Assembly: GCA_029747015.1 (NCBI GenBank)
Contig: JAKOGI010000052.1
Location: 30,001 to 94,000 of the forward strand
From: Carnegiea gigantea
Taxonomy: Eukaryota > Streptophyta > Magnoliopsida > Caryophyllales > Cactaceae
Length of the DNA stretch: 64,000 nt
Reading direction: 5' to 3'
The notes under the pieces are model-generated. The model had not been told where the DNA came from and searched no databases. It saw only the letters and a list, made by a program, of their open reading frames with translations. Below are positions 1 through 64,000 of the stretch, in pieces. The position numbers were made by a program, and so were the translations under genes. The number at the start of each line of letters is the position of its first letter. Within the stretch, counting starts at the first letter, position 1.

Positions 1-297
1 GAAAATTGTGTGTTTTAAATTTGCATTCTGATGAGTTAATTTCGAGATTTTTTAACTAGATTGCATTCGTTGTTATGATACTGTGTTCTCAAAATATAAT
101 GCAGTTGTTGGTTTCAATATATAGTTGGTTTTTGCAATTTATTGTTCTAGATTTTTGGTAGAATGTCTGGTTTTTATTTTGAGTTCTATATGGTATTTGT
201 AATTGCGTTAATACTGGTTAAGATACAAGTAAACATTATTTTTTTGTTTAATGCTTGAATATACTTCATTCTATTTAAATTTTGGATTGTGTAATAG

Positions 298-1003
298 GAG
301 AAACAATAGCACACCATTATAATTTATGAGTTATGTACTCACTAAATATAGTAGTTGGCTCACTAAAGATATACATTTAGCTCACTCGATTCGATTTGTA
401 CTCATCAATCATATATCAGTTTTGTGCTCACTACATGCAATCACTACAACCAATTTTTGTGCCTAACAAGTAAAAGAATAGTTTACTATAATCAGCATAA
501 CTCACCATAAAAAATATGTTGCCTTATACTACAAAGCAGTTTTTTTGCTCACTAAAAAAATCGTTTGGCTCATTAGGATTTAGCTTTGTGCTCACCAATT
601 ATGCATTATAGCTCACCACAAAAATCGTGTTTGTTTTTGCATATGATACTTTTGTTGTTGCTATGTACTTATGAGAAATAATAGCTCACCATCATGAGTT
701 ATGTGCTCATCAAATATAGTAATTGGCTCGCTAAAGAAATACATTTAGCTCACTGGGATTTAGCTTGTACTCAACAATCATAAATTGGTTCTGTGCTCAC
801 TAAACGTATTCACTATAATCAATTTTATGCCTAATATGGAAAACAATAGCTTACTATAATCAATATAGCTCACTATAAAATTTGTTGCCTTCTACTACAG
901 AGCACTTTTCTGCTCACTAAAACAACCATTTGGCTCACTAGGATTTAGCTTGTGCTCACAAATTATGCATTATAGCTCAGCACAAAAATCATATTATTTT
1001 TGC
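298..1003 (+). repeat. Tandemly duplicated intron segment of the MULE transposase, including the splice acceptor
   Basis: A segment of roughly 365-375 bp occurs twice in tandem. The block starting with a GAGAAACAATAGC-like sequence at about 298 recurs at about 672, and the acceptor-plus-exon start (GCA/GATGATACTT) at about 637 recurs at about 1,003. The first acceptor in this copy has GCAT in place of GCAG. Copy 2 shows the same duplication at about 32,615-33,345, so it predates the split of the copies. Confidence 0.7.
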
Positions 1004-4000
1004 AGATGATACTTCATCTTTGCTATCTACATTAGATCGTTCTGTTGTTAAGGCTATTGATGTTAATGACTATGTTAGAGTTTTGTGTAATCCTACCGGT
1101 GTTTCAAAAGGCAAAGATGTGGCTTCTGATGGTGGTAATATTATTGATGGTGTGTCTAATTGTGTTGTGATTGATAAGGAGAAATGTGTAGATGTTGATG
1201 ATGAATGTGTTGTTGAAGCAAACGAAGCAGATGAATCAGAACTGATTGATAAAAGGGTCAGTTCTATAGATGTAGCATTTGAGGTACACAATGAGTATGC
1301 TTTCCATAAGAGGTTTTCCATAAGATGTGATAGGTTGAGGAAGAGAGAGGGCTCACAAGAGGTGCGTTCGAGGGAGTTTTGTTGCAGCAAGCAAGGTGTT
1401 AAAAGGTGTCCCCGGAAAAAAGATAAAACATTTACAAAACGGAGTCGCATGTGCAATTGTAAAGCTAGGACTATTTTTTTACATTGAAGCTAATGGGAAA
1501 TGGGTTTGTGAGAAGCATGACATATTCATAACCATGAATTACTTTTGGCAGATGAGGTTCATAAGTTAAGGTCACATAAAAAAGTCAAGAAAGCTCATGT
1601 TGATTTTTTTTAAAAGATGAGAAGAAATGGTATAAAAGTTTCCCATGCTTATCGGCTTCTAAGAAATGGTGCTGAGAGTTCACCATTACTTATGTTTAGC
1701 AAAAGGGGTGCCTATAATAGTATTGCAAATGAAGTCAAGAGGACTTTAGATAGGGTGATGCCAATCATTTGATGTGTGTTTTAGAAACTAGGTGTGTCAA
1801 CGAGCAAGATTTTGTTTATAAGTTTAAATTGGATGAGGATGGTTGTTTGATGAGCTTCTTTTGGAGAAATGAAATCTGATTACTTGTTGTTTGGTGATCT
1901 CCTTATATTTGACACAACATATAGGACCAACCATGATGAGATGATATGCAAACCTTTTGTTTGTATGAATCATCATGCGAAGAATGTTATGATGGGATGC
2001 GGATTTTTGATGAATGAGAAGATTGAGAGCTTTGTTTGGTTTTTTGAAATATTTTTGGAAGCTATGGATAATTTGTAGTCGAAAACTATGATGATGGACC
2101 AAGCATTTTCTATAGCAAATGATATTGAAAAGGTCTTTCGCTTAATAAAACGTAGGTTGTGTACTTGGCTCATCTTGAAGAATTCAAAAAAGAATATTGG
2201 TCATCTTAGGATTTTGGGTGGATTTGTTGATATTTTGACCATGTTTTGATGAGATGTGATACATAAGCAGAGTTTAATTTTTATTGGGACAGGTGAGCCC
2301 ATCTCTATTTCTGTTTGTTTATGTGGTCCCCAACTTATTACTTTATGCTTGCCAACTATTACTTTCTGCTCACCAAGGTTGTATTTGTTTGCTCACTAGA
2401 TTATGCCTTTGTGCTCCCCAAGGTTACATGTTTCTGCTCAGTAACTTATTACTTTCTGCTCACTGTTTTTGTGTGTTAGGCTGATTGAAGAGTATAAATG
2501 TCCTGAAAATACTTGGTTGGTTAGATTGTATCGGTGGAAAGAAAAATGGTGTCCACCTTTTTGTAAGGGTGTTTTTTCTGGTGGCATTTTATCATCACAA
2601 AGAAGTGAGTCTGCAAAGACTTCTTTATCAACGATAGTCAATGTCACTTGTGAGTTGTTTGATTTTAACAATATATTCTATAATATTGTTACTAAGTGGA
2701 GGATTAAGGAGAAGGACGAGAATATGAAAAATAAGGATGGATTCCCTAAGATGTACTGGCCACATGTTAGCCTTTTGCAGCATGCTCGGAAGATCTATAC
2801 GAATAACTTGCACAAAGTGTTTAAGAATGAATACATTAAAGGGAAGGGTGTTGTCAAGATCTTTTTAGCTCAAGTGAAGCCCCTTATGATACAGAGCATA
2901 CATATGTTGTCTATAAGAATCGCTTTTTAAAGAAGTTTAGGTTTGTGGTTAGATTTAATCTTCTATTCCAAAATATTATTTGTGACTATAAAAAGTATAG
3001 TGAGAGTGGTATGCTTTGATGCCACTGTTTGCGTATTTTTAGTGTTCATTGTGTGCCTAAAGTCCTTAATATATTTTGAAACGATAGACTGTGCTAACTA
3101 GACCTCCCCGGATTGTAGAAGAAGCTCCAAGTGGTAATGCAGTTGGTGTTCCTAGTTCCATATGGAGGGTTCAGATGCATAGGAAGTTTGAGGCGTTACT
3201 TCCTGTATACGAATCAAATGCCCAAGCAAGAAAGCTATGTGAAGAAGCTTTTGCCAAGTTAAAGGTTGATGTTGGTGTTGGTGTTGTTGTGGGTTCAATT
3301 TATGTTTCTGGCACAGAAAATGATCAACAGTCTAGTGCTGGTAATAAAATCATTGGTAACCCTAAATGTTCGAGAAAGAAAGGTGAAAGTAATGTAAGAA
3401 GGAAGAGTACACTAGAGAATATATCAAACACTGTGAGATCAAGGAAGGCAAGGTTTTCTTCAAGGAATAGAGGTGATGTATCTCAACCTCATATTAAATT
3501 CTATTAATAATCTCACTGAATAAGTGATATTTCTTATAGTAATATCTTTGTGGAGTTTACTGAATTTGTTGCCAAGCCCAGTAGAAATATACTGTGTTTT
3601 GGCTCACTACAAACATGTAGTGGCTCACTACATTTATCAGTCCTCACACTATTAGTCTTACGGGTTCCACTCACTACATTTATATGTTGGCTCACTAAAC
3701 ATATGTATATGCTCACTAAAAATAAGTGTTTCCTGTAATGGTTTAGGTTATTGCTGCAGGTTCATCTAATCCAACAGGTGCATCTAATTAACTGTATAGG
3801 GTTTTTAGTTTGATTTTTGATGAAAGGTTAAGGCAACCAAATAGGGGTAGTATTCCTACCAATCAGTTGAATCATGCTTCTGAAGCTCCTAGCATTCAAG
3901 GGTAATACGTTCACTAATATAGTGTATGTGCTCAGTAAAATATGTATTGGCTCACAAATATAGTGCATCTGCTCACTACGTTCAGACTTTGGCTCACTAA

Positions 4001-4230
4001 AGATATGCATATGCTAATTTATTTTGTGAAACAGATTGCCTGGAAATTGAGAATGAAATTTTGGTATGATCATAGGTTTTTGATTTTCTATGTGTTTATC
4101 ATTTTCTTTCATGCTTTCTAACAATTATATGTTACTGACTAGATGTACTGTGGATTGTGCAGGTTTAAGGACATGGAATTGGCTTCCAGCATTAATGAAG
4201 TTTTTTGCATTTGGCACGTTCAATAGTTTT
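1003..4230 (+). pseudogene. FAR1-type MULE transposase, copy 1 (decayed)
   Basis: Remnant of a FAR1/FHY3-related MULE transposase, which would act in the nucleus on the element ends. Order of blocks: an N-terminal FAR1 zinc-finger region at about 1,270-1,480 (SRMCNCKAR near its end); the MULE DDE domain at about 1,870-2,240 (LLIFDTTYRTNHDEM, a CGFLMNEKIESFVWFF segment, MDQAF for the second Asp, and CTWLI where the family and copy 2 have CTWHI); an intron near 2,290-2,478 filled with GCTCAC repeats; then a block with GGILSSQRSES, typical of FAR1 proteins, at 2,479-2,930; a weak SWIM finger near 2,960-3,040; and a basic, serine-rich C-terminal block at 3,091-3,507. Short coding-like stretches continue near 3,750-3,905 and 4,165. 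Several stops and frameshifts make it a pseudogene. The first exon lies left of the window. Confidence 0.85.
3590..4020 (+). repeat. GCTCACTA-type degenerate repeats in transposase 3' introns
   Basis: Runs of GGCTCACTACA-like and TGCTCACTAAA-like units, many spaced near 21 bp, separate the last recognisable transposase exons. The core is on the + strand. Confidence 0.75.
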
Positions 4231-4780
4231 TTTGAATAAAACCTCAAATGTAAATTTGTATTTTGATTAATAAATTCCGAACTTGTATTTTTATTCAGTA
4301 TGATGTTTTTATTTGTTTGTGATGTTATGTAATGAGAATTACTTTTTTTTTGAAAATTAAGTAAATCACATTGAATAATTTTGAAATTTATAATAGGGTG
4401 AATACTTTTGAAACTTATAATAGGTTGCTCACTGCTGAAGAGTTATAGCTTATTAGTTTTATCTATTAGCTCACTATATGTTATAAAACTATTTTCAACT
4501 TTTTGTTGATTTAACATTACAAAAGAATAGTATTCTATAACAATGACATTATGTACACTTCAATATTTGAATAACTTTGTTAATAATAGTTGTAAGTTTA
4601 TATCATACTAGTGGTCACTGGTTTTGCCTGCTAGCTCGCTGGTTTTGCCTGCTAGCTCACTGGATACAAGCATAGAAAAAAATATGAAATATTCAATAAT
4701 AAATGTTGCATACTAGTACTTGACCACCATTAAGTGTAAGCATAGTAATAGTATTCATATGAGAGTATCGGGTACGTTAG
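4230..4780. other. Spacer between the two convergent MULE genes
   Basis: AT-rich sequence between the transposase 3' end and the 3' end of the minus-strand gene. It holds scattered GCTCACT cores and a short repeat of GGTTTTGCCTGCTAGCTC near 4,619-4,663. I see no exon here. Confidence 0.5.
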
Positions 4781-4939
4781 TCCTAAAGTTAGTCTAACTA
4801 AAGCAAGGTTCATTACTCATGCTATTGGCACTTGAGGCTGGCTTGATTTTGCATTCATTTCTACCTGTTGTTTATCATGGAACTCCTTTGTGAGCCTCTT
4901 CACTCCATTCTTGCATATATTTTCTTCATTATTGATGAT

Positions 4940-5660
4940 CTCGTAGCAGTATCATGCTCCTATTACATCAAGCAGATTTTTATCCTACCAAAAAAAAAGA
5001 AAAAGGAGACAAACCATTTATGGTTCTTCAATTTGTAGGTGTTGTACTTATTTCCAGATATTTTTATAGAGAAAATATTTTTGGATACTTCATTTTTCTT
5101 GGAACCACAATCCCATTTATTTGCTTGGTCGAAGTAAGACTCCATATGCCTCATAGAGAATATTCCACAATCTGTGACATTATCTATTGTTCTCCATGGC
5201 ATTCTCATTCGCATTGCTTTAATCTTCTTCACAATTTCATGTTTGGGATAACCAACACTGTTCTGAAGAAATCTCTCAACAGCTCTTGCCTATGTACAAC
5301 CAACATTTTTGTTCAACTCACTAGAATTGTTTAATAGCTCACCAAATATGTGTGTTAGCTTATTAAACAACATCTTGTCCATCATTGATTTTCAGCGCAC
5401 TAAATATGTGTCCTAGCTCACCAAACATGTGTGTTAGCTTATCAAAAATGTGTGTTAGCTCACCAAATATATCAGCGCACCAAATATGTGGGTTAATTTA
5501 TTCTAAATTAAATGAATCAGTGAACATTTGAACATACCACTAATAGATGAGTCTCTCTATATGTGGTTTTGTATGGAGCAGTTATGTGCATATTGTCCAT
5601 AATGTCAAGCCTTTCATCATTTAAATGAAAGTAGAAGATGAAGAAGTGGTTTTTATGATA
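4940..5660 (-). other. Ulp1/C48 cysteine-protease domain of the MULE minus-strand gene, copy 1
   Basis: Reading the minus strand, VLFPVYHKNHFFIFYFHL (about 5,600-5,660) holds the catalytic-type His, LDIMDN follows with the Asp, and NVTDCGIFSMRHMESYF (about 5,130-5,190) holds the catalytic Cys in the DCG context typical of Ulp1 proteases. An intron rich in GCTCACC units lies between the blocks (about 5,310-5,540). All three catalytic residue types are still present in this copy although the gene as a whole is broken. Confidence 0.75.
5330..5500 (+). repeat. 21-bp GCTCACC repeat array inside the Ulp1 region
   Basis: Successive units of the form AGCTCACCAAATATGTGTGTT and its variants, close to 21 bp long, fill the intron between Ulp1 exons. 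Confidence 0.75.
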
Positions 5661-6429
5661 TACTGGGAAGAGCACCTTCAAATTAGAAGATGAATAATAT
5701 TATATAATCTGGTAGTGTAATACACAATAAAAATATATTAGATTAATGCCTTTCAGTTGCAACTGTTTGGCTGATATCCATTTGTCACATCTCTGGAATT
5801 CTCTCCCAAAAATTGTTTCAAAATGAATGTATCTTGCCTCTTCTGATTTTGCTGTATTTATCAAGATGCCCAAAGTTGACTGCATTTTTGCAATAGTATC
5901 AGTAGGTGTTTGATAATTTGTATTTGTGAACAAAAATAAGTATATAATTATCATTGCATCAACTGGTGCAAAAGATCTTCTCGGTGGGCCTTCACTTCTT
6001 TTTCTCTCTAAGTTGTTTAGGATAGCAGCCTAGATATTGATCACATGTGCATCAATGTATTCCCTTGGATACATAGTTGGCATGTGATACCGATTTACGA
6101 CATGTGTTTCGATATCAAATAATTCTTCATTGATTTAGTAAGAAAAGGAAAAAAATGTAAGTATAATTCATTATAACTTAAGTATTTGTAAGTGTTTTCT
6201 ATCTGGTAGTTTTGTGCTTACTTTGAATCAAAGTCCTCTGATTGATGGAATGCATAATTAGCAACGATCTTCTCCTGGGCTGACAGCTCCCCTGTAATCT
6301 TTGTGACTCTCTCCATAAAAGGAGAGTAGTAGGGTTCTGTCATTGGTCTTTTCACTCTCCTTGGTTGATGTCTTGTCTTTTAGTGCGCTTTTCTTCTACA
6401 AAAGATTATATCAGAGTTGATGATAATGT

Positions 6430-6870
6430 AGTTCACTAAATACATAATATGGTTGAATGCTCACTAAAATATATGTTCTGCTCACTAAAATGTTTGTGTT
6501 GCTCACTAAATACATATTGTGGCTCACCACTCACTAAACTATATGTTCTTCTCACTAACATATATGTTCTGCTCACCAAGATATACTTTCGGCCCACTAA
6601 GATATACTTTCTGCTCACTAAAATTTATCTTCTACTCACTGACAATGCACACGAGCTCACTAAAAAAAAAGAAAATGTCCACTACTAACAAAATCCTCTT
6701 TGCTTGTTCCTAGAGCCATCTAAAAGTGATGTGTGCTCACTAGATGTGTCATTCTAACTCACTGTAACATACAATCATCATCTATCAACAACTTGCCCAT
6801 AACTCACAAAAAATTATGTTCTACTCATTGAAATTAACATTCTGCTCACTGAAAATTATTACCAGCCTTA
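6430..6870 (+). repeat. 21-bp GCTCACTAAA tandem array
   Basis: About a dozen degenerate units with the core GCTCACTAAA plus an 11-bp variable tail (for example GCTCACTAAAATATATGTTCT), nearly all spaced 21 bp. Because 21 bp is seven codons, short open frames on both strands read as heptapeptide repeats. They are an artefact of the period rather than genes. Confidence 0.85.
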
Positions 6871-8079
6871 TGTGTTGTTTTCTTTTTGTTATCTTCTCTA
6901 CTAAGAGATTTTTGCTTTACTTGCTCTTCTTCAGTTGTTTTTTGTGTTTGTGCCTGCTCTAATTGTGTTTTTGGAATTGGTGGTGGTGGTGGTGTCTCAG
7001 ATGATTCATATAGTGGTTGTGTCTCAAGAGCCTATGATGGGTGTTGTGGCTGTTTTGTCTCAACTGGTGGGGAGGGTGGTGGTGTTTGTAGTGTTCGTGT
7101 GAGAGGGGGAAGGTGGTGGTGTCTGAAGTGTTTGTTTGGAGGGGGCAGGGTGGTGGCGTCTGATGTGTTTTTGTACGGTGGAGGGTGGTAGTGCCTGATG
7201 TGTTTTTATGGGGGGAGGATGTTGTTATCTAAGTTGGTACTGGTGGTGCTGGTGTTGGAGGAGCCGGGCTTTGGCTGTCATCAATCAATTTAAAATTGGG
7301 CATTTCATTGCCCCTTTTCTTGATGTAGGACTTTTGCTTCTTACACATTTGGCTTTAGGGTTGCTGGTCTTTTGTTGCTTTACAAAAGCATTCTCCAATT
7401 CAGTTGTTGCCACTAGTACATCATCTGTATTCCACTATTCATCATCCTGACTTAATGGTGGTATCTCAGGACTTTCATCTCCTTTTTCTTTTTGTCCCAT
7501 TCGTGGGAATTTTGAGATTTGAGCCTCACAGTATAAAGAGAACATGCTTATTGTTGCATCTCTTATTTTCTTGACTGCTTAATTGTTTTGGTACCTTTTT
7601 GACAAGTATTCCTAAAGGTGTAGTACCTCTTGAATGCACTTGCTAAAGCATTCGTTACTTCAGTCATTTCTTCCATATCTTTCTGTATGTGGACATCATT
7701 CAAGTATTGTAAGATGTTAGATGGACATTTGTTTAAATTTTTTCCTTCTTCTTAATTGATATAAATTACTTAAATGATACCTCTAACTCTGATATTTCAT
7801 CATTTTGTGAAAATATCTTTGGCTATTTTTCCTTTTGTGGCTGAGTTTCTCTGGCTTGTTCAGGATGCTCTTCTCTATTTGTCTGTATTAGAGGCTCCAC
7901 TATGCCCTTTCCAAAGCCTTTCGTCACTTCTTTGGTACCAACTTGATTAGCCTTTCCCTTTTCTTTCACTCATTCTCTCAACTTTTCTATTGTCCAGCCT
8001 TTGATTGTTAGGAATTATCTCTTAACAGTCCTTCTTGTGAGGAAAACTCTATCAAGGTATAGCATCTACAAGGGAAATA

Positions 8080-8710
8080 TTCATTGTAATCAATTCTATA
8101 TAGCTCACCAAAAATGAATCTCTACTCACTAAAATGTAGCTCCTGCTCACCAAAAATGTATACTAGCTCACTAACATAAAGTATGTTCTCTAAGAATATT
8201 TCCTATTTGGCTCACTAAAATGGTTAATATAGATCAATATAACAGATAATTGCCAACTATGAACAAGTCCTTTATAGCTCACCAAAACTGAGCATATCTC
8301 CTCACTAAGATATATGCTCTGCTCACTAAAAATATTGCTCTGCTCACTAAAAATATTGTTTTGCTCACTAAAATGTATAGTAGCTCACTAACATAAAGTA
8401 ATGTTCTGTAAGAATAATTCCTATCTAGTTGTTGGTATATGTATGTGTATGTGATGTGTGCTCACAAAAATGGTCATTATAGATAAATGTAATAGATAAT
8501 TGTCATCTATGAACTAGTTCTCCACAGCTCACAAAAAATAATATTCTGCTCACTAAAATACATATTCTGCTCACTAAAATATATGTTCTGCTCACTAAAG
8601 TAAATGGTGTGCTCACCAAGATATATGTTCTATTCATTGAAAATATTGTTCAGCTCAGTAAAATATATGTTCACCTCACTGAAAGTGATGTTATGCTCAC
8701 TGAAAATATA
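8080..8710 (+). repeat. GCTCACTAAA repeat array in an intron of the minus-strand MULE gene
   Basis: More than twenty GCTCACTA/GCTCACCA cores, many at 21-bp spacing (for example at about 8,316-8,400 and 8,548-8,660). The core lies on the + strand although the surrounding gene is on the - strand. Confidence 0.85.
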
Positions 8711-9310
8711 ATATTTTGATAGAATAGAAGGAACTTACCATCAAGAAGAGAATGGGCTCATCAAAGTTTGAAGTCTTCTTTTTAATAGATTCACACAATC
8801 TGTCAATGGTGTATTGATACCAATCAATTGTTGCTATGTCTTCAACATTAGCAACATTCTTTGCAAAATAGGGAGCGCAATGTACATTCTTCAAACCATT
8901 GAAAAGACAAGAGACCATGTACAACATAAAGTCTCTTTTGAAACTTTCCTCTGCATCAGCCTGACTCAGTATGTACTGTGACATTTGGCTAAGCTTTGGG
9001 ATCCCATCTTGCAGATTCCACTCTTTTCTCCATGCTGAGAGGACTTCATTGTATTTAGTGTCTTTGATTTTTTTTGCCATAAAACTCCTCAACCTTCATT
9101 CCACCAATGGGGAGTGCTAATGTGAGATGCACATCCATTGGTGTATTCTCAATCTTCTTATCAGCAGATATGTATAATATGACTGAGTATGGGTTAAAAC
9201 TATTTACAAGCCATTTGCATAAATCCCCCGACAATTCAATTACTTGTAAATGGAGGAATCCTCCAAACCCATATCGCGTATTTACTGTCTCTATGTCTTA
9301 TTGAAGTTCT
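8697..9310 (-). other. Plant-mobile-domain-like region of the MULE minus-strand gene, copy 1
   Basis: The open stretch 8,697-9,092 encodes 131 residues including a block around FMLYMVSCLFNGLKNVHCAP and IDWYQYTIDRLCESIKKK. The adjoining stretch to about 9,310 is frameshifted but matches the copy 2 block that reads DVHLTFALPIGGMKVEE. Regions of this kind occur in Ulp1-carrying transposon genes of plants; the molecular role is not known. The family assignment rests on resemblance alone. Confidence 0.55.
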
Positions 9311-10359
9311 TAATCATTGTAACAAACCCTGATGCTGACATTCTGGTCTAGAAAATCTTTTTGGGTTTTGTGTTTCCTTCTCCGGTTTTGGTACAGATTG
9401 CATAAACTTAGGGTCTAGAACATGAATGGCAATATTTGCATGCTGTTTCGGGGATTTTTGTTGTTGATCATGTTGCAAAACTGAGAGTTGACCATGCTTT
9501 ACAGGACTGTTTGGACTCTTCTGGATAACCTGCCTCTCTTTATCAACTTGTGCCCTAGCACACTTTCTTTGATCTCATTTGTATTTACTTTGGTCTGGAC
9601 TTTTATGCTTGTTTTATCTTCTTAATTATCTTCATCAACACTTCATTGTCTGAGTCAAATTCATCATCATGTCCTTGAGGAGGCATTTTCTAAGTGGTAT
9701 CCTCTACAGTGTCATATATTTCCTCTGAAAGTTGTCGATGAATGTCAGTGATTGTTTTCTCTGAGCTTTCTTGAGCATTGTTTTTTGGAACTTTTGGGGA
9801 TTCTCTACTGTGCATTCTTCTTTCCCCCTTTTGTTCTTTTCTGTTGCCAATCTTCTCTTATGCATCATTTTTCTTTGACTCCTTTTTCTTTTTTTTCAGC
9901 ACCACCTTTTGTTTTTTCCCTGCTGTGGGAGTGTTTTGTTGAGGTGTTTCTCTTATTTTTTTTATTGATCTTGTTCACCCTTTCCTTGTTGAGTAGCTTG
10001 TGATTCTTCCACAGCATGCATAATTTGTTTTTCATGCCCATCTATTATGGGAGCTTGAACTTGTGCATCTTCTGAACTTATTTGACTGCTGTAAATATTT
10101 CTATTCCTCCTAACTTCTTATTTCACCCTTCTTTTCTTTGCAGTAGTACTTGATGAGCTAGTTTTTTCTTCAGAGGTTTTGTCCTTTGGTGTGGATAAGT
10201 TTTCCTACTCCTTTTCAAGCTGTGGAGTGTGCTCTTGATTTCGTGAAGCTGCCTTGTTTGCTTCTTCTGCAGCTATACATGGTACTTTATATAAGTGACC
10301 AAGATGTATAACTAAATAAATATGCAATTTTTAATCTAATATGGAGTTCTCTATATATA

Positions 10360-12110
10360 GTTTAGCTCACTAAAATAGACTGTCTGCTCACTAGAATTGT
10401 TGTTCAGCTCACTAAATATAATTGTGATCTACTCACTACAATTGCAGTTCAACTCACTAAATATAGTTGTTTGCTCACTACAAATGCAGTTCAGCTCACT
10501 AAATATAATTGTAGATGTATAGTTCACCTGCTAACTAAAATATGAGATGAACTCACTAGATATATGAACTAGTACACCAGAAGAGATTGGAATGCTTAAT
10601 TGCACATGGTGGTACATCATAAGAATAAAGAAAATGAATTTCCATACTGCTCACTAGACATGTGTCATAACTCACCAAAGCATAGTTTATAGCTCACTAA
10701 TTGGCAGCAATTAACCAAGAATATAATGTACAACTCCTTTTGGTACAATTTCTGCTCACTACATATGCAATTCAGATCATTATATATAAACTTACATAAT
10801 GTAGACATACCTTGGCCTACATTATAAGTAATATCCTCTTCTATTCCTTGGTTTGTTTCATTTGCCTCATTTTGATGCTTTGGGGCTCAATACAAAAGAA
10901 AAATACAATTTAGTGTAGTGAACTATACTATATGTGTTTGGATATATTTGACGTGTAATTACCTAAAGTTCACTGGATCAGAAAAGATGTCTCTGACAAC
11001 TTGCATAATTATATCTTGGGGGCTTGTGCTTAACCCTTCTGTCTTCAATCTATCAAATAGTATTACATGTGATGTTAATACTACAGTACATGTGATAGCA
11101 CACTAGAATAAAAGGTGCAGCTCACTAAAGTGAAATCATGGCTCACTACAATATAAGCTACAACTCACTATAGCATATAGAACTATGTGATGGGATTATA
11201 AGGTACGGCTGACTGTAGGATACGGCTCACTAGATATGTGAAATAGTGTATGAAAAGAGATTGGAGTTGTAGACTGCACACTAGAATATATGGTACCATT
11301 TACTAAATTTAAGGCACGGTACACTAGGATGTAAAGTATAGCTCACTATAACGTAAGGCACAGCTCACTAAAACATGTATATGCTGACAGTCAATATAAT
11401 ATATGGTATAGCTCACTAAATTCAAATCATGCTCACTAAATTCACATCATAGCTCACTATAATGTAAGGTACAACTCACTATAGTATGCATATGTTGACA
11501 GCCACTAGAATATAATTTACAGCTCACTAAATTTTAGTCATGGCTCACTAAATTAAAGCCATAGCTCATTACAATATAACGTACAACTCACTATAGTATG
11601 CATATGCTGATAGCCACTAGAATATAATTTATAGCTCACTAAATTCTAGTCATAGCTCACTAAATTCAAGTCATAGCTCACTATAATATAAGGTACAACT
11701 CAGTATAGTATGCATAGGCTGGCAGCCACAGAATATAATTTATAGCTCACTAAATTCTAATTATGGCTTGCTAAATTCAAGTCTTAGCTCACTACAATAT
11801 AAGGTGCAACTCACTATAGTATGCATAGGCTGACAGCCACTAGAACATAATTTATAGCTCACTAAATCCTAGTCGTGGCTTACGGAATTTAAGTCATAGC
11901 TCACTATAATATAAGGTCCAACTCACTATAGTATGCATAGGCTGATAGCCACATAGTATAATTCGCATCTCACTAAATTCTAATCATGGCTTACTAAATT
12001 CAAGTCATAACTCATTATAATATAAGGTACAACTCACAATAGCATGTTCGCTGCAGAAATTTAGGCTCACTACACATGTTTCATAGCTCACTAAATAACA
12101 TATACAGGTC
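10360..12110 (+). repeat. Long GCTCACTA repeat domain, right part of MULE copy 1
   Basis: About 1.7 kb made almost entirely of degenerate units with CTCACTAAAT, CTCACTATA and CTCACTACA cores. The left part is irregular; the right part (from about 11,380) forms a higher-order array described separately. A related domain in copy 2 spans about 50,290-51,427. Confidence 0.85.
11381..12050 (+). repeat. 111-112-bp higher-order tandem repeat, six marker units
   Basis: A marker sequence (ATGCTGACAG and variants such as AGGCTGATAG) recurs at 11,381, 11,492, 11,604, 11,716, 11,827 and 11,939, that is every 111 or 112 bp. Each period contains several shorter GCTCACTA units in a fixed order (AATTCTAGTCAT, AATTCAAGTCAT, ATAATATAAGGTAC and ATAGTATGCAT tails). 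Confidence 0.85.
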
Positions 12111-12639
12111 TCTAACATGCGTATGCTATGCGTAATGAGATCTATATTTATTTTTTGTTTTCTTTAGAAATGCAGATAAAAATGTTTTACATGGTATTAA
12201 TCAACATCAAATTAAGTGTTTTCTTGTGAATGCATTGACAAAATCAGGTATTTCTGATTACTGCTCACTGATTATGTACTCGAACTCACTAATGTTAGGT
12301 TTAAGGTTCTCAACATACCCTTTTTGAGGCGTGTTTGATTCATCACTAGCAGATCTCTTCTTCGCTGCTGCTAAATGGTGAGTTTCCATCTTTAAACATT
12401 ACAAAGTGAGATTATGAGAGTGAGGTTTTCTTAAAATCTAGAATGCCAAGTGAATTCATTATTTTGTTTGGAACGTGTAAATAAATTTTATTTGTTGCTA
12501 AAACTTACATCGAAATGCTCAATTCGAGCTTCAGAGAAGCTTTTTCGAAGATTTTTTGCTACAATCTGTGAGAAACACAACACAATTTTGTCAAATCGAG
12601 CACAAATGTGACCAGTTTTGGAGAGAGGGTGAGGGAAAG

Positions 12640-12831
12640 TTTATGGGTTTGTGAGTGTTTTGAATCGACGGTTTTCTGAGCGCTTTTTGCTTTTGTATTT
12701 TTTCGAGCGGTTTTTTAATTTTGATTATGTGGCGCACGCCAACGGGGCAATTGTGAGCCAGTTATGCTTCACACTCTCTCCTCTCCTGTTGTTCATAGTG
12801 TGTGTTTGGGAGAAGAAGACAAACTCAACCC
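12640..12831. other. Unassigned sequence between MULE copy 1 and the hAT-like element
   Basis: Moderately GC-rich stretch with pyrimidine runs. It may include the MULE right end or its flank; no terminal inverted repeat or target duplication could be recognised. Confidence 0.4.
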
Positions 12832-13702
12832 TAGGGTTGCTCATGGTTCGGGTATCGAACCAAAAGAGATTTCAGTTCGGGAACCTAAAATTTTGGGTCA
12901 GACGGCTGGCGAACTGTATCCGAACCGATAATTATCAAATACCTGATAATTTCGGTTCGAGTTTTTGCTTGCCTGCTAACCCAATTTTGGTGAACCTTCT
13001 TTTTTTGCCAAGTGATTTTGTTGCATGCAACACTAGGAGGGCGCTTTGTTGACTGTTGACTGCGACTATGTGAGACTGTGAGGAGCCGAGGGAGCCTTCT
13101 TGAGTCCAAGACAGAGCAGAATTGTCGAGGTTATTGGCCGTCGATCATCGATCATTGGCCGTTAGAGGGAAGAGAGAGAGCATTGAGAGTGAGTATAGCT
13201 TAGCGCTTACAGTGTCTGTGTTCGTGGCTGCGAGGTTGAGTAACTGGGAGTCACCTTGTTGAGTTCGAGACAGAGGAAACTTGGTAGGGACTGTTGGTCG
13301 TCGGTCGTTGGCCATCGGCCATCTGAGGGGCGGTCGGAGGGGGGAGAGGTAGAGAGAGTCTATGTGAGAGGACTGAGAGCCGAGAGCTCAAGGGCTGCGG
13401 GTGTGACTGGAGAGTCTGGGTGAGAGAAATTAGGGTTTGAAAAATAGCATGGTAGTAGCACACTGGCATGCCTCCTATTTCTTAAAAACAAAAAAAAATT
13501 AGAAAAAAAGGATTTTCGGGTTTTCGGGTACCCGAATTCATAAAATGGCCGACCCATACCCGAATCGAATATCTGAAAAAATTATTGGTACGGTATCCGA
13601 ACTAAATTTTTCAAATATTTCGATTTCAATACTCGAATTTTTGGATCAGGTAGCAGGTTTTCTGTTTGAATATTTGGTTTTGGATATTTTTGAACACCCC
13701 TA
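12832..13702. mobile_element. Non-autonomous hAT-like element (about 0.87 kb)
   Basis: The left end reads TAGGGTTGCTCATGGTTCGG, and the right end on the opposite strand reads TAGGGGTGTTCAAAAATATC, giving hAT-like inverted termini. Several TTCGGGTA/TACCCGAA motifs sit near both ends. The interior has GA-rich sequence and no transposase. The flanking octamers (CTCAACCC and CTAGTCAA) do not match, so the boundaries or the integrity of the element are uncertain. Confidence 0.5.
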
Positions 13703-14280
13703 CTAGTCAACGCCCCCTTTTATGTGGTCCAAAAAAAAATCCGCCTTCATTTCTTTTTCTTTTTCTTTTTTCTTTTGGCAATATAATTAGCCCCCTTTTC
13801 CTTTTTTTTGTACTGATGGCGTTAATATCCCATTTTTCTCTATCTTTCTCTCTCTTTTCTTTTGAGATAAGGCCTTAGTTGACCCAATAATTCAACTTTC
13901 AATTATTCTACAGGTATAATAACACTAGCTTAAAATACAAATATGTGCCTAAAACTATTCAAATGCACAAAATACACATATAAATTACACTATTACATAT
14001 AAACCAAAGCTAATAACTAAAATTTTGCGGTGTTGCATGATGTGGCTTTGATGTTGTAATGTCAAGTACCTCTCATAAAGTAATTCCAGGAACGGGGCGG
14101 CCAGGAGGAGACAGGCGTAGTAACAGTTGTCAGTGGTGAGTGAGTGATTTTTTTTTCCCTTGTAATTTTGTTAAGAAAATAGCTTGGAAGGCATTATCTT
14201 GGATGTTCTATTATAATTCTCAGAGCATAACTATCCTAAACTCAAAGAGCAAGCAACATTGGAAATGCGGTATGACTAGC
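13703..14280. other. Unassigned AT- and CT-rich sequence
   Basis: Pyrimidine-rich tracts at about 13,730-13,860 followed by AT-rich DNA. No coding region, RNA gene or mobile-element end was recognised. Confidence 0.4.
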
Positions 14281-14560
14281 TGGATTTTGAATGTGTATTA
14301 TTTGAGTGACAAATTTGTACACAAATCTGCCCGTATTCAGATGTACCTAAGTTTTTTTAGGCTATGTTCGGTAATAGAGGTTGAAGTAGTAGTTAGTGAT
14401 TTGTAGTGGTTAAAATATTATGGATTTTGAATGTGTATTATTTGAGTGACAAATTTGCACACAAATCTGCCCGTATTCAGATGTACCTAAGTTTTTTTAG
14501 GCTATGTTCGGTAATAGAGGTTGAAGTAGTAGTTAGTGATTTGTAGTGGTTAAAATATTA
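14281..14560 (+). repeat. 140-bp direct tandem duplication
   Basis: The 140-bp segment starting TGGATTTTGAATGTGTATTA at 14,281 is repeated at 14,421 with a single visible difference in the first part (TTGTACAC versus TTGCACAC). It includes the left end of the MITE-like sequence that follows. The near identity indicates a recent duplication. Confidence 0.9.
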
Positions 14561-14890
14561 TGGATCACTACTTAAAAGTGTTTGGTAAAGTAGTGGATGA
14601 TTAAAGGTTTATGTCATATTTTCTAAAAGTTAATGAAAGTAACTTTTAAGAGCCTCTACATAGTGGTTGCATTGTAAATTACAATTTTTTTAATTTACTA
14701 AAAACATTTATTTGTTGTGCCTTTTTTAATCATTTTACATAAATCTGTTACTTCTACAACTATATTTATCAAATACATTTATTATAAATTGCTAGTTGAC
14801 TAGCTAAAAACTAATTAGAGCGGGTCACAGCTAATCGCTACTAAAATCGCTAACAGCTAGTAAAACAGCTAGCCATTACTAAAATAATTA
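14500..14890. mobile_element. Degenerate MITE-like sequence
   Basis: The left part GGCTATGTTCGGTAAT...TAGTGATTTGTAGTGG and the reverse complement of the right part (TATTTTAGTAAT...TAGCGATTTTAGTAGCG) are similar enough to suggest decayed terminal inverted repeats of a short non-autonomous DNA element. No clean target duplication was found. Confidence 0.4.
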
Positions 14891-15064
14891 ATTTTACCTT
14901 AATAGCCATTCCCTACCTGTTTAAAACTAATTTGTTAATTCAAAACAAGTTTTAAGGCGAGCAGATGTTGCGAGTTTTGTATCAATTTGACTCATACTAC
15001 AATCGTTATTCAACTTTGGGTCAATAACTTCATTATTGGTTTTCCCGTGTACATACATTGCATT

Positions 15065-15067
<3 letters not shown>

Positions 15068-15110
<43 letters not shown>
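15068..15110. repeat. (AC)n microsatellite with short TA tail
   Basis: An uninterrupted AC dinucleotide run of about 36 bp followed by TATATA, directly before the LINE fragment. Confidence 0.95.
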
Positions 15111-15111
<1 letters not shown>

Positions 15112-16631
15112 TTCACAAGACTGATGCAGCAAGCAAGTATGCAACCGGGTTTTTCAATTCACCCTCACTGTGGGAAGTTAAATTTAACTCACCTCATGTT
15201 TGCAGATGACGTCATGATTTTCAGTAAGGCTCACCCTCCTACACTGGCTCTTATCATGCAAGCTCTTCATACCTGTCACCAGACTGCAGGTTTGAAGGCC
15301 AACCACTCCAAATCTCAAATTGTCTTTGGAGGTTGTACTCCTCAATTGCAACTCACCCTCCTACATTGGCTCTTATCATGCAAGCTCTTCATACGTGTCA
15401 CCAGACTGCAGGGTTGAAGGCCAACCACTCCAAATCTCAAATTGTCTTTGGAGGTTGTACTCCTCAATTGCAACAATCATGTCTCCACATCATCGGCTTC
15501 CAGGAAGGTGCTCTCCCACTTACCTACTTAGGGGTTCCTATTACAGCAAGCAAGTTAAGTAAGCTGGAGTGTAGGTCTCTCGTCGAGAAAATAAAGGGGA
15601 AAATCAAGTTATGGTCCTCCAGAAGCCTCTCCTTTGCAGGGAGGGCTCAGTTACTTAACTCTATAGTGTTTGGGATGTATAACTTCTGGGCCTCTATTTT
15701 TATACTCCCCCAAGAAGTGATTGATCAAATTACTCAACTTAGTAGGAACTATTTGTGGAGTGGGTCAGCTGAATACAAAAGGACCCCTTACATTTCCTGG
15801 AAAGTTGTTTGCTCCCCGAAAAAATATGGAGGACTGGGTCTAAAAAATCTGGCTGCATGGAATAAAGCAAGCATACCAAAACTTGTTTGGTTTATAGCCT
15901 TGAAGAAAGACAATCTTTGGGTCAAATGGGTTCATGGAAAATACTTAAAAGGCACTCAATGGTGGAGCTACCAAGCCCCAGCTGACTGCAGTTGGTATTG
16001 GAAGAAAGTGGTCCATACAAAGGAGGCGTTCAAAACAGGCTCGGTGCTTAATATCAGGCCTGGACATGTAAGCAGATACTATTCGGTCAAACTGGGCTAT
16101 TCATGGATGCTGGGAAACAGAAGCCCTTAGCCATGGAGTACTTTAATATGGAACAGGACAGCGTTACCCAGGCAAACCTTCATAGCATGGCTATTTTTCC
16201 ACCAAAGAGTTCCTGTGAGGCAGAGACTAGCCAAATTCAATAACCAGACAGGAGAAGTGTTATGTGCGTTGTGCAATGAAGGAGAGGAAACCATGGAGCA
16301 CCTATTCCTCTCCTGTAGCTAGGCTTGGGAATTCTGGCATTTGCTGTCACAGTGGTGGCCACTTCCACATTTCAACCCCACCTATGTCTCTTTCTTCACG
16401 GCCTTGAAGCGGATGAAAGGAAGTCGTAAGCAGAAGCACATAACATATGCAATGGTCGCAGCAGCACTATATCAGATATGGAGGGCTCGAAACACCAAAA
16501 TCTTTGATCACAAAATTTTGCCAGTTTCCACTATTTTTTGCTACACAAAAGAACTCTTCATCGAGCGAATTCTTTTTCTTAATCAGTTAAATAGGAAATA
16601 CGATACACATATAGATCAGTTGCTACGATGA
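15110..16631 (+). pseudogene. 5'-truncated L1-type LINE reverse transcriptase with zf-RVT region
   Basis: Starts inside the reverse transcriptase: KLNLTHLMFADDVMIFSKA carries the FADD catalytic motif. It continues through the RT thumb and connection region (PLTYLGVPITASKLSKLEC, SLSFAGRAQLLNSIVFGMYN, GGLGLKNLAAWNKA), typical of plant L1 elements. A zf-RVT cysteine region follows (CALCNEGEETMEHLFLSC, about 16,262-16,318), then a C-terminal tail to 16,631. The reading frame is broken by the 122-bp internal duplication, by a TAG near 16,127 and by a stop next to the zf-RVT block, so it is inactive. An (AT)n tract follows at 16,689, a common setting for a LINE 3' end. Endonuclease and ORF1 are absent. 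Confidence 0.9.
15231..15474 (+). repeat. 122-bp tandem duplication inside the LINE
   Basis: The segment from TCACCCTCCTACACTGGCTC at 15,231 is repeated at 15,353 with few differences. The unit is not a multiple of three, so it shifts the RT frame. It covers the region just after the FADD motif. Confidence 0.9.
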
Positions 16632-16684
16632 GAAGTAGAGGTTGTACTGAACATTCTCGTTTTTGACAGCGAATATAATTCTTA

Positions 16685-16688
<4 letters not shown>

Positions 16689-16748
<60 letters not shown>

Positions 16749-16754
16749 CTCTCT
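16689..16754. repeat. (AT)n microsatellite with (CT)n tail
   Basis: About 56 bp of perfect AT repeat followed by CTCTCTCTCT, 57 bp after the LINE stop codon. Confidence 0.95.
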
Positions 16755-17420
16755 TGCACTTTGAAATTTTAATCCTCTAACCTATATGATCATGGGTATA
16801 TCCATTCTTCTCCTATTTGTATCCGATTGTCCTCTATTAGTGCTCACTTTATTCCTTAAGCGATTGAATTCAGAATAATCATTGTGAGACTGAGGGAATA
16901 ATTAATGGATCTTGACCTCCTTCGTGACCCCATTTAAGTAACATGCGGCATGCTCATTTCTTGTCAAACATGGAAAAAATGATTTAAATATTTAGATAAC
17001 TCTTTTTTCCACTTATCGATTTTATTTTTTTCAATTTGTTAAAATAATGTTAGTGGGAAAAATTAAAATAGAGGGGGAGACAAAACTCATTGACCCTTTT
17101 TTGATATTTTCTTTTTCTTAATCTCAAGTAAAAATAAGCCTTAAAAAGTAAAAATAGCTAATCTGCAATTGACCATGAAATTTGCCCACGATTCAAACAT
17201 CAGATACTTGATCTTGATAATATATATATTTAAGCATCGCAACTAACCACACAACCAAACAATACATAAAACATTATTGCTATATGTTAAGCATAACACA
17301 AACATACTTCGTAACATATAATGAAACAGCCCCTCTTATTAAGACACATAGAGCGCAGATGACATATAGGGAAGGCTTTGTTGAGTGAGGGACATCAGTT
17401 ATTATGGGGAATTTGCACGG
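16755..17420. other. Unassigned intergenic sequence
   Basis: AT-rich sequence downstream of the peptide gene (which is on the minus strand). It would hold that gene's 3' UTR near its right edge; nothing else was recognised. Confidence 0.4.
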
Positions 17421-17916
17421 CTAATTACTATAAGGAAAGGGGCAAAGAGCAGTGGGACCCCTACGTACGCATCTCGGATTAACGGAACAACAAAGTCCAG
17501 AGCAACACCAGTAAAGAGGACCACATGGTTGGCCTCCGGTCACGCAGCTTAGACCACCTTGAGCTGAATTCCAAGCTTCTCCTTCTTTGCCATCCAACAC
17601 ATTAGCAGCTTCTTTTGCACCAAGCATCTCCTCCAGTAGGATAATGTTACTTCCAGTTGGCATCCTTGCTGATATTCATTATTAAGACTCAAGTAAGTTT
17701 CATTTTGCACAAACTCAACTTTTATTATTATATTCCACATAATAGTTAATTTATAATTTTGCACATCAGTGAGAAAAATTGATCAGTTGTTGGAACATAA
17801 ATTAAGGATGATTTAATACTTAAGCAACATAAGTAGATCGAGTTCAAACCTGATGCTGTGAGGAGTAGAACTCCAAACACAGCAAACATGAAATAAGTTG
17901 TTGGAATTCTTGCCAT
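17421..17916 (-). CDS. Secreted cysteine-rich knottin-like peptide precursor (two exons)
   Basis: Predicted as exon 1 17,850-17,916 and exon 2 17,421-17,668, with a 181-bp GT-AG intron (donor AG/GTTTGA, acceptor ATATCAG/C, phase 1). The product is 104 residues. Residues 1-23 form a hydrophobic signal peptide (MARIPTTYFMFAVFGVLLLT at its start). A propeptide of about 46 residues follows (with LLEEMLGAKEAANVLDGKEG), then a C-terminal domain with eight cysteines spaced C-x6-C-x5-CC-x3-CC-x5-C-x8-C. The first part matches inhibitor-cystine-knot spacing. Small secreted knottins in plants are usually defence peptides or protease inhibitors, but I do not recognise the exact family. No stop or frameshift interrupts it, and a TATA box lies about 95 bp upstream of the start. 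It sits among transposons and is the only intact-looking host gene in the window. Confidence 0.75.
17669..17849 (-). other. Intron of the cysteine-rich peptide gene
   Basis: Predicted 181-bp AT-rich intron separating the signal-peptide exon from the propeptide/knottin exon. Joining at the ATATCAG acceptor keeps the cysteine frame open; the AG four bases downstream would put a different frame in use, without the cysteine pattern. Confidence 0.65.
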
Positions 17917-18010
17917 TGAATTCTTGATGAAGTTAACACCTTTTAATTCAAGGACACTTGAATTTTACTGCTTTTGGATGCTGCTATGCCAAACAATTAC
18001 GATGTGTTGT

Positions 18011-18018
18011 TATTTATA
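18011..18018 (-). promoter_or_regulatory. TATA box of the cysteine-rich peptide gene
   Basis: TATAAATA on the minus strand, about 95 bp upstream of the predicted ATG at 17,916. This is suitable for a short 5' UTR. Confidence 0.6.
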
Positions 18019-18111
18019 GTCATAGTTCATGTTTCAGCGTCCCTTGTAACAATTGCCCCGTCACATTAGTCAAGCTCAACACATTGACGATAATAGTCGT
18101 TAACCAGGATG

Positions 18112-18960
18112 CATGTGAATGGTGGAGCCATTGGAATTATTTGCACGTGCAAAAATGGACATCATTATTAAATCATTATTTATGAGTAGCACATCACGAG
18201 GAACATTAATGCCCTACTCTCTTCTACGTATTCTTTTTTTTTTTTGTAAAACATATTCAATTTAATTCAATTTGGTAATAAGAGAAGTTTAGTTCACTTC
18301 AGCAAAATTAAAATAAGTTCAATTCAATTAAGTGTAGTAAAAGTATAAGTACATTTAGCAAAGATAAATTTAGTTTAACGAAAGTAAGGTTTTTTTTTAA
18401 ATAGGAAAAATTGTTGTTTGGTTGAAATAATGTCAACCAAAATAAGTTGAAAACAGCAGGATCTAGCAATAGTTTATTCTAAGTTATTCACTTATTTGTG
18501 TGGACTTTAAAAAAGTTTTTAATGGAATTAGGTCAACGATTAACAAAAATACTCGTTGAGCATGATTCATGTGATTTGGTGGAATTATTTGAATTATTTA
18601 CATAAAAATTGGAATATGATGAGAATATATATAAATAATAATCAGTCAAATTATTATCTATTAGAAGGGATGTTAAGGCGCTATTCTCTTCAACTTATTT
18701 ATTTTTTCCCCTCAAAATCAATTCAATTAAATTCAGTTCAACAAAAATAAGTTTAGTATTGGCTAACAAAAAATAAGTTCAATATAGTTTAATTCACTAC
18801 AAGTTAGTTAAGCTTAGTAAAATTATGGTCAAAATTCAATTAAATAAGTGCAAATCATTAAAAACAAGCTTAATTCAGCATAAGCAAGTTCAATGTAATT
18901 AGTTTAATTGAACAAAAGTAAGTTCAGTTCATCACAAATAAGTTTAGCCAAACTATGTTC
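18112..18960 (+). repeat. Diverged direct duplication with AAGTTCA/TTCAATT-rich oligonucleotide repeats
   Basis: A segment starting near 18,112 (GCATGTGAATGGTGGAGCC) has a diverged second copy starting near 18,560 (TCATGTGATTTGGTGGAATT). Both share a CCCTACTCTC/GCTATTCTCTTC stretch and lead into sequence dense in TAAGTTCA, TTCAATT and AGCAAAA words. It lies upstream of the peptide gene. It could be a decayed MITE or a minisatellite-like array. Confidence 0.55.
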
Positions 18961-19065
18961 AGAATTTCTCTACCTATGAGTATGATGCTTACACATGTCA
19001 GATAGGGTTCCTATGTGTAATTAAACTAAACTATAGATTTTCTTATCCTTGAATAATATCTTTTA

Positions 19066-19461
19066 GGCTCTGTTTGGACCTTGAAAAATTTAGTGGAAAG
19101 AAAAAAATTTAAGAAAGTTACTTTTTTTCTTGTATTTGGTTTAGAGAAAATTACAAAGAAAAAAATATGGAGGAAAGTTAGGTGGAAAAATTGTTAGAAA
19201 CAAGTGATAAAATTTTCCTCATAAAATTGTGAGGAAAGTTTGAGGAAAATTCTCAACCTTCTTCAACATTGTATTGTTTAGATGGCATCAAAATGATTTA
19301 AATAGTTCATCAACATTCAAATTTCTCATCTAAATTCTTAAATTTTTTCCTTGATCCAAACAAGAGAAAAAAACTCATTTTCTCCCTACTTTTTTTTTCC
19401 TTCACATTTTTTTTCCTTCTACTTTTCTTTTTTTCAAATTTTCTAAGGATCAAACGGAACC
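19066..19461. mobile_element. Tourist-like (PIF/Harbinger) MITE, 396 bp
   Basis: Left terminus GGCTCTGTTTGGACCTTGA and right terminus (opposite strand) GGTTCCGTTTGATCCTTAG form an inverted repeat that starts with the usual Tourist-type GGCTCTGTTTGG. TTA flanks it on both sides (19,063-19,065 and 19,462-19,464), the target duplication expected for PIF/Harbinger. It has no coding capacity. Confidence 0.85.
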
Positions 19462-19464
19462 TTA

Positions 19465-20969
19465 ATTACAGCAAGTAGATTTTGTAGGTTTCACAATAGC
19501 ATGTTGACCTTAGAAATGAAATATCAGCTCTTCCTTTTATCACAGGAGCATGTTACATTAGGTGGCTAATTCAAAAAAGGAAAAAGATCTAGCTCATCTA
19601 GCAAATTGTAACTTGAAGAAAAATTGTGAATTTGGGGCTAGTTGTCGGGAAAATAACAATTGAAAATCGAGTGTAGTATACGCGGAAGCGTAGAAGGAAT
19701 GTGGCTATTTGAGAAAATAAGCATGATTTAAAAAAAAAGATGACAATGAGCACACAAAATTTTACGTGGAAACCCAAATCGAGAGAAAACTACGGCTGGC
19801 AATATGGTACAAAATCCATTATGCAAATGAGAGTACAAATTAGATCTCTATGAGCATCATTATATTGAATGACCTGGCTAGAATTGCTCCCCCGGGTGCT
19901 ACAATCATAAATCCATAATCATAATTGGATGCCTCACATTCAAGAAGATATATGATGCTCGTTGTCTTAAAATGTGCTCAGCTGCTGACTATGCCCAGTT
20001 ACTTGAATCCCTCCCTATGTAGATCCACACTTTTTTTTAGGCTTTTATTGTGTTGCTCTTTTGATGCAGTAGCTATTTCCTCCTTTTTCCTTACTTCTTT
20101 GATATATTTTTAGTGAATTTTTAAATCAAGCAAATTAACAATATTTGCATTGAAATTTTTTTGATTTCTCGAAATCAATCTTTGCTAGTATAAAATTGTT
20201 CATATCTGAATCTTTGTCATCTTGCTTAAATAGGCCGGATTCACATAGTATAGTTATTGTTGTAGTATTGCACAAAAAATAGTTATATATGATTTTCCTC
20301 ATAAACTGGGGATTTAGAAAATTCGTCACTGTTTCCTTGGGTGTGAGTCAAATTTTCCAGGGCCTCAATGAATGATATAAAGGCAGCAGATTGGTTTGAC
20401 TACTTGTTATGAGCACGTTATTGAACTGGAAAGGCCTGGCTTCAATTGTTCGTGCTGTTACGCTTCAGATTTACACATTACCATAATTTTAAGAGCATCA
20501 ACATTTGCGTTCTTTCATAGCATGCTCACGCATATGCGATGAAAAAGTTCAAATTTGTCCTATAATTTGCTCAGATGTGCTTTGTGATAGGGCTGTAAAA
20601 CTTTCAATGTTGTTTAGAGCTTCAAAGTTTCTAGTAGAGCTCCGAAGTGAGCTCCATATATGCATTCCCAAAAGGTAATATGCACACAAGAGATAACATG
20701 ACCATAATGTGACTCTATGAGTATTAACTACAATCAACTGTTAATTAGTGCATTGGTTTTTGCTACCAGGATGGAAGGTGATAAAGGCAGCACTAGTGAT
20801 CCCACTGATAGTTGAAGGGCAAAAGAAAGGACTGATGAAATTCGCGATCATTACATGTCAAAAGCTAGAGTAGTTCATTTGCAAATTGCAATCACATAAG
20901 GGATATTCTAATTGATTAGTTCCTTGGTGCGTTACAGCTCAATGCCAGCTGAAGTGATAGCAAATGATG
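19465..20969. other. Unassigned sequence
   Basis: No domain, RNA gene or convincing exon. The stretch 19,620-19,900 has an LTR-like flavour (ACGTGGAAACCCAAATCGAG), and a short coding-like stretch starts at about 20,771 (MEGDKGSTSDPTDS, then a stop). Neither can be assigned. Confidence 0.35.
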
Positions 20970-21249
20970 ATTGGGGTCGGACTTTCTCTTCTGTAATTAT
21001 TTTTCCCTACAAGTGTGGTATAGTTCATACTTCCCTCGTTCTCCCCATCTATTTTTTTTATAAAATTTTTTAGTTTCTTTTTGGGTTTTTGTATTGTGAC
21101 ATTCTGCTAGTCGAAGTTAAACTTGTTCATGAAAAAAGCAGGTACAATTAAATGGATATGTCCCCATCAATAATTGATTAAGAGTAGGTATGAGTCATGC
21201 ACAATTATTTCCAACAGCGAGACGTACGCTCAAACTATTGTATTTGTAC
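20970..21249 (+). repeat. Left half of dispersed repeat unit A, split by the viral insertion
   Basis: Closely similar to 31,500-31,773, beginning ATTGGGGTCGGACTTT and ending in the octamer ATTTGTAC at 21,242-21,249. The unit continues on the other side of the 9.5-kb insertion at 30,757. Confidence 0.85.
21242..21249. repeat. Left 8-bp target-site duplication of the viral/hAT-like insertion
   Basis: ATTTGTAC, identical to 30,749-30,756. The same octamer occurs once in the uninterrupted relative at 31,766-31,773. Eight base pairs is the hAT duplication length. Confidence 0.85.
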
Positions 21250-22830
21250 TAGGGGTGAGCAAGTGGGTATCCCGATCACGTGGACTTTTTGGTTTTTTGT
21301 GGCATTATTACGACGTTGTCTTGCAAATTTCTGAATTGTTTTGCGAATTTCTTTATGGTGTTGGTTCTAATTAGTCTTCTTCATCTGTATAATATGTTAC
21401 TTGAGAACCCTTGTTGTTCATGTTTGGTTGAATCTAAACAGTATATTTAAAAGTTACTTCTAACAGAGCAATATTATCTTTTAATAAATTTATAGTTATA
21501 AGATGGATTCGTTCGTGTATGGTGAATAATTAGTTTAATCGATTCTTATAGTGATTGAACTCCTGGGAGTTAGATCAAAAGATCTTAAATAGTTACCTTC
21601 TCTTTCTTGAATATAGTGTTTTAGTTCTGGTAAATTAAAACTTTGTCCTGCTAAATAGTTACCATCTTTGTCTAACTTAGAGTTAGATTGTAATTTATTT
21701 TTAAATAAATTCATTATAGTTGTACTTAAGTTAAAGATTAGTTTTAGAGGTAGGGCTCTGATACCATTTCATAGAGAGTCAAGTGGTTTTTTCTGGAAAA
21801 AGCGATAAAACCATTTCTTGAATTATTAGAGTGATTCGCACTATTTTTAAAAAAAAGATTTGCCAAGATTTAATGGAGGTACTCGGATACTAAATCAACA
21901 GAATAAAATTTCAAACAATCTGGCATGAAATCTTTCAATACAAAAATGAATTAGAGAAATTATACCTTCAGGAGCTTGATGCGTCCTACTTTTTCATACT
22001 CGTCTTACTCCACCCTAATGCGAGCTTTACCTACTTCTTTCAGACTGTTGCCACTCTTGCTAATATTCTTTCTCTAATCAAGGTTGGAATGAAAAATTTA
22101 TAGACAAATAGTTTGAAGAAAGATTTCTCTTATTTCATTGTTGATTGTTCTCCTTTTCCAAAGGTAGGGAATTAGAACATTTTGCAGAGAGAATGCTTAC
22201 AAAGATTTGAAGGAGTGTTTCTTACAAATGCCGATGCCTTCTTCTAAAATCGGCTACCTTATTTATAGGGGAAGAGGGTGCGCTATGACATAAGCGCTTA
22301 TATCATGAGAATCTAAAAAGATAAGATTTCCAGTTAAAAAGATAAGCTTTACAGATAAGATTTTACTATTCTTGATAGAGTTGCTTGATCTTCGTTGTCT
22401 TGTGGTGTTGGCATAGATAAGAGTTGATAAAGCTGTGATCCCTTATATTTCACATCGTGACAGAGTGACTAGGCTAGAAAAATCTGCTCCTTTTCCTTGT
22501 CTTGTTCTGCCTTATAGAGTTCAACAAACTTGGTGCGTACAGCTGCACTGTCTAGAAATTTCTTGGCTCTAGTGAATAGCTGAAGTCAAAAAGTTGTTCA
22601 TTGACAGAGACACTTTCAGCTCTTTTAGTAGTAACTAGAATGAGATTTTCGTCGAAGTAAAGAGTTCTTGCTCCTTTAGTCATTCATCGCTCGGTCTGGC
22701 ATTTGATGGCTAAGGCGCCTGTGGAACATTTATAGTTGATCCAGTCCTTATCAAAATGAGAAATTTTATACTGTTTGAATTTGTCAGTAGAGAAGGTTGC
22801 TTGATACTCGTATTCCTTTTTCAGTATAAG
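21250..22830. repeat. Left arm of the large inverted repeat ending the viral insertion
   Basis: The reverse complement of 29,195-30,748 with scattered differences and small indels. It includes the primer-site complement, the leader, and the 3' part of an ORF fused to movement-protein remnants. Confidence 0.9.
21755..21766 (-). other. tRNA-Met primer-binding site, left arm
   Basis: TGGTATCAGAGC on the minus strand, the conserved caulimovirid minus-strand DNA initiation site, with GAAA before and CCTACC after as in the right arm. Confidence 0.85.
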
Positions 22831-23620
22831 AAAGTCTAAGTGCTTGATAGCTGGTTGATGCTTCATCTTCTTTAACTAATTGAAAGTCTGTTAATGCATG
22901 CATTTTGGCTTCTTGCATAGGAGGAGAGATAATGGTACTGATGGTTGAAAAGATTGGATCTACTGTTATTTTACTTGTTTGTTTACATCTTGTATTGGAA
23001 AGTTGGTATTGAAAAAAATGTACAAACCTCTGTAATGAAAGGATAATACATCATTTTCTAGTTGTAATCTAATATCGGCTAAGAGTTTAAATTGCAAATT
23101 TAAAGTGTCGTCTATATTTTTACTTTGTAAAGTAACAGAATAATTCGGATAGCATTCAAAAATTAATTTTTTGTAAATTAGATTTCCTTGTAATGTTCCT
23201 AGATGGCTGTTCTGGATATTTCGAAATCTTTGATCATGTGATGATAGAATGGTAGCTGAATTAATTCCTTTTTTAAAGCAAGCATTAACTGCGATTTGTA
23301 TTCATTGTAAATGGACATACTTAATTAGTTTTCTATCTTTAGTAGAAATTTCTGCTAAAAATTTGTCAATTATTTCTTGAGTCATTAATCTTAATTGGAT
23401 GTTTCCCTGTAAATGTTGAACTTTAACTGGTTGTTCTGTAGTATAAAACTTAAAATATCTTAATAATTTTCATGTTAGAAAATCATCCCATTTTTTCATA
23501 AAATTTCGAGGGTCCTTTAAAGATAAATCAGCTGCTATAATTTTTTCATAAAGTTTCTAGTTGAAAGTTATTATTCCAGTTTAATTTTCATGATTTTCTT
23601 GTTCTTATTGTTGCATGATT
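22684..23620 (-). pseudogene. Caulimovirid movement-protein region fused to a 3' ORF remnant
   Basis: On the minus strand, a 30K-type movement-protein-like stretch is readable near 23,060-23,260 (LGTLQGNLIYKKLIFECYPN, then a block ending FHYRGLYIFF). It continues into ISPPMQEAKMHALTDFQL at about 22,900. Near 22,830 the homology with the right arm jumps from position 26,100 to 29,195. This arm therefore lacks the protease, RT, RNase H and most of the 205-residue ORF, through an internal deletion of about 3 kb. The 60-residue open frame at 22,684-22,866 spans this fusion point. Stops interrupt the remainder. Movement proteins of this family tubulate plasmodesmata; this copy cannot be functional. 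Confidence 0.6.
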
Positions 23621-25000
23621 TCCATCTCTTTAGTACTCATCTTCTATATTTGAATAGCTTTCTGTTTTTGATGTACTTGTTTCAGATTCAGAGCTAATAG
23701 AATCATAACAGCTTGAAATTGCTTCATGTATACTAGAGTTTATCGGACAAACTTCATCTTGAATTTCTTCAAATTCTTCTGAGAAGAGTTTTACTATATT
23801 TGCTTTTCTTTTGTTACAATCAATAGATTTGTGTCCTATTTCTCCATAATTCCAACATTGACAAGCAGTAGGGTTTTATTTCTTTTATAATATCTATTTT
23901 GTCGATTAAAGTTTTCTTGAGTCAAATTTTCGTGTCGAAAATATTTACTAGTTTTTTGTAGTTTATTTAATAGTTTTTTAGTTTTTGCTTTTTCAATTTT
24001 TGTTCTCTTAGGTGAAAGCTTCTTCTTTTTAGAGAATTTTTTCTTTGGTATTTTTCTAGGGTTAGGTTTCTTGGTATATTGTTTTGGAGTTCTTTTTCGT
24101 TTAGGTCTGAAATTTGGATAGTTTTCACAGTCATATTATCCTGGTTCTTTTACATCTTCACAACACAGAGTTACTTCTTTAATATATTTCCGTCTGCTTT
24201 CTTGTAAACAAAGTTGCATCATTTCCTTATTTATTAGAGTTTGAACTGCGACTACAGATCTAAAGATAGCGGGATTCTTCGTATAAACTTCAAATTTGTC
24301 GGAGAAGTATTTATTCTATGGATGAGAAAATTTATTTAATAATAGTTGGATATAGGGCTTTTATAGTTGCATAAGTCACAGATTCTTAAATTGGTTAGTT
24401 TGTATAAGGCTTCTTTTTTCCCTTCTAGTCTGTTTAATTCTAGATTTTCAATAAATTCATATCCTTGAAATTGTTCTATTAAATATTTTTCAAAGGTCCA
24501 CACACTATGTTCAATAGATATTCCAAGATTTCTTTTTATGTCCACTTCTATTAAATTTCTTATAGGTAAAGACAATCCATTATATCAATTTAGTACAATT
24601 CTTTGTAAAGAGTAAATTATTAAATTATAGATGGCATTAACATCTCTATCTTCTGCGGCATTAGTTGGTTCTTGCAATAAAGATAGTATTATGGAATTTC
24701 TCTAAGTGCCTAAAGGTATTCTTTTATCAGTTACACAGTCTATATTTAAAATATAGCCCCATGCAGGTACTGGTTCTAAAAGTAAAGGGTTTTTTAGTTT
24801 AAATTCTTCATTGATAGTACTCATTCTCATTGGAGGTCTCCTTTTGTTTTGGAAGTTATCAGTATGTTTATTCTTTTGGGTTGGACTATTTTTAAAAGGA
24901 TTAGAAGGTTCTCCAATTCATAGTTATTCAAATTGTTACTTCCTACACTTCCTGTGGCTGTTCATAATTGTATGTTTACTTGTTTTACTAGTCCAGTTAA
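23620..25000 (-). pseudogene. Caulimovirid coat-protein-like region with degenerate zinc knuckle
   Basis: Minus-strand region with heavily lysine- and arginine-rich stretches (about 23,940-24,110) followed by a zinc-knuckle-like motif near 23,820-23,870 (CQCWNYGEIGHKSIDC). The second cysteine of the canonical CCHC has become tyrosine. Upstream, 24,336-24,575 holds an open stretch (NLIEVDIKRNLGISIEH near its start) typical of the conserved core of coat proteins. Frame breaks are present throughout. Confidence 0.6.
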
Positions 25001-25020
25001 TTGCAGATTTTCGAAGTCAT

Positions 25021-25386
25021 TTAGCAATTCTTCAATAATTTTATTATATTTGCCCAATATTGATTATTTTCTGCTTCTTCTTGTTTTACTTTGGCTTTAA
25101 GTAAACGTCTTTCTTCAACAGTTTTGCGGATAGCTTCCTTTTGTACTTTTAAAATGTTATTTTGGTATCGTTCAATATATTTAGCATCATCACTGTTGGG
25201 AGTCACTTTATCGAGAAGTTTAATTTCCATAGACGTATATTCTCTTTTTTGTTTAGGTTTCAACATTCCTTCAAATGTTAAATTTATAAGTTGCATCTGC
25301 ATTATTAGTTGTTTAATAGAGTTATTTATTTCTCTAATTTCTTCTTTAATAGCTTTTGGTTCGTTTTCTAATTGCGGAATGCTCAT
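25021..25386 (-). CDS. Viral coiled-coil ORF, 121 residues (fossil)
   Basis: Open frame starting MSIPQLENEPKAIKEEIREI, rich in Glu, Lys, Ile and Leu and predicted by eye to be largely helical or coiled-coil. It starts 24 nt after the preceding ORF and precedes the coat-protein region. In related viruses small ORFs at this position include virion-associated proteins with a coiled coil, but sequence identity was not established. It is intact in this copy despite decay around it. Confidence 0.55.
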   Translation of the reverse strand: MSIPQLENEPKAIKEEIREINNSIKQLIMQMQLINLTFEGMLKPKQKREYTSMEIKLLDKVTPNSDDAKYIERYQNNILKVQKEAIRKTVEERRLLKAKVKQEEAENNQYWANIIKLLKNC

Positions 25387-25410
25387 TATTTATTAATCTT
25401 CATCATTAAG

Positions 25411-25725
25411 CTAAAATCCCGTATCAAATTGATCTAGGTCGTTATCAACGTTGTTGTCTATATTTTCACAGATTTCTAAATAAGTTCTTCTTTCTTCTTC
25501 ATAAATTAAGAGGTCTAGTCTATCTTCATTTAACCAAATTGTTTCTTTAAAGCTATTATTTTTCCTTAGCTGTTTAATTTTTTGTATATAAAATTTTTCT
25601 TTTTGTAATATTTCTTTCTTCGAAAAAGTTTTATATAAGTTGAGAACAGATTCACAGTTTCTTTGAATCATTATTTTTAGTTTGGGAATTTCAGGTTTTT
25701 TCATTCTGCTAAAAATTTTTCTCAA
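25411..25725 (-). CDS. Viral small ORF, 104 residues (fossil)
   Basis: Open frame on the minus strand, lysine-rich N-terminal half and acidic C-terminal end (NIDNNVDNDLDQFDTGF). It lies directly upstream of the coiled-coil ORF in the same polycistronic order. A short upstream frame starting MNDIEFELELDEGMYGDTDM lies at about 25,885. Function not recognised. Confidence 0.5.
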   Translation of the reverse strand: MRKIFSRMKKPEIPKLKIMIQRNCESVLNLYKTFSKKEILQKEKFYIQKIKQLRKNNSFKETIWLNEDRLDLLIYEEERRTYLEICENIDNNVDNDLDQFDTGF

Positions 25726-25904
25726 GTAAATAAATGTCTATTAGTCGGTTAATTATCGTTATTATTTTTAATTCAAAAATTAAACAGTCATTTTTGTTTT
25801 GACATAAATATTTCAGTAGTTATAACATATCTGTGTCCCCATACATTCCTTCGTCAAGTTCAAGCTCAAATTCTATGTCATTCATGCTTAAAGTTTTGAA
25901 TTAA

Positions 25905-25917
25905 AAATAATAACAAC
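25905..25917. other. Head-to-head junction between the two viral arms
   Basis: To the left, minus-strand viral sequence starts upstream of the small ORFs. To the right, plus-strand sequence starts inside the movement-protein region at CTTTCCAATAAAAG, the counterpart of 22,995 in the left arm. The change of direction occurs within about a dozen bases. Confidence 0.75.
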
Positions 25918-26169
25918 TTTCCAATAAAAGATGTAAAACAAACAAGTAAAGTAACAGTAGATCCAATCTTTTCAACCATCAATATCATTATCTCTCCTCC
26001 TATGCAAGAAGCCAAAATATCTGCATTAACAGACTTTCAATTAGTTGAAGAAGATGAAGCATCAACCAGCTATCAAGCACCTAGACTTTCTTATACTGAA
26101 AAAGGAAGACAAGTAGCCAATCAATCCATTTTAACATGAAGTTATAGTGCAGCAACTATACCCAGGTTT

Positions 26170-26560
26170 ATACCTCCATTACTAACAACTTAGCGTAATC
26201 GCACCTACAAAGTAAAATTAGACTATTTTAATGGACAAACATGGATCTCTAATAAAATCCTAATAGATACAGGAGCATCACAAAAGCCATTGTATACCTC
26301 TACCCATAGCAATCTCAGCAGCATCAGAATATAACTTTGTTACTTATGATGGTCAATGAGCAACTCTAAATCAAATGTCTAAAATAATGTTAGAAACTCC
26401 TAATTCTACTCTATTAGAATTTGATTGCTATATCGATCATTCAATAAAAAAATAAATTTTATCATATACTCTTAGGAATGAATTTTTTTGATCAATATAC
26501 TAACTATGAGATTAGTCTTACACATATAACTCTTATGAATCAACGCACAACCATTATTCT
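26170..26560 (+). pseudogene. First retropepsin-like domain of the viral polyprotein (broken)
   Basis: ILIDTGAS at about 26,256-26,280 is an aspartic-protease active-site motif. After a frameshift the same domain continues with PLPIAISAASEYNFVTYDGQ (flap-like) at about 26,300-26,358. It ends in a GMNFFDQYTNYEISLTHITL block at about 26,478-26,538, the usual C-terminal retropepsin signature position. Frameshifts and stops destroy it. A second such domain follows at once. Confidence 0.65.
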
Positions 26561-26569
26561 TAAACGATT

Positions 26570-26944
26570 ATGAAGCAACTCGAAATCCCTATTCTTACAT
26601 ATATTGATGTAACTGTCAAAGAATTAGACATTACTACTACTGCTTTGATTGATACAGGATCCGAAGTTACTTTCTTTCAAGACTTTTTACTTCACACATG
26701 GGATAAACTCCCTAATAATCGTAAAATTAGAATCAAAGGTGTTCATCCTATTCCTACCTATTTAGATTTGGTCCAAACTAATGTTTCCATTATTTTAGGT
26801 AACAAAATCCTCACTGTACCCACTGTTCTACAATATAACTCTGGATATGATATTTTATTAGGAAATGATTTCCTTAAACAATTTGCCAAATTTACCCAAA
26901 CTCCATATACTGTCTATCTTACTAGAAATGTGGTCATACCTTAA
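26570..26944 (+). CDS. Second retropepsin-like domain of the viral polyprotein (124 residues open)
   Basis: Open frame with TTTALIDTGSEVTFFQ near residues 22-37 (DTG active site), a central strand region, and YDILLGNDFLKQFAKF near residues 92-107. This is the arrangement of caulimovirid and retroviral pepsins that process the polyprotein. It ends at a stop where the original pol frame probably continued toward RT. Confidence 0.75.
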   Translation: MKQLEIPILTYIDVTVKELDITTTALIDTGSEVTFFQDFLLHTWDKLPNNRKIRIKGVHPIPTYLDLVQTNVSIILGNKILTVPTVLQYNSGYDILLGNDFLKQFAKFTQTPYTVYLTRNVVIP

Positions 26945-27059
26945 AAATTCCAACTCTAAAACAACCGCACAAAGTGCGCACGAAGCATAGTGGACACAGT
27001 TATGAACAAATTGCACTTCAAATACAAGCACAAAAACTACTTTTACAATTAATATAATA

Positions 27060-28430
27060 AAGAAAGATGACCTCTTAGCAAAACTCAAAAGAATCTGTTC
27101 TGAAAACCCATTGCAATTCTAAAAACCTAAACATCCTAGAGCTAAAATAGAACTAGTACAAGAAATATATATCAAATAAAAACCCATGCTATAATCTGAA
27201 GAAGACATCAAGGAATTTTCTATACAAATAAAAGAATTACTTGAAAAAGGATCAATTAGACCATCCAATGGAGCATACTCTTTGCCAACCTTTATGGTAG
27301 TTAACGAAGCAGAGCGACGAAGAGGAAAAGCTAGAATGATTATAACTATAAAAAACTAAATCAGTTTACAAAAACAGATAATTATTTCCTACCTTACAAA
27401 GAAGTATTAATTAACCTCATAAAAAATAAAAAGTTCTTCTCAAAATTTGATTGTAAGTCTGGCTTTTGACAGATTAAAATGGAAGAAATAAGCATTAAAT
27501 ATACAGATTTTAGTACACCTCAAAGTTTTTATGAATGGATTGTTATGCCTTTTGGACTAAAAATGCACCAAGAATCTTTCAACGACGAATGGACAATATG
27601 TTTAAACATCTTAACATTTTTTTTGTTGTCTATGTAGATGATATTTTAATAAGTTCAGATACTTTATCGAAACCATCTTAACACATTTATTGAAACAACA
27701 ATTAAAGAAGGCATCTACCTTAGTGAGAAAAAAGCTGTGATTGAAAAAGAAAAAATTGATTTTTTAGGCTTTGAAGTCGGTATAAATGGAATCAGTTTAC
27801 AACCACATATCTCTCAAAAAATCATGGAATATCCAGACCAACTGCGAATAAAGAAACAAATTCAAGGTTTCTTAGGACTATTAAACTATGCTAGTTCTTA
27901 TATACCAGACTTCGCAAAAAAGAAAAAAGATTTGCAAAGTCTACTCAGAAAAAACAATACTCTTAATTGGATAGAAAAACATACAGAAATTGTGAAGAAA
28001 TTAAAAGAGGAATGTCAACGACTTCCCAGTCTTAAACTCCTTAACCTGAAGATAACTTAATTCTTCAAACAGACGCATCTCACAAAACATGGGCAGCAGT
28101 CTTAAAGACAGATTTAAATGAAAATTGTGGTTATCATAGTTGAGCTTTTTCGGAAAGAGAAGAAAATTATAATACTATAGACAAAGAACTTTTGGCAATT
28201 ATTAGAGGAATTACAAAATGGAGACTCTTTTTACTACCTAAGCCATTTAAAGTTTTAACAGATAACCAACCAGCAACTACTTTTGTAAAATAAGCTTTAG
28301 ATAATGGGCCTCACATGTGCAAATGATATCAATGGCAACTATTTTTATCTTAGTTTAATGTTGTGTATGAGCATGTGGTCGGTAAAAAATAACTTTATTG
28401 CAGATTATCTAACTTGAGAACATAAGTTCA
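27060..28430 (+). pseudogene. Caulimovirid reverse transcriptase - RNase H region
   Basis: RT blocks are recognisable in shifting frames: SIRPSNGAYSLPTFMVVNEA at about 27,256, a FSKFDCKSGF block at about 27,437, WIVMPFGLKM at about 27,538, and the catalytic FFVVYVDDILISS at about 27,617-27,655. The connection follows (FLGFEVGINGISLQPHISQK within the open stretch 27,737-28,060), then RNase H with LQTDASHKTWAAVL at about 28,062 and LTDNQPAT at about 28,255. Many stops and frameshifts are present. In a living virus this enzyme copies the RNA pregenome to DNA. Confidence 0.9.
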
Positions 28431-28451
28431 GAGGATAAAGGCAAAGCACCG

Positions 28452-28634
28452 ATGGAACAAGTAGATAGTAAACAACAAATTCGAAACTTTGAAGACATCT
28501 TGATTAATGTTAACGAATACTGTGAAGTCGTCAGCGAAAAAATTGAACTTATTGAGGAAATTGTTGTAGATCTCAGAGCCGACCTTGGTAAAGCTCGAGA
28601 ACTTACAACTTATTTCCATCAAACTATTGAATAG
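28452..28634 (+). CDS. Short coiled-coil viral ORF after RNase H (60 residues, fossil)
   Basis: Open frame of acidic, Glu/Ile/Leu-rich sequence (EKIELIEEIVVDLRADLGKA) with heptad-like spacing, lying 21 nt before the next ORF. No family recognised. It may be the start of the inclusion/transactivator-type protein of the genome. Confidence 0.5.
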   Translation: MEQVDSKQQIRNFEDILINVNEYCEVVSEKIELIEEIVVDLRADLGKARELTTYFHQTIE

Positions 28635-28655
28635 CTCAAGTCGAACTCCACCAAG

Positions 28656-29273
28656 ATGGATTTGAATAAAGTCCAATCTGAACTCTTAAAACTATCTTTT
28701 CATCGAAATCAGGGCAACGCTTTGCACCCCCTCTCTGAAGAAGAGAAAGAGAAGCAACAATTAAATGCTAAGCTATTAGCATCAAGACAGGTCATTCAAA
28801 ATACTGGCATCCGAACTATTGATCTATTAGACTCTTTTTACAGAAACTATTATGAAGCGACCGTTTTCGCTTACCAGAAAATCTTTGGATTACCTGAACT
28901 ATATTATAATCCAAGGGATTCTTTATTACCACGAATTCTTGCTTTTAATAAGGCAATTCCTGACCTGATCTTTGAAATCTTTACCTACAGATATTTAAAC
29001 TATTGTTATCCCAGCTTAAGCCTTATTGAGCTCCAAAAATTTCCAAACTCCTTTAAACAAGCCATCAAGCAATTCAGCAAGGGATATGTATGCCTTCAAT
29101 TCTTTTCAATCTCTCCTGAAAAGGATGAAGAAACTATCTATCATTCCATTCACTTGGTAGAAATCACCCACGTTAATCCCAAGCAACCTATCTCTACTGA
29201 CAAATTCAAACACTACAAATTTCTCATTTTGACAAGAGCTGGATCAACTATAAACGTTCCACATGTGCCTTAG
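28656..29273 (+). CDS. Viral 3' ORF, 205 residues (frameshifted at the end)
   Basis: Open frame downstream of RNase H and upstream of the primer site, starting MDLNKVQSELLKLSFHRNQ. In position it corresponds to the transactivator/inclusion-body ORF of several caulimovirid genera, but I could not match its sequence to that family. Comparison with the left arm shows that near 29,225 a frameshift changes the end: the left arm reads on in another frame, so the ancestral protein was longer. The 205-residue product is therefore a truncated version. What the ORF did is unknown. Confidence 0.55.
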   Translation: MDLNKVQSELLKLSFHRNQGNALHPLSEEEKEKQQLNAKLLASRQVIQNTGIRTIDLLDSFYRNYYEATVFAYQKIFGLPELYYNPRDSLLPRILAFNKAIPDLIFEIFTYRYLNYCYPSLSLIELQKFPNSFKQAIKQFSKGYVCLQFFSISPEKDEETIYHSIHLVEITHVNPKQPISTDKFKHYKFLILTRAGSTINVPHVP

Positions 29274-30217
29274 CCATCAAATGCAAGACCAAGCGATTAA
29301 TAACTAAAGGAGCAAAAACTCTTTACTTCGACGAAAATCTCATTCTAGTTACTACTGAAGGAGCTGAAAGTGTCTCTATCAATGAACAACTTTTTGACTT
29401 TAGCTATTCACTGGAGCCCCAAGAAATTTCTAGACAGTCTAGCTGTACGCACCAAGTTCGCTGAACTCTATAAGGCAGAAGAAGACAAGGAAAAGAAGCA
29501 GATTTTTCTAGCCTAGTCACTCTGTCACGATGTGAGACATAAGGGACCACGGCTTTATCAATTCTTATCTCTACCGACACTACAAGGCAACGAAGATCAA
29601 GCAACTCCATCAAGAATAGTGAAATCTTATTTGCAAAGCTTATCTTTTTAGCTGGAAATCTTATCTTTTTAGATTCCCATGATATAAATGCTTATGTCAT
29701 AGCATACTATCTTCCCCTATAAATAAGGTAGCCGATTTTAGAAGAAGGCATCGGCATTTGTAACAAACACTCCCTCAAATCTTTTTAAGCATTCTCTCTG
29801 CAAAATGTTCTAATTTCCTACCTTTGGGAAAGAAGAACAATCAACAATGAAATAAGAGAACTCTTTCTTCAAACTATTTGTCTATCAATTTTTCATTCCA
29901 ACCTTGATTAGAGAAAGAATATTAGCAAGAGTGGTGATAGTCTGAAAGAAGTAGGTAAAGCTCGCATTAGGGTGGAGTAAGGCGAGTATGAAAAAGCAAG
30001 ACGCATCAAGCTCCTAAAGGTATAATTTCTCTAACTCAGTTTTGTATTGAAAGATTTCATGACAGATTATTTGAAATTTCATTCTGTTGATTTAGTATCC
30101 GAGTACCTCCATTAAATCTTGGCAAATCCTTTTTTAAAAATAGTGTGAATCACTCTAATAATTCAAGAAATGGTTTTGCCGCTTTTTTCATTAAAAACCA
30201 CTCGACTCTGTATGAAA

Positions 30218-30230
30218 TGGTATCAGAGTC
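30218..30230 (+). other. tRNA-Met primer-binding site, right arm
   Basis: TGGTATCAGAG followed by TC, one base different from the left-arm site. It marks position 1 of the circular viral genome by convention. Confidence 0.85.
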
Positions 30231-30299
30231 CTACCTCTAAAACTAATCTTTAACTTAAGTACAACTATAATGAATTTATTTAAAATAAATTACAATCTA

Positions 30300-30700
30300 A
30301 CTTTGAGTTAGACAAAGATGGTAACTATTTAGTAGGACAAAGTTTTAATTTACCGAAACTAAAACACTATACTTAAGAAAGAGCATGGGACTATTTAAGA
30401 TCTTTTGATCTAACTCCCAGGAGTATTAGATAAAACTTGTGAAATCATTATAAGAATCGATTAAACTATTTATCCACTATACCCGAACGAGTCCATCCTA
30501 TAACTATAAGTTTATTAAAAGATAAGATTGCTCTGTTAGAAGTAACTTTTGAATATACTGTTTGGATTCAACCAAACATGAACAACAATAATTCTCAAAT
30601 AACATATTGCACAGATGAAGAAGACTAATTAGAAGGAACACCATAAAGAAATTTGCAAAACAATTCAGAAATTTACAGGACAATGTTGTAATAATGCCAC
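30300..30700 (+). pseudogene. Start of the first viral ORF downstream of the primer site
   Basis: Coding-like sequence in shifting frames follows the primer site: DGNYLVGQSFNLPKLKHY at about 30,317, then LRSFDLTPRSI, then KDKIALLEVTFEYTVWIQPN at about 30,520-30,580. The left arm has the same stretch with different breaks. The ORF is cut by the insertion boundary at 30,748. Confidence 0.55.
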
Positions 30701-30748
30701 AAAAAACCAAAAACTCCACGTGACTGGGTACCCATTTGCTCATCTCTA

Positions 30749-30756
30749 ATTTGTAC
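30749..30756. repeat. Right 8-bp target-site duplication of the viral/hAT-like insertion
   Basis: ATTTGTAC, identical to 21,242-21,249, followed by CAGTCGACTATGAG exactly as in the uninterrupted relative at 31,774. Confidence 0.85.
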
Positions 30757-30935
30757 CAGTCGACTATGAGATGATGTGGAGATGGTTTTATGCCATTTGG
30801 ATGGTGGAAGTTTTTTTAATGACCTGTCAGCAACTAATACATGGATAAATCCAATGCCATGTTATTATTCCGATGATTCCAAGTCTATTTTAAGTCGGTG
30901 AAGGCATATTAAAAGTAAATAAGGTCGCCCCTCCC
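30757..30935 (+). repeat. Right half of dispersed repeat unit A
   Basis: Matches 31,774-31,940 (CAGTCGACTATGAGATGATG onward to AAAAGTAAAT). Together with 20,970-21,249 it makes one unit of about 450 bp. Confidence 0.85.
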
Positions 30936-30978
30936 AACCCAACAATGTCATCACTTTCTATCTCTTGTTCTTCCTGTT

Positions 30979-31025
<47 letters not shown>

Positions 31026-31048
31026 CAACAATAATAATAATAATAATG
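30979..31048. repeat. (TAA)n trinucleotide repeat
   Basis: About 70 bp of TAA repeat with an (AAC)3 interruption at about 31,021-31,030. Confidence 0.95.
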
Positions 31049-31263
31049 TTCACACTTAAATGCCCAACCCCTGCAATACAATTCGCAGTCTCGCTCGTTG
31101 TCTATGCTTTATACCTGTTTTTTTTCCCCTTGTTTTATTATTTCAAGAAATATTTTTTGATCTTCTATCAAATGTAAATGTATATAATTATACTTCTTTC
31201 GTACTTTTGTTATCCACAACTTTTTCTAAAGCACAGAAGTTACTGAAATTGCACAAATCATGA

Positions 31264-31361
31264 CTATATATATATATACACACACACACACACATACACA
31301 TACGTACATATACATACATACATGTATATCTACACGCGCGCGTGCGCGCGCACACACACAC

Positions 31362-31420
<59 letters not shown>

Positions 31421-31443
31421 ATATATATACACCACATACATAC

Positions 31444-31481
<38 letters not shown>

Positions 31482-31494
31482 TTGTGTGTGTGTG
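31264..31494. repeat. Compound AT/AC/GC/GT microsatellite cluster
   Basis: Alternating purine-pyrimidine DNA over about 230 bp: TA, CA, CATA, a GCGCGCGTGCGCGCG stretch at about 31,336-31,350, a long TA run, then GT. It ends where repeat unit B begins. Confidence 0.95.
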
Positions 31495-31499
31495 GTGCA

Positions 31500-31940
31500 A
31501 TTGGGGTCAGACTTTGTCTGCTGTAATTATTTTTCCCTACAAGTGTGGTATAGTTTGCACTTCCCTCGTTCTCCCCATCTATTTTTTTATAAAATTTTTT
31601 AGTTTCTTTTTCAGTTTTTGTATTGTGATATTCTGCTAACCAAGTTAAACTTGTGCATGAAAACAGCATGTACAATTAAATTGATATGTCCCCATCAATA
31701 ATTGATTAGGAGTAGGTATGAATTGTGCACAATTATTTTCGATAGTGAGACGATCAAACTGTCTTATTTGTACCAGTCGACTATGAGATGATGTAGGGGC
31801 GGTTTTATGGCATGTGAATGGTGACAGTTTCTTTAATGACGCGTCAACAACTAATACATGGATAAATCCACTGCCATGTTATTCTTCCGATGACTCGAAG
31901 TCTATCTTAAGTCGGTGATGGCATATTAAAAGTAAATATC
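31500..31940 (+). repeat. Dispersed repeat unit B (uninterrupted; empty-site relative)
   Basis: A contiguous relative of unit A, with a single ATTTGTAC at 31,766-31,773. It lies immediately left of MULE copy 2. Unit identity beyond this (parent element) was not recognised. Confidence 0.85.
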
Positions 31941-32614
31941 CTTAAAGTTCGAGGTGCAAGGTTCTTTTCAACGTTTAGGCTATTGACATAATACCATCGA
32001 AATTAGGATTATTGATATCTAGAAAAACCCTGAAATTGTGGTTTTTTGTCCAGGCAACTAACTAGCCCATTATATCTCTCATTTTTTTTAAAAAAAAAGA
32101 AAATTCACATTTCTCAAGTTTTAGAAATCGCGGTTTCCATTATCCCTGTTGCTTTGTTCCATTGCTAATCACTCTGTGCTGCTTCGATTGCTTTAGAGTT
32201 TAGCAATTATTCAATGGCTGGGTTTGATCTTAAGGTCGCTATTGATGTTGAAGATTTATCAAACGTGATTTCTTTGTCAAGTTTGATAGCGATTTTCGAT
32301 CTTTGTTTTTGTGTTCGGGTTTGGAAGTTGTGTGTTTTGAATTTGCATTCTGATGAGTTACTTTCGAGATTTTTCAACTAGATTGCATTCAATGTTATGA
32401 TGCCGTGTTCTGAAAATATAATGCAGTTATTGCTTTAAATATATAGTTGGTTTTTGCGATTTGTTGTTTTGGATTTTTGGTAGAATGTTTGGTTTTTGTT
32501 TTGGTTCTATATGGCATTTGTAATTATGTTAATACCGCTTAAGATACAAATAAACAATGTTTTTTCATTTAATGCTTGAATATACTTCATTCTATGTAAA
32601 TTTTGGATTGTGTA

Positions 32615-33345
32615 ATATGAGAAACAATAGCACACCATTATGATGTATGAGTTATGTGCTCACTAAATATAGTAGTTGGTTCACTAAAGATGTATATTTA
32701 GCTCACTTGGTTCAGCTTGCACTCAACAATTATAAATCAGTTCTGTGCTCACTACATGTAATCACTACAATCAATTTTTGTGCATAACTAATAAAAGAAT
32801 AGCTGACTATAATCAGTATAACTCACTGTAAAAAAAAAAAAATATGTTGCCTTATACTACAGAGTAGTTTTTTGCTCACTAAAAAAATCGTTTGGCCCAC
32901 TAGGATTTACCTTTTGTGCTTACCAATTATGCATTATAACTCACCACAAAAATCATGTTTGTGTTTGCAGATGATACTTTTATTGTTGCTATGTACATAT
33001 GAGAAACAATAGCTCACCATTATGAGTTATATGCTCAATAAATATAGTAGTTGGCTCGCTAAAGAAATACATTTAGCTCACTGGGATTCAGCTTGTACTC
33101 AGCAATCAAAAATCGATTCTGCGCTCACTAAATGTAATCACTATAATTAATTTTACATCTAATATGGAAGGCAATGACTCACTATAATCAGTATAGCTTA
33201 CGATAAAAAAAATTTGTTGCCTTTTACTGCAGAGCAGTTTTCTGCTCACTAAAGCAAATGTTTGGCTCACTAGAATTTAGCTTGTGCTTACCAAGTATGC
33301 ATTATAGCTCAACACAAAAATCATGTTGTTTTTACAGATGATACT
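32615..33345 (+). repeat. Intron duplication with two splice acceptors, MULE copy 2
   Basis: Same tandem duplication as at 298-1,003 in copy 1. Acceptor-like sequences lie at about 32,970 (TTTGCAG/ATGATACTT) and 33,338 (TTTACAG/ATGATACTT), so both candidate acceptors remain intact here. Confidence 0.65.
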
Positions 33346-34351
33346 TTATTTTTTCTATCTACATTAGATCATTCTATTGCTAAGGCTGTTGATATTGATG
33401 ATTATGTTATAGTTTTGTGTAATCTTACTGGTGTTTCAAAAGGCAAAGACACGGCTTTTGATGATGGTAATATTGTTGGTGGTGTGTCTAATTGTACTAT
33501 GATTGATTAGGACAAATGTTTAGATGTTGATGATGAATATGTTGTTAAAGTAAAGGAAGCTGACGAATTAGAATTGATTGGTAAAAGGGTCAATTCTATC
33601 AATGTAGCATTTGAAGTATACAACGAGTAAGGGGTTTTCCATAAGATGTGACAAGTTGAGGGAGAGAGAGAGGTCACAAGAGGTGTGTTCAAGGGAGTTT
33701 TGTTGCAACAAACAAGGTATTAAAAGGTGTCCTTAGAAAAAAGATAAGACATTTACAAAACAGAGCCGTATGTGCAATTGTAAAGTTAGGGCTATTTTTT
33801 ACATTGAAACTAATGGGGTATGGGTTTGTAAGAAGCATGACATGATTCATAATCATGAATTACTTTTGGTAGATGAGGTTCATAAGTTGAGGTCACATAA
33901 AAAAGTCGAGAAAGCTTATGTTAATTTTTTCCAAAAGATGAGAAGAAATGGTATGAAAGTTTTCCATGCTTATTAGCTTTTAAGAAATGGGGCTAGGGGT
34001 TCGCCAATACTCAGGTTTAGCAAAAGGGATGCCTATAATAGTGTTGCAAATGACGTCAAGAGGACTTTAGATGGGGCCGATGACAATCATTTGATGTGTG
34101 TTTTAAAAACTAGATGTGTCAACGAGCAAGATTTTTTTTATAAGTTTAAATTAGATGAGGATGATTGTTTGATGAGCTTCTTTTGGAAAGATTCACAAAT
34201 GAAATCTGATTACTTATTGTTTGGTGTTCTCCTTGTATTTGACACGACATATAGGACCAACTATTATGAGATGATAAGCGCATCTTTTGTTTGTATGAAT
34301 TATCATGCGAAGATTGTTATGGTGGGATGCGGATTTTTGATGAATGAGAAT

Positions 34352-34359
34352 ATTGAGAG
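34352..34359. repeat. Left target duplication of the hAT MITE
   Basis: ATTGAGAG, identical to 34,950-34,957. Copy 1 of the MULE has a single occurrence at the matching place near 2,022-2,029. Confidence 0.9.
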
Positions 34360-34949
34360 TAGAGTTGGGAAAAGTTGAGCCGATACAATTACTGACCCGA
34401 AACCGACACGAATTTAAGTGGGTTTGGGTATAAATTTTTGTTCCGTTCAATCAAATGGGTTGACACATTCAACCTGTTTAATTAAATGGGTTAAGTTCAG
34501 GTCGAGATTCTCAACACGAAAAAGTATCTATTTAACCCGGTTAATTAAATGAGTTAATAAGTCAACTCATTTTTTCATTTGTTATTTATCCGTTTACTGT
34601 TTATTAGATAATTAAGAATATAAAAATTTTTTAAAATTGTGAATCATGACGACTTGGGGGGATTTTAAAGAGTAATTATTAAATGTGACATGTAAATTTA
34701 ATTTTCACTCTATAATTATGTATTAGTTGAAAATGTTAAATGCATAAATAGTTAATTAAGCGACTAAACTTGACATGTTTATCTTAAATGGGTTAAGCGG
34801 GTCAATCCGTTTAAAAATTAAATGGGTACATGTCAAGATTTTTCAACCCATTTAATAAACGGATTAGGTTCAAGTCGAGGAATTCTCAACTCGTTTAAGT
34901 TCGACATGAACACGAACCCGACCCGATACGACCTATTACCCAGCTTCTA
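34360..34949. mobile_element. hAT-type MITE, 590 bp, inserted in the transposase exon
   Basis: Starts TAGAGTTGGGAAAAG and ends (other strand) TAGAAGCTGGGTAATAG, flanked by the perfect 8-bp duplication ATTGAGAG. The interior is AT-rich with AAATGGGTTAA and GACCCGA-type motifs mirrored near both ends and no coding sequence. MULE copy 1 is the empty site. Confidence 0.9.
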
Positions 34950-34957
34950 ATTGAGAG
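34950..34957. repeat. Right target duplication of the hAT MITE
   Basis: ATTGAGAG, directly followed by the resumed transposase exon (CCTTGTTTGGTT). Confidence 0.9.
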
Positions 34958-37900
34958 CCTTGTTTGGTTATTTGAAATATTTTCAGAAGCTATGGATAAT
35001 GTGCAGCCGAAAACTATGATGACGGACCAAGCATTTTCTATAGCAAATGATATTGAAAAGGTCCTTCCTTTAATAAAGCATAGGTTGTGTACTTGGCACA
35101 TCTTGGAGAATTCAAAAAAGAATATTGGTCATCTTAGGGTTTTAGGTGAATTTGTTGATATTTTGACCATGTTTTGATGAGATGTGACACAGAAGTAGAG
35201 TTTAATTTTTGTTAGGACAGGTGAGCCCGTCTCTATTTCTGTTTGTTAATGTGGTCGCCAACTTATTACTTTATGCTCGCCAATTATTACTTTCTGCTCA
35301 CCAAGGTTAAATTTGTTTGCTCACTAGATTATGCCTTTGTGCTCCCTAAGGTTACATGTTTGTGCTCAGTAACTTATTACTTTATGCTCACTGTTTTTGT
35401 GTGTTAGGCTGGTTGAAGACTATAAATGTGTTGAAAATGCTTGGTTGGTTAGATTGTATCGATTGAAAGAAAAATGGTGTCCACCTTTTTACAAGGGTAT
35501 TTTTTCTGGTGGCATTTTATCATCACAAAGAAGTGAGTCTACAAATACTTCTTTATCAAAGATATTCAATGTCCCTTGTGGGTTGTTTGGTTTTTACAAT
35601 ATATTCTGTAACGTTGTCACTAAGTGGAGGATTAAGAAGAAGGACGAGAATATGAAAAATAAGGATGGATTCCCTAAGATGTACTTGCCACATGTTAGCC
35701 TTTTGCAGCATGCTCCGAAAATCTATACGAATAACTTGTACAAAGTGTTTAAGAATGAATACATTAAAGAAGAAGGGTGTTGTCAAGATCTTCTTAGCTC
35801 ACGTGAAACCCCTTATGACACAGAACATATATATGTTGTCTATGAGAATCATTTTCCAAAGAACTTTGGGTTTGTGGTTAGGTTTAATCTTCCATTCCAC
35901 AACATTATTTGTGACTGTAAAAAGTATAGTGAGAGTGGTATTCTTTGATGCCACTATTTGCATATTTTTAATATTTATTATGTACTTAAAGTCCCTAATC
36001 AATATATTTTGAAATGATGGACTATGCTAGCTAGACTTTATCGGATTGTAAAAGAAGCTCCAAGTGGTAATGCAATTGGTGTTCCTGGTTCCATATGGAG
36101 GGTTCAGATGCATAGGTAGTTTGAGGCATTGCTTCTTGCATGTGAATCAAATACCCAAGCAAGAAAGCCATGTGAAGAAGCCTTTACCAAGTTAAAGGTT
36201 GATGTTGGTGTTGCTGTGGGTTCAGTTTATGTTTCTGGCACAAAAAATGATCAACAGTCTAGTGCTGGTAATAAAATCATTGGTAACCCTAAAGGTTCGA
36301 GAAAGAAAGGTGAAAGGAATGTAAGGATGAAGACTAGACTGGAAAATATATCAAACACTATAAGATCAAGGAAGGCAAGGTTTTCTTCAAGGAGTAGAGG
36401 AGATGTATCTCAACCTCATATTAAATTCTATTAACAATCTCAATGAATAAGTTATATTTCTTATAGTAATATCTTTGTGAAGTTTACTAAATTTGTTGCT
36501 AAGCCCAGTAGAAATATACTATGCTTTAGCTCACTAAAAGTGTTAATACACTCGCTAATATAGTGTATCTGCTCACTACAAATATGTATTGGCTCACTAC
36601 ATTTTTCAGTCCTTACACTGTTAGTCTTACAGGTTCCACTCACTACATTTATATGTTGGCTCACTAAACATGTGTATATGCTCATTAAAAATATGTGTTT
36701 CCTGTGATGGTTTAGGTTATTGCTGCAGGTTCATCTAATCCAGCAGATGCACCTAATCAAATGTATAGGGTTTTTAGTTTGATTTTTGATGAAAGGTTGA
36801 GGCAACCAAATGGGGGTAGCATTCCTACCAATTAGTTGAATCATGCTTCTGAAGATCCTAGCATTCAAGGGTAATAAGTTCACTAATATAGTGTATGTGC
36901 TCAGTAAAATATGTATTCGCTCACAAATATAGTGTATTTGCTTACTACATTTATACTTTGGCTCACTAAAGATATGTATATGCTAATTTATTTTATGAAA
37001 CAGGTTACTTGGGAATTGAGAATGAAATTTTGGTATGATCATAGGTTTTTGATTTTCTATGTGTTTATCATTTCCTTTTATGCTCTCTAACAATTATATT
37101 TTACTAACTAGAAGTACTGTGGATTGTGCAGGGTTAAGGATATGACATTGGCTTCTAGCATTGATGAAGTTTTTTGCATCTAGCACAGTCAATAGTTTTT
37201 TTGAATAAAACTTCAAATGTAAATTTCTGTTTTGATTAATAAATTCCGAACTTGTATTTTTATTCATTGTGATGTTTTTATTTGTTTGTGATATGATGTG
37301 ATGAGAATTATTTTTTTATTTGAAAATTAAGTAAATCATGTTGAATAATTTTGTAGTTCATACTAGGGTGAATACTTTTGAAACTTATAATAGGTTGCTC
37401 ACTGCTGAAGAATTATTCCTCACTAGTTTTATCTGTTAGCTCATTATATATTATAAAACTATTTTCAACTTTTTGATGATTTAAAATTACAAAAGAATAG
37501 TATTCTATGACAATGACATTATGTACACTTCAATATTTGAATAGCTTTGTTAATAATAGTTGTAAGTTTATATCATACTAGTCACTGGTTTTGCCTGCTA
37601 GCTCACTGGTTTTGCCTGCTAACTCACTGGATATAAGCATAGAAAAAAAAATGAAATATTCAATAATAAATGCTGCATACTAGTACTTGACCATCATTAA
37701 GTTTAAGCATAGTAATAGTATTCATATGAGGGTATCGGGTACATTAGTCCTAAAGTTAGTCTAACTAAAGCAAGGTTCATTACTTATGCTATTGGCACCT
37801 GAGGCTGGTTTGATTTTGCATTCATTTCTACCTGTTGTTTATCATGGAACTCCTTTGTGAGCCTCTTCACTTTATTCTTGTATATATTTTCTTCATTATT

Positions 37901-39420
37901 GATGATCTCATAGTAGTATCGTGCCCTCATTACATCAAGTAAATTTTTATCCCACTAAAAAAAAGGAAACAAACCATTTGTGGTTCTTCAATTAATAGGT
38001 GTTGTACTTATTTCAAGATATTTTTACAGAGAAAACATTTTTGGGATGCTTACTTCATTTTTCTTAGAACCACAATCCTATTTGTTTGCTGGGTGGAAGT
38101 AAGACTCTATATGCCTCATGCAAAATATTCCACAGTTTATGACATTAGCTGTTGTTCTCCATGGCATTCTCATTCGCACTGCTTTCATCTTCTTCACAAT
38201 TTCATTTTTGGGATGGACAACACTGTTCTGAAGAAATCTCCTAACAACTCTTGCCTATGTACAACCAACATTTTTGTTCAGCTCACTGGAATTGTTTAAT
38301 AGCTCACCAAATATGTGTTTTAGCTTACTAAACAACATCTTGTCCATCATTGATTTCCATCACACTACATATGTGTCCTAGCTCACCAAATATGTGTGTT
38401 AGCTCATCAAAAATGTGTGTTAGCTCACCATATATGTCAGCACACCAAATATGTGTGTTAATTTATTCTAAATTAAATGAATTAGTGAACATTTGAGCAT
38501 AGCACTAATAAATGAGTTTCTCTATATGTGGCTTTGTATGGAGCAGTTATGTGCATGTTCTCCATAATGTCAAACATTTCCTCCTTTAAATCGAAGCAGA
38601 AGATAAAGAAGTGCTTTTTATGACATACCGGGAAGAGCACCTTCATATTGGAAGATAAATAATATTATATAATGTGGTAGTGTAATACACAATGAAAATG
38701 TATTAGATTAATGCCTACCAGTTGCAACTGTTTGGCCGATATCCATTTGCCACATCTCTGGAATTCTCTCTCAAAAATTGTTTCAAAATCAATGTACCTT
38801 GCCTCTTCTGATTTTCCTGTATTTATCAAGATGTCCAAAGTTGACTGCATTTTTGCAATAGTATCAGTAGGTGTTTGATGATTTGTATTTGTGTACAGAA
38901 ATAAGTATATAATTGCCATTGCATCAGCTAGTGAAAAAAATCTTCTTGGAGGGCCTTAACTTCTTTTTCTCTCTAACTTGTTAAGCATAGCAGCCTAGAT
39001 ATTGATCACATGTGCATCAATGTATTCCCTTGGACGCATAATTGACATGTGATATCGATTTACAACATGTATTTCGATACCAAGTAATTCTTCACTGATT
39101 TAGTAAGAAAAGGGAAAAAAAAAAATGTAAGTCTATATTCATTATAACTTAAATATTTAGAAGGGTTTTCTGTCTGGTAGTTTTATGCTTACTTTGAATC
39201 AAGGTCCTCTGATTGGTGGAATATATAATTAGCAATGATCTTCTCCTGGGCTAACAGCTCCCCTGTAATATTTGTGACTCTCTCCACAAAAGGAGAGCAG
39301 TAGGGTTTTGTCATTGGTCCCTTCTTTCTCCTTGGTTAATGTCTTGTCTTCTTAGTGAGCTCTTCTTCTGCAAAAGATTATATCAGAGTTGAGGATAATA
39401 TAGCTCACTGAATACATAAT

Positions 39421-39740
39421 ATGGTTGAATGCTCACTAAAATATATGTTCTGCTCACTTAAATGTTTGTCCTGCTCAGTAAATACTTATTGTGGCTCGCC
39501 ACTCACTAAACTATATGTTCTTCTCACCAACATATATGTTCTGCTCAACAAGATATACTTTTTGCCCACTAAGATATACTTTCTACTCACTAAAATTTAT
39601 CTTTTGCTTATTGACAATGCACACCAGCTCACTCAAAAAAAATATATATATATGTCCACTACCAAAAAAATCCTCTTTGATTGTTCCTAGAGCCATCTAA
39701 AAGTGATGTGTGCTCACTAGATGTGTCATTCTAGCTCACT
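39421..39740 (+). repeat. 21-bp GCTCACTAAA array, copy 2
   Basis: Counterpart of 6,430-6,760 with the same unit order and spacing and independent substitutions. The array therefore existed before the two copies separated. Confidence 0.85.
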
Positions 39741-39742
39741 GT
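39738..39742. repeat. Left 5-bp target duplication of the solo LTR
   Basis: ACTGT, matched at 41,085-41,089. Copy 1 has one ACTGT at the equivalent place near 6,760. Confidence 0.9.
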
Positions 39743-41084
39743 TGTTGAACGGTAAATTTACCCATTTTACGTGCCTCTTTCACCCGCATTTTGCTTGTAT
39801 AATAACTTAATTCTTAGGATTTTTACTTGTTTTATTTATATTTTGTAGGAAATAACTCAAAATCAAGCAAACGTCGCAAAAAGGGACGACAGGATAAAAT
39901 AGCGAAAACCGGCAAAAGGGGGCAAAACCGGGGGAAAACGGGCCACCGTGCCAGCAATGTGGCACGGCCGTGCCACATGGCACGGTCGTGCCTCTCCCCT
40001 AGTTTCGCCGTCTGCTCGGATTTATATTTAAGCTTCGTTCGGGCGTTTGTTCGAGGTGGTCGCTTGGGGTTTCTCCCAGGTAATTTTTAGGGTAGTTTAG
40101 TTTAGGTTTTAGTGAATAAAAACTCCATTGAGGGAGATTAGTTGAGGATTGAAAATTGTAACATTGGATTTAACCTTTGGATTTCAAGTTCTTCATCAAT
40201 TCAAGACTAAGTTTTCTCCTCTTTTATCTCTCTAGTTTTTATGTTCTTGTTATTTATGTTTTGTTGATTTTGATTCTTGTATTTGTTTTGTCTGATTTAT
40301 ATGTTTAATTTCATTGTTAATTTATGTCATTTACTTGTTTGAATTCATTTTATTTCATTTCCTTTGCTTTGTTCTTCGTGTTCCTGCACTTGTTTGGTAG
40401 TTTAGGTTTTGATTCGTTTTTGATGTTGAGTTGGTAGATTGTGTTGGTTTGGATTGTGATTAGCCTCTTGATGGCTAATTAATCTTGTATTTGACCTAAC
40501 CAGACCCAATTTATGCCTAGAACTTAGAGTTTTCCTTCACACCCGCCAAGTGTTTGATGAAATGCTTGAGAGAGCTTTCATCCATATTTTTGGGCGATTG
40601 ACTTATGCTGAGAGGTGAGGTCAATTAGCTAGTGTGGGAGAGGGAATAGCCGAGTTCGGGACATGAAAATAGTATCTAAATCGAGCTAGGTGCGGGGTTG
40701 CTAGTTTTGTGGTCTAATTGGGCTAACCCCATAAAAATAGGTGGTTAGGCTAATTAGATTAGCTCATGACCCTTGAGAGAGGGCTTGGGTGGTCTTTGAT
40801 AGTGCAACCGATCATCTCTGGTTCGTGATATAGTTTGGGTAGGTTAGGACTCGTCTTGATTAGTTAATTCGTCCATTGGTCAAATCACAACTCCAAGTCG
40901 CTTTTTCTATGTTTGTAGCGAAGTTTAGTTCCCCTCCTTCACCATTGATCTTGCCTAGCTTCAGACACTCTAGTGAACTCTGGTAGTTGGAAACACAATT
41001 CTCTGTGGACGACACCCCAAGTACTCAACGATACACCTTACACTTGGGGTTTATAAATATTAAAACTCTGTTTTTCTCGCAACA
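39743..41084 (+). mobile_element. Solo LTR, 1,342 bp, related to the TR-GAG LTRs
   Basis: Starts TGTTGAACGG, ends CTCGCAACA, with the 5-bp duplication ACTGT on both sides and no internal domain. Stretches such as CGCCAAGTGTTTGATGAAATG and GACGACACCCCAAGTACTC are shared with the LTRs at 41,667, 45,946 and 51,428. It belongs to a related family and arose by LTR-LTR recombination. Confidence 0.9.
39945..40031 (+). promoter_or_regulatory. GC-rich palindrome cluster and TATA box of the solo LTR
   Basis: GGCACGGCCGTGCC and related GGCACGGTCGTGCC words directly upstream of a TATATTTAAG box at about 40,021-40,031. This is the likely U3 promoter. Confidence 0.6.
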
Positions 41085-41089
41085 ACTGT
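41085..41089. repeat. Right 5-bp target duplication of the solo LTR
   Basis: ACTGT, followed by AACATACAATCATCATC, which continues the MULE copy 2 sequence. Confidence 0.9.
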
Positions 41090-41666
41090 AACATACAATC
41101 ATCATCTATCAACAACTTGCCCATAACTCACTAAAAATTATGCTCTACTCACTGAAATTAACATTTTGCTCACTAAAAATTCTTACCAGCCTTATGTGTT
41201 GTTTTCTTTTTGTTACTTTCTCTGCCAAGAGATTTTTGCTTTGCTTGCTCTCCTTCAGTTGTTTTCTATGTTTGTGTTTGCTCTAATTGTGTTTCTAGAA
41301 TTGGTGGTGGTGGTGGTGTCTCAGATGATTCATGTAGTGGTTGTGTCTCAAGAGCCTGTGATGGGTGTTGTGGCTGTTTTGTCTCAACTGGTAGGGAGGG
41401 TGGTGGTGTTTGTATTGCTCGTGTGGGAGGGGGAAGGTGGTGGTGTCTGAAGTGTTTTTTGGGGGGGAGGAGGGTGGTGATGTCTGATGTGTTTCTGCAG
41501 GGGGGAGGTTGGTAGTGTCTGATGTGTTTTCGTGGGGGGGTGTTGGTGCCTAAAGTGGTGCTAGTGGTGCTGGTGGTGGAGCCGGGCTTTGGCTGTCATC
41601 AATCAACTTAAAATTAAGCATCTCATTGTCCCTTTTCTTGATGCAATGCTTTTGCTTCTTATACTT

Positions 41667-42965
41667 TGTTGCACATATATTTGACCTCACTTTGGCCCTT
41701 GTTTGATCCATGTTTATCACTATTTTTATGCCAAATCGAGATGAGAAGGGGTCTACTTTAACTTCTTGGATTTGATTATACTTACGATGCGAATTATCTT
41801 TACTCATAGGAGGAATCTTGTGGTTTTGATGAGAAGGATAGATTTTAAGGTGAATAAAAGGAAGAATAGAAGTTGAATAAAGCCCCCGGAGAGCCAAGAG
41901 AAGCGGAACCGAAGAGGCACAATCGTGCACCGAGACACACAGCAGTGCTGCAGTGGCGGAAGCCACGCACGAGTAGCACACCCAGGTGCACGGCCGTGCG
42001 TGTGCCCATGCACCTACGCACGGACACGGCCGTACCTTGGGGACACGGCCGTGCGTCGGCCGCCGTCGCTCTATTTAAGTGACTTCCCAGTCAGTTTTCA
42101 GGGAATCCTCTTCCTTATTTTCCGAGAGCACTTTTCCTTCAGTCTCTTCTAGGTTTTAGGTTAGCCTCAAAAACCCCATTAGGGGGTGAATAATTTAGAT
42201 TAGATCTTTGTATACATTGTACAAGATTCGATTTCGCAATTTAATCGCTAAATTTCTCTTCCTTCTCTTGAATTTCATGTTTCTTGTCTTGTTTTGCTAG
42301 TTTGTTAATTCTTGTTTTGATTTGCTTTTAGATGTTTAGTTTTGATTAAATTTGCATTCTTTGATTGTAATTAGCCTTGTGATGGCTAACTGAAGTTGTT
42401 TAAACTTTTAACCCCCTATTGTTTACGCTAGAATTTAGGGTTTCCTCTCACACCCACCAAGTGTTCGATGAAATGCTTGAAAGAGCTTTGATAAGTGTTT
42501 AGTGGCAATTAACTTATACTAAAAGATGAGGTTAATTGTCTAGTGTGGATAGACAAAATAGCTGGGATTCAACATGAAAATAGTCTCGGTCGCTAGCTAG
42601 GTCAAGGGTTATCAACCTTATAGTTTAATTACGCCAATCCCATGAAAATAGGTGGGTAGAACAATTAAACTAGCCTTCGACCCTTGAGAGAGGGTTTGGG
42701 TAGTCTCTAATGATACAACCGATCATCTCTGAATACTAGCGTAACTTGGGAAGGTTAACGTTTGACTTGATTAGTTGGTTTATCTCAGGTTCTTTTAGTA
42801 GTTTAGTTCTGTTTTCCATCCCTGTATGTTCTGCCTAACTTAAGACGCTTTAGTTAGTTTTGGTACTTGAAAACACAACTTCCTACGGACGACACCCCGA
42901 GTACTCAATGATGTACCTTGCACTTAGGGTTTATGAATATTAAAACTTTGTTTTTTTCCCTAACA
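41667..42965 (+). repeat. 5' LTR of TR-GAG copy 1
   Basis: Starts TGTTGCACATATATTTGACC, ends TAACA. Matches the 3' LTR with many substitutions and a missing stretch near 42,790 (TTTAATCATAATC in the 3' LTR), so the element is not recent. Confidence 0.9.
41985..42076 (+). promoter_or_regulatory. GC-rich palindrome cluster and TATA box, 5' LTR of TR-GAG copy 1
   Basis: GCACGGCCGTGCG, GACACGGCCGTAC and GACACGGCCGTGCG words followed at once by TATTTAAG at about 42,069. This strongly GC-rich patch stands out in AT-rich surroundings. Confidence 0.6.
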
Positions 42966-42968
42966 AGT

Positions 42969-42986
42969 TGGCGCCGTTGCCGGGGA
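42969..42986 (+). other. Primer-binding site, tRNA-Asp, TR-GAG copy 1
   Basis: TGGCGCCGTTGCCGGGGA, complementary to the 3' end of plant tRNA-Asp (ending CCCCGGCAACGGCGCCA), three bases after the LTR. Confidence 0.85.
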
Positions 42987-43095
42987 GTTGGCGTCTTTCA
43001 ATATTGGGGTTTACTTCAGCATTCGAGATTAGGCCTTTTAGAAAATCCAAGGAAAAAAAATAAATTAAAAAATCAAAAATTTTAAAAAATTCAAG

Positions 43096-44462
43096 ATGGC
43101 TATTTTCCATTTACCTCAGTTTGAGTATGAACCTTTTTGACACTACTTGTCTAGGTTGAATGCTTATCGTGCTCAATATGTGCTTTTTGAGTATGAAAAA
43201 TGGGAAATATGCGATGCTGTGCTTGAGGGGATAACACCTGAGACTTGACCCATCCTTGAGTCCATGTGGTATGGTGGTTTGCATTCTTTAGCTGTTGATG
43301 ACATGTGGGATTTGTTTAAGTCTCTAGCTTGACATCAATGACAATCTGATGATGATAGGGACCCATATCATCACTACTCTTCTTACCCTCATGTGTTGTG
43401 CTCTTTTTGCCAATCTTTTGACCATGATGTGAATTCTTATCCTTATTATGATGTTTCTGATGAATGTTATGCTAGACTTGATGCCATGATAGGGACAATG
43501 AATGAGCAACATGAGCATTTTGTTAGTGGGATGAGGGAGTGTGGTTTATTGCATGAGACCGACCCTAGTCTACCTTGCCCTAGACTTGAGGCTCGTCTCT
43601 ATGATGATTATGAGTCTTCCCTTCCCCTAGAGTCTAATGTTGTTGATGATGCACCTTTGACCGACCTAGGGGAAGTGTTTGACCCTCCCTTGACCCCATT
43701 GGCATTTGTTGCTCCATTCTTTTCTAGCACACCTATGGACACTAGCGTTAGTGACTCAATCTTACTTGCTTCTCCCCTTCCTTTAGCTCAGTGCACGAGG
43801 TTTGAGATGACGAGACTTCTCGGGGTGATGCTAGTTCTATAGAGGATGTTTTACTTTCTTGGTCAGGAGGACTTACATTGGTTGAGCCATATCTCGAGGA
43901 GGCTCCTTTCGAGGAGTTGTGTGATGATAGTTTAGTGGTTGGTGCTGCTCCTAGCATTGAGCACATCGACCCAATTTGTACCTAGCCACTTGACTTGACG
44001 CCCATTTCGTCTCCCTTACTTCCCACCACGCTCTCCTACTTGCATGCATTCCATGAGTGCCTAGGTAACATTCGAGGGTATAATCCCTCCTTGGATCCTT
44101 ATTGGGCATACCTAGAGGACATGCCCAAGAAAATTGAGTGGACCACTTTCTTTGATTATTTTTTTGATTTTTCTATGGCATTTGATAAGTTTAAGAGGGC
44201 ACTAACCCTATTTGCTACATCTGTACTAGTGATCTCTTACTTACATCCCTTTGAGACGCATGCAAAGGCACACAATAAGCTCTTACGAGCTTTGATGGCG
44301 TCTAAGCTGATAGTTCGAGTCTTGAGAGACAAGGAGTGGCTGATGCTTCTTAAGCCGCTGTGGCATAGTTTGGGTACAATCAGTACCCAACCTAGTATAA
44401 TCATTCTCACTCTTCCCCCCTTCTTTTTATTTTTTATTTTCTCTCTTTTGGTTTTTGTTTAG
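43096..44462 (+). pseudogene. Gag-like region of TR-GAG copy 1
   Basis: Begins MAIFHLPQFEYEPF at 43,096. A zinc knuckle follows at about 43,399-43,440 (CSFCQSFDHDVNSYP, where the last Cys of the CCHC seen in copy 2 has become Tyr). Acidic serine-rich sequence follows, then a C-terminal conserved block (WTTFFDYFFDFSMAFDKFKR and DKEWLMLLKPLWHS). Stops lie near 43,138, 43,247, 43,330 and 43,983, and a frameshift lies near 43,820. Gag would form the capsid that packages the element RNA, with enzymes supplied by a partner element. Confidence 0.75.
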
Positions 44463-45945
44463 TTGTGGATATTAGGATTGTACTTTTGTGGTGATCATTT
44501 TGAGGAGAAATTTGGGATGTTGTTGAGCCATTGATGGCTATGATCACCATTTTTGTATTTTTGTGGATATTTGTGTATTGTGATTAGTGGTGTTGATGGA
44601 TTGGTATATCTTTGTCTTTGGTGGTTAGTTTTGTATATATGTATGGTCTTGTTTTTGATTTGGTGACTATTTTTGGGAGAGTGTGCTAGCTTGTATATGC
44701 GTGCAGGTTTAGTGTTCTTGTGTGTGTTTGTTTTATTTTGTGTGTCTTGTGTGTGATTTTGTTTTCTTTGTTTTTGTGTGTTTTGTGGTTGGTGATGACT
44801 CTCAGCTCCCAATGAGGACATTGTGAGATTTAGGTGTGGGGGTGGGGTCATCTATCCTTTTATTCTTATTTTTGTGAAAATTTTCATTTTTATGTAGATT
44901 TTTCAATTTTTTCCTTTTTTGTATAATTTTTCCTTTTTTTTGGATTTAGGGGAGTTTTATACTATTTTGATCAGCCTTGATCTTTGGTGCCTTGGCTATT
45001 AGCTCGTATATAAATATAATGTGCATGATAGATATTCGTCCCAGGTCTGTCATTTTAGGCCTCAGTTCTAACCCCAACAGTCCATTGTAGTTTTGCAATC
45101 CAGTCCTGCTTTATGTATTGTCATTATCTTACATTCTTAGTCTTCCATGATCGGCTCTTCCACTTGTCTACTGTACAATTACCTTTGTATGTGCTTGCAC
45201 CCCTTTTCCAAAAACAAAAATAAAAACAAAAACAAACAAACTCATGTGCTACTGGGTGTATCCCTTTGAGACATGACAAGAGTTTGGAATGACAAAGAAG
45301 AAGAAAAAGAAAAAAAAGGGGGGAAGAAAAGAGTTTGGAGTGACAAGTACCCCTTTGAGGCATGCGCTACTGGGTACTACCCTTTGAGGCAATACTGCTA
45401 CTGGGGAAGCTTGTTTTCCATGCTAGCAAGTCAATAAGGTAGCTTGTATCAGTTAAGTGGGATTGAGTTTGATTTTGGTAAGTTAAAATCTTATGATGAT
45501 GATACACTTACACACCAGGCACCAGGATGGATTCAATGTTCTCATGCATCGTGGGGTGAAAAGTTGATGTCTGGATGCCATTCTTTGGGATGATGTGTCC
45601 TGAAATGCATATAATGCTTGTGTATAGACTAATACTTGAGTTACTAGGGGGTTTTGGTTCATCCGATTGTGTACAGTTTACCCGATGTATATTTTGTGTT
45701 TTGTCATTTTTATTTTTCAATTTTTGTTTCTCTTTTCTTTGTTTTCCTTTTTGAGATTTTGTGGGTATATCTTCTACAAACCCTCACGAGACCTCACTCG
45801 TCCACTTGGGGGAACCAAGAGGTTTAAAGGGCTTGTTGCATATGCTAAATGCAACTGTGATTCCTACGAAAGTGAGTTAGTTGTTTAGTTTAGTTTTTAC
45901 TTTCGTTTTGCTCGAGGACGAGCAAAAGGTAGGTGTGGGGGTATT
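44463..45945 (+). other. Non-coding internal tail of TR-GAG copy 1
   Basis: T/G-rich sequence followed by a stretch with repeated CCCTTTGAGGCAT / TGCTACTGGG words (about 45,240-45,405). It ends in CTCGAGGACGAGCAAAAGG and a G-rich tract at about 45,931-45,941 that serves as the polypurine tract. No pol remnant was seen in any frame. Confidence 0.7.
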
Positions 45946-47258
45946 TGTTGCACCTATATTTGACCTCATTTTGGCCCTTGTTTGATCCATGTTTATCACT
46001 ATTTTTATGCCAAATCTAGATGAGAAAGGGTCTAATTTAACTTCTTGGATTCAATTATGCTTACAATGTGAACTATCTTTATTCACAGGAGGTATCTTGT
46101 GGTTTTGATGAGAAGGACAGATTTTGAGGCGAATACAATGATGAATAGAGGTTGAATAAAGCCCCCGGAGAGCCAAGAGAAGCGGCACCGAAGAGGCACG
46201 ACCATGCACCGGGACACACGGTAGTGCTGCAGTGGCCGAAGCCACGCACATGCAGCACACGGCCGTGCGTGTGCCCATGCACCTGCGCACGGTTGACTGT
46301 GCGTCGGGGACACAGCCGTGCATCGGCTGCCGTCGCGCTATTTAAGTGACTTCTCGACCAGTTTTCAGGGGATCCTCTTCCTTTTTTTTCGAGAGAACTT
46401 TTCCTTTAGTCTTTTCTAGGTTTTAGGTTAGCCTAAAAAACCCCATTAGGGGGTGAATAGTTTAGATTCGATCTTTGTATACATTGTACAAGTTTCGATT
46501 TCGCAATTTAATCGCTAAGTTTCTCTTCTCTCTTGAATTTCATGCTACTTGTCTTGTTTTGCTAGTTTATTAATTCTTGTTTTGATTTGCTTTTAGATGT
46601 TTAGTTTTGATTAAATTTGCATTCTTTGATTGTAATTAGCCTTGTGATGGCTAACTGAAGTTGTTTAAACTCTTAACCTCCTATTATCTATGCTAGAATT
46701 TAAGGTTTCCTCTCACGCCCACCAAGTGTTCGATGAAATGCTTGAAAGAACTTTTATCAGTGTGTAGGGGCAATTAACTTATGCTGAAAGGTGAAGTTAA
46801 TTGTCTAGTGTAGGTAGTGAGAATAGTTGGGATTCGAACATGAAAATAGTCTCGGTCGCTAGCTAGGTCAAGAGTTGTCAACCTTGTAGTTTAATTGCGT
46901 CAATCCTATGAAAATAGGTGGTTAAAACAATTAAACTAACCTTCGACCCTTGAGAGAGGGCTTGGGTGGTCTCTAATGATGCAACCGATCATCTCTAAAT
47001 ACTAGCGTAACTTGGGAAGGTTAAGGTTTGACTTGATTAGTTGGTTTATCTCAAGTTTAATCATAATCAAAGTCTTTTGTTTCTTTTAGTAGTTTAGTTC
47101 TGTTTCCCATCCCTGTTTGTTATGCCTAACTTGAGATGCTTTAGTTAGTTCTAGTACTTGGAAACACAACTCCCTGCGGACGACACCCCGAGTACCCAAC
47201 GATACACCTTGTACTTGGGGTTTATAAATATTAAAACTCTGTTTTTTTTTCCGTAACA
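45946..47258 (+). repeat. 3' LTR of TR-GAG copy 1
   Basis: Starts TGTTGCACCTATATTTGACC, ends CCGTAACA. Beyond it the MULE sequence resumes with CATTTTTGGCTTTAGGG, as at 7,346 in copy 1. Confidence 0.9.
46250..46346 (+). promoter_or_regulatory. GC-rich palindrome cluster and TATA box, 3' LTR of TR-GAG copy 1
   Basis: GCACACGGCCGTGCGTG and related words followed by TATTTAAG at 46,339. Some palindromes are mutated relative to the 5' LTR (CACAGCCGTGC for CACGGCCGTGC). Confidence 0.55.
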
Positions 47259-48029
47259 CATTTTTGGCTTTAGGGTTGCTAGTCTTTTGTTGCTTTACAA
47301 AAGCATTCTCCAATTCAGTTATTGCCTCCAGTGCATTAGCTCTATTCCACCATTAATCATCCTAACTGAATGGTGGTATCTGAGGGCTTTCTTCTCCTTT
47401 TTCTCTTTGTCCTATTGGTGGGAATTTTGAGATTTGAGCCTCACAATATGAAGAGAACATGCTTATTGTTGCGTCTCTTATTTTCTTAAGTGCTTCATTG
47501 TTTTGGTACCTTTTTGACAAGTATTCCATAAAGGTTCTGTACCTCTTGAATGCACTCGCTAAAGCATTCATTACTTCAGCCATTTCTTCCATATCTTTCT
47601 GTATGTGGACATCATTCAAGTATTGCAAGATGTTAGATGGACATTTCTTTAAATTTTTTCCTTCTCTTTAATTGATATAAATGAATTAAATGATACCTCT
47701 AACTCTGATATTTCATCAGTTTGTGAAAACATCTTAGTCTATTTTTCTTTTGTGGCTAAGTTTCTCTGGCTTGTTTAGGATGCTCTTCTCTATTTATCTG
47801 TATTGGAGGCTCCACTCGGCCCTTTCCAAAGCCTTTCATCACTTCTTTGGTGCCAACTTGATTAGCCTTTCTCTCTTCTTTCACTCATTCCCTTAAATTT
47901 TCTGTTGCCCAGCCTTTGATTGTTAGGAATTATCTCTCAACAGTCCTTCTTATGAGAAGAACTCTGTCAAGAAATAGCATCTGCAAGGGAAATGTTCATT
48001 GTAATCAATTCTATATAGCTCACCAAAAA

Positions 48030-48650
48030 TGAATATCTTCTTACTAAAATATAGCTCCTGCTCACCAAAAGGGTATACTAGCTCACTAACATAAAGTAAT
48101 GTTCTCTAAGAATATTTCCTATTTGGCTCACTAAAAAGGTTAATATACATTAATATAACAAACAATTGTCAACTATGAATAAGTTCTTTGATAGCTCACC
48201 GAAACTGATCTTCTGCTCACTAAAAGATATGTTCTGCTCACTAAGATATATGGTATGCTCACTAAAAATATTACTCTACTCACTAAAAGTATTGTTCTGC
48301 TCACTAAAATGTATATTAGCTCACTAACATAAAGTAATATTCTGTAAGAATAATTCCTATCTGGTTGTTGATACATGTATGTGTACGTGATGCGTGCTCA
48401 CGAAAATGGTCATCATATATCAATGCAATAGACAATTGTCATTTATGAACAAGTTCTCCATAACTCACCAAAAATAATATTCTGCTCACTAGAATACATA
48501 TTCTGCTCACTAGAATACATATTCTGCTCACTAAAATGTATATTATGCTCACTAAAGTAAATGGTCTGCTCACTAAGATACAAGTTCGGCTCACTAAAAT
48601 ATATGTTCAGCTCACTGAAAGTGATGTTGTGCTCACTAAAAACATGATAT
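48030..48650 (+). repeat. GCTCACTAAA repeat array, copy 2 (counterpart of 8,080-8,710)
   Basis: Dense 21-bp units. One unit (GCTCACTAGAATACATATTCT) is present twice in a row here against diverged neighbours, which suggests local copy-number change after the copies separated. Confidence 0.85.
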
Positions 48651-50289
48651 TTTGATAAAATAGAAGGAACTTACCATCAAGAAGTGAATAGGTCCATCAA
48701 AGTTTGAAGTCCTCTTTTTGACAGATTCACACAATCTGTTAATGGTGTACTGACATTAATCAATTGTTGCTATGTCTTCAACATTAGCAACATTCTTCAC
48801 GAAATATGGTGCGCAATGTACATTCTTTGAACCGTTGAGAAAACAAGAGACCATGTACAGTGTAAAGTTTCTTTTAAAACTTTCCCCTATATCAGCCTGA
48901 CTTAGTATGTACTATGGCATTTGACTAAGCTTTGGAGTCCTATCTTACGAAATCCACTATTTTCTCCATGCTGAGAGGACTTCATTGTATTTAGCATTCT
49001 TTGGTTTTTTTGCCACAAAACTCTTCAACCTTCATTCCACCAATGGGGAGTGCGAATGTGAGATGCACATCCGTTGGTGTAATCTCAATCTTCTTGTCAG
49101 CAGATATGTACAAATTAACTGAGTATGGGTCAAAACTATCTACAAGCCATTTGTATAAATCCCCCGACAATTCAATTACTTGCAAATGGAGGAATGCTCC
49201 AAACCCCATATCACATATTGCCTATCTCTATGCCTCATTGAAGTTCTCAATCATTGTAACAAACTCTGATGGTGACATTCTGGTCAGGAAAATCTTTTTG
49301 GGTTTTGTATCTCCCTCTCTAGGTTTTGGCGTACATTGCACGAATTTGGGTTCTAGAACACGAATGGTAGTATTCACGTGCTATTTTGGGGATTTCTATT
49401 GTTGATAACGTTGTAAAACTAAGAGTTGTCCACGCTTCACAGGACTTTTTGGACTCTTCTGGACAACCTGCCTCTCTTTATCAGCTTACACCCTAGCATA
49501 ATTTTTTGACCTCCTTTGTTTTTGCTTTGGTCTGGATTTTGATTCTTGTTTTATCTTCTTGATTCTCTTCACCAACACTTCATTGTCAGAGCTAGATTCA
49601 TCATCATGTCGATGGGGAGGCATTTTATAAGTGGTATCCTCTCCAGTGCCATATGTTTCCTCTGAAAGTTTTCGATGAATGTCGGTAATTGTTTTCTCTG
49701 AGATTTCTTGAGCATTGTCTTTGGAACTTTTGAGGATTATCTACTCTGCATTCTTCTTTCCCCCTTTTTTTCTTTTCTATTGCCAATCTTTTCTTGTGCA
49801 TCATTTTTCTTTGACTCCTTTTTCCTTTTTTCCAGCACCACCTTTTGTTTTTCCCCTGCTATGTGAGTGTTTTGTTGAGGTGTTTCTCGTATTTCTTATT
49901 GATCTTGTTCTCCCTTTCCTTATTGAGTACCTTGTGATTCTTCCACAGCATGCATAGTTTGCTTTTCATGCTCATCTGTTGTGAAAGCTTGAACTTATAC
50001 ATCTTCTGAACTTATTGGACTGCTACAAATATTTCTATTCTTCCTAGCTTCTTGTTTCAACCTTCTTTTCTTTGCAGTAGTGCTTGGTGAGCTGGTTTTT
50101 CCTTCAGAGGTTTTGTACTTGTGGACAGGTTTTTCGGACTCCTTTTCAAGCTGTGGAGTGTGTTTCTGATTTGGTGAAGCTGCCTTGTTTGCTTCTTCTG
50201 CAGCTGTACGTGGTACATTGTATAAATGAACAAGATGTATAACTAAATAAATAAATAATGTTTAATTTAATATGGAGCTCTCTATATAT

Positions 50290-51427
50290 AGTTCAGCTCA
50301 CTAGAATAAACTGTCTGCTCACTAGAATTGCAGTTTACCTCACTAAATATAGTTGCAATCTGCTCACTACAATTGCAGTTCAACTCACTTAATATAGTTG
50401 TTTCCTCATTACAAATGCAGTTCAGCTAGTAAACATAATTGTAGATGTATAGTTTACTTACTCACTAAAATATGAGGGAAACTCACTAGATATATGAACT
50501 AGTACACAAAAGGAGATTAGAATGCTTAATTGCACATGGTAGTACATCATAAGAATAAAGAAGATGAATTTCCATACTGCTCACTAGACATGTGCCATAG
50601 CTCACCAAAGCATAGTTTATAGCTCACTAGTTGGCAGCAATTAACTAAGAATATAACGTACAACTCCTTTTAATACGATTTCTTCTCACTACATATGCAA
50701 TTCAGATCATTACATATAAACTTACATAATGTAGACATACCTTGGCCTTCATTATGAGTAATATCCTCCTCCATTCCTGGATTTGTTTCATTTGCCTTAT
50801 TTTGATCCTTTGGGCTTCAATAAAAAATAAAAATACATTTTAGTGCCGTGAACTATACTATGTGTGTTTGGATATATTTGAAGTGTAATTACCTGAAGTT
50901 CTCTGGATCAGAGGAGATGAATCTGACAACTTGCATAGTTATATCTTGAGGGCTTGTGCTTGACCCTTCTGTCTTTGATCTATCAAATAGTATTATATGT
51001 AATGTAAATATTGCAGTACATGTGATAACACAATAGAATAAAAGGTGCAGCTCACTAAAGTGAAATCATGGCTCACTATAATATAAGCCACAGCTCACTA
51101 TAGCATATAGAACTATGTGATGGGATTATAAGGTACAACAGACTAGAATATAAGCTATAGCTCACTAGATATGTGAATTAGTATATGAAAAGAGATTGGA
51201 GTTCTAGACTGGACACTAGAATGTATGGTACCACTTACTAAATTTAGGGCATGGCACACTAGGATGTAAAATACAGCTCACTATAATATAAGGTATAGCT
51301 CATTAAAGCATGCATATGCTGACAGACAATATAATATAAGGTATAGCTCACTAAATCCAAATCATGCTCACTAAATTCAAGTCATAGATCACTAAATTCA
51401 AGCCACTAGAATATAATTTACAGCTCA
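50290..51427 (+). repeat. Long GCTCACTA repeat domain, copy 2 (cut by TR-GAG copy 2)
   Basis: Counterpart of 10,360-11,525. The first 112-bp marker (ATGCTGACAG) occurs near 51,317; the TR-GAG element then interrupts the array at 51,428, so the number of higher-order units in this copy cannot be seen. Confidence 0.8.
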
Positions 51428-51671
51428 TGTTGCACCTATATTTGACCTCATCTTATCCCTTATTTGATCCACTTTTTCCATAGTTTTCATGCCGAATTTA
51501 GATGAGAAAGGGTCAAATTCACTTCCCTTGATTCAATTGTGCTTATAATATGTTTTGTCTTACTTTCAGGAGAAATTCTTAGGTTTTGATAGAAAGGAAC
51601 ATCTTAGGAGCGTTTTCAAGGAAGAAGAGAGGTCTAGCGAAGCCCGGGAGCAAACGGAAGACACGTGGAAG

Positions 51672-51834
51672 AAGGCACGACCGTGCAACAAAGACCGAAG
51701 TTGCGCACGGGTAGCACGACCACATGCACGGTCGGGCGTGGTGGCCGTGTGTGGTGCACGGTCAGCTGTGCGTCATGGCATGGCCGAGCGTCCCTCGGGC
51801 CTGCACGGTGGAGCGGTTTTTCAGCCTTTATAAG
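51672..51834 (+). promoter_or_regulatory. GC-rich palindrome cluster and TATA box, 5' LTR of TR-GAG copy 2
   Basis: GGCACGACCGTGC, ATGCACGGTCGGGC and TGCACGGTCAGCTG words lie upstream of TTTATAAG at 51,828. Position and composition match the other LTRs although the exact sequence differs. Confidence 0.55.
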
Positions 51835-52098
51835 TAGCTCTTCTCTCTTTCTCCTGGGGTCGTTCGGGCTTCTCCTGGGGCGATTTTTAGAGTAGTTTAG
51901 GTTAGGTTTTAGCCAATGAAAACCTCAATAGAAGGGTTAGATTAGGATGGTAGTTTGTATTTTGGGATTCAAGCTTGTGGATTTCTAATTCTTCAATCAA
52001 TTCAAGCACAAGTTTCTCTCTTTCTCCCTCTCTCTTTATTTTCATGTTTTTGTTCTTGTTTTGATTTTGTTAGTTTAATTCTTGTATTTGATTTGCTT

Positions 52099-52103
52099 AG
52101 TTT
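52099..52103. repeat. Left 5-bp target duplication of the LARD-type element
   Basis: AGTTT, identical to 61,417-61,421. Confidence 0.85.
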
Positions 52104-54521
52104 TGTAACGCCCCTAAATGCTAATGCTAATTACCTTAGCTTAACCACGAATCTATTAATTTGCAACAGAAGACCTTAGGTTTTGAAGGGAGGCATTACC
52201 GTCGTTCCGGAATGGAACAAGGCTATTTAATTTACTATACCTCTGAAATCACTTAAAGTAAATATTCGTCCTTTCATACTGCTTGTCCCCCATGTGATAA
52301 CTTGATGTACTAAAACTAAGTATTATTATTCTCAGATTTCGAGAGAATAGCAACACATGACCTTCTAGTTACTAACCTATCATCACTGTGAGCACTGCCT
52401 GGCTAGCGACTAGTAAATGTCCTTTTGTATTGCTGCTTTCTGCTTTCTCAAGAGGATGACTATTCGCTTCTTCCCACACCTAAAAACAAAAACATGAAAA
52501 CATGCGAATGATAAGCCGAAGCTCAGCACGTACATTCCTATGCAGTAAAATAAGTCTGCGGTAACTGAGTTGGGCCAACCGCATTTCAAAACATTTTTGC
52601 TTTTGCAAACAGGAGAGAGATAATGTACAATATGATTTGCTGATTATTATCTGAAAGTGGACCCCTTGTCGATGTACATCTTGATGCGATCTTGAGATAG
52701 GTGCACACCTCCCAGGCCGATTGGAGAGCCTGAGTTGCAGCCGCGCGGGTAAATTGAGGGGCATACGCCCTGATGATTGATAATTGGCGGGGCCACTTGT
52801 TTACGTGACAAATCATCGAGAAAATCGATTCATTAAATGAGTCTTGTATTGGTTGTTCATGGTTGAGAAACATGTGAGTTTTTGCAGAGCACAGGCAATG
52901 TACGTACCTGGTCTTTGAGATTATCTCTCCTTTGTAATGAAAATGTGCATTGGAAAATGTGCATTGGCAGCTTGAAGCAGCAGATGTGACCTCGTTCCTG
53001 CTTTACATATGTGATTCTCTTTTGATTAGTGCAAGGTTACAAAATTTGTTGGGATTCTTTAGTTTGATAGATAATTTGAATCTCTTGAGCTATGTGCTGA
53101 TTATTAACATGTAAAAGTTATTGACTTGACTTTACTTTGTTTTGCTTTCATCCCTGCCCTTGAACATCTTGGTTTAATAAATTCCTGTCTTTTATACTAC
53201 AAACTCTTGCTTAATGAACGTGATAATCATGTAATGGGGTAACGGCGTTGTCATTACCTTATTCTAATAATTGGTATACGCTCGTTACTTATCATTGTTT
53301 TGTTATGGCCATTGTTATTAATGTTATTTTTGCCATTGCATAACTTGAATTATGGCCATGTTCATCCGACCGAATTATTATTAATATTTTTAATATCATT
53401 ACTGGCTCCTCCGTCGGTCCAAAATTATGCTTCAGGCTTTCGATAAAAGATACTTAAACTATATCTCAGCATCAACTCTTGTATCACTTATGCTATGACA
53501 ATAAGATAACATAATGGCAGTCACTACTATAATTCATATAATCACATTTCATCAAACATAACATCTTAATCAAAATCCATAAATCAGAAAATACACGCTT
53601 GGAATTTATCACTTACAAAGTGTACCTCCAAATTCACGACTTTTTACCACAATTTCCCGATAATATGTATATTCTTCGAAAAAATTGTTACAATGTTGTC
53701 TAACCCAATAGCTCACAATAATCAAAAGATTAACCGAACTTCAGCATTAATTCTCAGGCAAATTTTCCTCCAATTCATAATTTCGAACCCATAGTGAATG
53801 AATTCATATCATAATTAACAGCTCACGAAACCTCCATCAGTTAAACATTGCAATTAACATGAAATTATATGATTGACTTCTACCGATTGACATTAATGTT
53901 CTAATATACTAGATCATAAAATATCAAATGCAAATTTTTAGATCGAGGAGCCAAGAATTACTTACCTTGAATTTGCTCCAGGACCCAAAACTTTAATCTC
54001 CTCTTCATTCTCCTTTTTCCTTCTTTCTCTCTCCTCTTTCTTCCCTCTCTCTCTCCCTTCCTTTCCCTCTCCTCTCTTCTTCTTTCTCTCCCCTTTCTTC
54101 CCCCCCCCACATATATATAGGGGCAAAAGGGAAAAATCTTAGATTTTTTTTCTCTCTTTTTTTTTGGGTCAGTTTGACCGACTTTGACCGGTCAAAGTTG
54201 GTTTGACCGGTCAAACCGACTTTGACCGGCTTTGACTTTTTTTTGGGGGGTCGCTTTAGATGTAAAATTTTGCACGATATTTTTACGTTAGCAGACGTCC
54301 AACTAGTCCTTTGAAATTTTAATGAATTATTTTAAGAGTAACTAAAAATTTATTTTCGAGGTCATTCTGCCGATTCAACCTGCAATGGTACAAACATATA
54401 TAAAGAAAATGCTGAATTGAAATGGAAAAATGCTAGATTGAAATACGGGGCCTAACTTGATTAATTTGTAATTAAGATATTTTAATGTAATTAATATGAA
54501 TATTAGGGTCGGGCTGTTAAA
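52104..54521 (-). repeat. 3' LTR of the LARD-type element (left)
   Basis: Direct repeat of 58,968-61,416, highly similar. The inner end reads GGGCTGTTAAA where the other LTR has GGGCCATTACA. Confidence 0.9.
54172..54238 (-). promoter_or_regulatory. W-box cluster in the left LARD LTR
   Basis: Within 67 bp, seven TTGAC/GTCAA cores are arranged as TTTGACCG and CGGTCAAA palindromes. TTGAC is the core of WRKY-factor W-boxes. It lies about 50 bp upstream (minus strand) of a TATATATA box at 54,111-54,119. Confidence 0.65.
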
Positions 54522-57500
54522 GTCTTCTCCCCTTAAAATAAGTTTCGTCCTCGAAACTTGCAGTTGGAGAGGAGTTCTTACCGTACCGCAATTAAGTACA
54601 GGAAATTGGCTGCATTATGTTGACATGATATGGATCTGGAACATGGGTTTTGGGCTATGGGGTGTGAAAATATTCTCTATATACCCATGAACTGATTCGC
54701 TTGAATGTAGATCAAGTCGTCATTCTGTGCAGTGCACCCTTGGAGGAGTTTTACAATTTGGGAGCTTACTTGTGAGTTTCGCATCGGTTGGGAATCAAGA
54801 AAATATCAAACTTCATAGGCCTAATAGTTTGTGCATCAGATTTGACTTGTGCAAACTCTTGTGAAAAGTCTCAAATTAATATGCAGCGCATATCCATGAA
54901 TGAGAGCGATGGGTAGGGTGGTGATGTGAGTCATAGTCCATGAAAGGAATAAATAGTGAAGTCAAAATAATCAATAAGGGATTATTACAGAATGACTAAA
55001 ATATAGATGGTCATGAATTTTCAAGAATCCAAGGATAGAGGGTGAGTTATCGCTAGGGTGACGAGAAAGATGATTCGGTTCGAATTCAACCGTTGAGTTG
55101 CAAATGAGGTAATAGTCATGGATTTTCAGCAAGACAACCATCTAGCTACCACCAGCGTGATCAAATTACTCGAAGAATTTGGATTTTGAATGATTAGGGT
55201 ATAAAATAAACACTGTGAAACAAATTTAGGTAGGATAACGGGATTGCATCGAGGAAAGCCGTGTTAAAATATTGAGGAATGGAATTTAAAAGGAATGAAA
55301 TTGATGGGGGCTATAATATTTGCATATACATAAATATAAATACGCTTTAAAAACGAAATGAAGAAGGAGGAAGATGAAAGTCAGATGTATTAGAATGGTT
55401 CAACCACTTGAAATGGAGCAAGAATGGATTCGATATTTAACCAGAAGTTTCAATGACATGGTGGATGATGCTAAAAGAAACCACTCTAAAAGAAACTAGT
55501 ACTCTTTAAAAGTGTGAACTTAAAAGAATGATCAAGTAATGTTGAAGAAAGCAGAGTCTAAAGATGGGTCAATTCAACCAAACATAAGGGATGATAAAAA
55601 TGACCGTATTGCCATAAAGACAAATTAATCGGTTATAGAAAATGATAGAAGTAATAACATTAATGCAAAGGACCAACGAGTCAGCAAAATTTAGTACGCT
55701 GCCTAAAATCTTCAGAGCAAATGCTTAGGGTTTGAAAACGGGGTATAGTGGCAAGGAGACGAGTCCAGTACATTAGAAATGGGTTCATTGGGATTTTAAT
55801 AGAACGAACAGATAATAGATTTCAGAATGATAAGTAATTCAAATATTACTGTGAGGTAAATGGAGTGAGGATAGCTATAAGCATAGACGATTTAAGGATG
55901 GCGGGCAATAAAAGCAAGATAGTTTCAATCATTAGTTACATAAGAACCAAAACATTGCGCAGACATCCAAGACCAAGTTAGTAGTAAAATGGCAATCTAT
56001 GTAGTGATTGGATGCGAGGGGTTAGGAAAAATCACATTGCTATTGAAATAACGGCCGTGATAAATAAGCTGAACTGAGGTAGTGATTAAAGAAAAGAGAA
56101 AAGCCAGGGGCGTAGGCCAACTTAATGATAGGGATTCCTTATGAAAATAAAGGTCATGAGGAAATTCGAGGAGGGGAAGAACATGAAATGAAGGATTGTT
56201 GCAACAATTAAATAGGTTTTGCCAAGCTTAATATGAAGGGGAAGGGAGTACAAATTAGATTATGTTATTACATACCAAGGGGTGTTTGCTCTCAGGGTAA
56301 TTATGACAAGAAGAGTCTAATATTAGCTCACTTGGAGCACTATAACTCATTTGTATCAATACAAGAATGAAGATTAAGTTTTCAAGCATTGACATAATCA
56401 AGTTAACAACAGGTTTAAAGGACATAATAGATAATGCCAGGCATAGGTATGAACACCCTTACAAGGCCTCGATCTTCTAGAAATATGAGATTAAAGGGGG
56501 ACTAAATTAAAGAGAGACTAGATATCGTTGAGGGAGGCAACGGTTAAGGGTATGAGGCAAATATACCAAATATAATAGAGGATCAAAATAATGACATCAG
56601 CGCAAAGAACAAATTAGTCAGTAAAAGTTCGTATCTTTGAAGCAGATGCTCGGGGTTGATAGGAAGTAAATAGCAAGGACGCAAGACCAGTTCATAAATC
56701 AAGATGATTACGAATGAAGTGGATCAATGGTTAAATGTATTTGGGAACACTGTCGATGTAAGATTTCTAAGGAAAGGAACAGATGACAGATTTGGAAAAC
56801 GATGGATAATGAAATCATGGCCGTGATATAGATGGAGTGAAAATAAGCGATAAGTGTAAACAACTTAGATATGGAGGGCAATAAGAATGAGATAGTCCTA
56901 AGCATTGATCTCATAGGAACCAAAGCTTTGTGCGTGAATCCAAAACCAAAATGGGAGGATAGGAGTTGTCTATGTAATGTTTGGAGGTTAAGGGAAAGAA
57001 AGATCACGTTATCATTGAATTAGTGGCCCTGGTAAATAAGCTGAGCAAAAGTAATCAGTGGAGACGTGAAAGAGACGTGACCTATCATAATGGTAAGGAT
57101 TCCCTTGTAGTCATTAAGGTCTTGAGAAAATTTAATGGAGGAAAGGATGGGCAAGAAAATATTACTGTAACAATTATATAGTTTGTAAAACTTTATGAAA
57201 AGGAATTACAAATTAAAGTATGTTATTGCACAGTAAGGGGGGTGGCTAGATTTAGGTGGCAGCCAAAGAGGTCAAGAAGGGTGTTAAGAATGCTACTTAG
57301 GTAGATAGGGGGGCTATTATTAAGTGTGCAAAGATCAATGAACTCTCATTTGGATCACGACTGGAATTCCTGCCGATAGGGTTTTAAGGACTTGGAAGGA
57401 TCTAGGGAAAGTTACCGGGGTTTTGATCGATACCCAGATATCTCATGAATTCTAATGCCCCTCAATCCTTTTGTTGTTGTACCTGAAGGTGTGGTAGTTA

Positions 57501-58950
57501 TGCAAATGTTCTTTTGAAATTTGACATCTCAACCTTTGCTTGTAACATTTCCATAAGATCCAATCAACCGACGAATATATGCATGCTTATCTTATCTTAT
57601 CAATTTCCTACCAACATATTCGGTAATGCGTTGACAGTCCCCAACGTTCAATCCTAACAATCATTGCACTTAGTCTACTTCTCCAATGATTACTTATTTT
57701 CCAGAATCCTATTTTCTTCTGGCAATGAGGTTAAATGATTATGCTTCCATAAAAAAACAACCCGTTGATGTATTTGGTATAGCCTCAAGCCTCTTCTCTA
57801 CGGTTTCACCTTTGTAGATGATCGTCTTTTCCTGACCCTTGTTAGTTAATCCCAAAAGCTTACTTATCAAATTACCTGATGTTCTATAAAGCATAATCTC
57901 GCCCCCTTAAAATCTTTGATGCCATCTTCTTAGAATCTTTTAATACTTATTGAACTTCAGTTGTCAACCCAAATACGCTTCCGTACATAATCAAATTTGC
58001 CTGCCTCACTATTTCTTGTAATTTCCCTACAATACCATAAAAACTTCTGAAAATATTTCCAAATGTTGCTGCTGGATGGTCAGCTTTAGAAAATTCATAT
58101 CTTTCTTTCCTGATCTCCAAAGAAGATGCAATTTCGGGTTTGTTAATAGCTCGCTAATCATGTATCTGCAATCGTGTCTTTACATAATCATTTACTAGAA
58201 TCACCCTTTAGCTTTTGTAAATCAGCATAAGCATCTTGAGATCCCCTACCAATGTTAAAACTTACGAAATCTTATTTAAAACAATCTACTTCCCTCATCA
58301 CATCCTAAACGTGCATGATCATGAACAACCTTAAACATTATTTGCTTTCAAGTGTCTTCGGAGATATGCCACCTAAAACCCCTTCATGGTAATCTCCAAG
58401 TACCTGTAAATTTTGATTAATAGGTGTAATCGTCATCGACCCATCCACACTATAGAATTCTCTCCCACACATCCCTGATGTTGATTGCCGAATTAACGAC
58501 CTGAATTTCAAAACGTCTCCTTAATATTCCTAATATAAATATCCCCCACATATCTATTACTGACTACCTTTGTCACTGCCAAACATGCGTCTAAGAAATA
58601 ATGACTCATCCGCACCTGGTAATCGATAGCCCTACAGGTTCACATATTTCATAGGCGCCTTGACGACACCTTCTTGGTGTGACATCTTATCTTGACCCAT
58701 AACATCAATATACGATTAGTTTGCATCACTTAGGCTATTGAGTTGCCCACAGGACTCCTCATACTCAATGATTAGGGTAAAGCATCCATGACACTCTGAT
58801 AGGCCCTCAGCATTCTCATTTCTGTAACTTTGCGATATACCCCAAACATCCCTATGATGCACGTAGACATAGGAACTCCTGGTCACATATTTATCTTACT
58901 GATCTAGCCTATCTCATAGGCATCCCTATAGCTCACAGTGATGCTAACCT
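54522..58950 (-). other. Non-coding interior of the LARD-type element
   Basis: Only short, unrelated open frames are present; none shows gag, protease, RT, RNase H or integrase motifs on either strand. A diverged direct duplication covers about 55,560-57,230. The right third (57,400-58,950) is AT-rich without features. Confidence 0.75.
55560..57230. repeat. Diverged direct duplication (offset about 937 bp) in the LARD interior
   Basis: GCAAAGGACCAACGAGTCAGC at 55,665 corresponds to GCAAAGAACAAATTAGTCAGT near 56,602. Homology continues through GGCGGGCAATAAAAGCAAGATAG-like and AATAAGCTGA-like words to the common ending ACAAATTA...TATGTTATT. Confidence 0.75.
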
Positions 58951-58951
58951 A

Positions 58952-58963
58952 GCTCTGATACCA
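58952..58963 (-). other. tRNA-iMet primer-binding site of the LARD-type element
   Basis: TGGTATCAGAGC on the minus strand, five bases inside the right LTR. Confidence 0.85.
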
Positions 58964-59449
58964 CAACTATAACGCCCCCAAATGCTAATGCTAATTACCT
59001 TAACTTAACCACGAATCTATTAATTTGTAGCGGAAGACCTTGGGTTTTGAAGGGAGGCGTTACCGCCGTTCCAGGATGAAACAAGGCTATTTAATTTACT
59101 ATACGTCTGAAATCACTCAAAGGAAATACTCCTCCTTTTATACTGCTTGTCCCCCATGTGATAACTTGATGTACTAAAACTAAGTATTATTATTCTCAGA
59201 TTTCGAGAGAATAGCAACACATGACGTTCTAGTTACTAACCTATCATCACTATGAGCACTGACTGGCTAGCGACCAGTAAATGTCTTTTTGTTTTGCTGC
59301 TTTCTGGTTTCTCAGGAGGATGACTATTCGCTTCTTCCCACACCTAAAAACAAAAATATGGAAACATGTGAATGATGAGCCGAAGCTCAGCACGTACATT
59401 CCTATGCAGTAAAATAAGTTTGTGGTAACTGAGTTGGGCCGGCCGCATT

Positions 59450-59827
59450 TCAAAACATTTTTGCTTTTGCAAACAGGAGAGAGAGAATGTACAATATGAT
59501 TTGCTGATTATTATCTGAAAGTGGACCCCTTGTTGATGTACATCTTGATGCGATCTTGAGATAAGTGCACACCTTCCAGGCCGATCGGAGAGCCTGAGTT
59601 GCAGCCGCGCGGGTAAATTGAGGGGCATACGCCCTGATGATTGATAATTGGCGGGGCCACTTGTTTACGTGACAAATCATTGAGAAAATCGATTTATTAA
59701 ATGAGTCTTGTATTGGTTGTTCATGATTGAGAAACATGTGAGTTTTTGCAGAGCACAGGCAATATACGTACCTGGTCTTTGAGATTCTCTCTCCTTTGTA
59801 ATGAAATGTGCATTGGAAAATGTGCAT
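59450..59827 (-). other. Open frame inside the LARD LTR leader (125 residues; 95-residue version in the other LTR)
   Basis: On the sense strand of the element, downstream of the TATA box. The last 95 residues, from MFLNHEQPIQDSFNKSIFS on, are kept open in the left LTR (52,586-52,873) with only a few replacements. No family recognised. LTR identity alone could explain the conservation, so coding status is doubtful. Confidence 0.3.
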
Positions 59828-61003
59828 TGGCAGCTTGAAGCGGTAGATGTGACCTCGTTCCTGCTTTACATATGTGATTCTCTTTTGATTAGTGCAAGGT
59901 TATGAAATTTGTTGGGATTCTTTAGTTTGATAGATAATTTGAATCCCTTGAGCTATGTACTGATTATTAACATGTAAAAGTTATTGACTTGACTTTATTT
60001 TGCTTTCATCCCTGCCCTTGAACATCTTGGTTTAATAAATTCCTGTCTTTTATACTACAAACTCTTGATTAATGAACGTGATAATCATGTAATGGGGTAA
60101 CGGCGTTGTCATTACCTTGTTCTAATAATTGGTATACGCCCGTTACTTATCATTGTTTTGTTATGGCCATTGTTATTAATGTTATTTTTGCCATTGCATA
60201 ACTTGAATTATGGCGATGTTCATCCGACCGAATTATTATTAATATTTTTAATATCATTACTGGCTCCTCCATCGGTCCAAAATTATGCTTCAGGCTTTCG
60301 ATAAAAGATGCTTAAACTATATCTCAGCATCAACTCTTGTAACACTTATGCTATGACAATAAGATAACATAATGGCAGTTACTACTATAACTCATATAAT
60401 CACATTTCATCAAACATAACATCTTAATGAAAACCCATAAATCAGAAAATACACGCTTGGAATTTATCATTTACAAAGCGTACCTCCAAATTCACGACTT
60501 TTTACCACAATTTTCCGATAATATGTATATTCTTCGGAAAAATTATTACAATGTTGTCCAACCCAATAGCTCACAATAATCAAAAGATTAACCGAACTTC
60601 AGCATTAATTCTCAGGCAAATTTTCCCCCAATTCATAATTTCGAACCCATAATGAATTAATTCATATCATAATTAACAGCTTACGATACCTCCATCAGTT
60701 AAACATTGCAATTAACATGAAATTATACGATTGACTTCTACCGATTGACATTAATATTCTAATATACTAGATCATAAAATACCAAATGCAAATTTTTAGA
60801 TCGAGGAGCTAAGAATTACTCACCTTGAATTTGCTCCAGGACCCAAAACTTTAATCTCCTCTTCATTCTCCTTTTTCCTTCCTTCTTTCTCTCTCCTCTT
60901 TCTTCCCTCTCTTTCTCTCTCTGCCTTTCCCTCTCCTCTCTTCTTCTTTCTCTCTCCTTTCTTCCCCCCTCTCTGCCTGTGTTATGCGTGAGTCCCCCCC
61001 CAC

Positions 61004-61131
61004 ATATATATAGGGGCAAAAGGGAAAAATCTTAGATTTTTTTTTCTCTCTTTTTTTTTTGGGTCAGTTTGACCGACTTTGACCGGTCAAAGTTAGTTTG
61101 ACCAGTCAAACTAACTTTGACCGGCTTGGAC
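61004..61131 (-). promoter_or_regulatory. W-box cluster plus TATA box of the LARD 5' LTR
   Basis: W-box palindromes at 61,067-61,131 (one core lost to CTTGGAC relative to the other LTR) and TATATATA at 61,004-61,012, about 55 bp apart in the sense direction. This LTR would drive the element RNA. Confidence 0.65.
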
Positions 61132-61416
61132 TTTTTTTTTTGGGGTCGCTTTGGATGTAAAATTTTACACGACATTTTTACGTTAGCAGACGTCCAACTA
61201 GTCCTTTGAAATTTTAATGAATTATTTTAAGGGTAACCAAAAATTTATTTTCGAGATCATTCTGCCGATTCAACCTGCAATGGTACAAACATATATAAAG
61301 AAAATGTTGAATTGAAATGGAAAAATGGTAGATTGAAATGCGGGGCCTAACTTGATTAATTTGTAATTAAGATATTTTAATGTAATTAATATGAATTTTA
61401 GGGTCGGGCCATTACA

Positions 61417-61421
61417 AGTTT
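61417..61421. repeat. Right 5-bp target duplication of the LARD-type element
   Basis: AGTTT, after which the TR-GAG LTR continues (AAATGTTTAGTTTTC). Confidence 0.85.
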
Positions 61422-62204
61422 AAATGTTTAGTTTTCAATATGATTTTTTGTTTCCTTTAGTTTTCATTTGTGGTAGTTTAGATTAATTCCTCTTTCGCTC
61501 ATGCTTATGTTCTTATTTGCTAGTTTATGTTTAGTTTAGGTTTTCATGTTTTTGTGTTTAATTAGTCGTTAATCTTGGTTGATTGGATTGTGATTAGCCC
61601 TTGATGGCTAATCAACCTTGTTTAGGCCTCAACCCTCCCTTGTTTATGCCTAAAACTTAGAGTTTTCTTTCATGCCCGCCAAGTGTTCGATGAAATGCTT
61701 GAGAGAGCTCTCATCCGTGTTTTGGGGTAATCGACTTATGCTGAGAGATGAGGTCGATTGTCTAGTGTGGGTAGAGAGAATAGTCGGGATTGGGACATGA
61801 AAATAGTCCTGTCGCTAGCTAGGTTAAGGTTGTCAATCTTGTAATGTAGTTGAACTAATCCCATGAAAATAGGAGGTTAGAACAATTAGACTAGCTCATG
61901 ACCCTTAAGCGAAGGCTTGGGTGATTTCAATGATGCAACCGACTATCTCTGAATACTAGTGTAACTTGGGAAGGTAAGGGCTTAACTTGATTACTTGGTT
62001 TATCTTAGGTCTAATCATAGTCCTTTTGTTTTCATTTTAGTAGTTTAGTTCTATTTTCTATTCCTTCGATTTTGCCCAGCTCGAGACGGTTTAGTTAGCC
62101 CTGGTAGTTGGAAACACAACTTCCTACGGACGACATCTCAAGTACTCAACGATACAAGTTGCACTTGGGATTTATAAATATTAAAACTCTGTTTTTCCCT
62201 AATA
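61417..62204 (+). repeat. Second part of the split 5' LTR of TR-GAG copy 2
   Basis: Contains the LTR landmarks also found at 42,450-42,965 (GCCAAGTGTTCGATGAAATG, GACATCTCAAGTACTCAACG) and ends CCCTAATA where copy 1 has CCCTAACA. Confidence 0.85.
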
Positions 62205-62327
62205 AGTTTTTGACGCCGTTGTCGGAGAGTTGGCGTCTTTCAATATTAGGGTTACTTGAGCATTCCAGACTAGCCTTTTAGAAAATCCAAAAAAAATTAA
62301 AAAATCAAAAATTTTAAAAAATTCAAG

Positions 62328-63694
62328 ATGGTTATTTTCCATTTACCTCAGTTTGAGCATGAACCTTTTTGGCACTACTTGTCTAGGTTGAAAGATTATC
62401 GTGCTCAATATGTGCTTTTCGAGTATGAAAAATAGGAAATATGTGATGTTGTGTTTGAGGGGATAACACCTGAGACTCGAGCCATCCTTGAGTCCATGTG
62501 TTATGGTGGTTTGCATTCTTTAGCTGTTGATGACATGTGGGATTTGTTTGAGTCTCTAGCTTGGCATCAATGGCAATCTGATGATGCGAGGGACCTATAT
62601 CATCACTACTCTTCGTACCCTCATGTGTTGTGCTCTTTTTGCCAATCTTTTGACCATGATGTGCATTCATGTCCCTGTTATGATATCTCTGATGAGTGTC
62701 ACGCTAGACTTAGTGCCATAATAGGGAAAATGCACGAGCAATATACGCGCTTTGTTAGCGAGATGAGGGAGTGCAGCTTATTGCATGAGACCGACCCTAA
62801 TCTAGCCTCACATATACTAGATGTTAGTCTCTATGAGGATTGCGAGTCTTCCCTTCCCCTAGAGTCGAGTTTTATTGATGATATACCTTACACTGACCTA
62901 GAGGAAGCGCTCAACTCTCCCTTGACCTCTTCATCACCTGTTGCTCCATCCTCTACTAGCACACCCATAGGCACTACCGTCAGTGCTTTGACCTTACATG
63001 CTTCTCTCCTCCCTTTAGTTCCGTGCAAGGGGTTAGAGATGGGTGAGCCGTATAGGGGTGATGTTACTGTTTTGGAGGATGATTTTCCTACTTGGTCGAA
63101 AGAACCTATCTTGGTTGAGTCACATCCTGAGGAGGCTCCTTTCGAGGAGTTATGTGATGATAGTCTGGTGGTTAGTGCCGCACCCAATATTGACCATATC
63201 GACCCAATTTGCACCAAACCACTTGACTCGACCCCCATTTCATCCCCCTCCTTCCCAGCGCCCCCTCCCACTTGCATGCATTTCATGAGTCCCTAGGTGA
63301 TATTAGCAAGTTTCACCCCTCATTCGATCCATATTGTGCATACCTAGAGGACGTGCCTAGGAAAATCATGTGGAGCACTTTCTTTGATCATAATTTTGAT
63401 TTTTCTATGGCATTTGATGAGTTTACGAGGGCACTAACCTTGTTTGCTCCATCCTTACTAGTGTTCTCTTATTCACACCATTCTAAGATGCATGCAGCAG
63501 TGCACGATAAGCTCTTACGAGCGTTGACCACATTCAAGTTGCCAACTCGCATCTTGAGAGACAAGGAGTGGCTGATGCTCCTTGCACCCCTGTGGCATAG
63601 TTCGGGTACATTCAGTATGCGACCTGGTATAATCGTTCTCACTCTTCCCCCCTTCTTTTTATTTTTTATTTTCTCTCTTTTTGTTTTTGTTTAG
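62328..63694 (+). pseudogene. Gag-like region of TR-GAG copy 2 (nearly open)
   Basis: Starts MVIFHLPQFEHEPFWHYLSR at 62,328. One stop near 62,433 interrupts it, then 281 residues stay open to 63,296, including an intact CCHC zinc knuckle CSFCQSFDHDVHSC at about 62,634. A one-base deletion relative to copy 1 near 63,250 shifts the frame, and the conserved C-terminal block (WSTFFDHNFDFSMAFDEF, DKEWLMLLAPLWHS) continues in another frame to 63,694. It is better preserved than copy 1. A retrotransposon gag binds RNA through the knuckle. Confidence 0.8.
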
Positions 63695-64000
63695 TTGTGG
63701 ATATTAGGATTGTACTTTTGTGGTGATCATTTCGAGGAGAAATTTGGGATGTTTTTGAGCCATTGATGGCTATGATCACCATTTTTGTGTTTTTGTCGAT
63801 ATTTGTGTGTTGTGATTGGGGGTGTTGATGGATTGGTATATCTTTATTTTTGGTAGTTAGTTTTGTATATATGTGTCGTCTTGTTTTTGGTTTGGTGAGT
63901 ATTTTTGGGAGAGTGTGCTAGCTTGTATATGTGTGCAGGTTTAGTGTTCTTGTTTGTTGCTTATTTTGTTTTGTGTGTCTTGTGTGTGATTTTATTTTCT
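63695..64000 (+). other. Start of the non-coding tail of TR-GAG copy 2
   Basis: Matches 44,463-44,760 of copy 1 (T/G-rich); the element continues past the window. Confidence 0.8.

What the first reader, a model, noticed from the sequence alone, without database searches (positions are those of the whole stretch)
21242..31773. Endogenous pararetrovirus locus bounded by hAT-like termini and a perfect 8-bp target duplication, with an empty-site relative 1 kb away
Endogenous caulimovirids usually enter by end joining and leave no target duplication. Here the 9,499-bp viral locus begins TAGGGGTGAGCAA and ends (other strand) TAGAGATGAGCAA. It is flanked by ATTTGTAC on both sides (21,242-21,249 and 30,749-30,756). 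An uninterrupted relative of the flanks carries the octamer once at 31,766-31,773. This is what a hAT transposition of a unit carrying viral DNA would leave. Either a hAT element captured viral sequence, or inverted viral DNA with TIR-like ends was mobilised by hAT transposase.
Basis: partly seen in the sequence, partly recalled or inferred. Interest (0 to 1): 0.87.

Follow-up and report, generated by a model that had tools for sequence, protein, structure and literature searches.

The report
Plant virus inserted using transposon ends
In this plant genome a family of plant viruses that normally has no integration enzyme sits in the chromosomes as mirror-image double copies that look as if a host "jumping gene" enzyme of the hAT type inserted them, which would be a new way for a virus to enter its host's chromosomes.

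Summary
In detail: window 21250-30748 is a caulimovirid (pararetrovirus) locus with hAT-type ends, a perfect 8-bp duplication and uninterrupted paralogues of its flanks. It is one of a family. Of 13 elements whose two ends could be read, 12 have duplications matching at 7 or 8 of 8 positions, each different; 1 fails. All 11 interiors read are inverted viral dimers running from leader (outside) toward ORF1 (centre), with variable losses. In two copies a hAT-type end abuts ORF1, so it belongs to the viral circle; in 17 of 39 centres an arm stops within 2 nt of that boundary. The two arms of an element are sisters (7 of 7 testable pairs) and differ neutrally, while differences between elements show purifying selection: separate integrations of a replicating virus, not copies of one jumping unit. 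A host hAT element shares the first 13-14 bases. Best reading: a virus carrying one hAT end, integrated by host hAT transposase acting on two viral ends, the cut ORF1 ends being joined. No experiment; the enzyme is inferred.

The parts
21242..21249 (.). left 8-bp target duplication ATTTGTAC
30749..30756 (.). right 8-bp target duplication ATTTGTAC
21250..21278 (+). left hAT-type terminus, TAGGGGTGAGCAAGTGGGTATCCCGATCA
   Evidence: similar tips in other family members
30720..30748 (-). right hAT-type terminus, reads TAGAGATGAGCAAATGGGTACCCAGTCAC on the - strand
21250..22803 (-). left inverted arm: viral leader and intergenic region plus end of the last viral ORF
   Evidence: 91% identical to the right arm over 1573 columns; viral-sense orientation
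29181..30748 (+). right inverted arm
21755..21766 (-). tRNA-Met primer binding site TGGTATCAGAGC, about 505 bp inside the left end (motif recalled)
30218..30229 (+). tRNA-Met primer binding site with one mismatch, about 519 bp inside the right end
22784..23469 (-). decayed viral movement protein pieces
   Evidence: PF01107 8.3e-16 on piece 22966-23301; neighbouring pieces match other family members in order
23630..24584 (-). decayed coat-protein region with a zinc-knuckle-like stretch (label by position and by eye; no family match)
25021..25737 (-). ORF1 pieces; start of the viral reading frames, next to the centre of the inverted dimer
25895..25909 (.). centre junction of the inverted dimer in this copy (approximate)
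25900..26139 (+). end of the movement-protein region, second copy, opposite strand
   Evidence: inverted match 22805-22984 / 25936-26115 at 94%
26564..26944 (+). caulimovirid aspartic protease piece
   Evidence: PF02160 1.5e-12
27195..28293 (+). reverse transcriptase and RNase H pieces
   Evidence: piece 27653-28060 matches PDB 8r0s 'Enzymatic polyprotein' 1.6e-21; order
28413..29464 (+). last viral ORF, transactivator-like by position (label recalled; no convincing Pfam match)
31499..31938 (+). uninterrupted paralogue of the flanks (empty site), octamer once at 31766-31773
   Evidence: 88% to the joined flanks; more paralogues

Best explanation
A caulimovirid lineage carried, in its circular genome, one hAT transposon end between its primer-binding-site leader and the start of ORF1. 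Host hAT transposase, supplied in trans, recognised that end. Because one circle has only one end, two viral ends were brought together, on two circles or on a dimeric circle. Each was cut at the boundary between the end and ORF1; the two hAT ends were inserted into the chromosome with an 8-bp staggered target, and the two released ORF1 ends were joined by host end joining. The product is an inverted viral dimer with leaders outside, ORF1 at the centre, near-identical arms and a variable, often truncated centre. Shown by sequence: hAT-type ends, 8-bp duplications, inverted dimers, arm sisterhood, neutral-type decay after and purifying selection before insertion, a precise ORF1-side end in many centres, the end abutting ORF1 in two copies, and a host hAT element with matching tips. 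Inferred: the enzyme, two-end pairing, hairpin capping of the ORF1 ends, and end joining.
For: (1) Duplications: 12 of 13 two-ended elements match at 7 or 8 of 8 positions (8 perfect, 4 with one mismatch; C99, C262 and C1505 read by eye), and they fit the Hermes target preference nTnnnnAn given in PMC6900584 (passages): T2 in 9 of 12, A7 in 7 of 12, both in 6 of 12, p about 7e-4 against window base composition. (2) All 11 interiors read are inverted viral dimers, some much shortened. (3) Two arms of one element are sisters in 7 of 7 pairs with both arms intact (support 0.893-1.000), and a viral copy is closer to its mate than to the nearest other copy in 15 of 16 comparable cases. (4) Between elements mean pN/pS is 0.19-0.46 over 15 pieces; within elements dN/dS is 0.68-0.95 in 8 pairs of 280 or more codons, all inside the 5-95% range of a neutral simulation. 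(5) In 17 of 39 centres an arm stops within 2 nt of the ORF1 start. (6) In two more, C498 and C303, ORF1 is directly preceded by a hAT-type end. (7) Host hAT element C751:323992-328183 with PF05699 and PF14372, duplication GATTTATG, left end sharing TAGGGGTGAGCAAA with viral ends such as C858. (8) hAT cleavage leaves hairpins on the flank (passages of PMC6900584).
Against: C655 has no matching duplication. 20 of 39 centres show no end within 2 nt of the ORF1 start; C241 keeps no recognisable ORF1. The circle junction is seen in two copies only and neither is clean: C498 has two tandem end-like pieces in 33 bp, and C303 has a diverged end and an inverted stretch farther out. Of 4 hAT loci read only 1 showed a TAGGGGTG end near the transposase domain; another showed a CAGGGGTG stretch not followed up. 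Terminal modules differ between sublineages beyond the first 8 bases, so one transposase family may not explain all. One viral copy (C180+) is closer to a copy of another element than to its mate. Only 40 of 369 and 40 of 212 first-look candidates were scored. The genome-wide search for the end pattern did not complete.
Confidence: 0.72

Rival explanations
1. One viral molecule makes the dimer before insertion: after transposase cuts the single end, the ORF1 side closes as a hairpin, and replication through the hairpin (or snap-back priming at the free end) makes an inverted dimer with two hAT ends, which then inserts.
For: Arms look identical at insertion. C696 has a perfect palindrome centre at TTGCAA, and C84, C375 and C2141 are near-symmetrical.
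Against: In the 11 elements mapped one arm is usually long and the other cut back, often by kilobases, which needs extra deletions. Filler bases appear in C375 and C2141.
Confidence: 0.2
2. A hAT element captured viral DNA once, or an old inverted viral locus gained hAT ends once, and the unit then multiplied by cut-and-paste.
For: hAT-type ends and 8-bp duplications at many sites.
Against: Left arms do not group with left arms nor right with right in the 7 testable pairs. Divergence between elements is mostly synonymous. Centre junctions differ in all 11 elements mapped.
Confidence: 0.04
3. The enzyme is not a host hAT transposase but a viral or other DDE enzyme with the same 8-bp stagger.
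For: The transposase has not been identified; P-type and some other superfamilies also make 8-bp duplications (recalled).
Against: Pfam scans of 18 of the 22 stop-to-stop frames of 80 aa or more listed in window 20000-32600 found no integrase or transposase. The tips match a host hAT element and target composition fits hAT.
Confidence: 0.1
4. Coincidence: ordinary end-joining integration beside chance repeats.
For: Repair of breaks by end joining is one of the two widely held hypotheses for caulimovirids (PMC10377300 section 3.1, read).
Against: 12 of 13 duplications at different sites, plus uninterrupted paralogues of the flanks.
Confidence: 0.01

Closest known systems
Endogenous caulimovirids (endogenous pararetroviruses)
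   Same: Viral gene set, tRNA-Met primer site, decayed multi-copy loci, inverted pieces. [quoted passage not shown]
   Different: The two widely held hypotheses there are break repair and LTR-retrotransposon help. Here there are 8-bp duplications, fixed hAT-type ends and inverted dimers.
Cotton eCPRVE locus on A04 (PMC10458927, section 3.3 read)
   Same: About 15-kb head-to-head pair of full-size caulimovirid copies, 98.98% identical to each other
   Different: One such locus; a term search of the main text found no 'inverted', 'transpos' or 'target site'. It may be a second example of the same product.
hAT transposons
   Same: TAGGGGTG ends, 8-bp duplications, nTnnnnAn-like targets, host element C751 with the same tip
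   Different: No transposase found inside; carries a virus; the dimer appears to be made anew for each insertion
Teratorn and other virus-transposon fusions (PMC10175614, PMC5822658: search listings and starts of abstracts only)
   Same: A virus joined to transposon machinery
   Different: Teratorn is a herpesvirus fused with a piggyBac-like transposon; here only an end is carried and the enzyme must come from the host
Phages that use host Xer recombinases, such as CTXphi (recalled, not looked up)
   Same: A virus carries only the DNA site and uses a host recombinase
   Different: Bacterial, site-specific recombination; no inverted dimer

Membership tests
hAT superfamily element (non-autonomous) | 8-bp target duplication | tested here: met
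   12 of 13 two-ended elements match at 7 or 8 of 8 positions; C655 fails
hAT superfamily element (non-autonomous) | Short terminal inverted repeat of hAT type, shared with an element that carries a transposase | tested here: met
   TAGGGGTGAGCAAA (13 of these 14 bases in the window's left end) shared with the left end of C751:323992-328183, which carries PF05699 and PF14372; 1 of 4 hAT loci read showed such an end
hAT superfamily element (non-autonomous) | Integrated copies move as a unit by cut-and-paste | tested here: not met
   Arms sister by element; purifying selection between elements
hAT superfamily element (non-autonomous) | Mobilised by a hAT transposase | not testable with these tools
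   Inferred from ends and target composition only
Caulimoviridae (endogenous) | MP, A3 protease and RT/RNase H | tested here: met
   PF01107 and PF02160; RT/RNase H piece against PDB 8r0s
Caulimoviridae (endogenous) | tRNA-Met primer binding site | tested here: met
   With up to 2 mismatches in both arms of 9 of 11 elements and in one arm of C858 and C99 (motif recalled)
Genus Solendovirus | RT phylogeny and four-ORF layout | not tested
   No reference genome fetched; the resemblance in gene order is recalled
Caulimovirid integrated by end joining | No target duplication, no fixed ends | tested here: not met
   (one element of 13, C655, has no duplication)
Virus-transposon fusion of Teratorn type | Carries its own transposase | tested here: inconclusive
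   No transposase among 18 of 22 frames scanned in and around the window's locus; the other elements were checked for viral content only

The most novel reading that the evidence does not exclude
A plant pararetrovirus lineage evolved a cis-acting half-transposon: a single hAT end placed exactly before its first reading frame, with the terminal module replaced several times, so that host hAT transposases integrate viral DNA as inverted dimers by a reaction that parallels V(D)J recombination (hAT ends handled as signal ends, ORF1 ends joined like coding ends). Integration would then be a selected, enzyme-driven part of the virus's biology and would automatically create hairpin-RNA loci that feed silencing.
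Probability: 0.5. Interest if true: 0.96.

Novelty: categorically new. Interest (0 to 1): 0.9.

Why it matters
How caulimovirids enter plant chromosomes is called speculative in the review section read here (PMC10377300 section 3.1), with break repair and LTR retrotransposons as the two widely held hypotheses and a transposon-derived integrase only suggested. This family gives insertion events with defined ends, duplications, uninterrupted flank relatives and a candidate enzyme, so the question becomes directly testable. It would be a virus using a host cut-and-paste transposase by carrying only the DNA end. It also offers a direct origin for inverted-repeat viral loci that make 22-nt siRNAs in tomato (reported in PMC10377300, passage seen). 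Pairing of single ends with joining of the other ends would be a natural parallel to V(D)J-type joining in plants.

Tried and rejected
Capture by one hAT element followed by spread was rejected by arm pairing, selection pattern and differing centres. Gene conversion between arms: mismatches are spread fairly evenly and the longest identical run stays below the 95% permutation value in 7 of 7 pairs. Minus-strand snap-back from the tRNA primer as the source of the outer ends was rejected, because the primer site lies about 505-519 bp inside the ends. A first alignment-based count of centre ends bridged gaps and was dropped for the stricter ungapped count. In one search the concatenated table of 189 between-element pairs had saturated values (mean dS and median undefined, ratios 0.10-1.10), so per-piece means are used. 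Relatives in IMG/VR with the protease and MP pieces: none confirmed. Rfam on the window: no match at gathering scores. The text search for TAGGGGTG with hAT listed only unrelated papers. Rows dropped or not usable: C806 (right terminus not readable), C1089 (three ends, not paired), C12, C841 and C29 (end position uncertain) for the duplication tally; the C858, C180, C655 and C806 pairs in the arm tree, where one arm is truncated or misaligned; 6 of 22 viral copies not comparable; the C241 and C52 pairs (76 codons, ratio 0.56; 63 codons, ratio 1.49) left out of the neutral simulation.
Full report
1. What was claimed and what is there. The 9,499-bp locus 21250-30748 is flanked by ATTTGTAC on both sides, and an uninterrupted relative of the flanks carries the octamer once at 31766-31773. 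The joined host flanks align to that relative without a break (88% over 445 positions). More relatives without an insert sit on contig C136 of the same genome; the motif around the octamer was read in L002, L004 (two), L005, L006, L007 and L008 (two), with ATTTGTAC in L002 and L004 and a one-base variant in the others; L003 is the window's own paralogue. The closest, L002, is 94% identical over 848 bases of left flank but diverges 17 bases past the octamer. The end pattern with up to 3 mismatches occurs nowhere else in the window.

2. Anatomy. The locus is an inverted structure with 1.55-kb arms, 91% identical. Separate stop-free pieces match viral movement protein (PF01107, 8.3e-16) on the - strand and caulimovirid protease (PF02160, 1.5e-12) on the + strand; an RT/RNase H piece matches PDB 8r0s. 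A tRNA-Met primer site lies in both arms about 505 and 519 bp inside the ends (motif recalled). From each end inward the viral order is terminus, leader, primer site, intergenic region, last ORF (transactivator-like, label recalled), RNase H, RT, protease, MP, CP, ORF1. In this copy the left half keeps ORF1-CP-MP and the right half keeps Pol and the last ORF.

3. A family. The window lies in a 1.13-Gb genome at G000:C52:30001-94000. Searching that genome with the terminal 311 bp gave 43 rows from 40 scored of 369 first-look candidates, many as +/- pairs about 8-31 kb apart. Duplications of pairs: C52 ATTTGTAC, C14 GTTGCATT, C858 ATATCAGC, C241 TTTATGAT, C180 GATATGGG, C498 CCCATGTG, C112 GTGATGAT, C262 ATTGTGAT (all 8 of 8); C341 CTTACAAG/CTTATAAG, C156 TTTGCACC/TTTGTACC, C99 AACGTCAC/AATGTCAC, C1505 ATTCCGAA/ATTCCCAA (7 of 8); C655 ctaggccc/cagtaggt (no match) (C99, C262 and C1505 placed by eye). 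That is 12 of 13 elements whose two ends could be read. A chance match of 7 or more of 8 is about 4e-4 per element if bases are equal (own arithmetic). The 12 octamers are enriched for T2 (9), A7 (7) and both (6), p about 7e-4, the preference given for Hermes in PMC6900584 (passages).

4. All interiors read are inverted viral dimers. Ten further elements were fetched, and all ten, like the window's, carry viral pieces in inverted order from both ends; the losses differ, and C241 keeps no recognisable ORF1. Mapped on a ruler of distance from the terminus (unit about 7.8 kb), the 11 elements all have different centres, usually one long arm and one shorter. A search with the ORF1 start region gave 49 rows from 40 scored of 212 candidates. 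Twelve loci show ORF1 head to head with gaps of 57-190 bp (C2141, C53, C729, C375, C858, C2565, C778, C437, C587, C14 at 773 kb, C1383, C831).

5. A precise inner end. In 28 more centres plus the first 11, an ungapped test recognised 49 arms near the ORF1 start; 22 of them begin within 2 nt of it (CTATGG), in 19 of 39 centres. In two of these, C498 and C303, the sequence runs on into a hAT-type end, so that end sits directly before ORF1 in the viral circle; C303 is contiguous with about 200 bp of leader. In the other 17 the arm stops there and other, mostly inverted viral, sequence follows. Of the 19 arms beginning at position 0, 12 are preceded by TA, the last two bases of the hAT end (including the two circle junctions), so the exact break may lie up to 2 nt inside the end or reflect microhomology (counted by eye). 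The other 20 centres show no such end.

6. When and how the dimers arose. In a tree of 30 arms the two arms of one element are sisters in 7 of 7 pairs with both arms intact (support 0.893-1.000), arm-to-arm identity 90-93%. In coding pieces a copy is closest to its mate in 15 of 16 comparable cases; C180+ is the exception. Arm mismatches are fairly evenly spread; Kimura distances 0.072-0.105 give about 2.8-7.5 million years at assumed rates of 1.3e-8 to 7e-9. Between elements mean pN/pS per piece is 0.19-0.46 (15 pieces; for the protease 0.064/0.342); within elements dN/dS is 0.68-0.95 for 8 pairs of 280 or more codons, each inside the 5-95% range of a neutral simulation with assumed transition bias 3 and doubled C/G rate (simulated means 0.62-0.68). 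So the differences between elements accumulated in a virus under selection, and the differences between arms accumulated after insertion. This speaks strongly against spread of one dead palindrome.

7. The hAT side. The first 8 bases, TAGGGGTG or a near form, are shared, while the next 15-45 bases fall into about six modules (by eye) on one homologous inner arm, as if ends had been exchanged. The genome has 150 hAT dimerisation domains scored, all over the cut-off, of 1536 candidates, several in long open frames. One of 4 loci read has a TAGGGGTG end beside its transposase domain. That element, C751:323992-328183 (4,192 bp), has GATTTATG on both sides, left end TAGGGGTGAGCAAAAAAAACCG (14 bases identical to viral ends such as C858, 13 to the window's left end) and right end TAGGGGTGCTCAAAACCGGTTAACCGG (the viral C858 end is TAGGGGTGAGCAAACGGTTAACCGG), with PF05699 and PF14372 in a 505-aa open frame. 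Whether its whole transposase is intact was not tested.

8. Mechanism. hAT enzymes cut so that the flank becomes a hairpin and the element end keeps a free 3'-OH, as in V(D)J recombination (PMC6900584 passages); circular Hermes episomes can reintegrate (PMC2803484 abstract). With one end per viral circle, pairing two ends, inserting them, and joining the two ORF1 sides gives every feature above: fixed outer ends, 8-bp duplications, near-identical arms, ORF1 at the centre, an exact or cut-back inner end, and filler bases (C375, C2141). A single-molecule route through a hairpin is the main rival. The enzyme and the joining are inferred.

9. Literature. The review section read here (PMC10377300 section 3.1) gives break repair and LTR retrotransposons as the two widely held hypotheses and mentions an earlier suggestion of hijacking a transposon-derived integrase (its reference 62, not seen). 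Passages of PMC13308828 and PMC9794742 also treat integration as passive or illegitimate. Ten text searches were answered (some concern hAT elements only). Among the titles and abstract starts listed, none reports caulimovirids with hAT ends or 8-bp duplications; some searches found more papers (31, 15, 312, 404) than they listed (15, 8, 12, 12). Subscription papers and preprints are not held. The nearest structure is the cotton A04 head-to-head locus (PMC10458927, section 3.3). Inverted EPRV pieces in tomato and tobacco are noted in PMC1899175 (passages).

10. Limits. One genome; host unnamed; genus not tested; first-look candidates only partly scored; the genome-wide end pattern search unanswered; no experiment.

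Noticed in passing
window 13300-13702, - strand: A separate hAT-type end, TAGGGGTGTTCAAAAATATCC, followed by CCGAA/GGGTACCC-type subterminal repeats; its other end was not seen among the 25 longest inverted repeats of 9500-14200.
   Followed up: partly
G000 C655, C29, C272, C806, C262, C1505 termini (L033, L036, L064, L038, L032, L062): Sublineages carry different 15-45 bp terminal modules after TAGRGGTG on a homologous inner arm, as if virus ends had been exchanged with different hAT families.
   Followed up: partly
window 32615-33354: A two-copy tandem repeat of about 370-380 bp with many CTCACTA words; similar words lie around 10400-12300.
   Followed up: no
window 20970-21249, 31500-31938; contig C136: The flank belongs to a low-copy repeated segment with several members clustered on C136.
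   Followed up: partly
G000 C180:827382-858542: A viral dimer enlarged to 31 kb by non-viral DNA in the CP region that contains its own TGGTATCAGAGC site, perhaps an LTR retrotransposon.
   Followed up: no
L041:3120-3152: 33 bp before ORF1 in C498 hold two tandem hAT-end-like pieces, ending TTTACTCACCCCTA and TTTGCTCACCCCTA.
   Followed up: no
window 15228-16130 +: 300-aa open frame resembling a LINE-type reverse transcriptase (by eye; no search).
   Followed up: no
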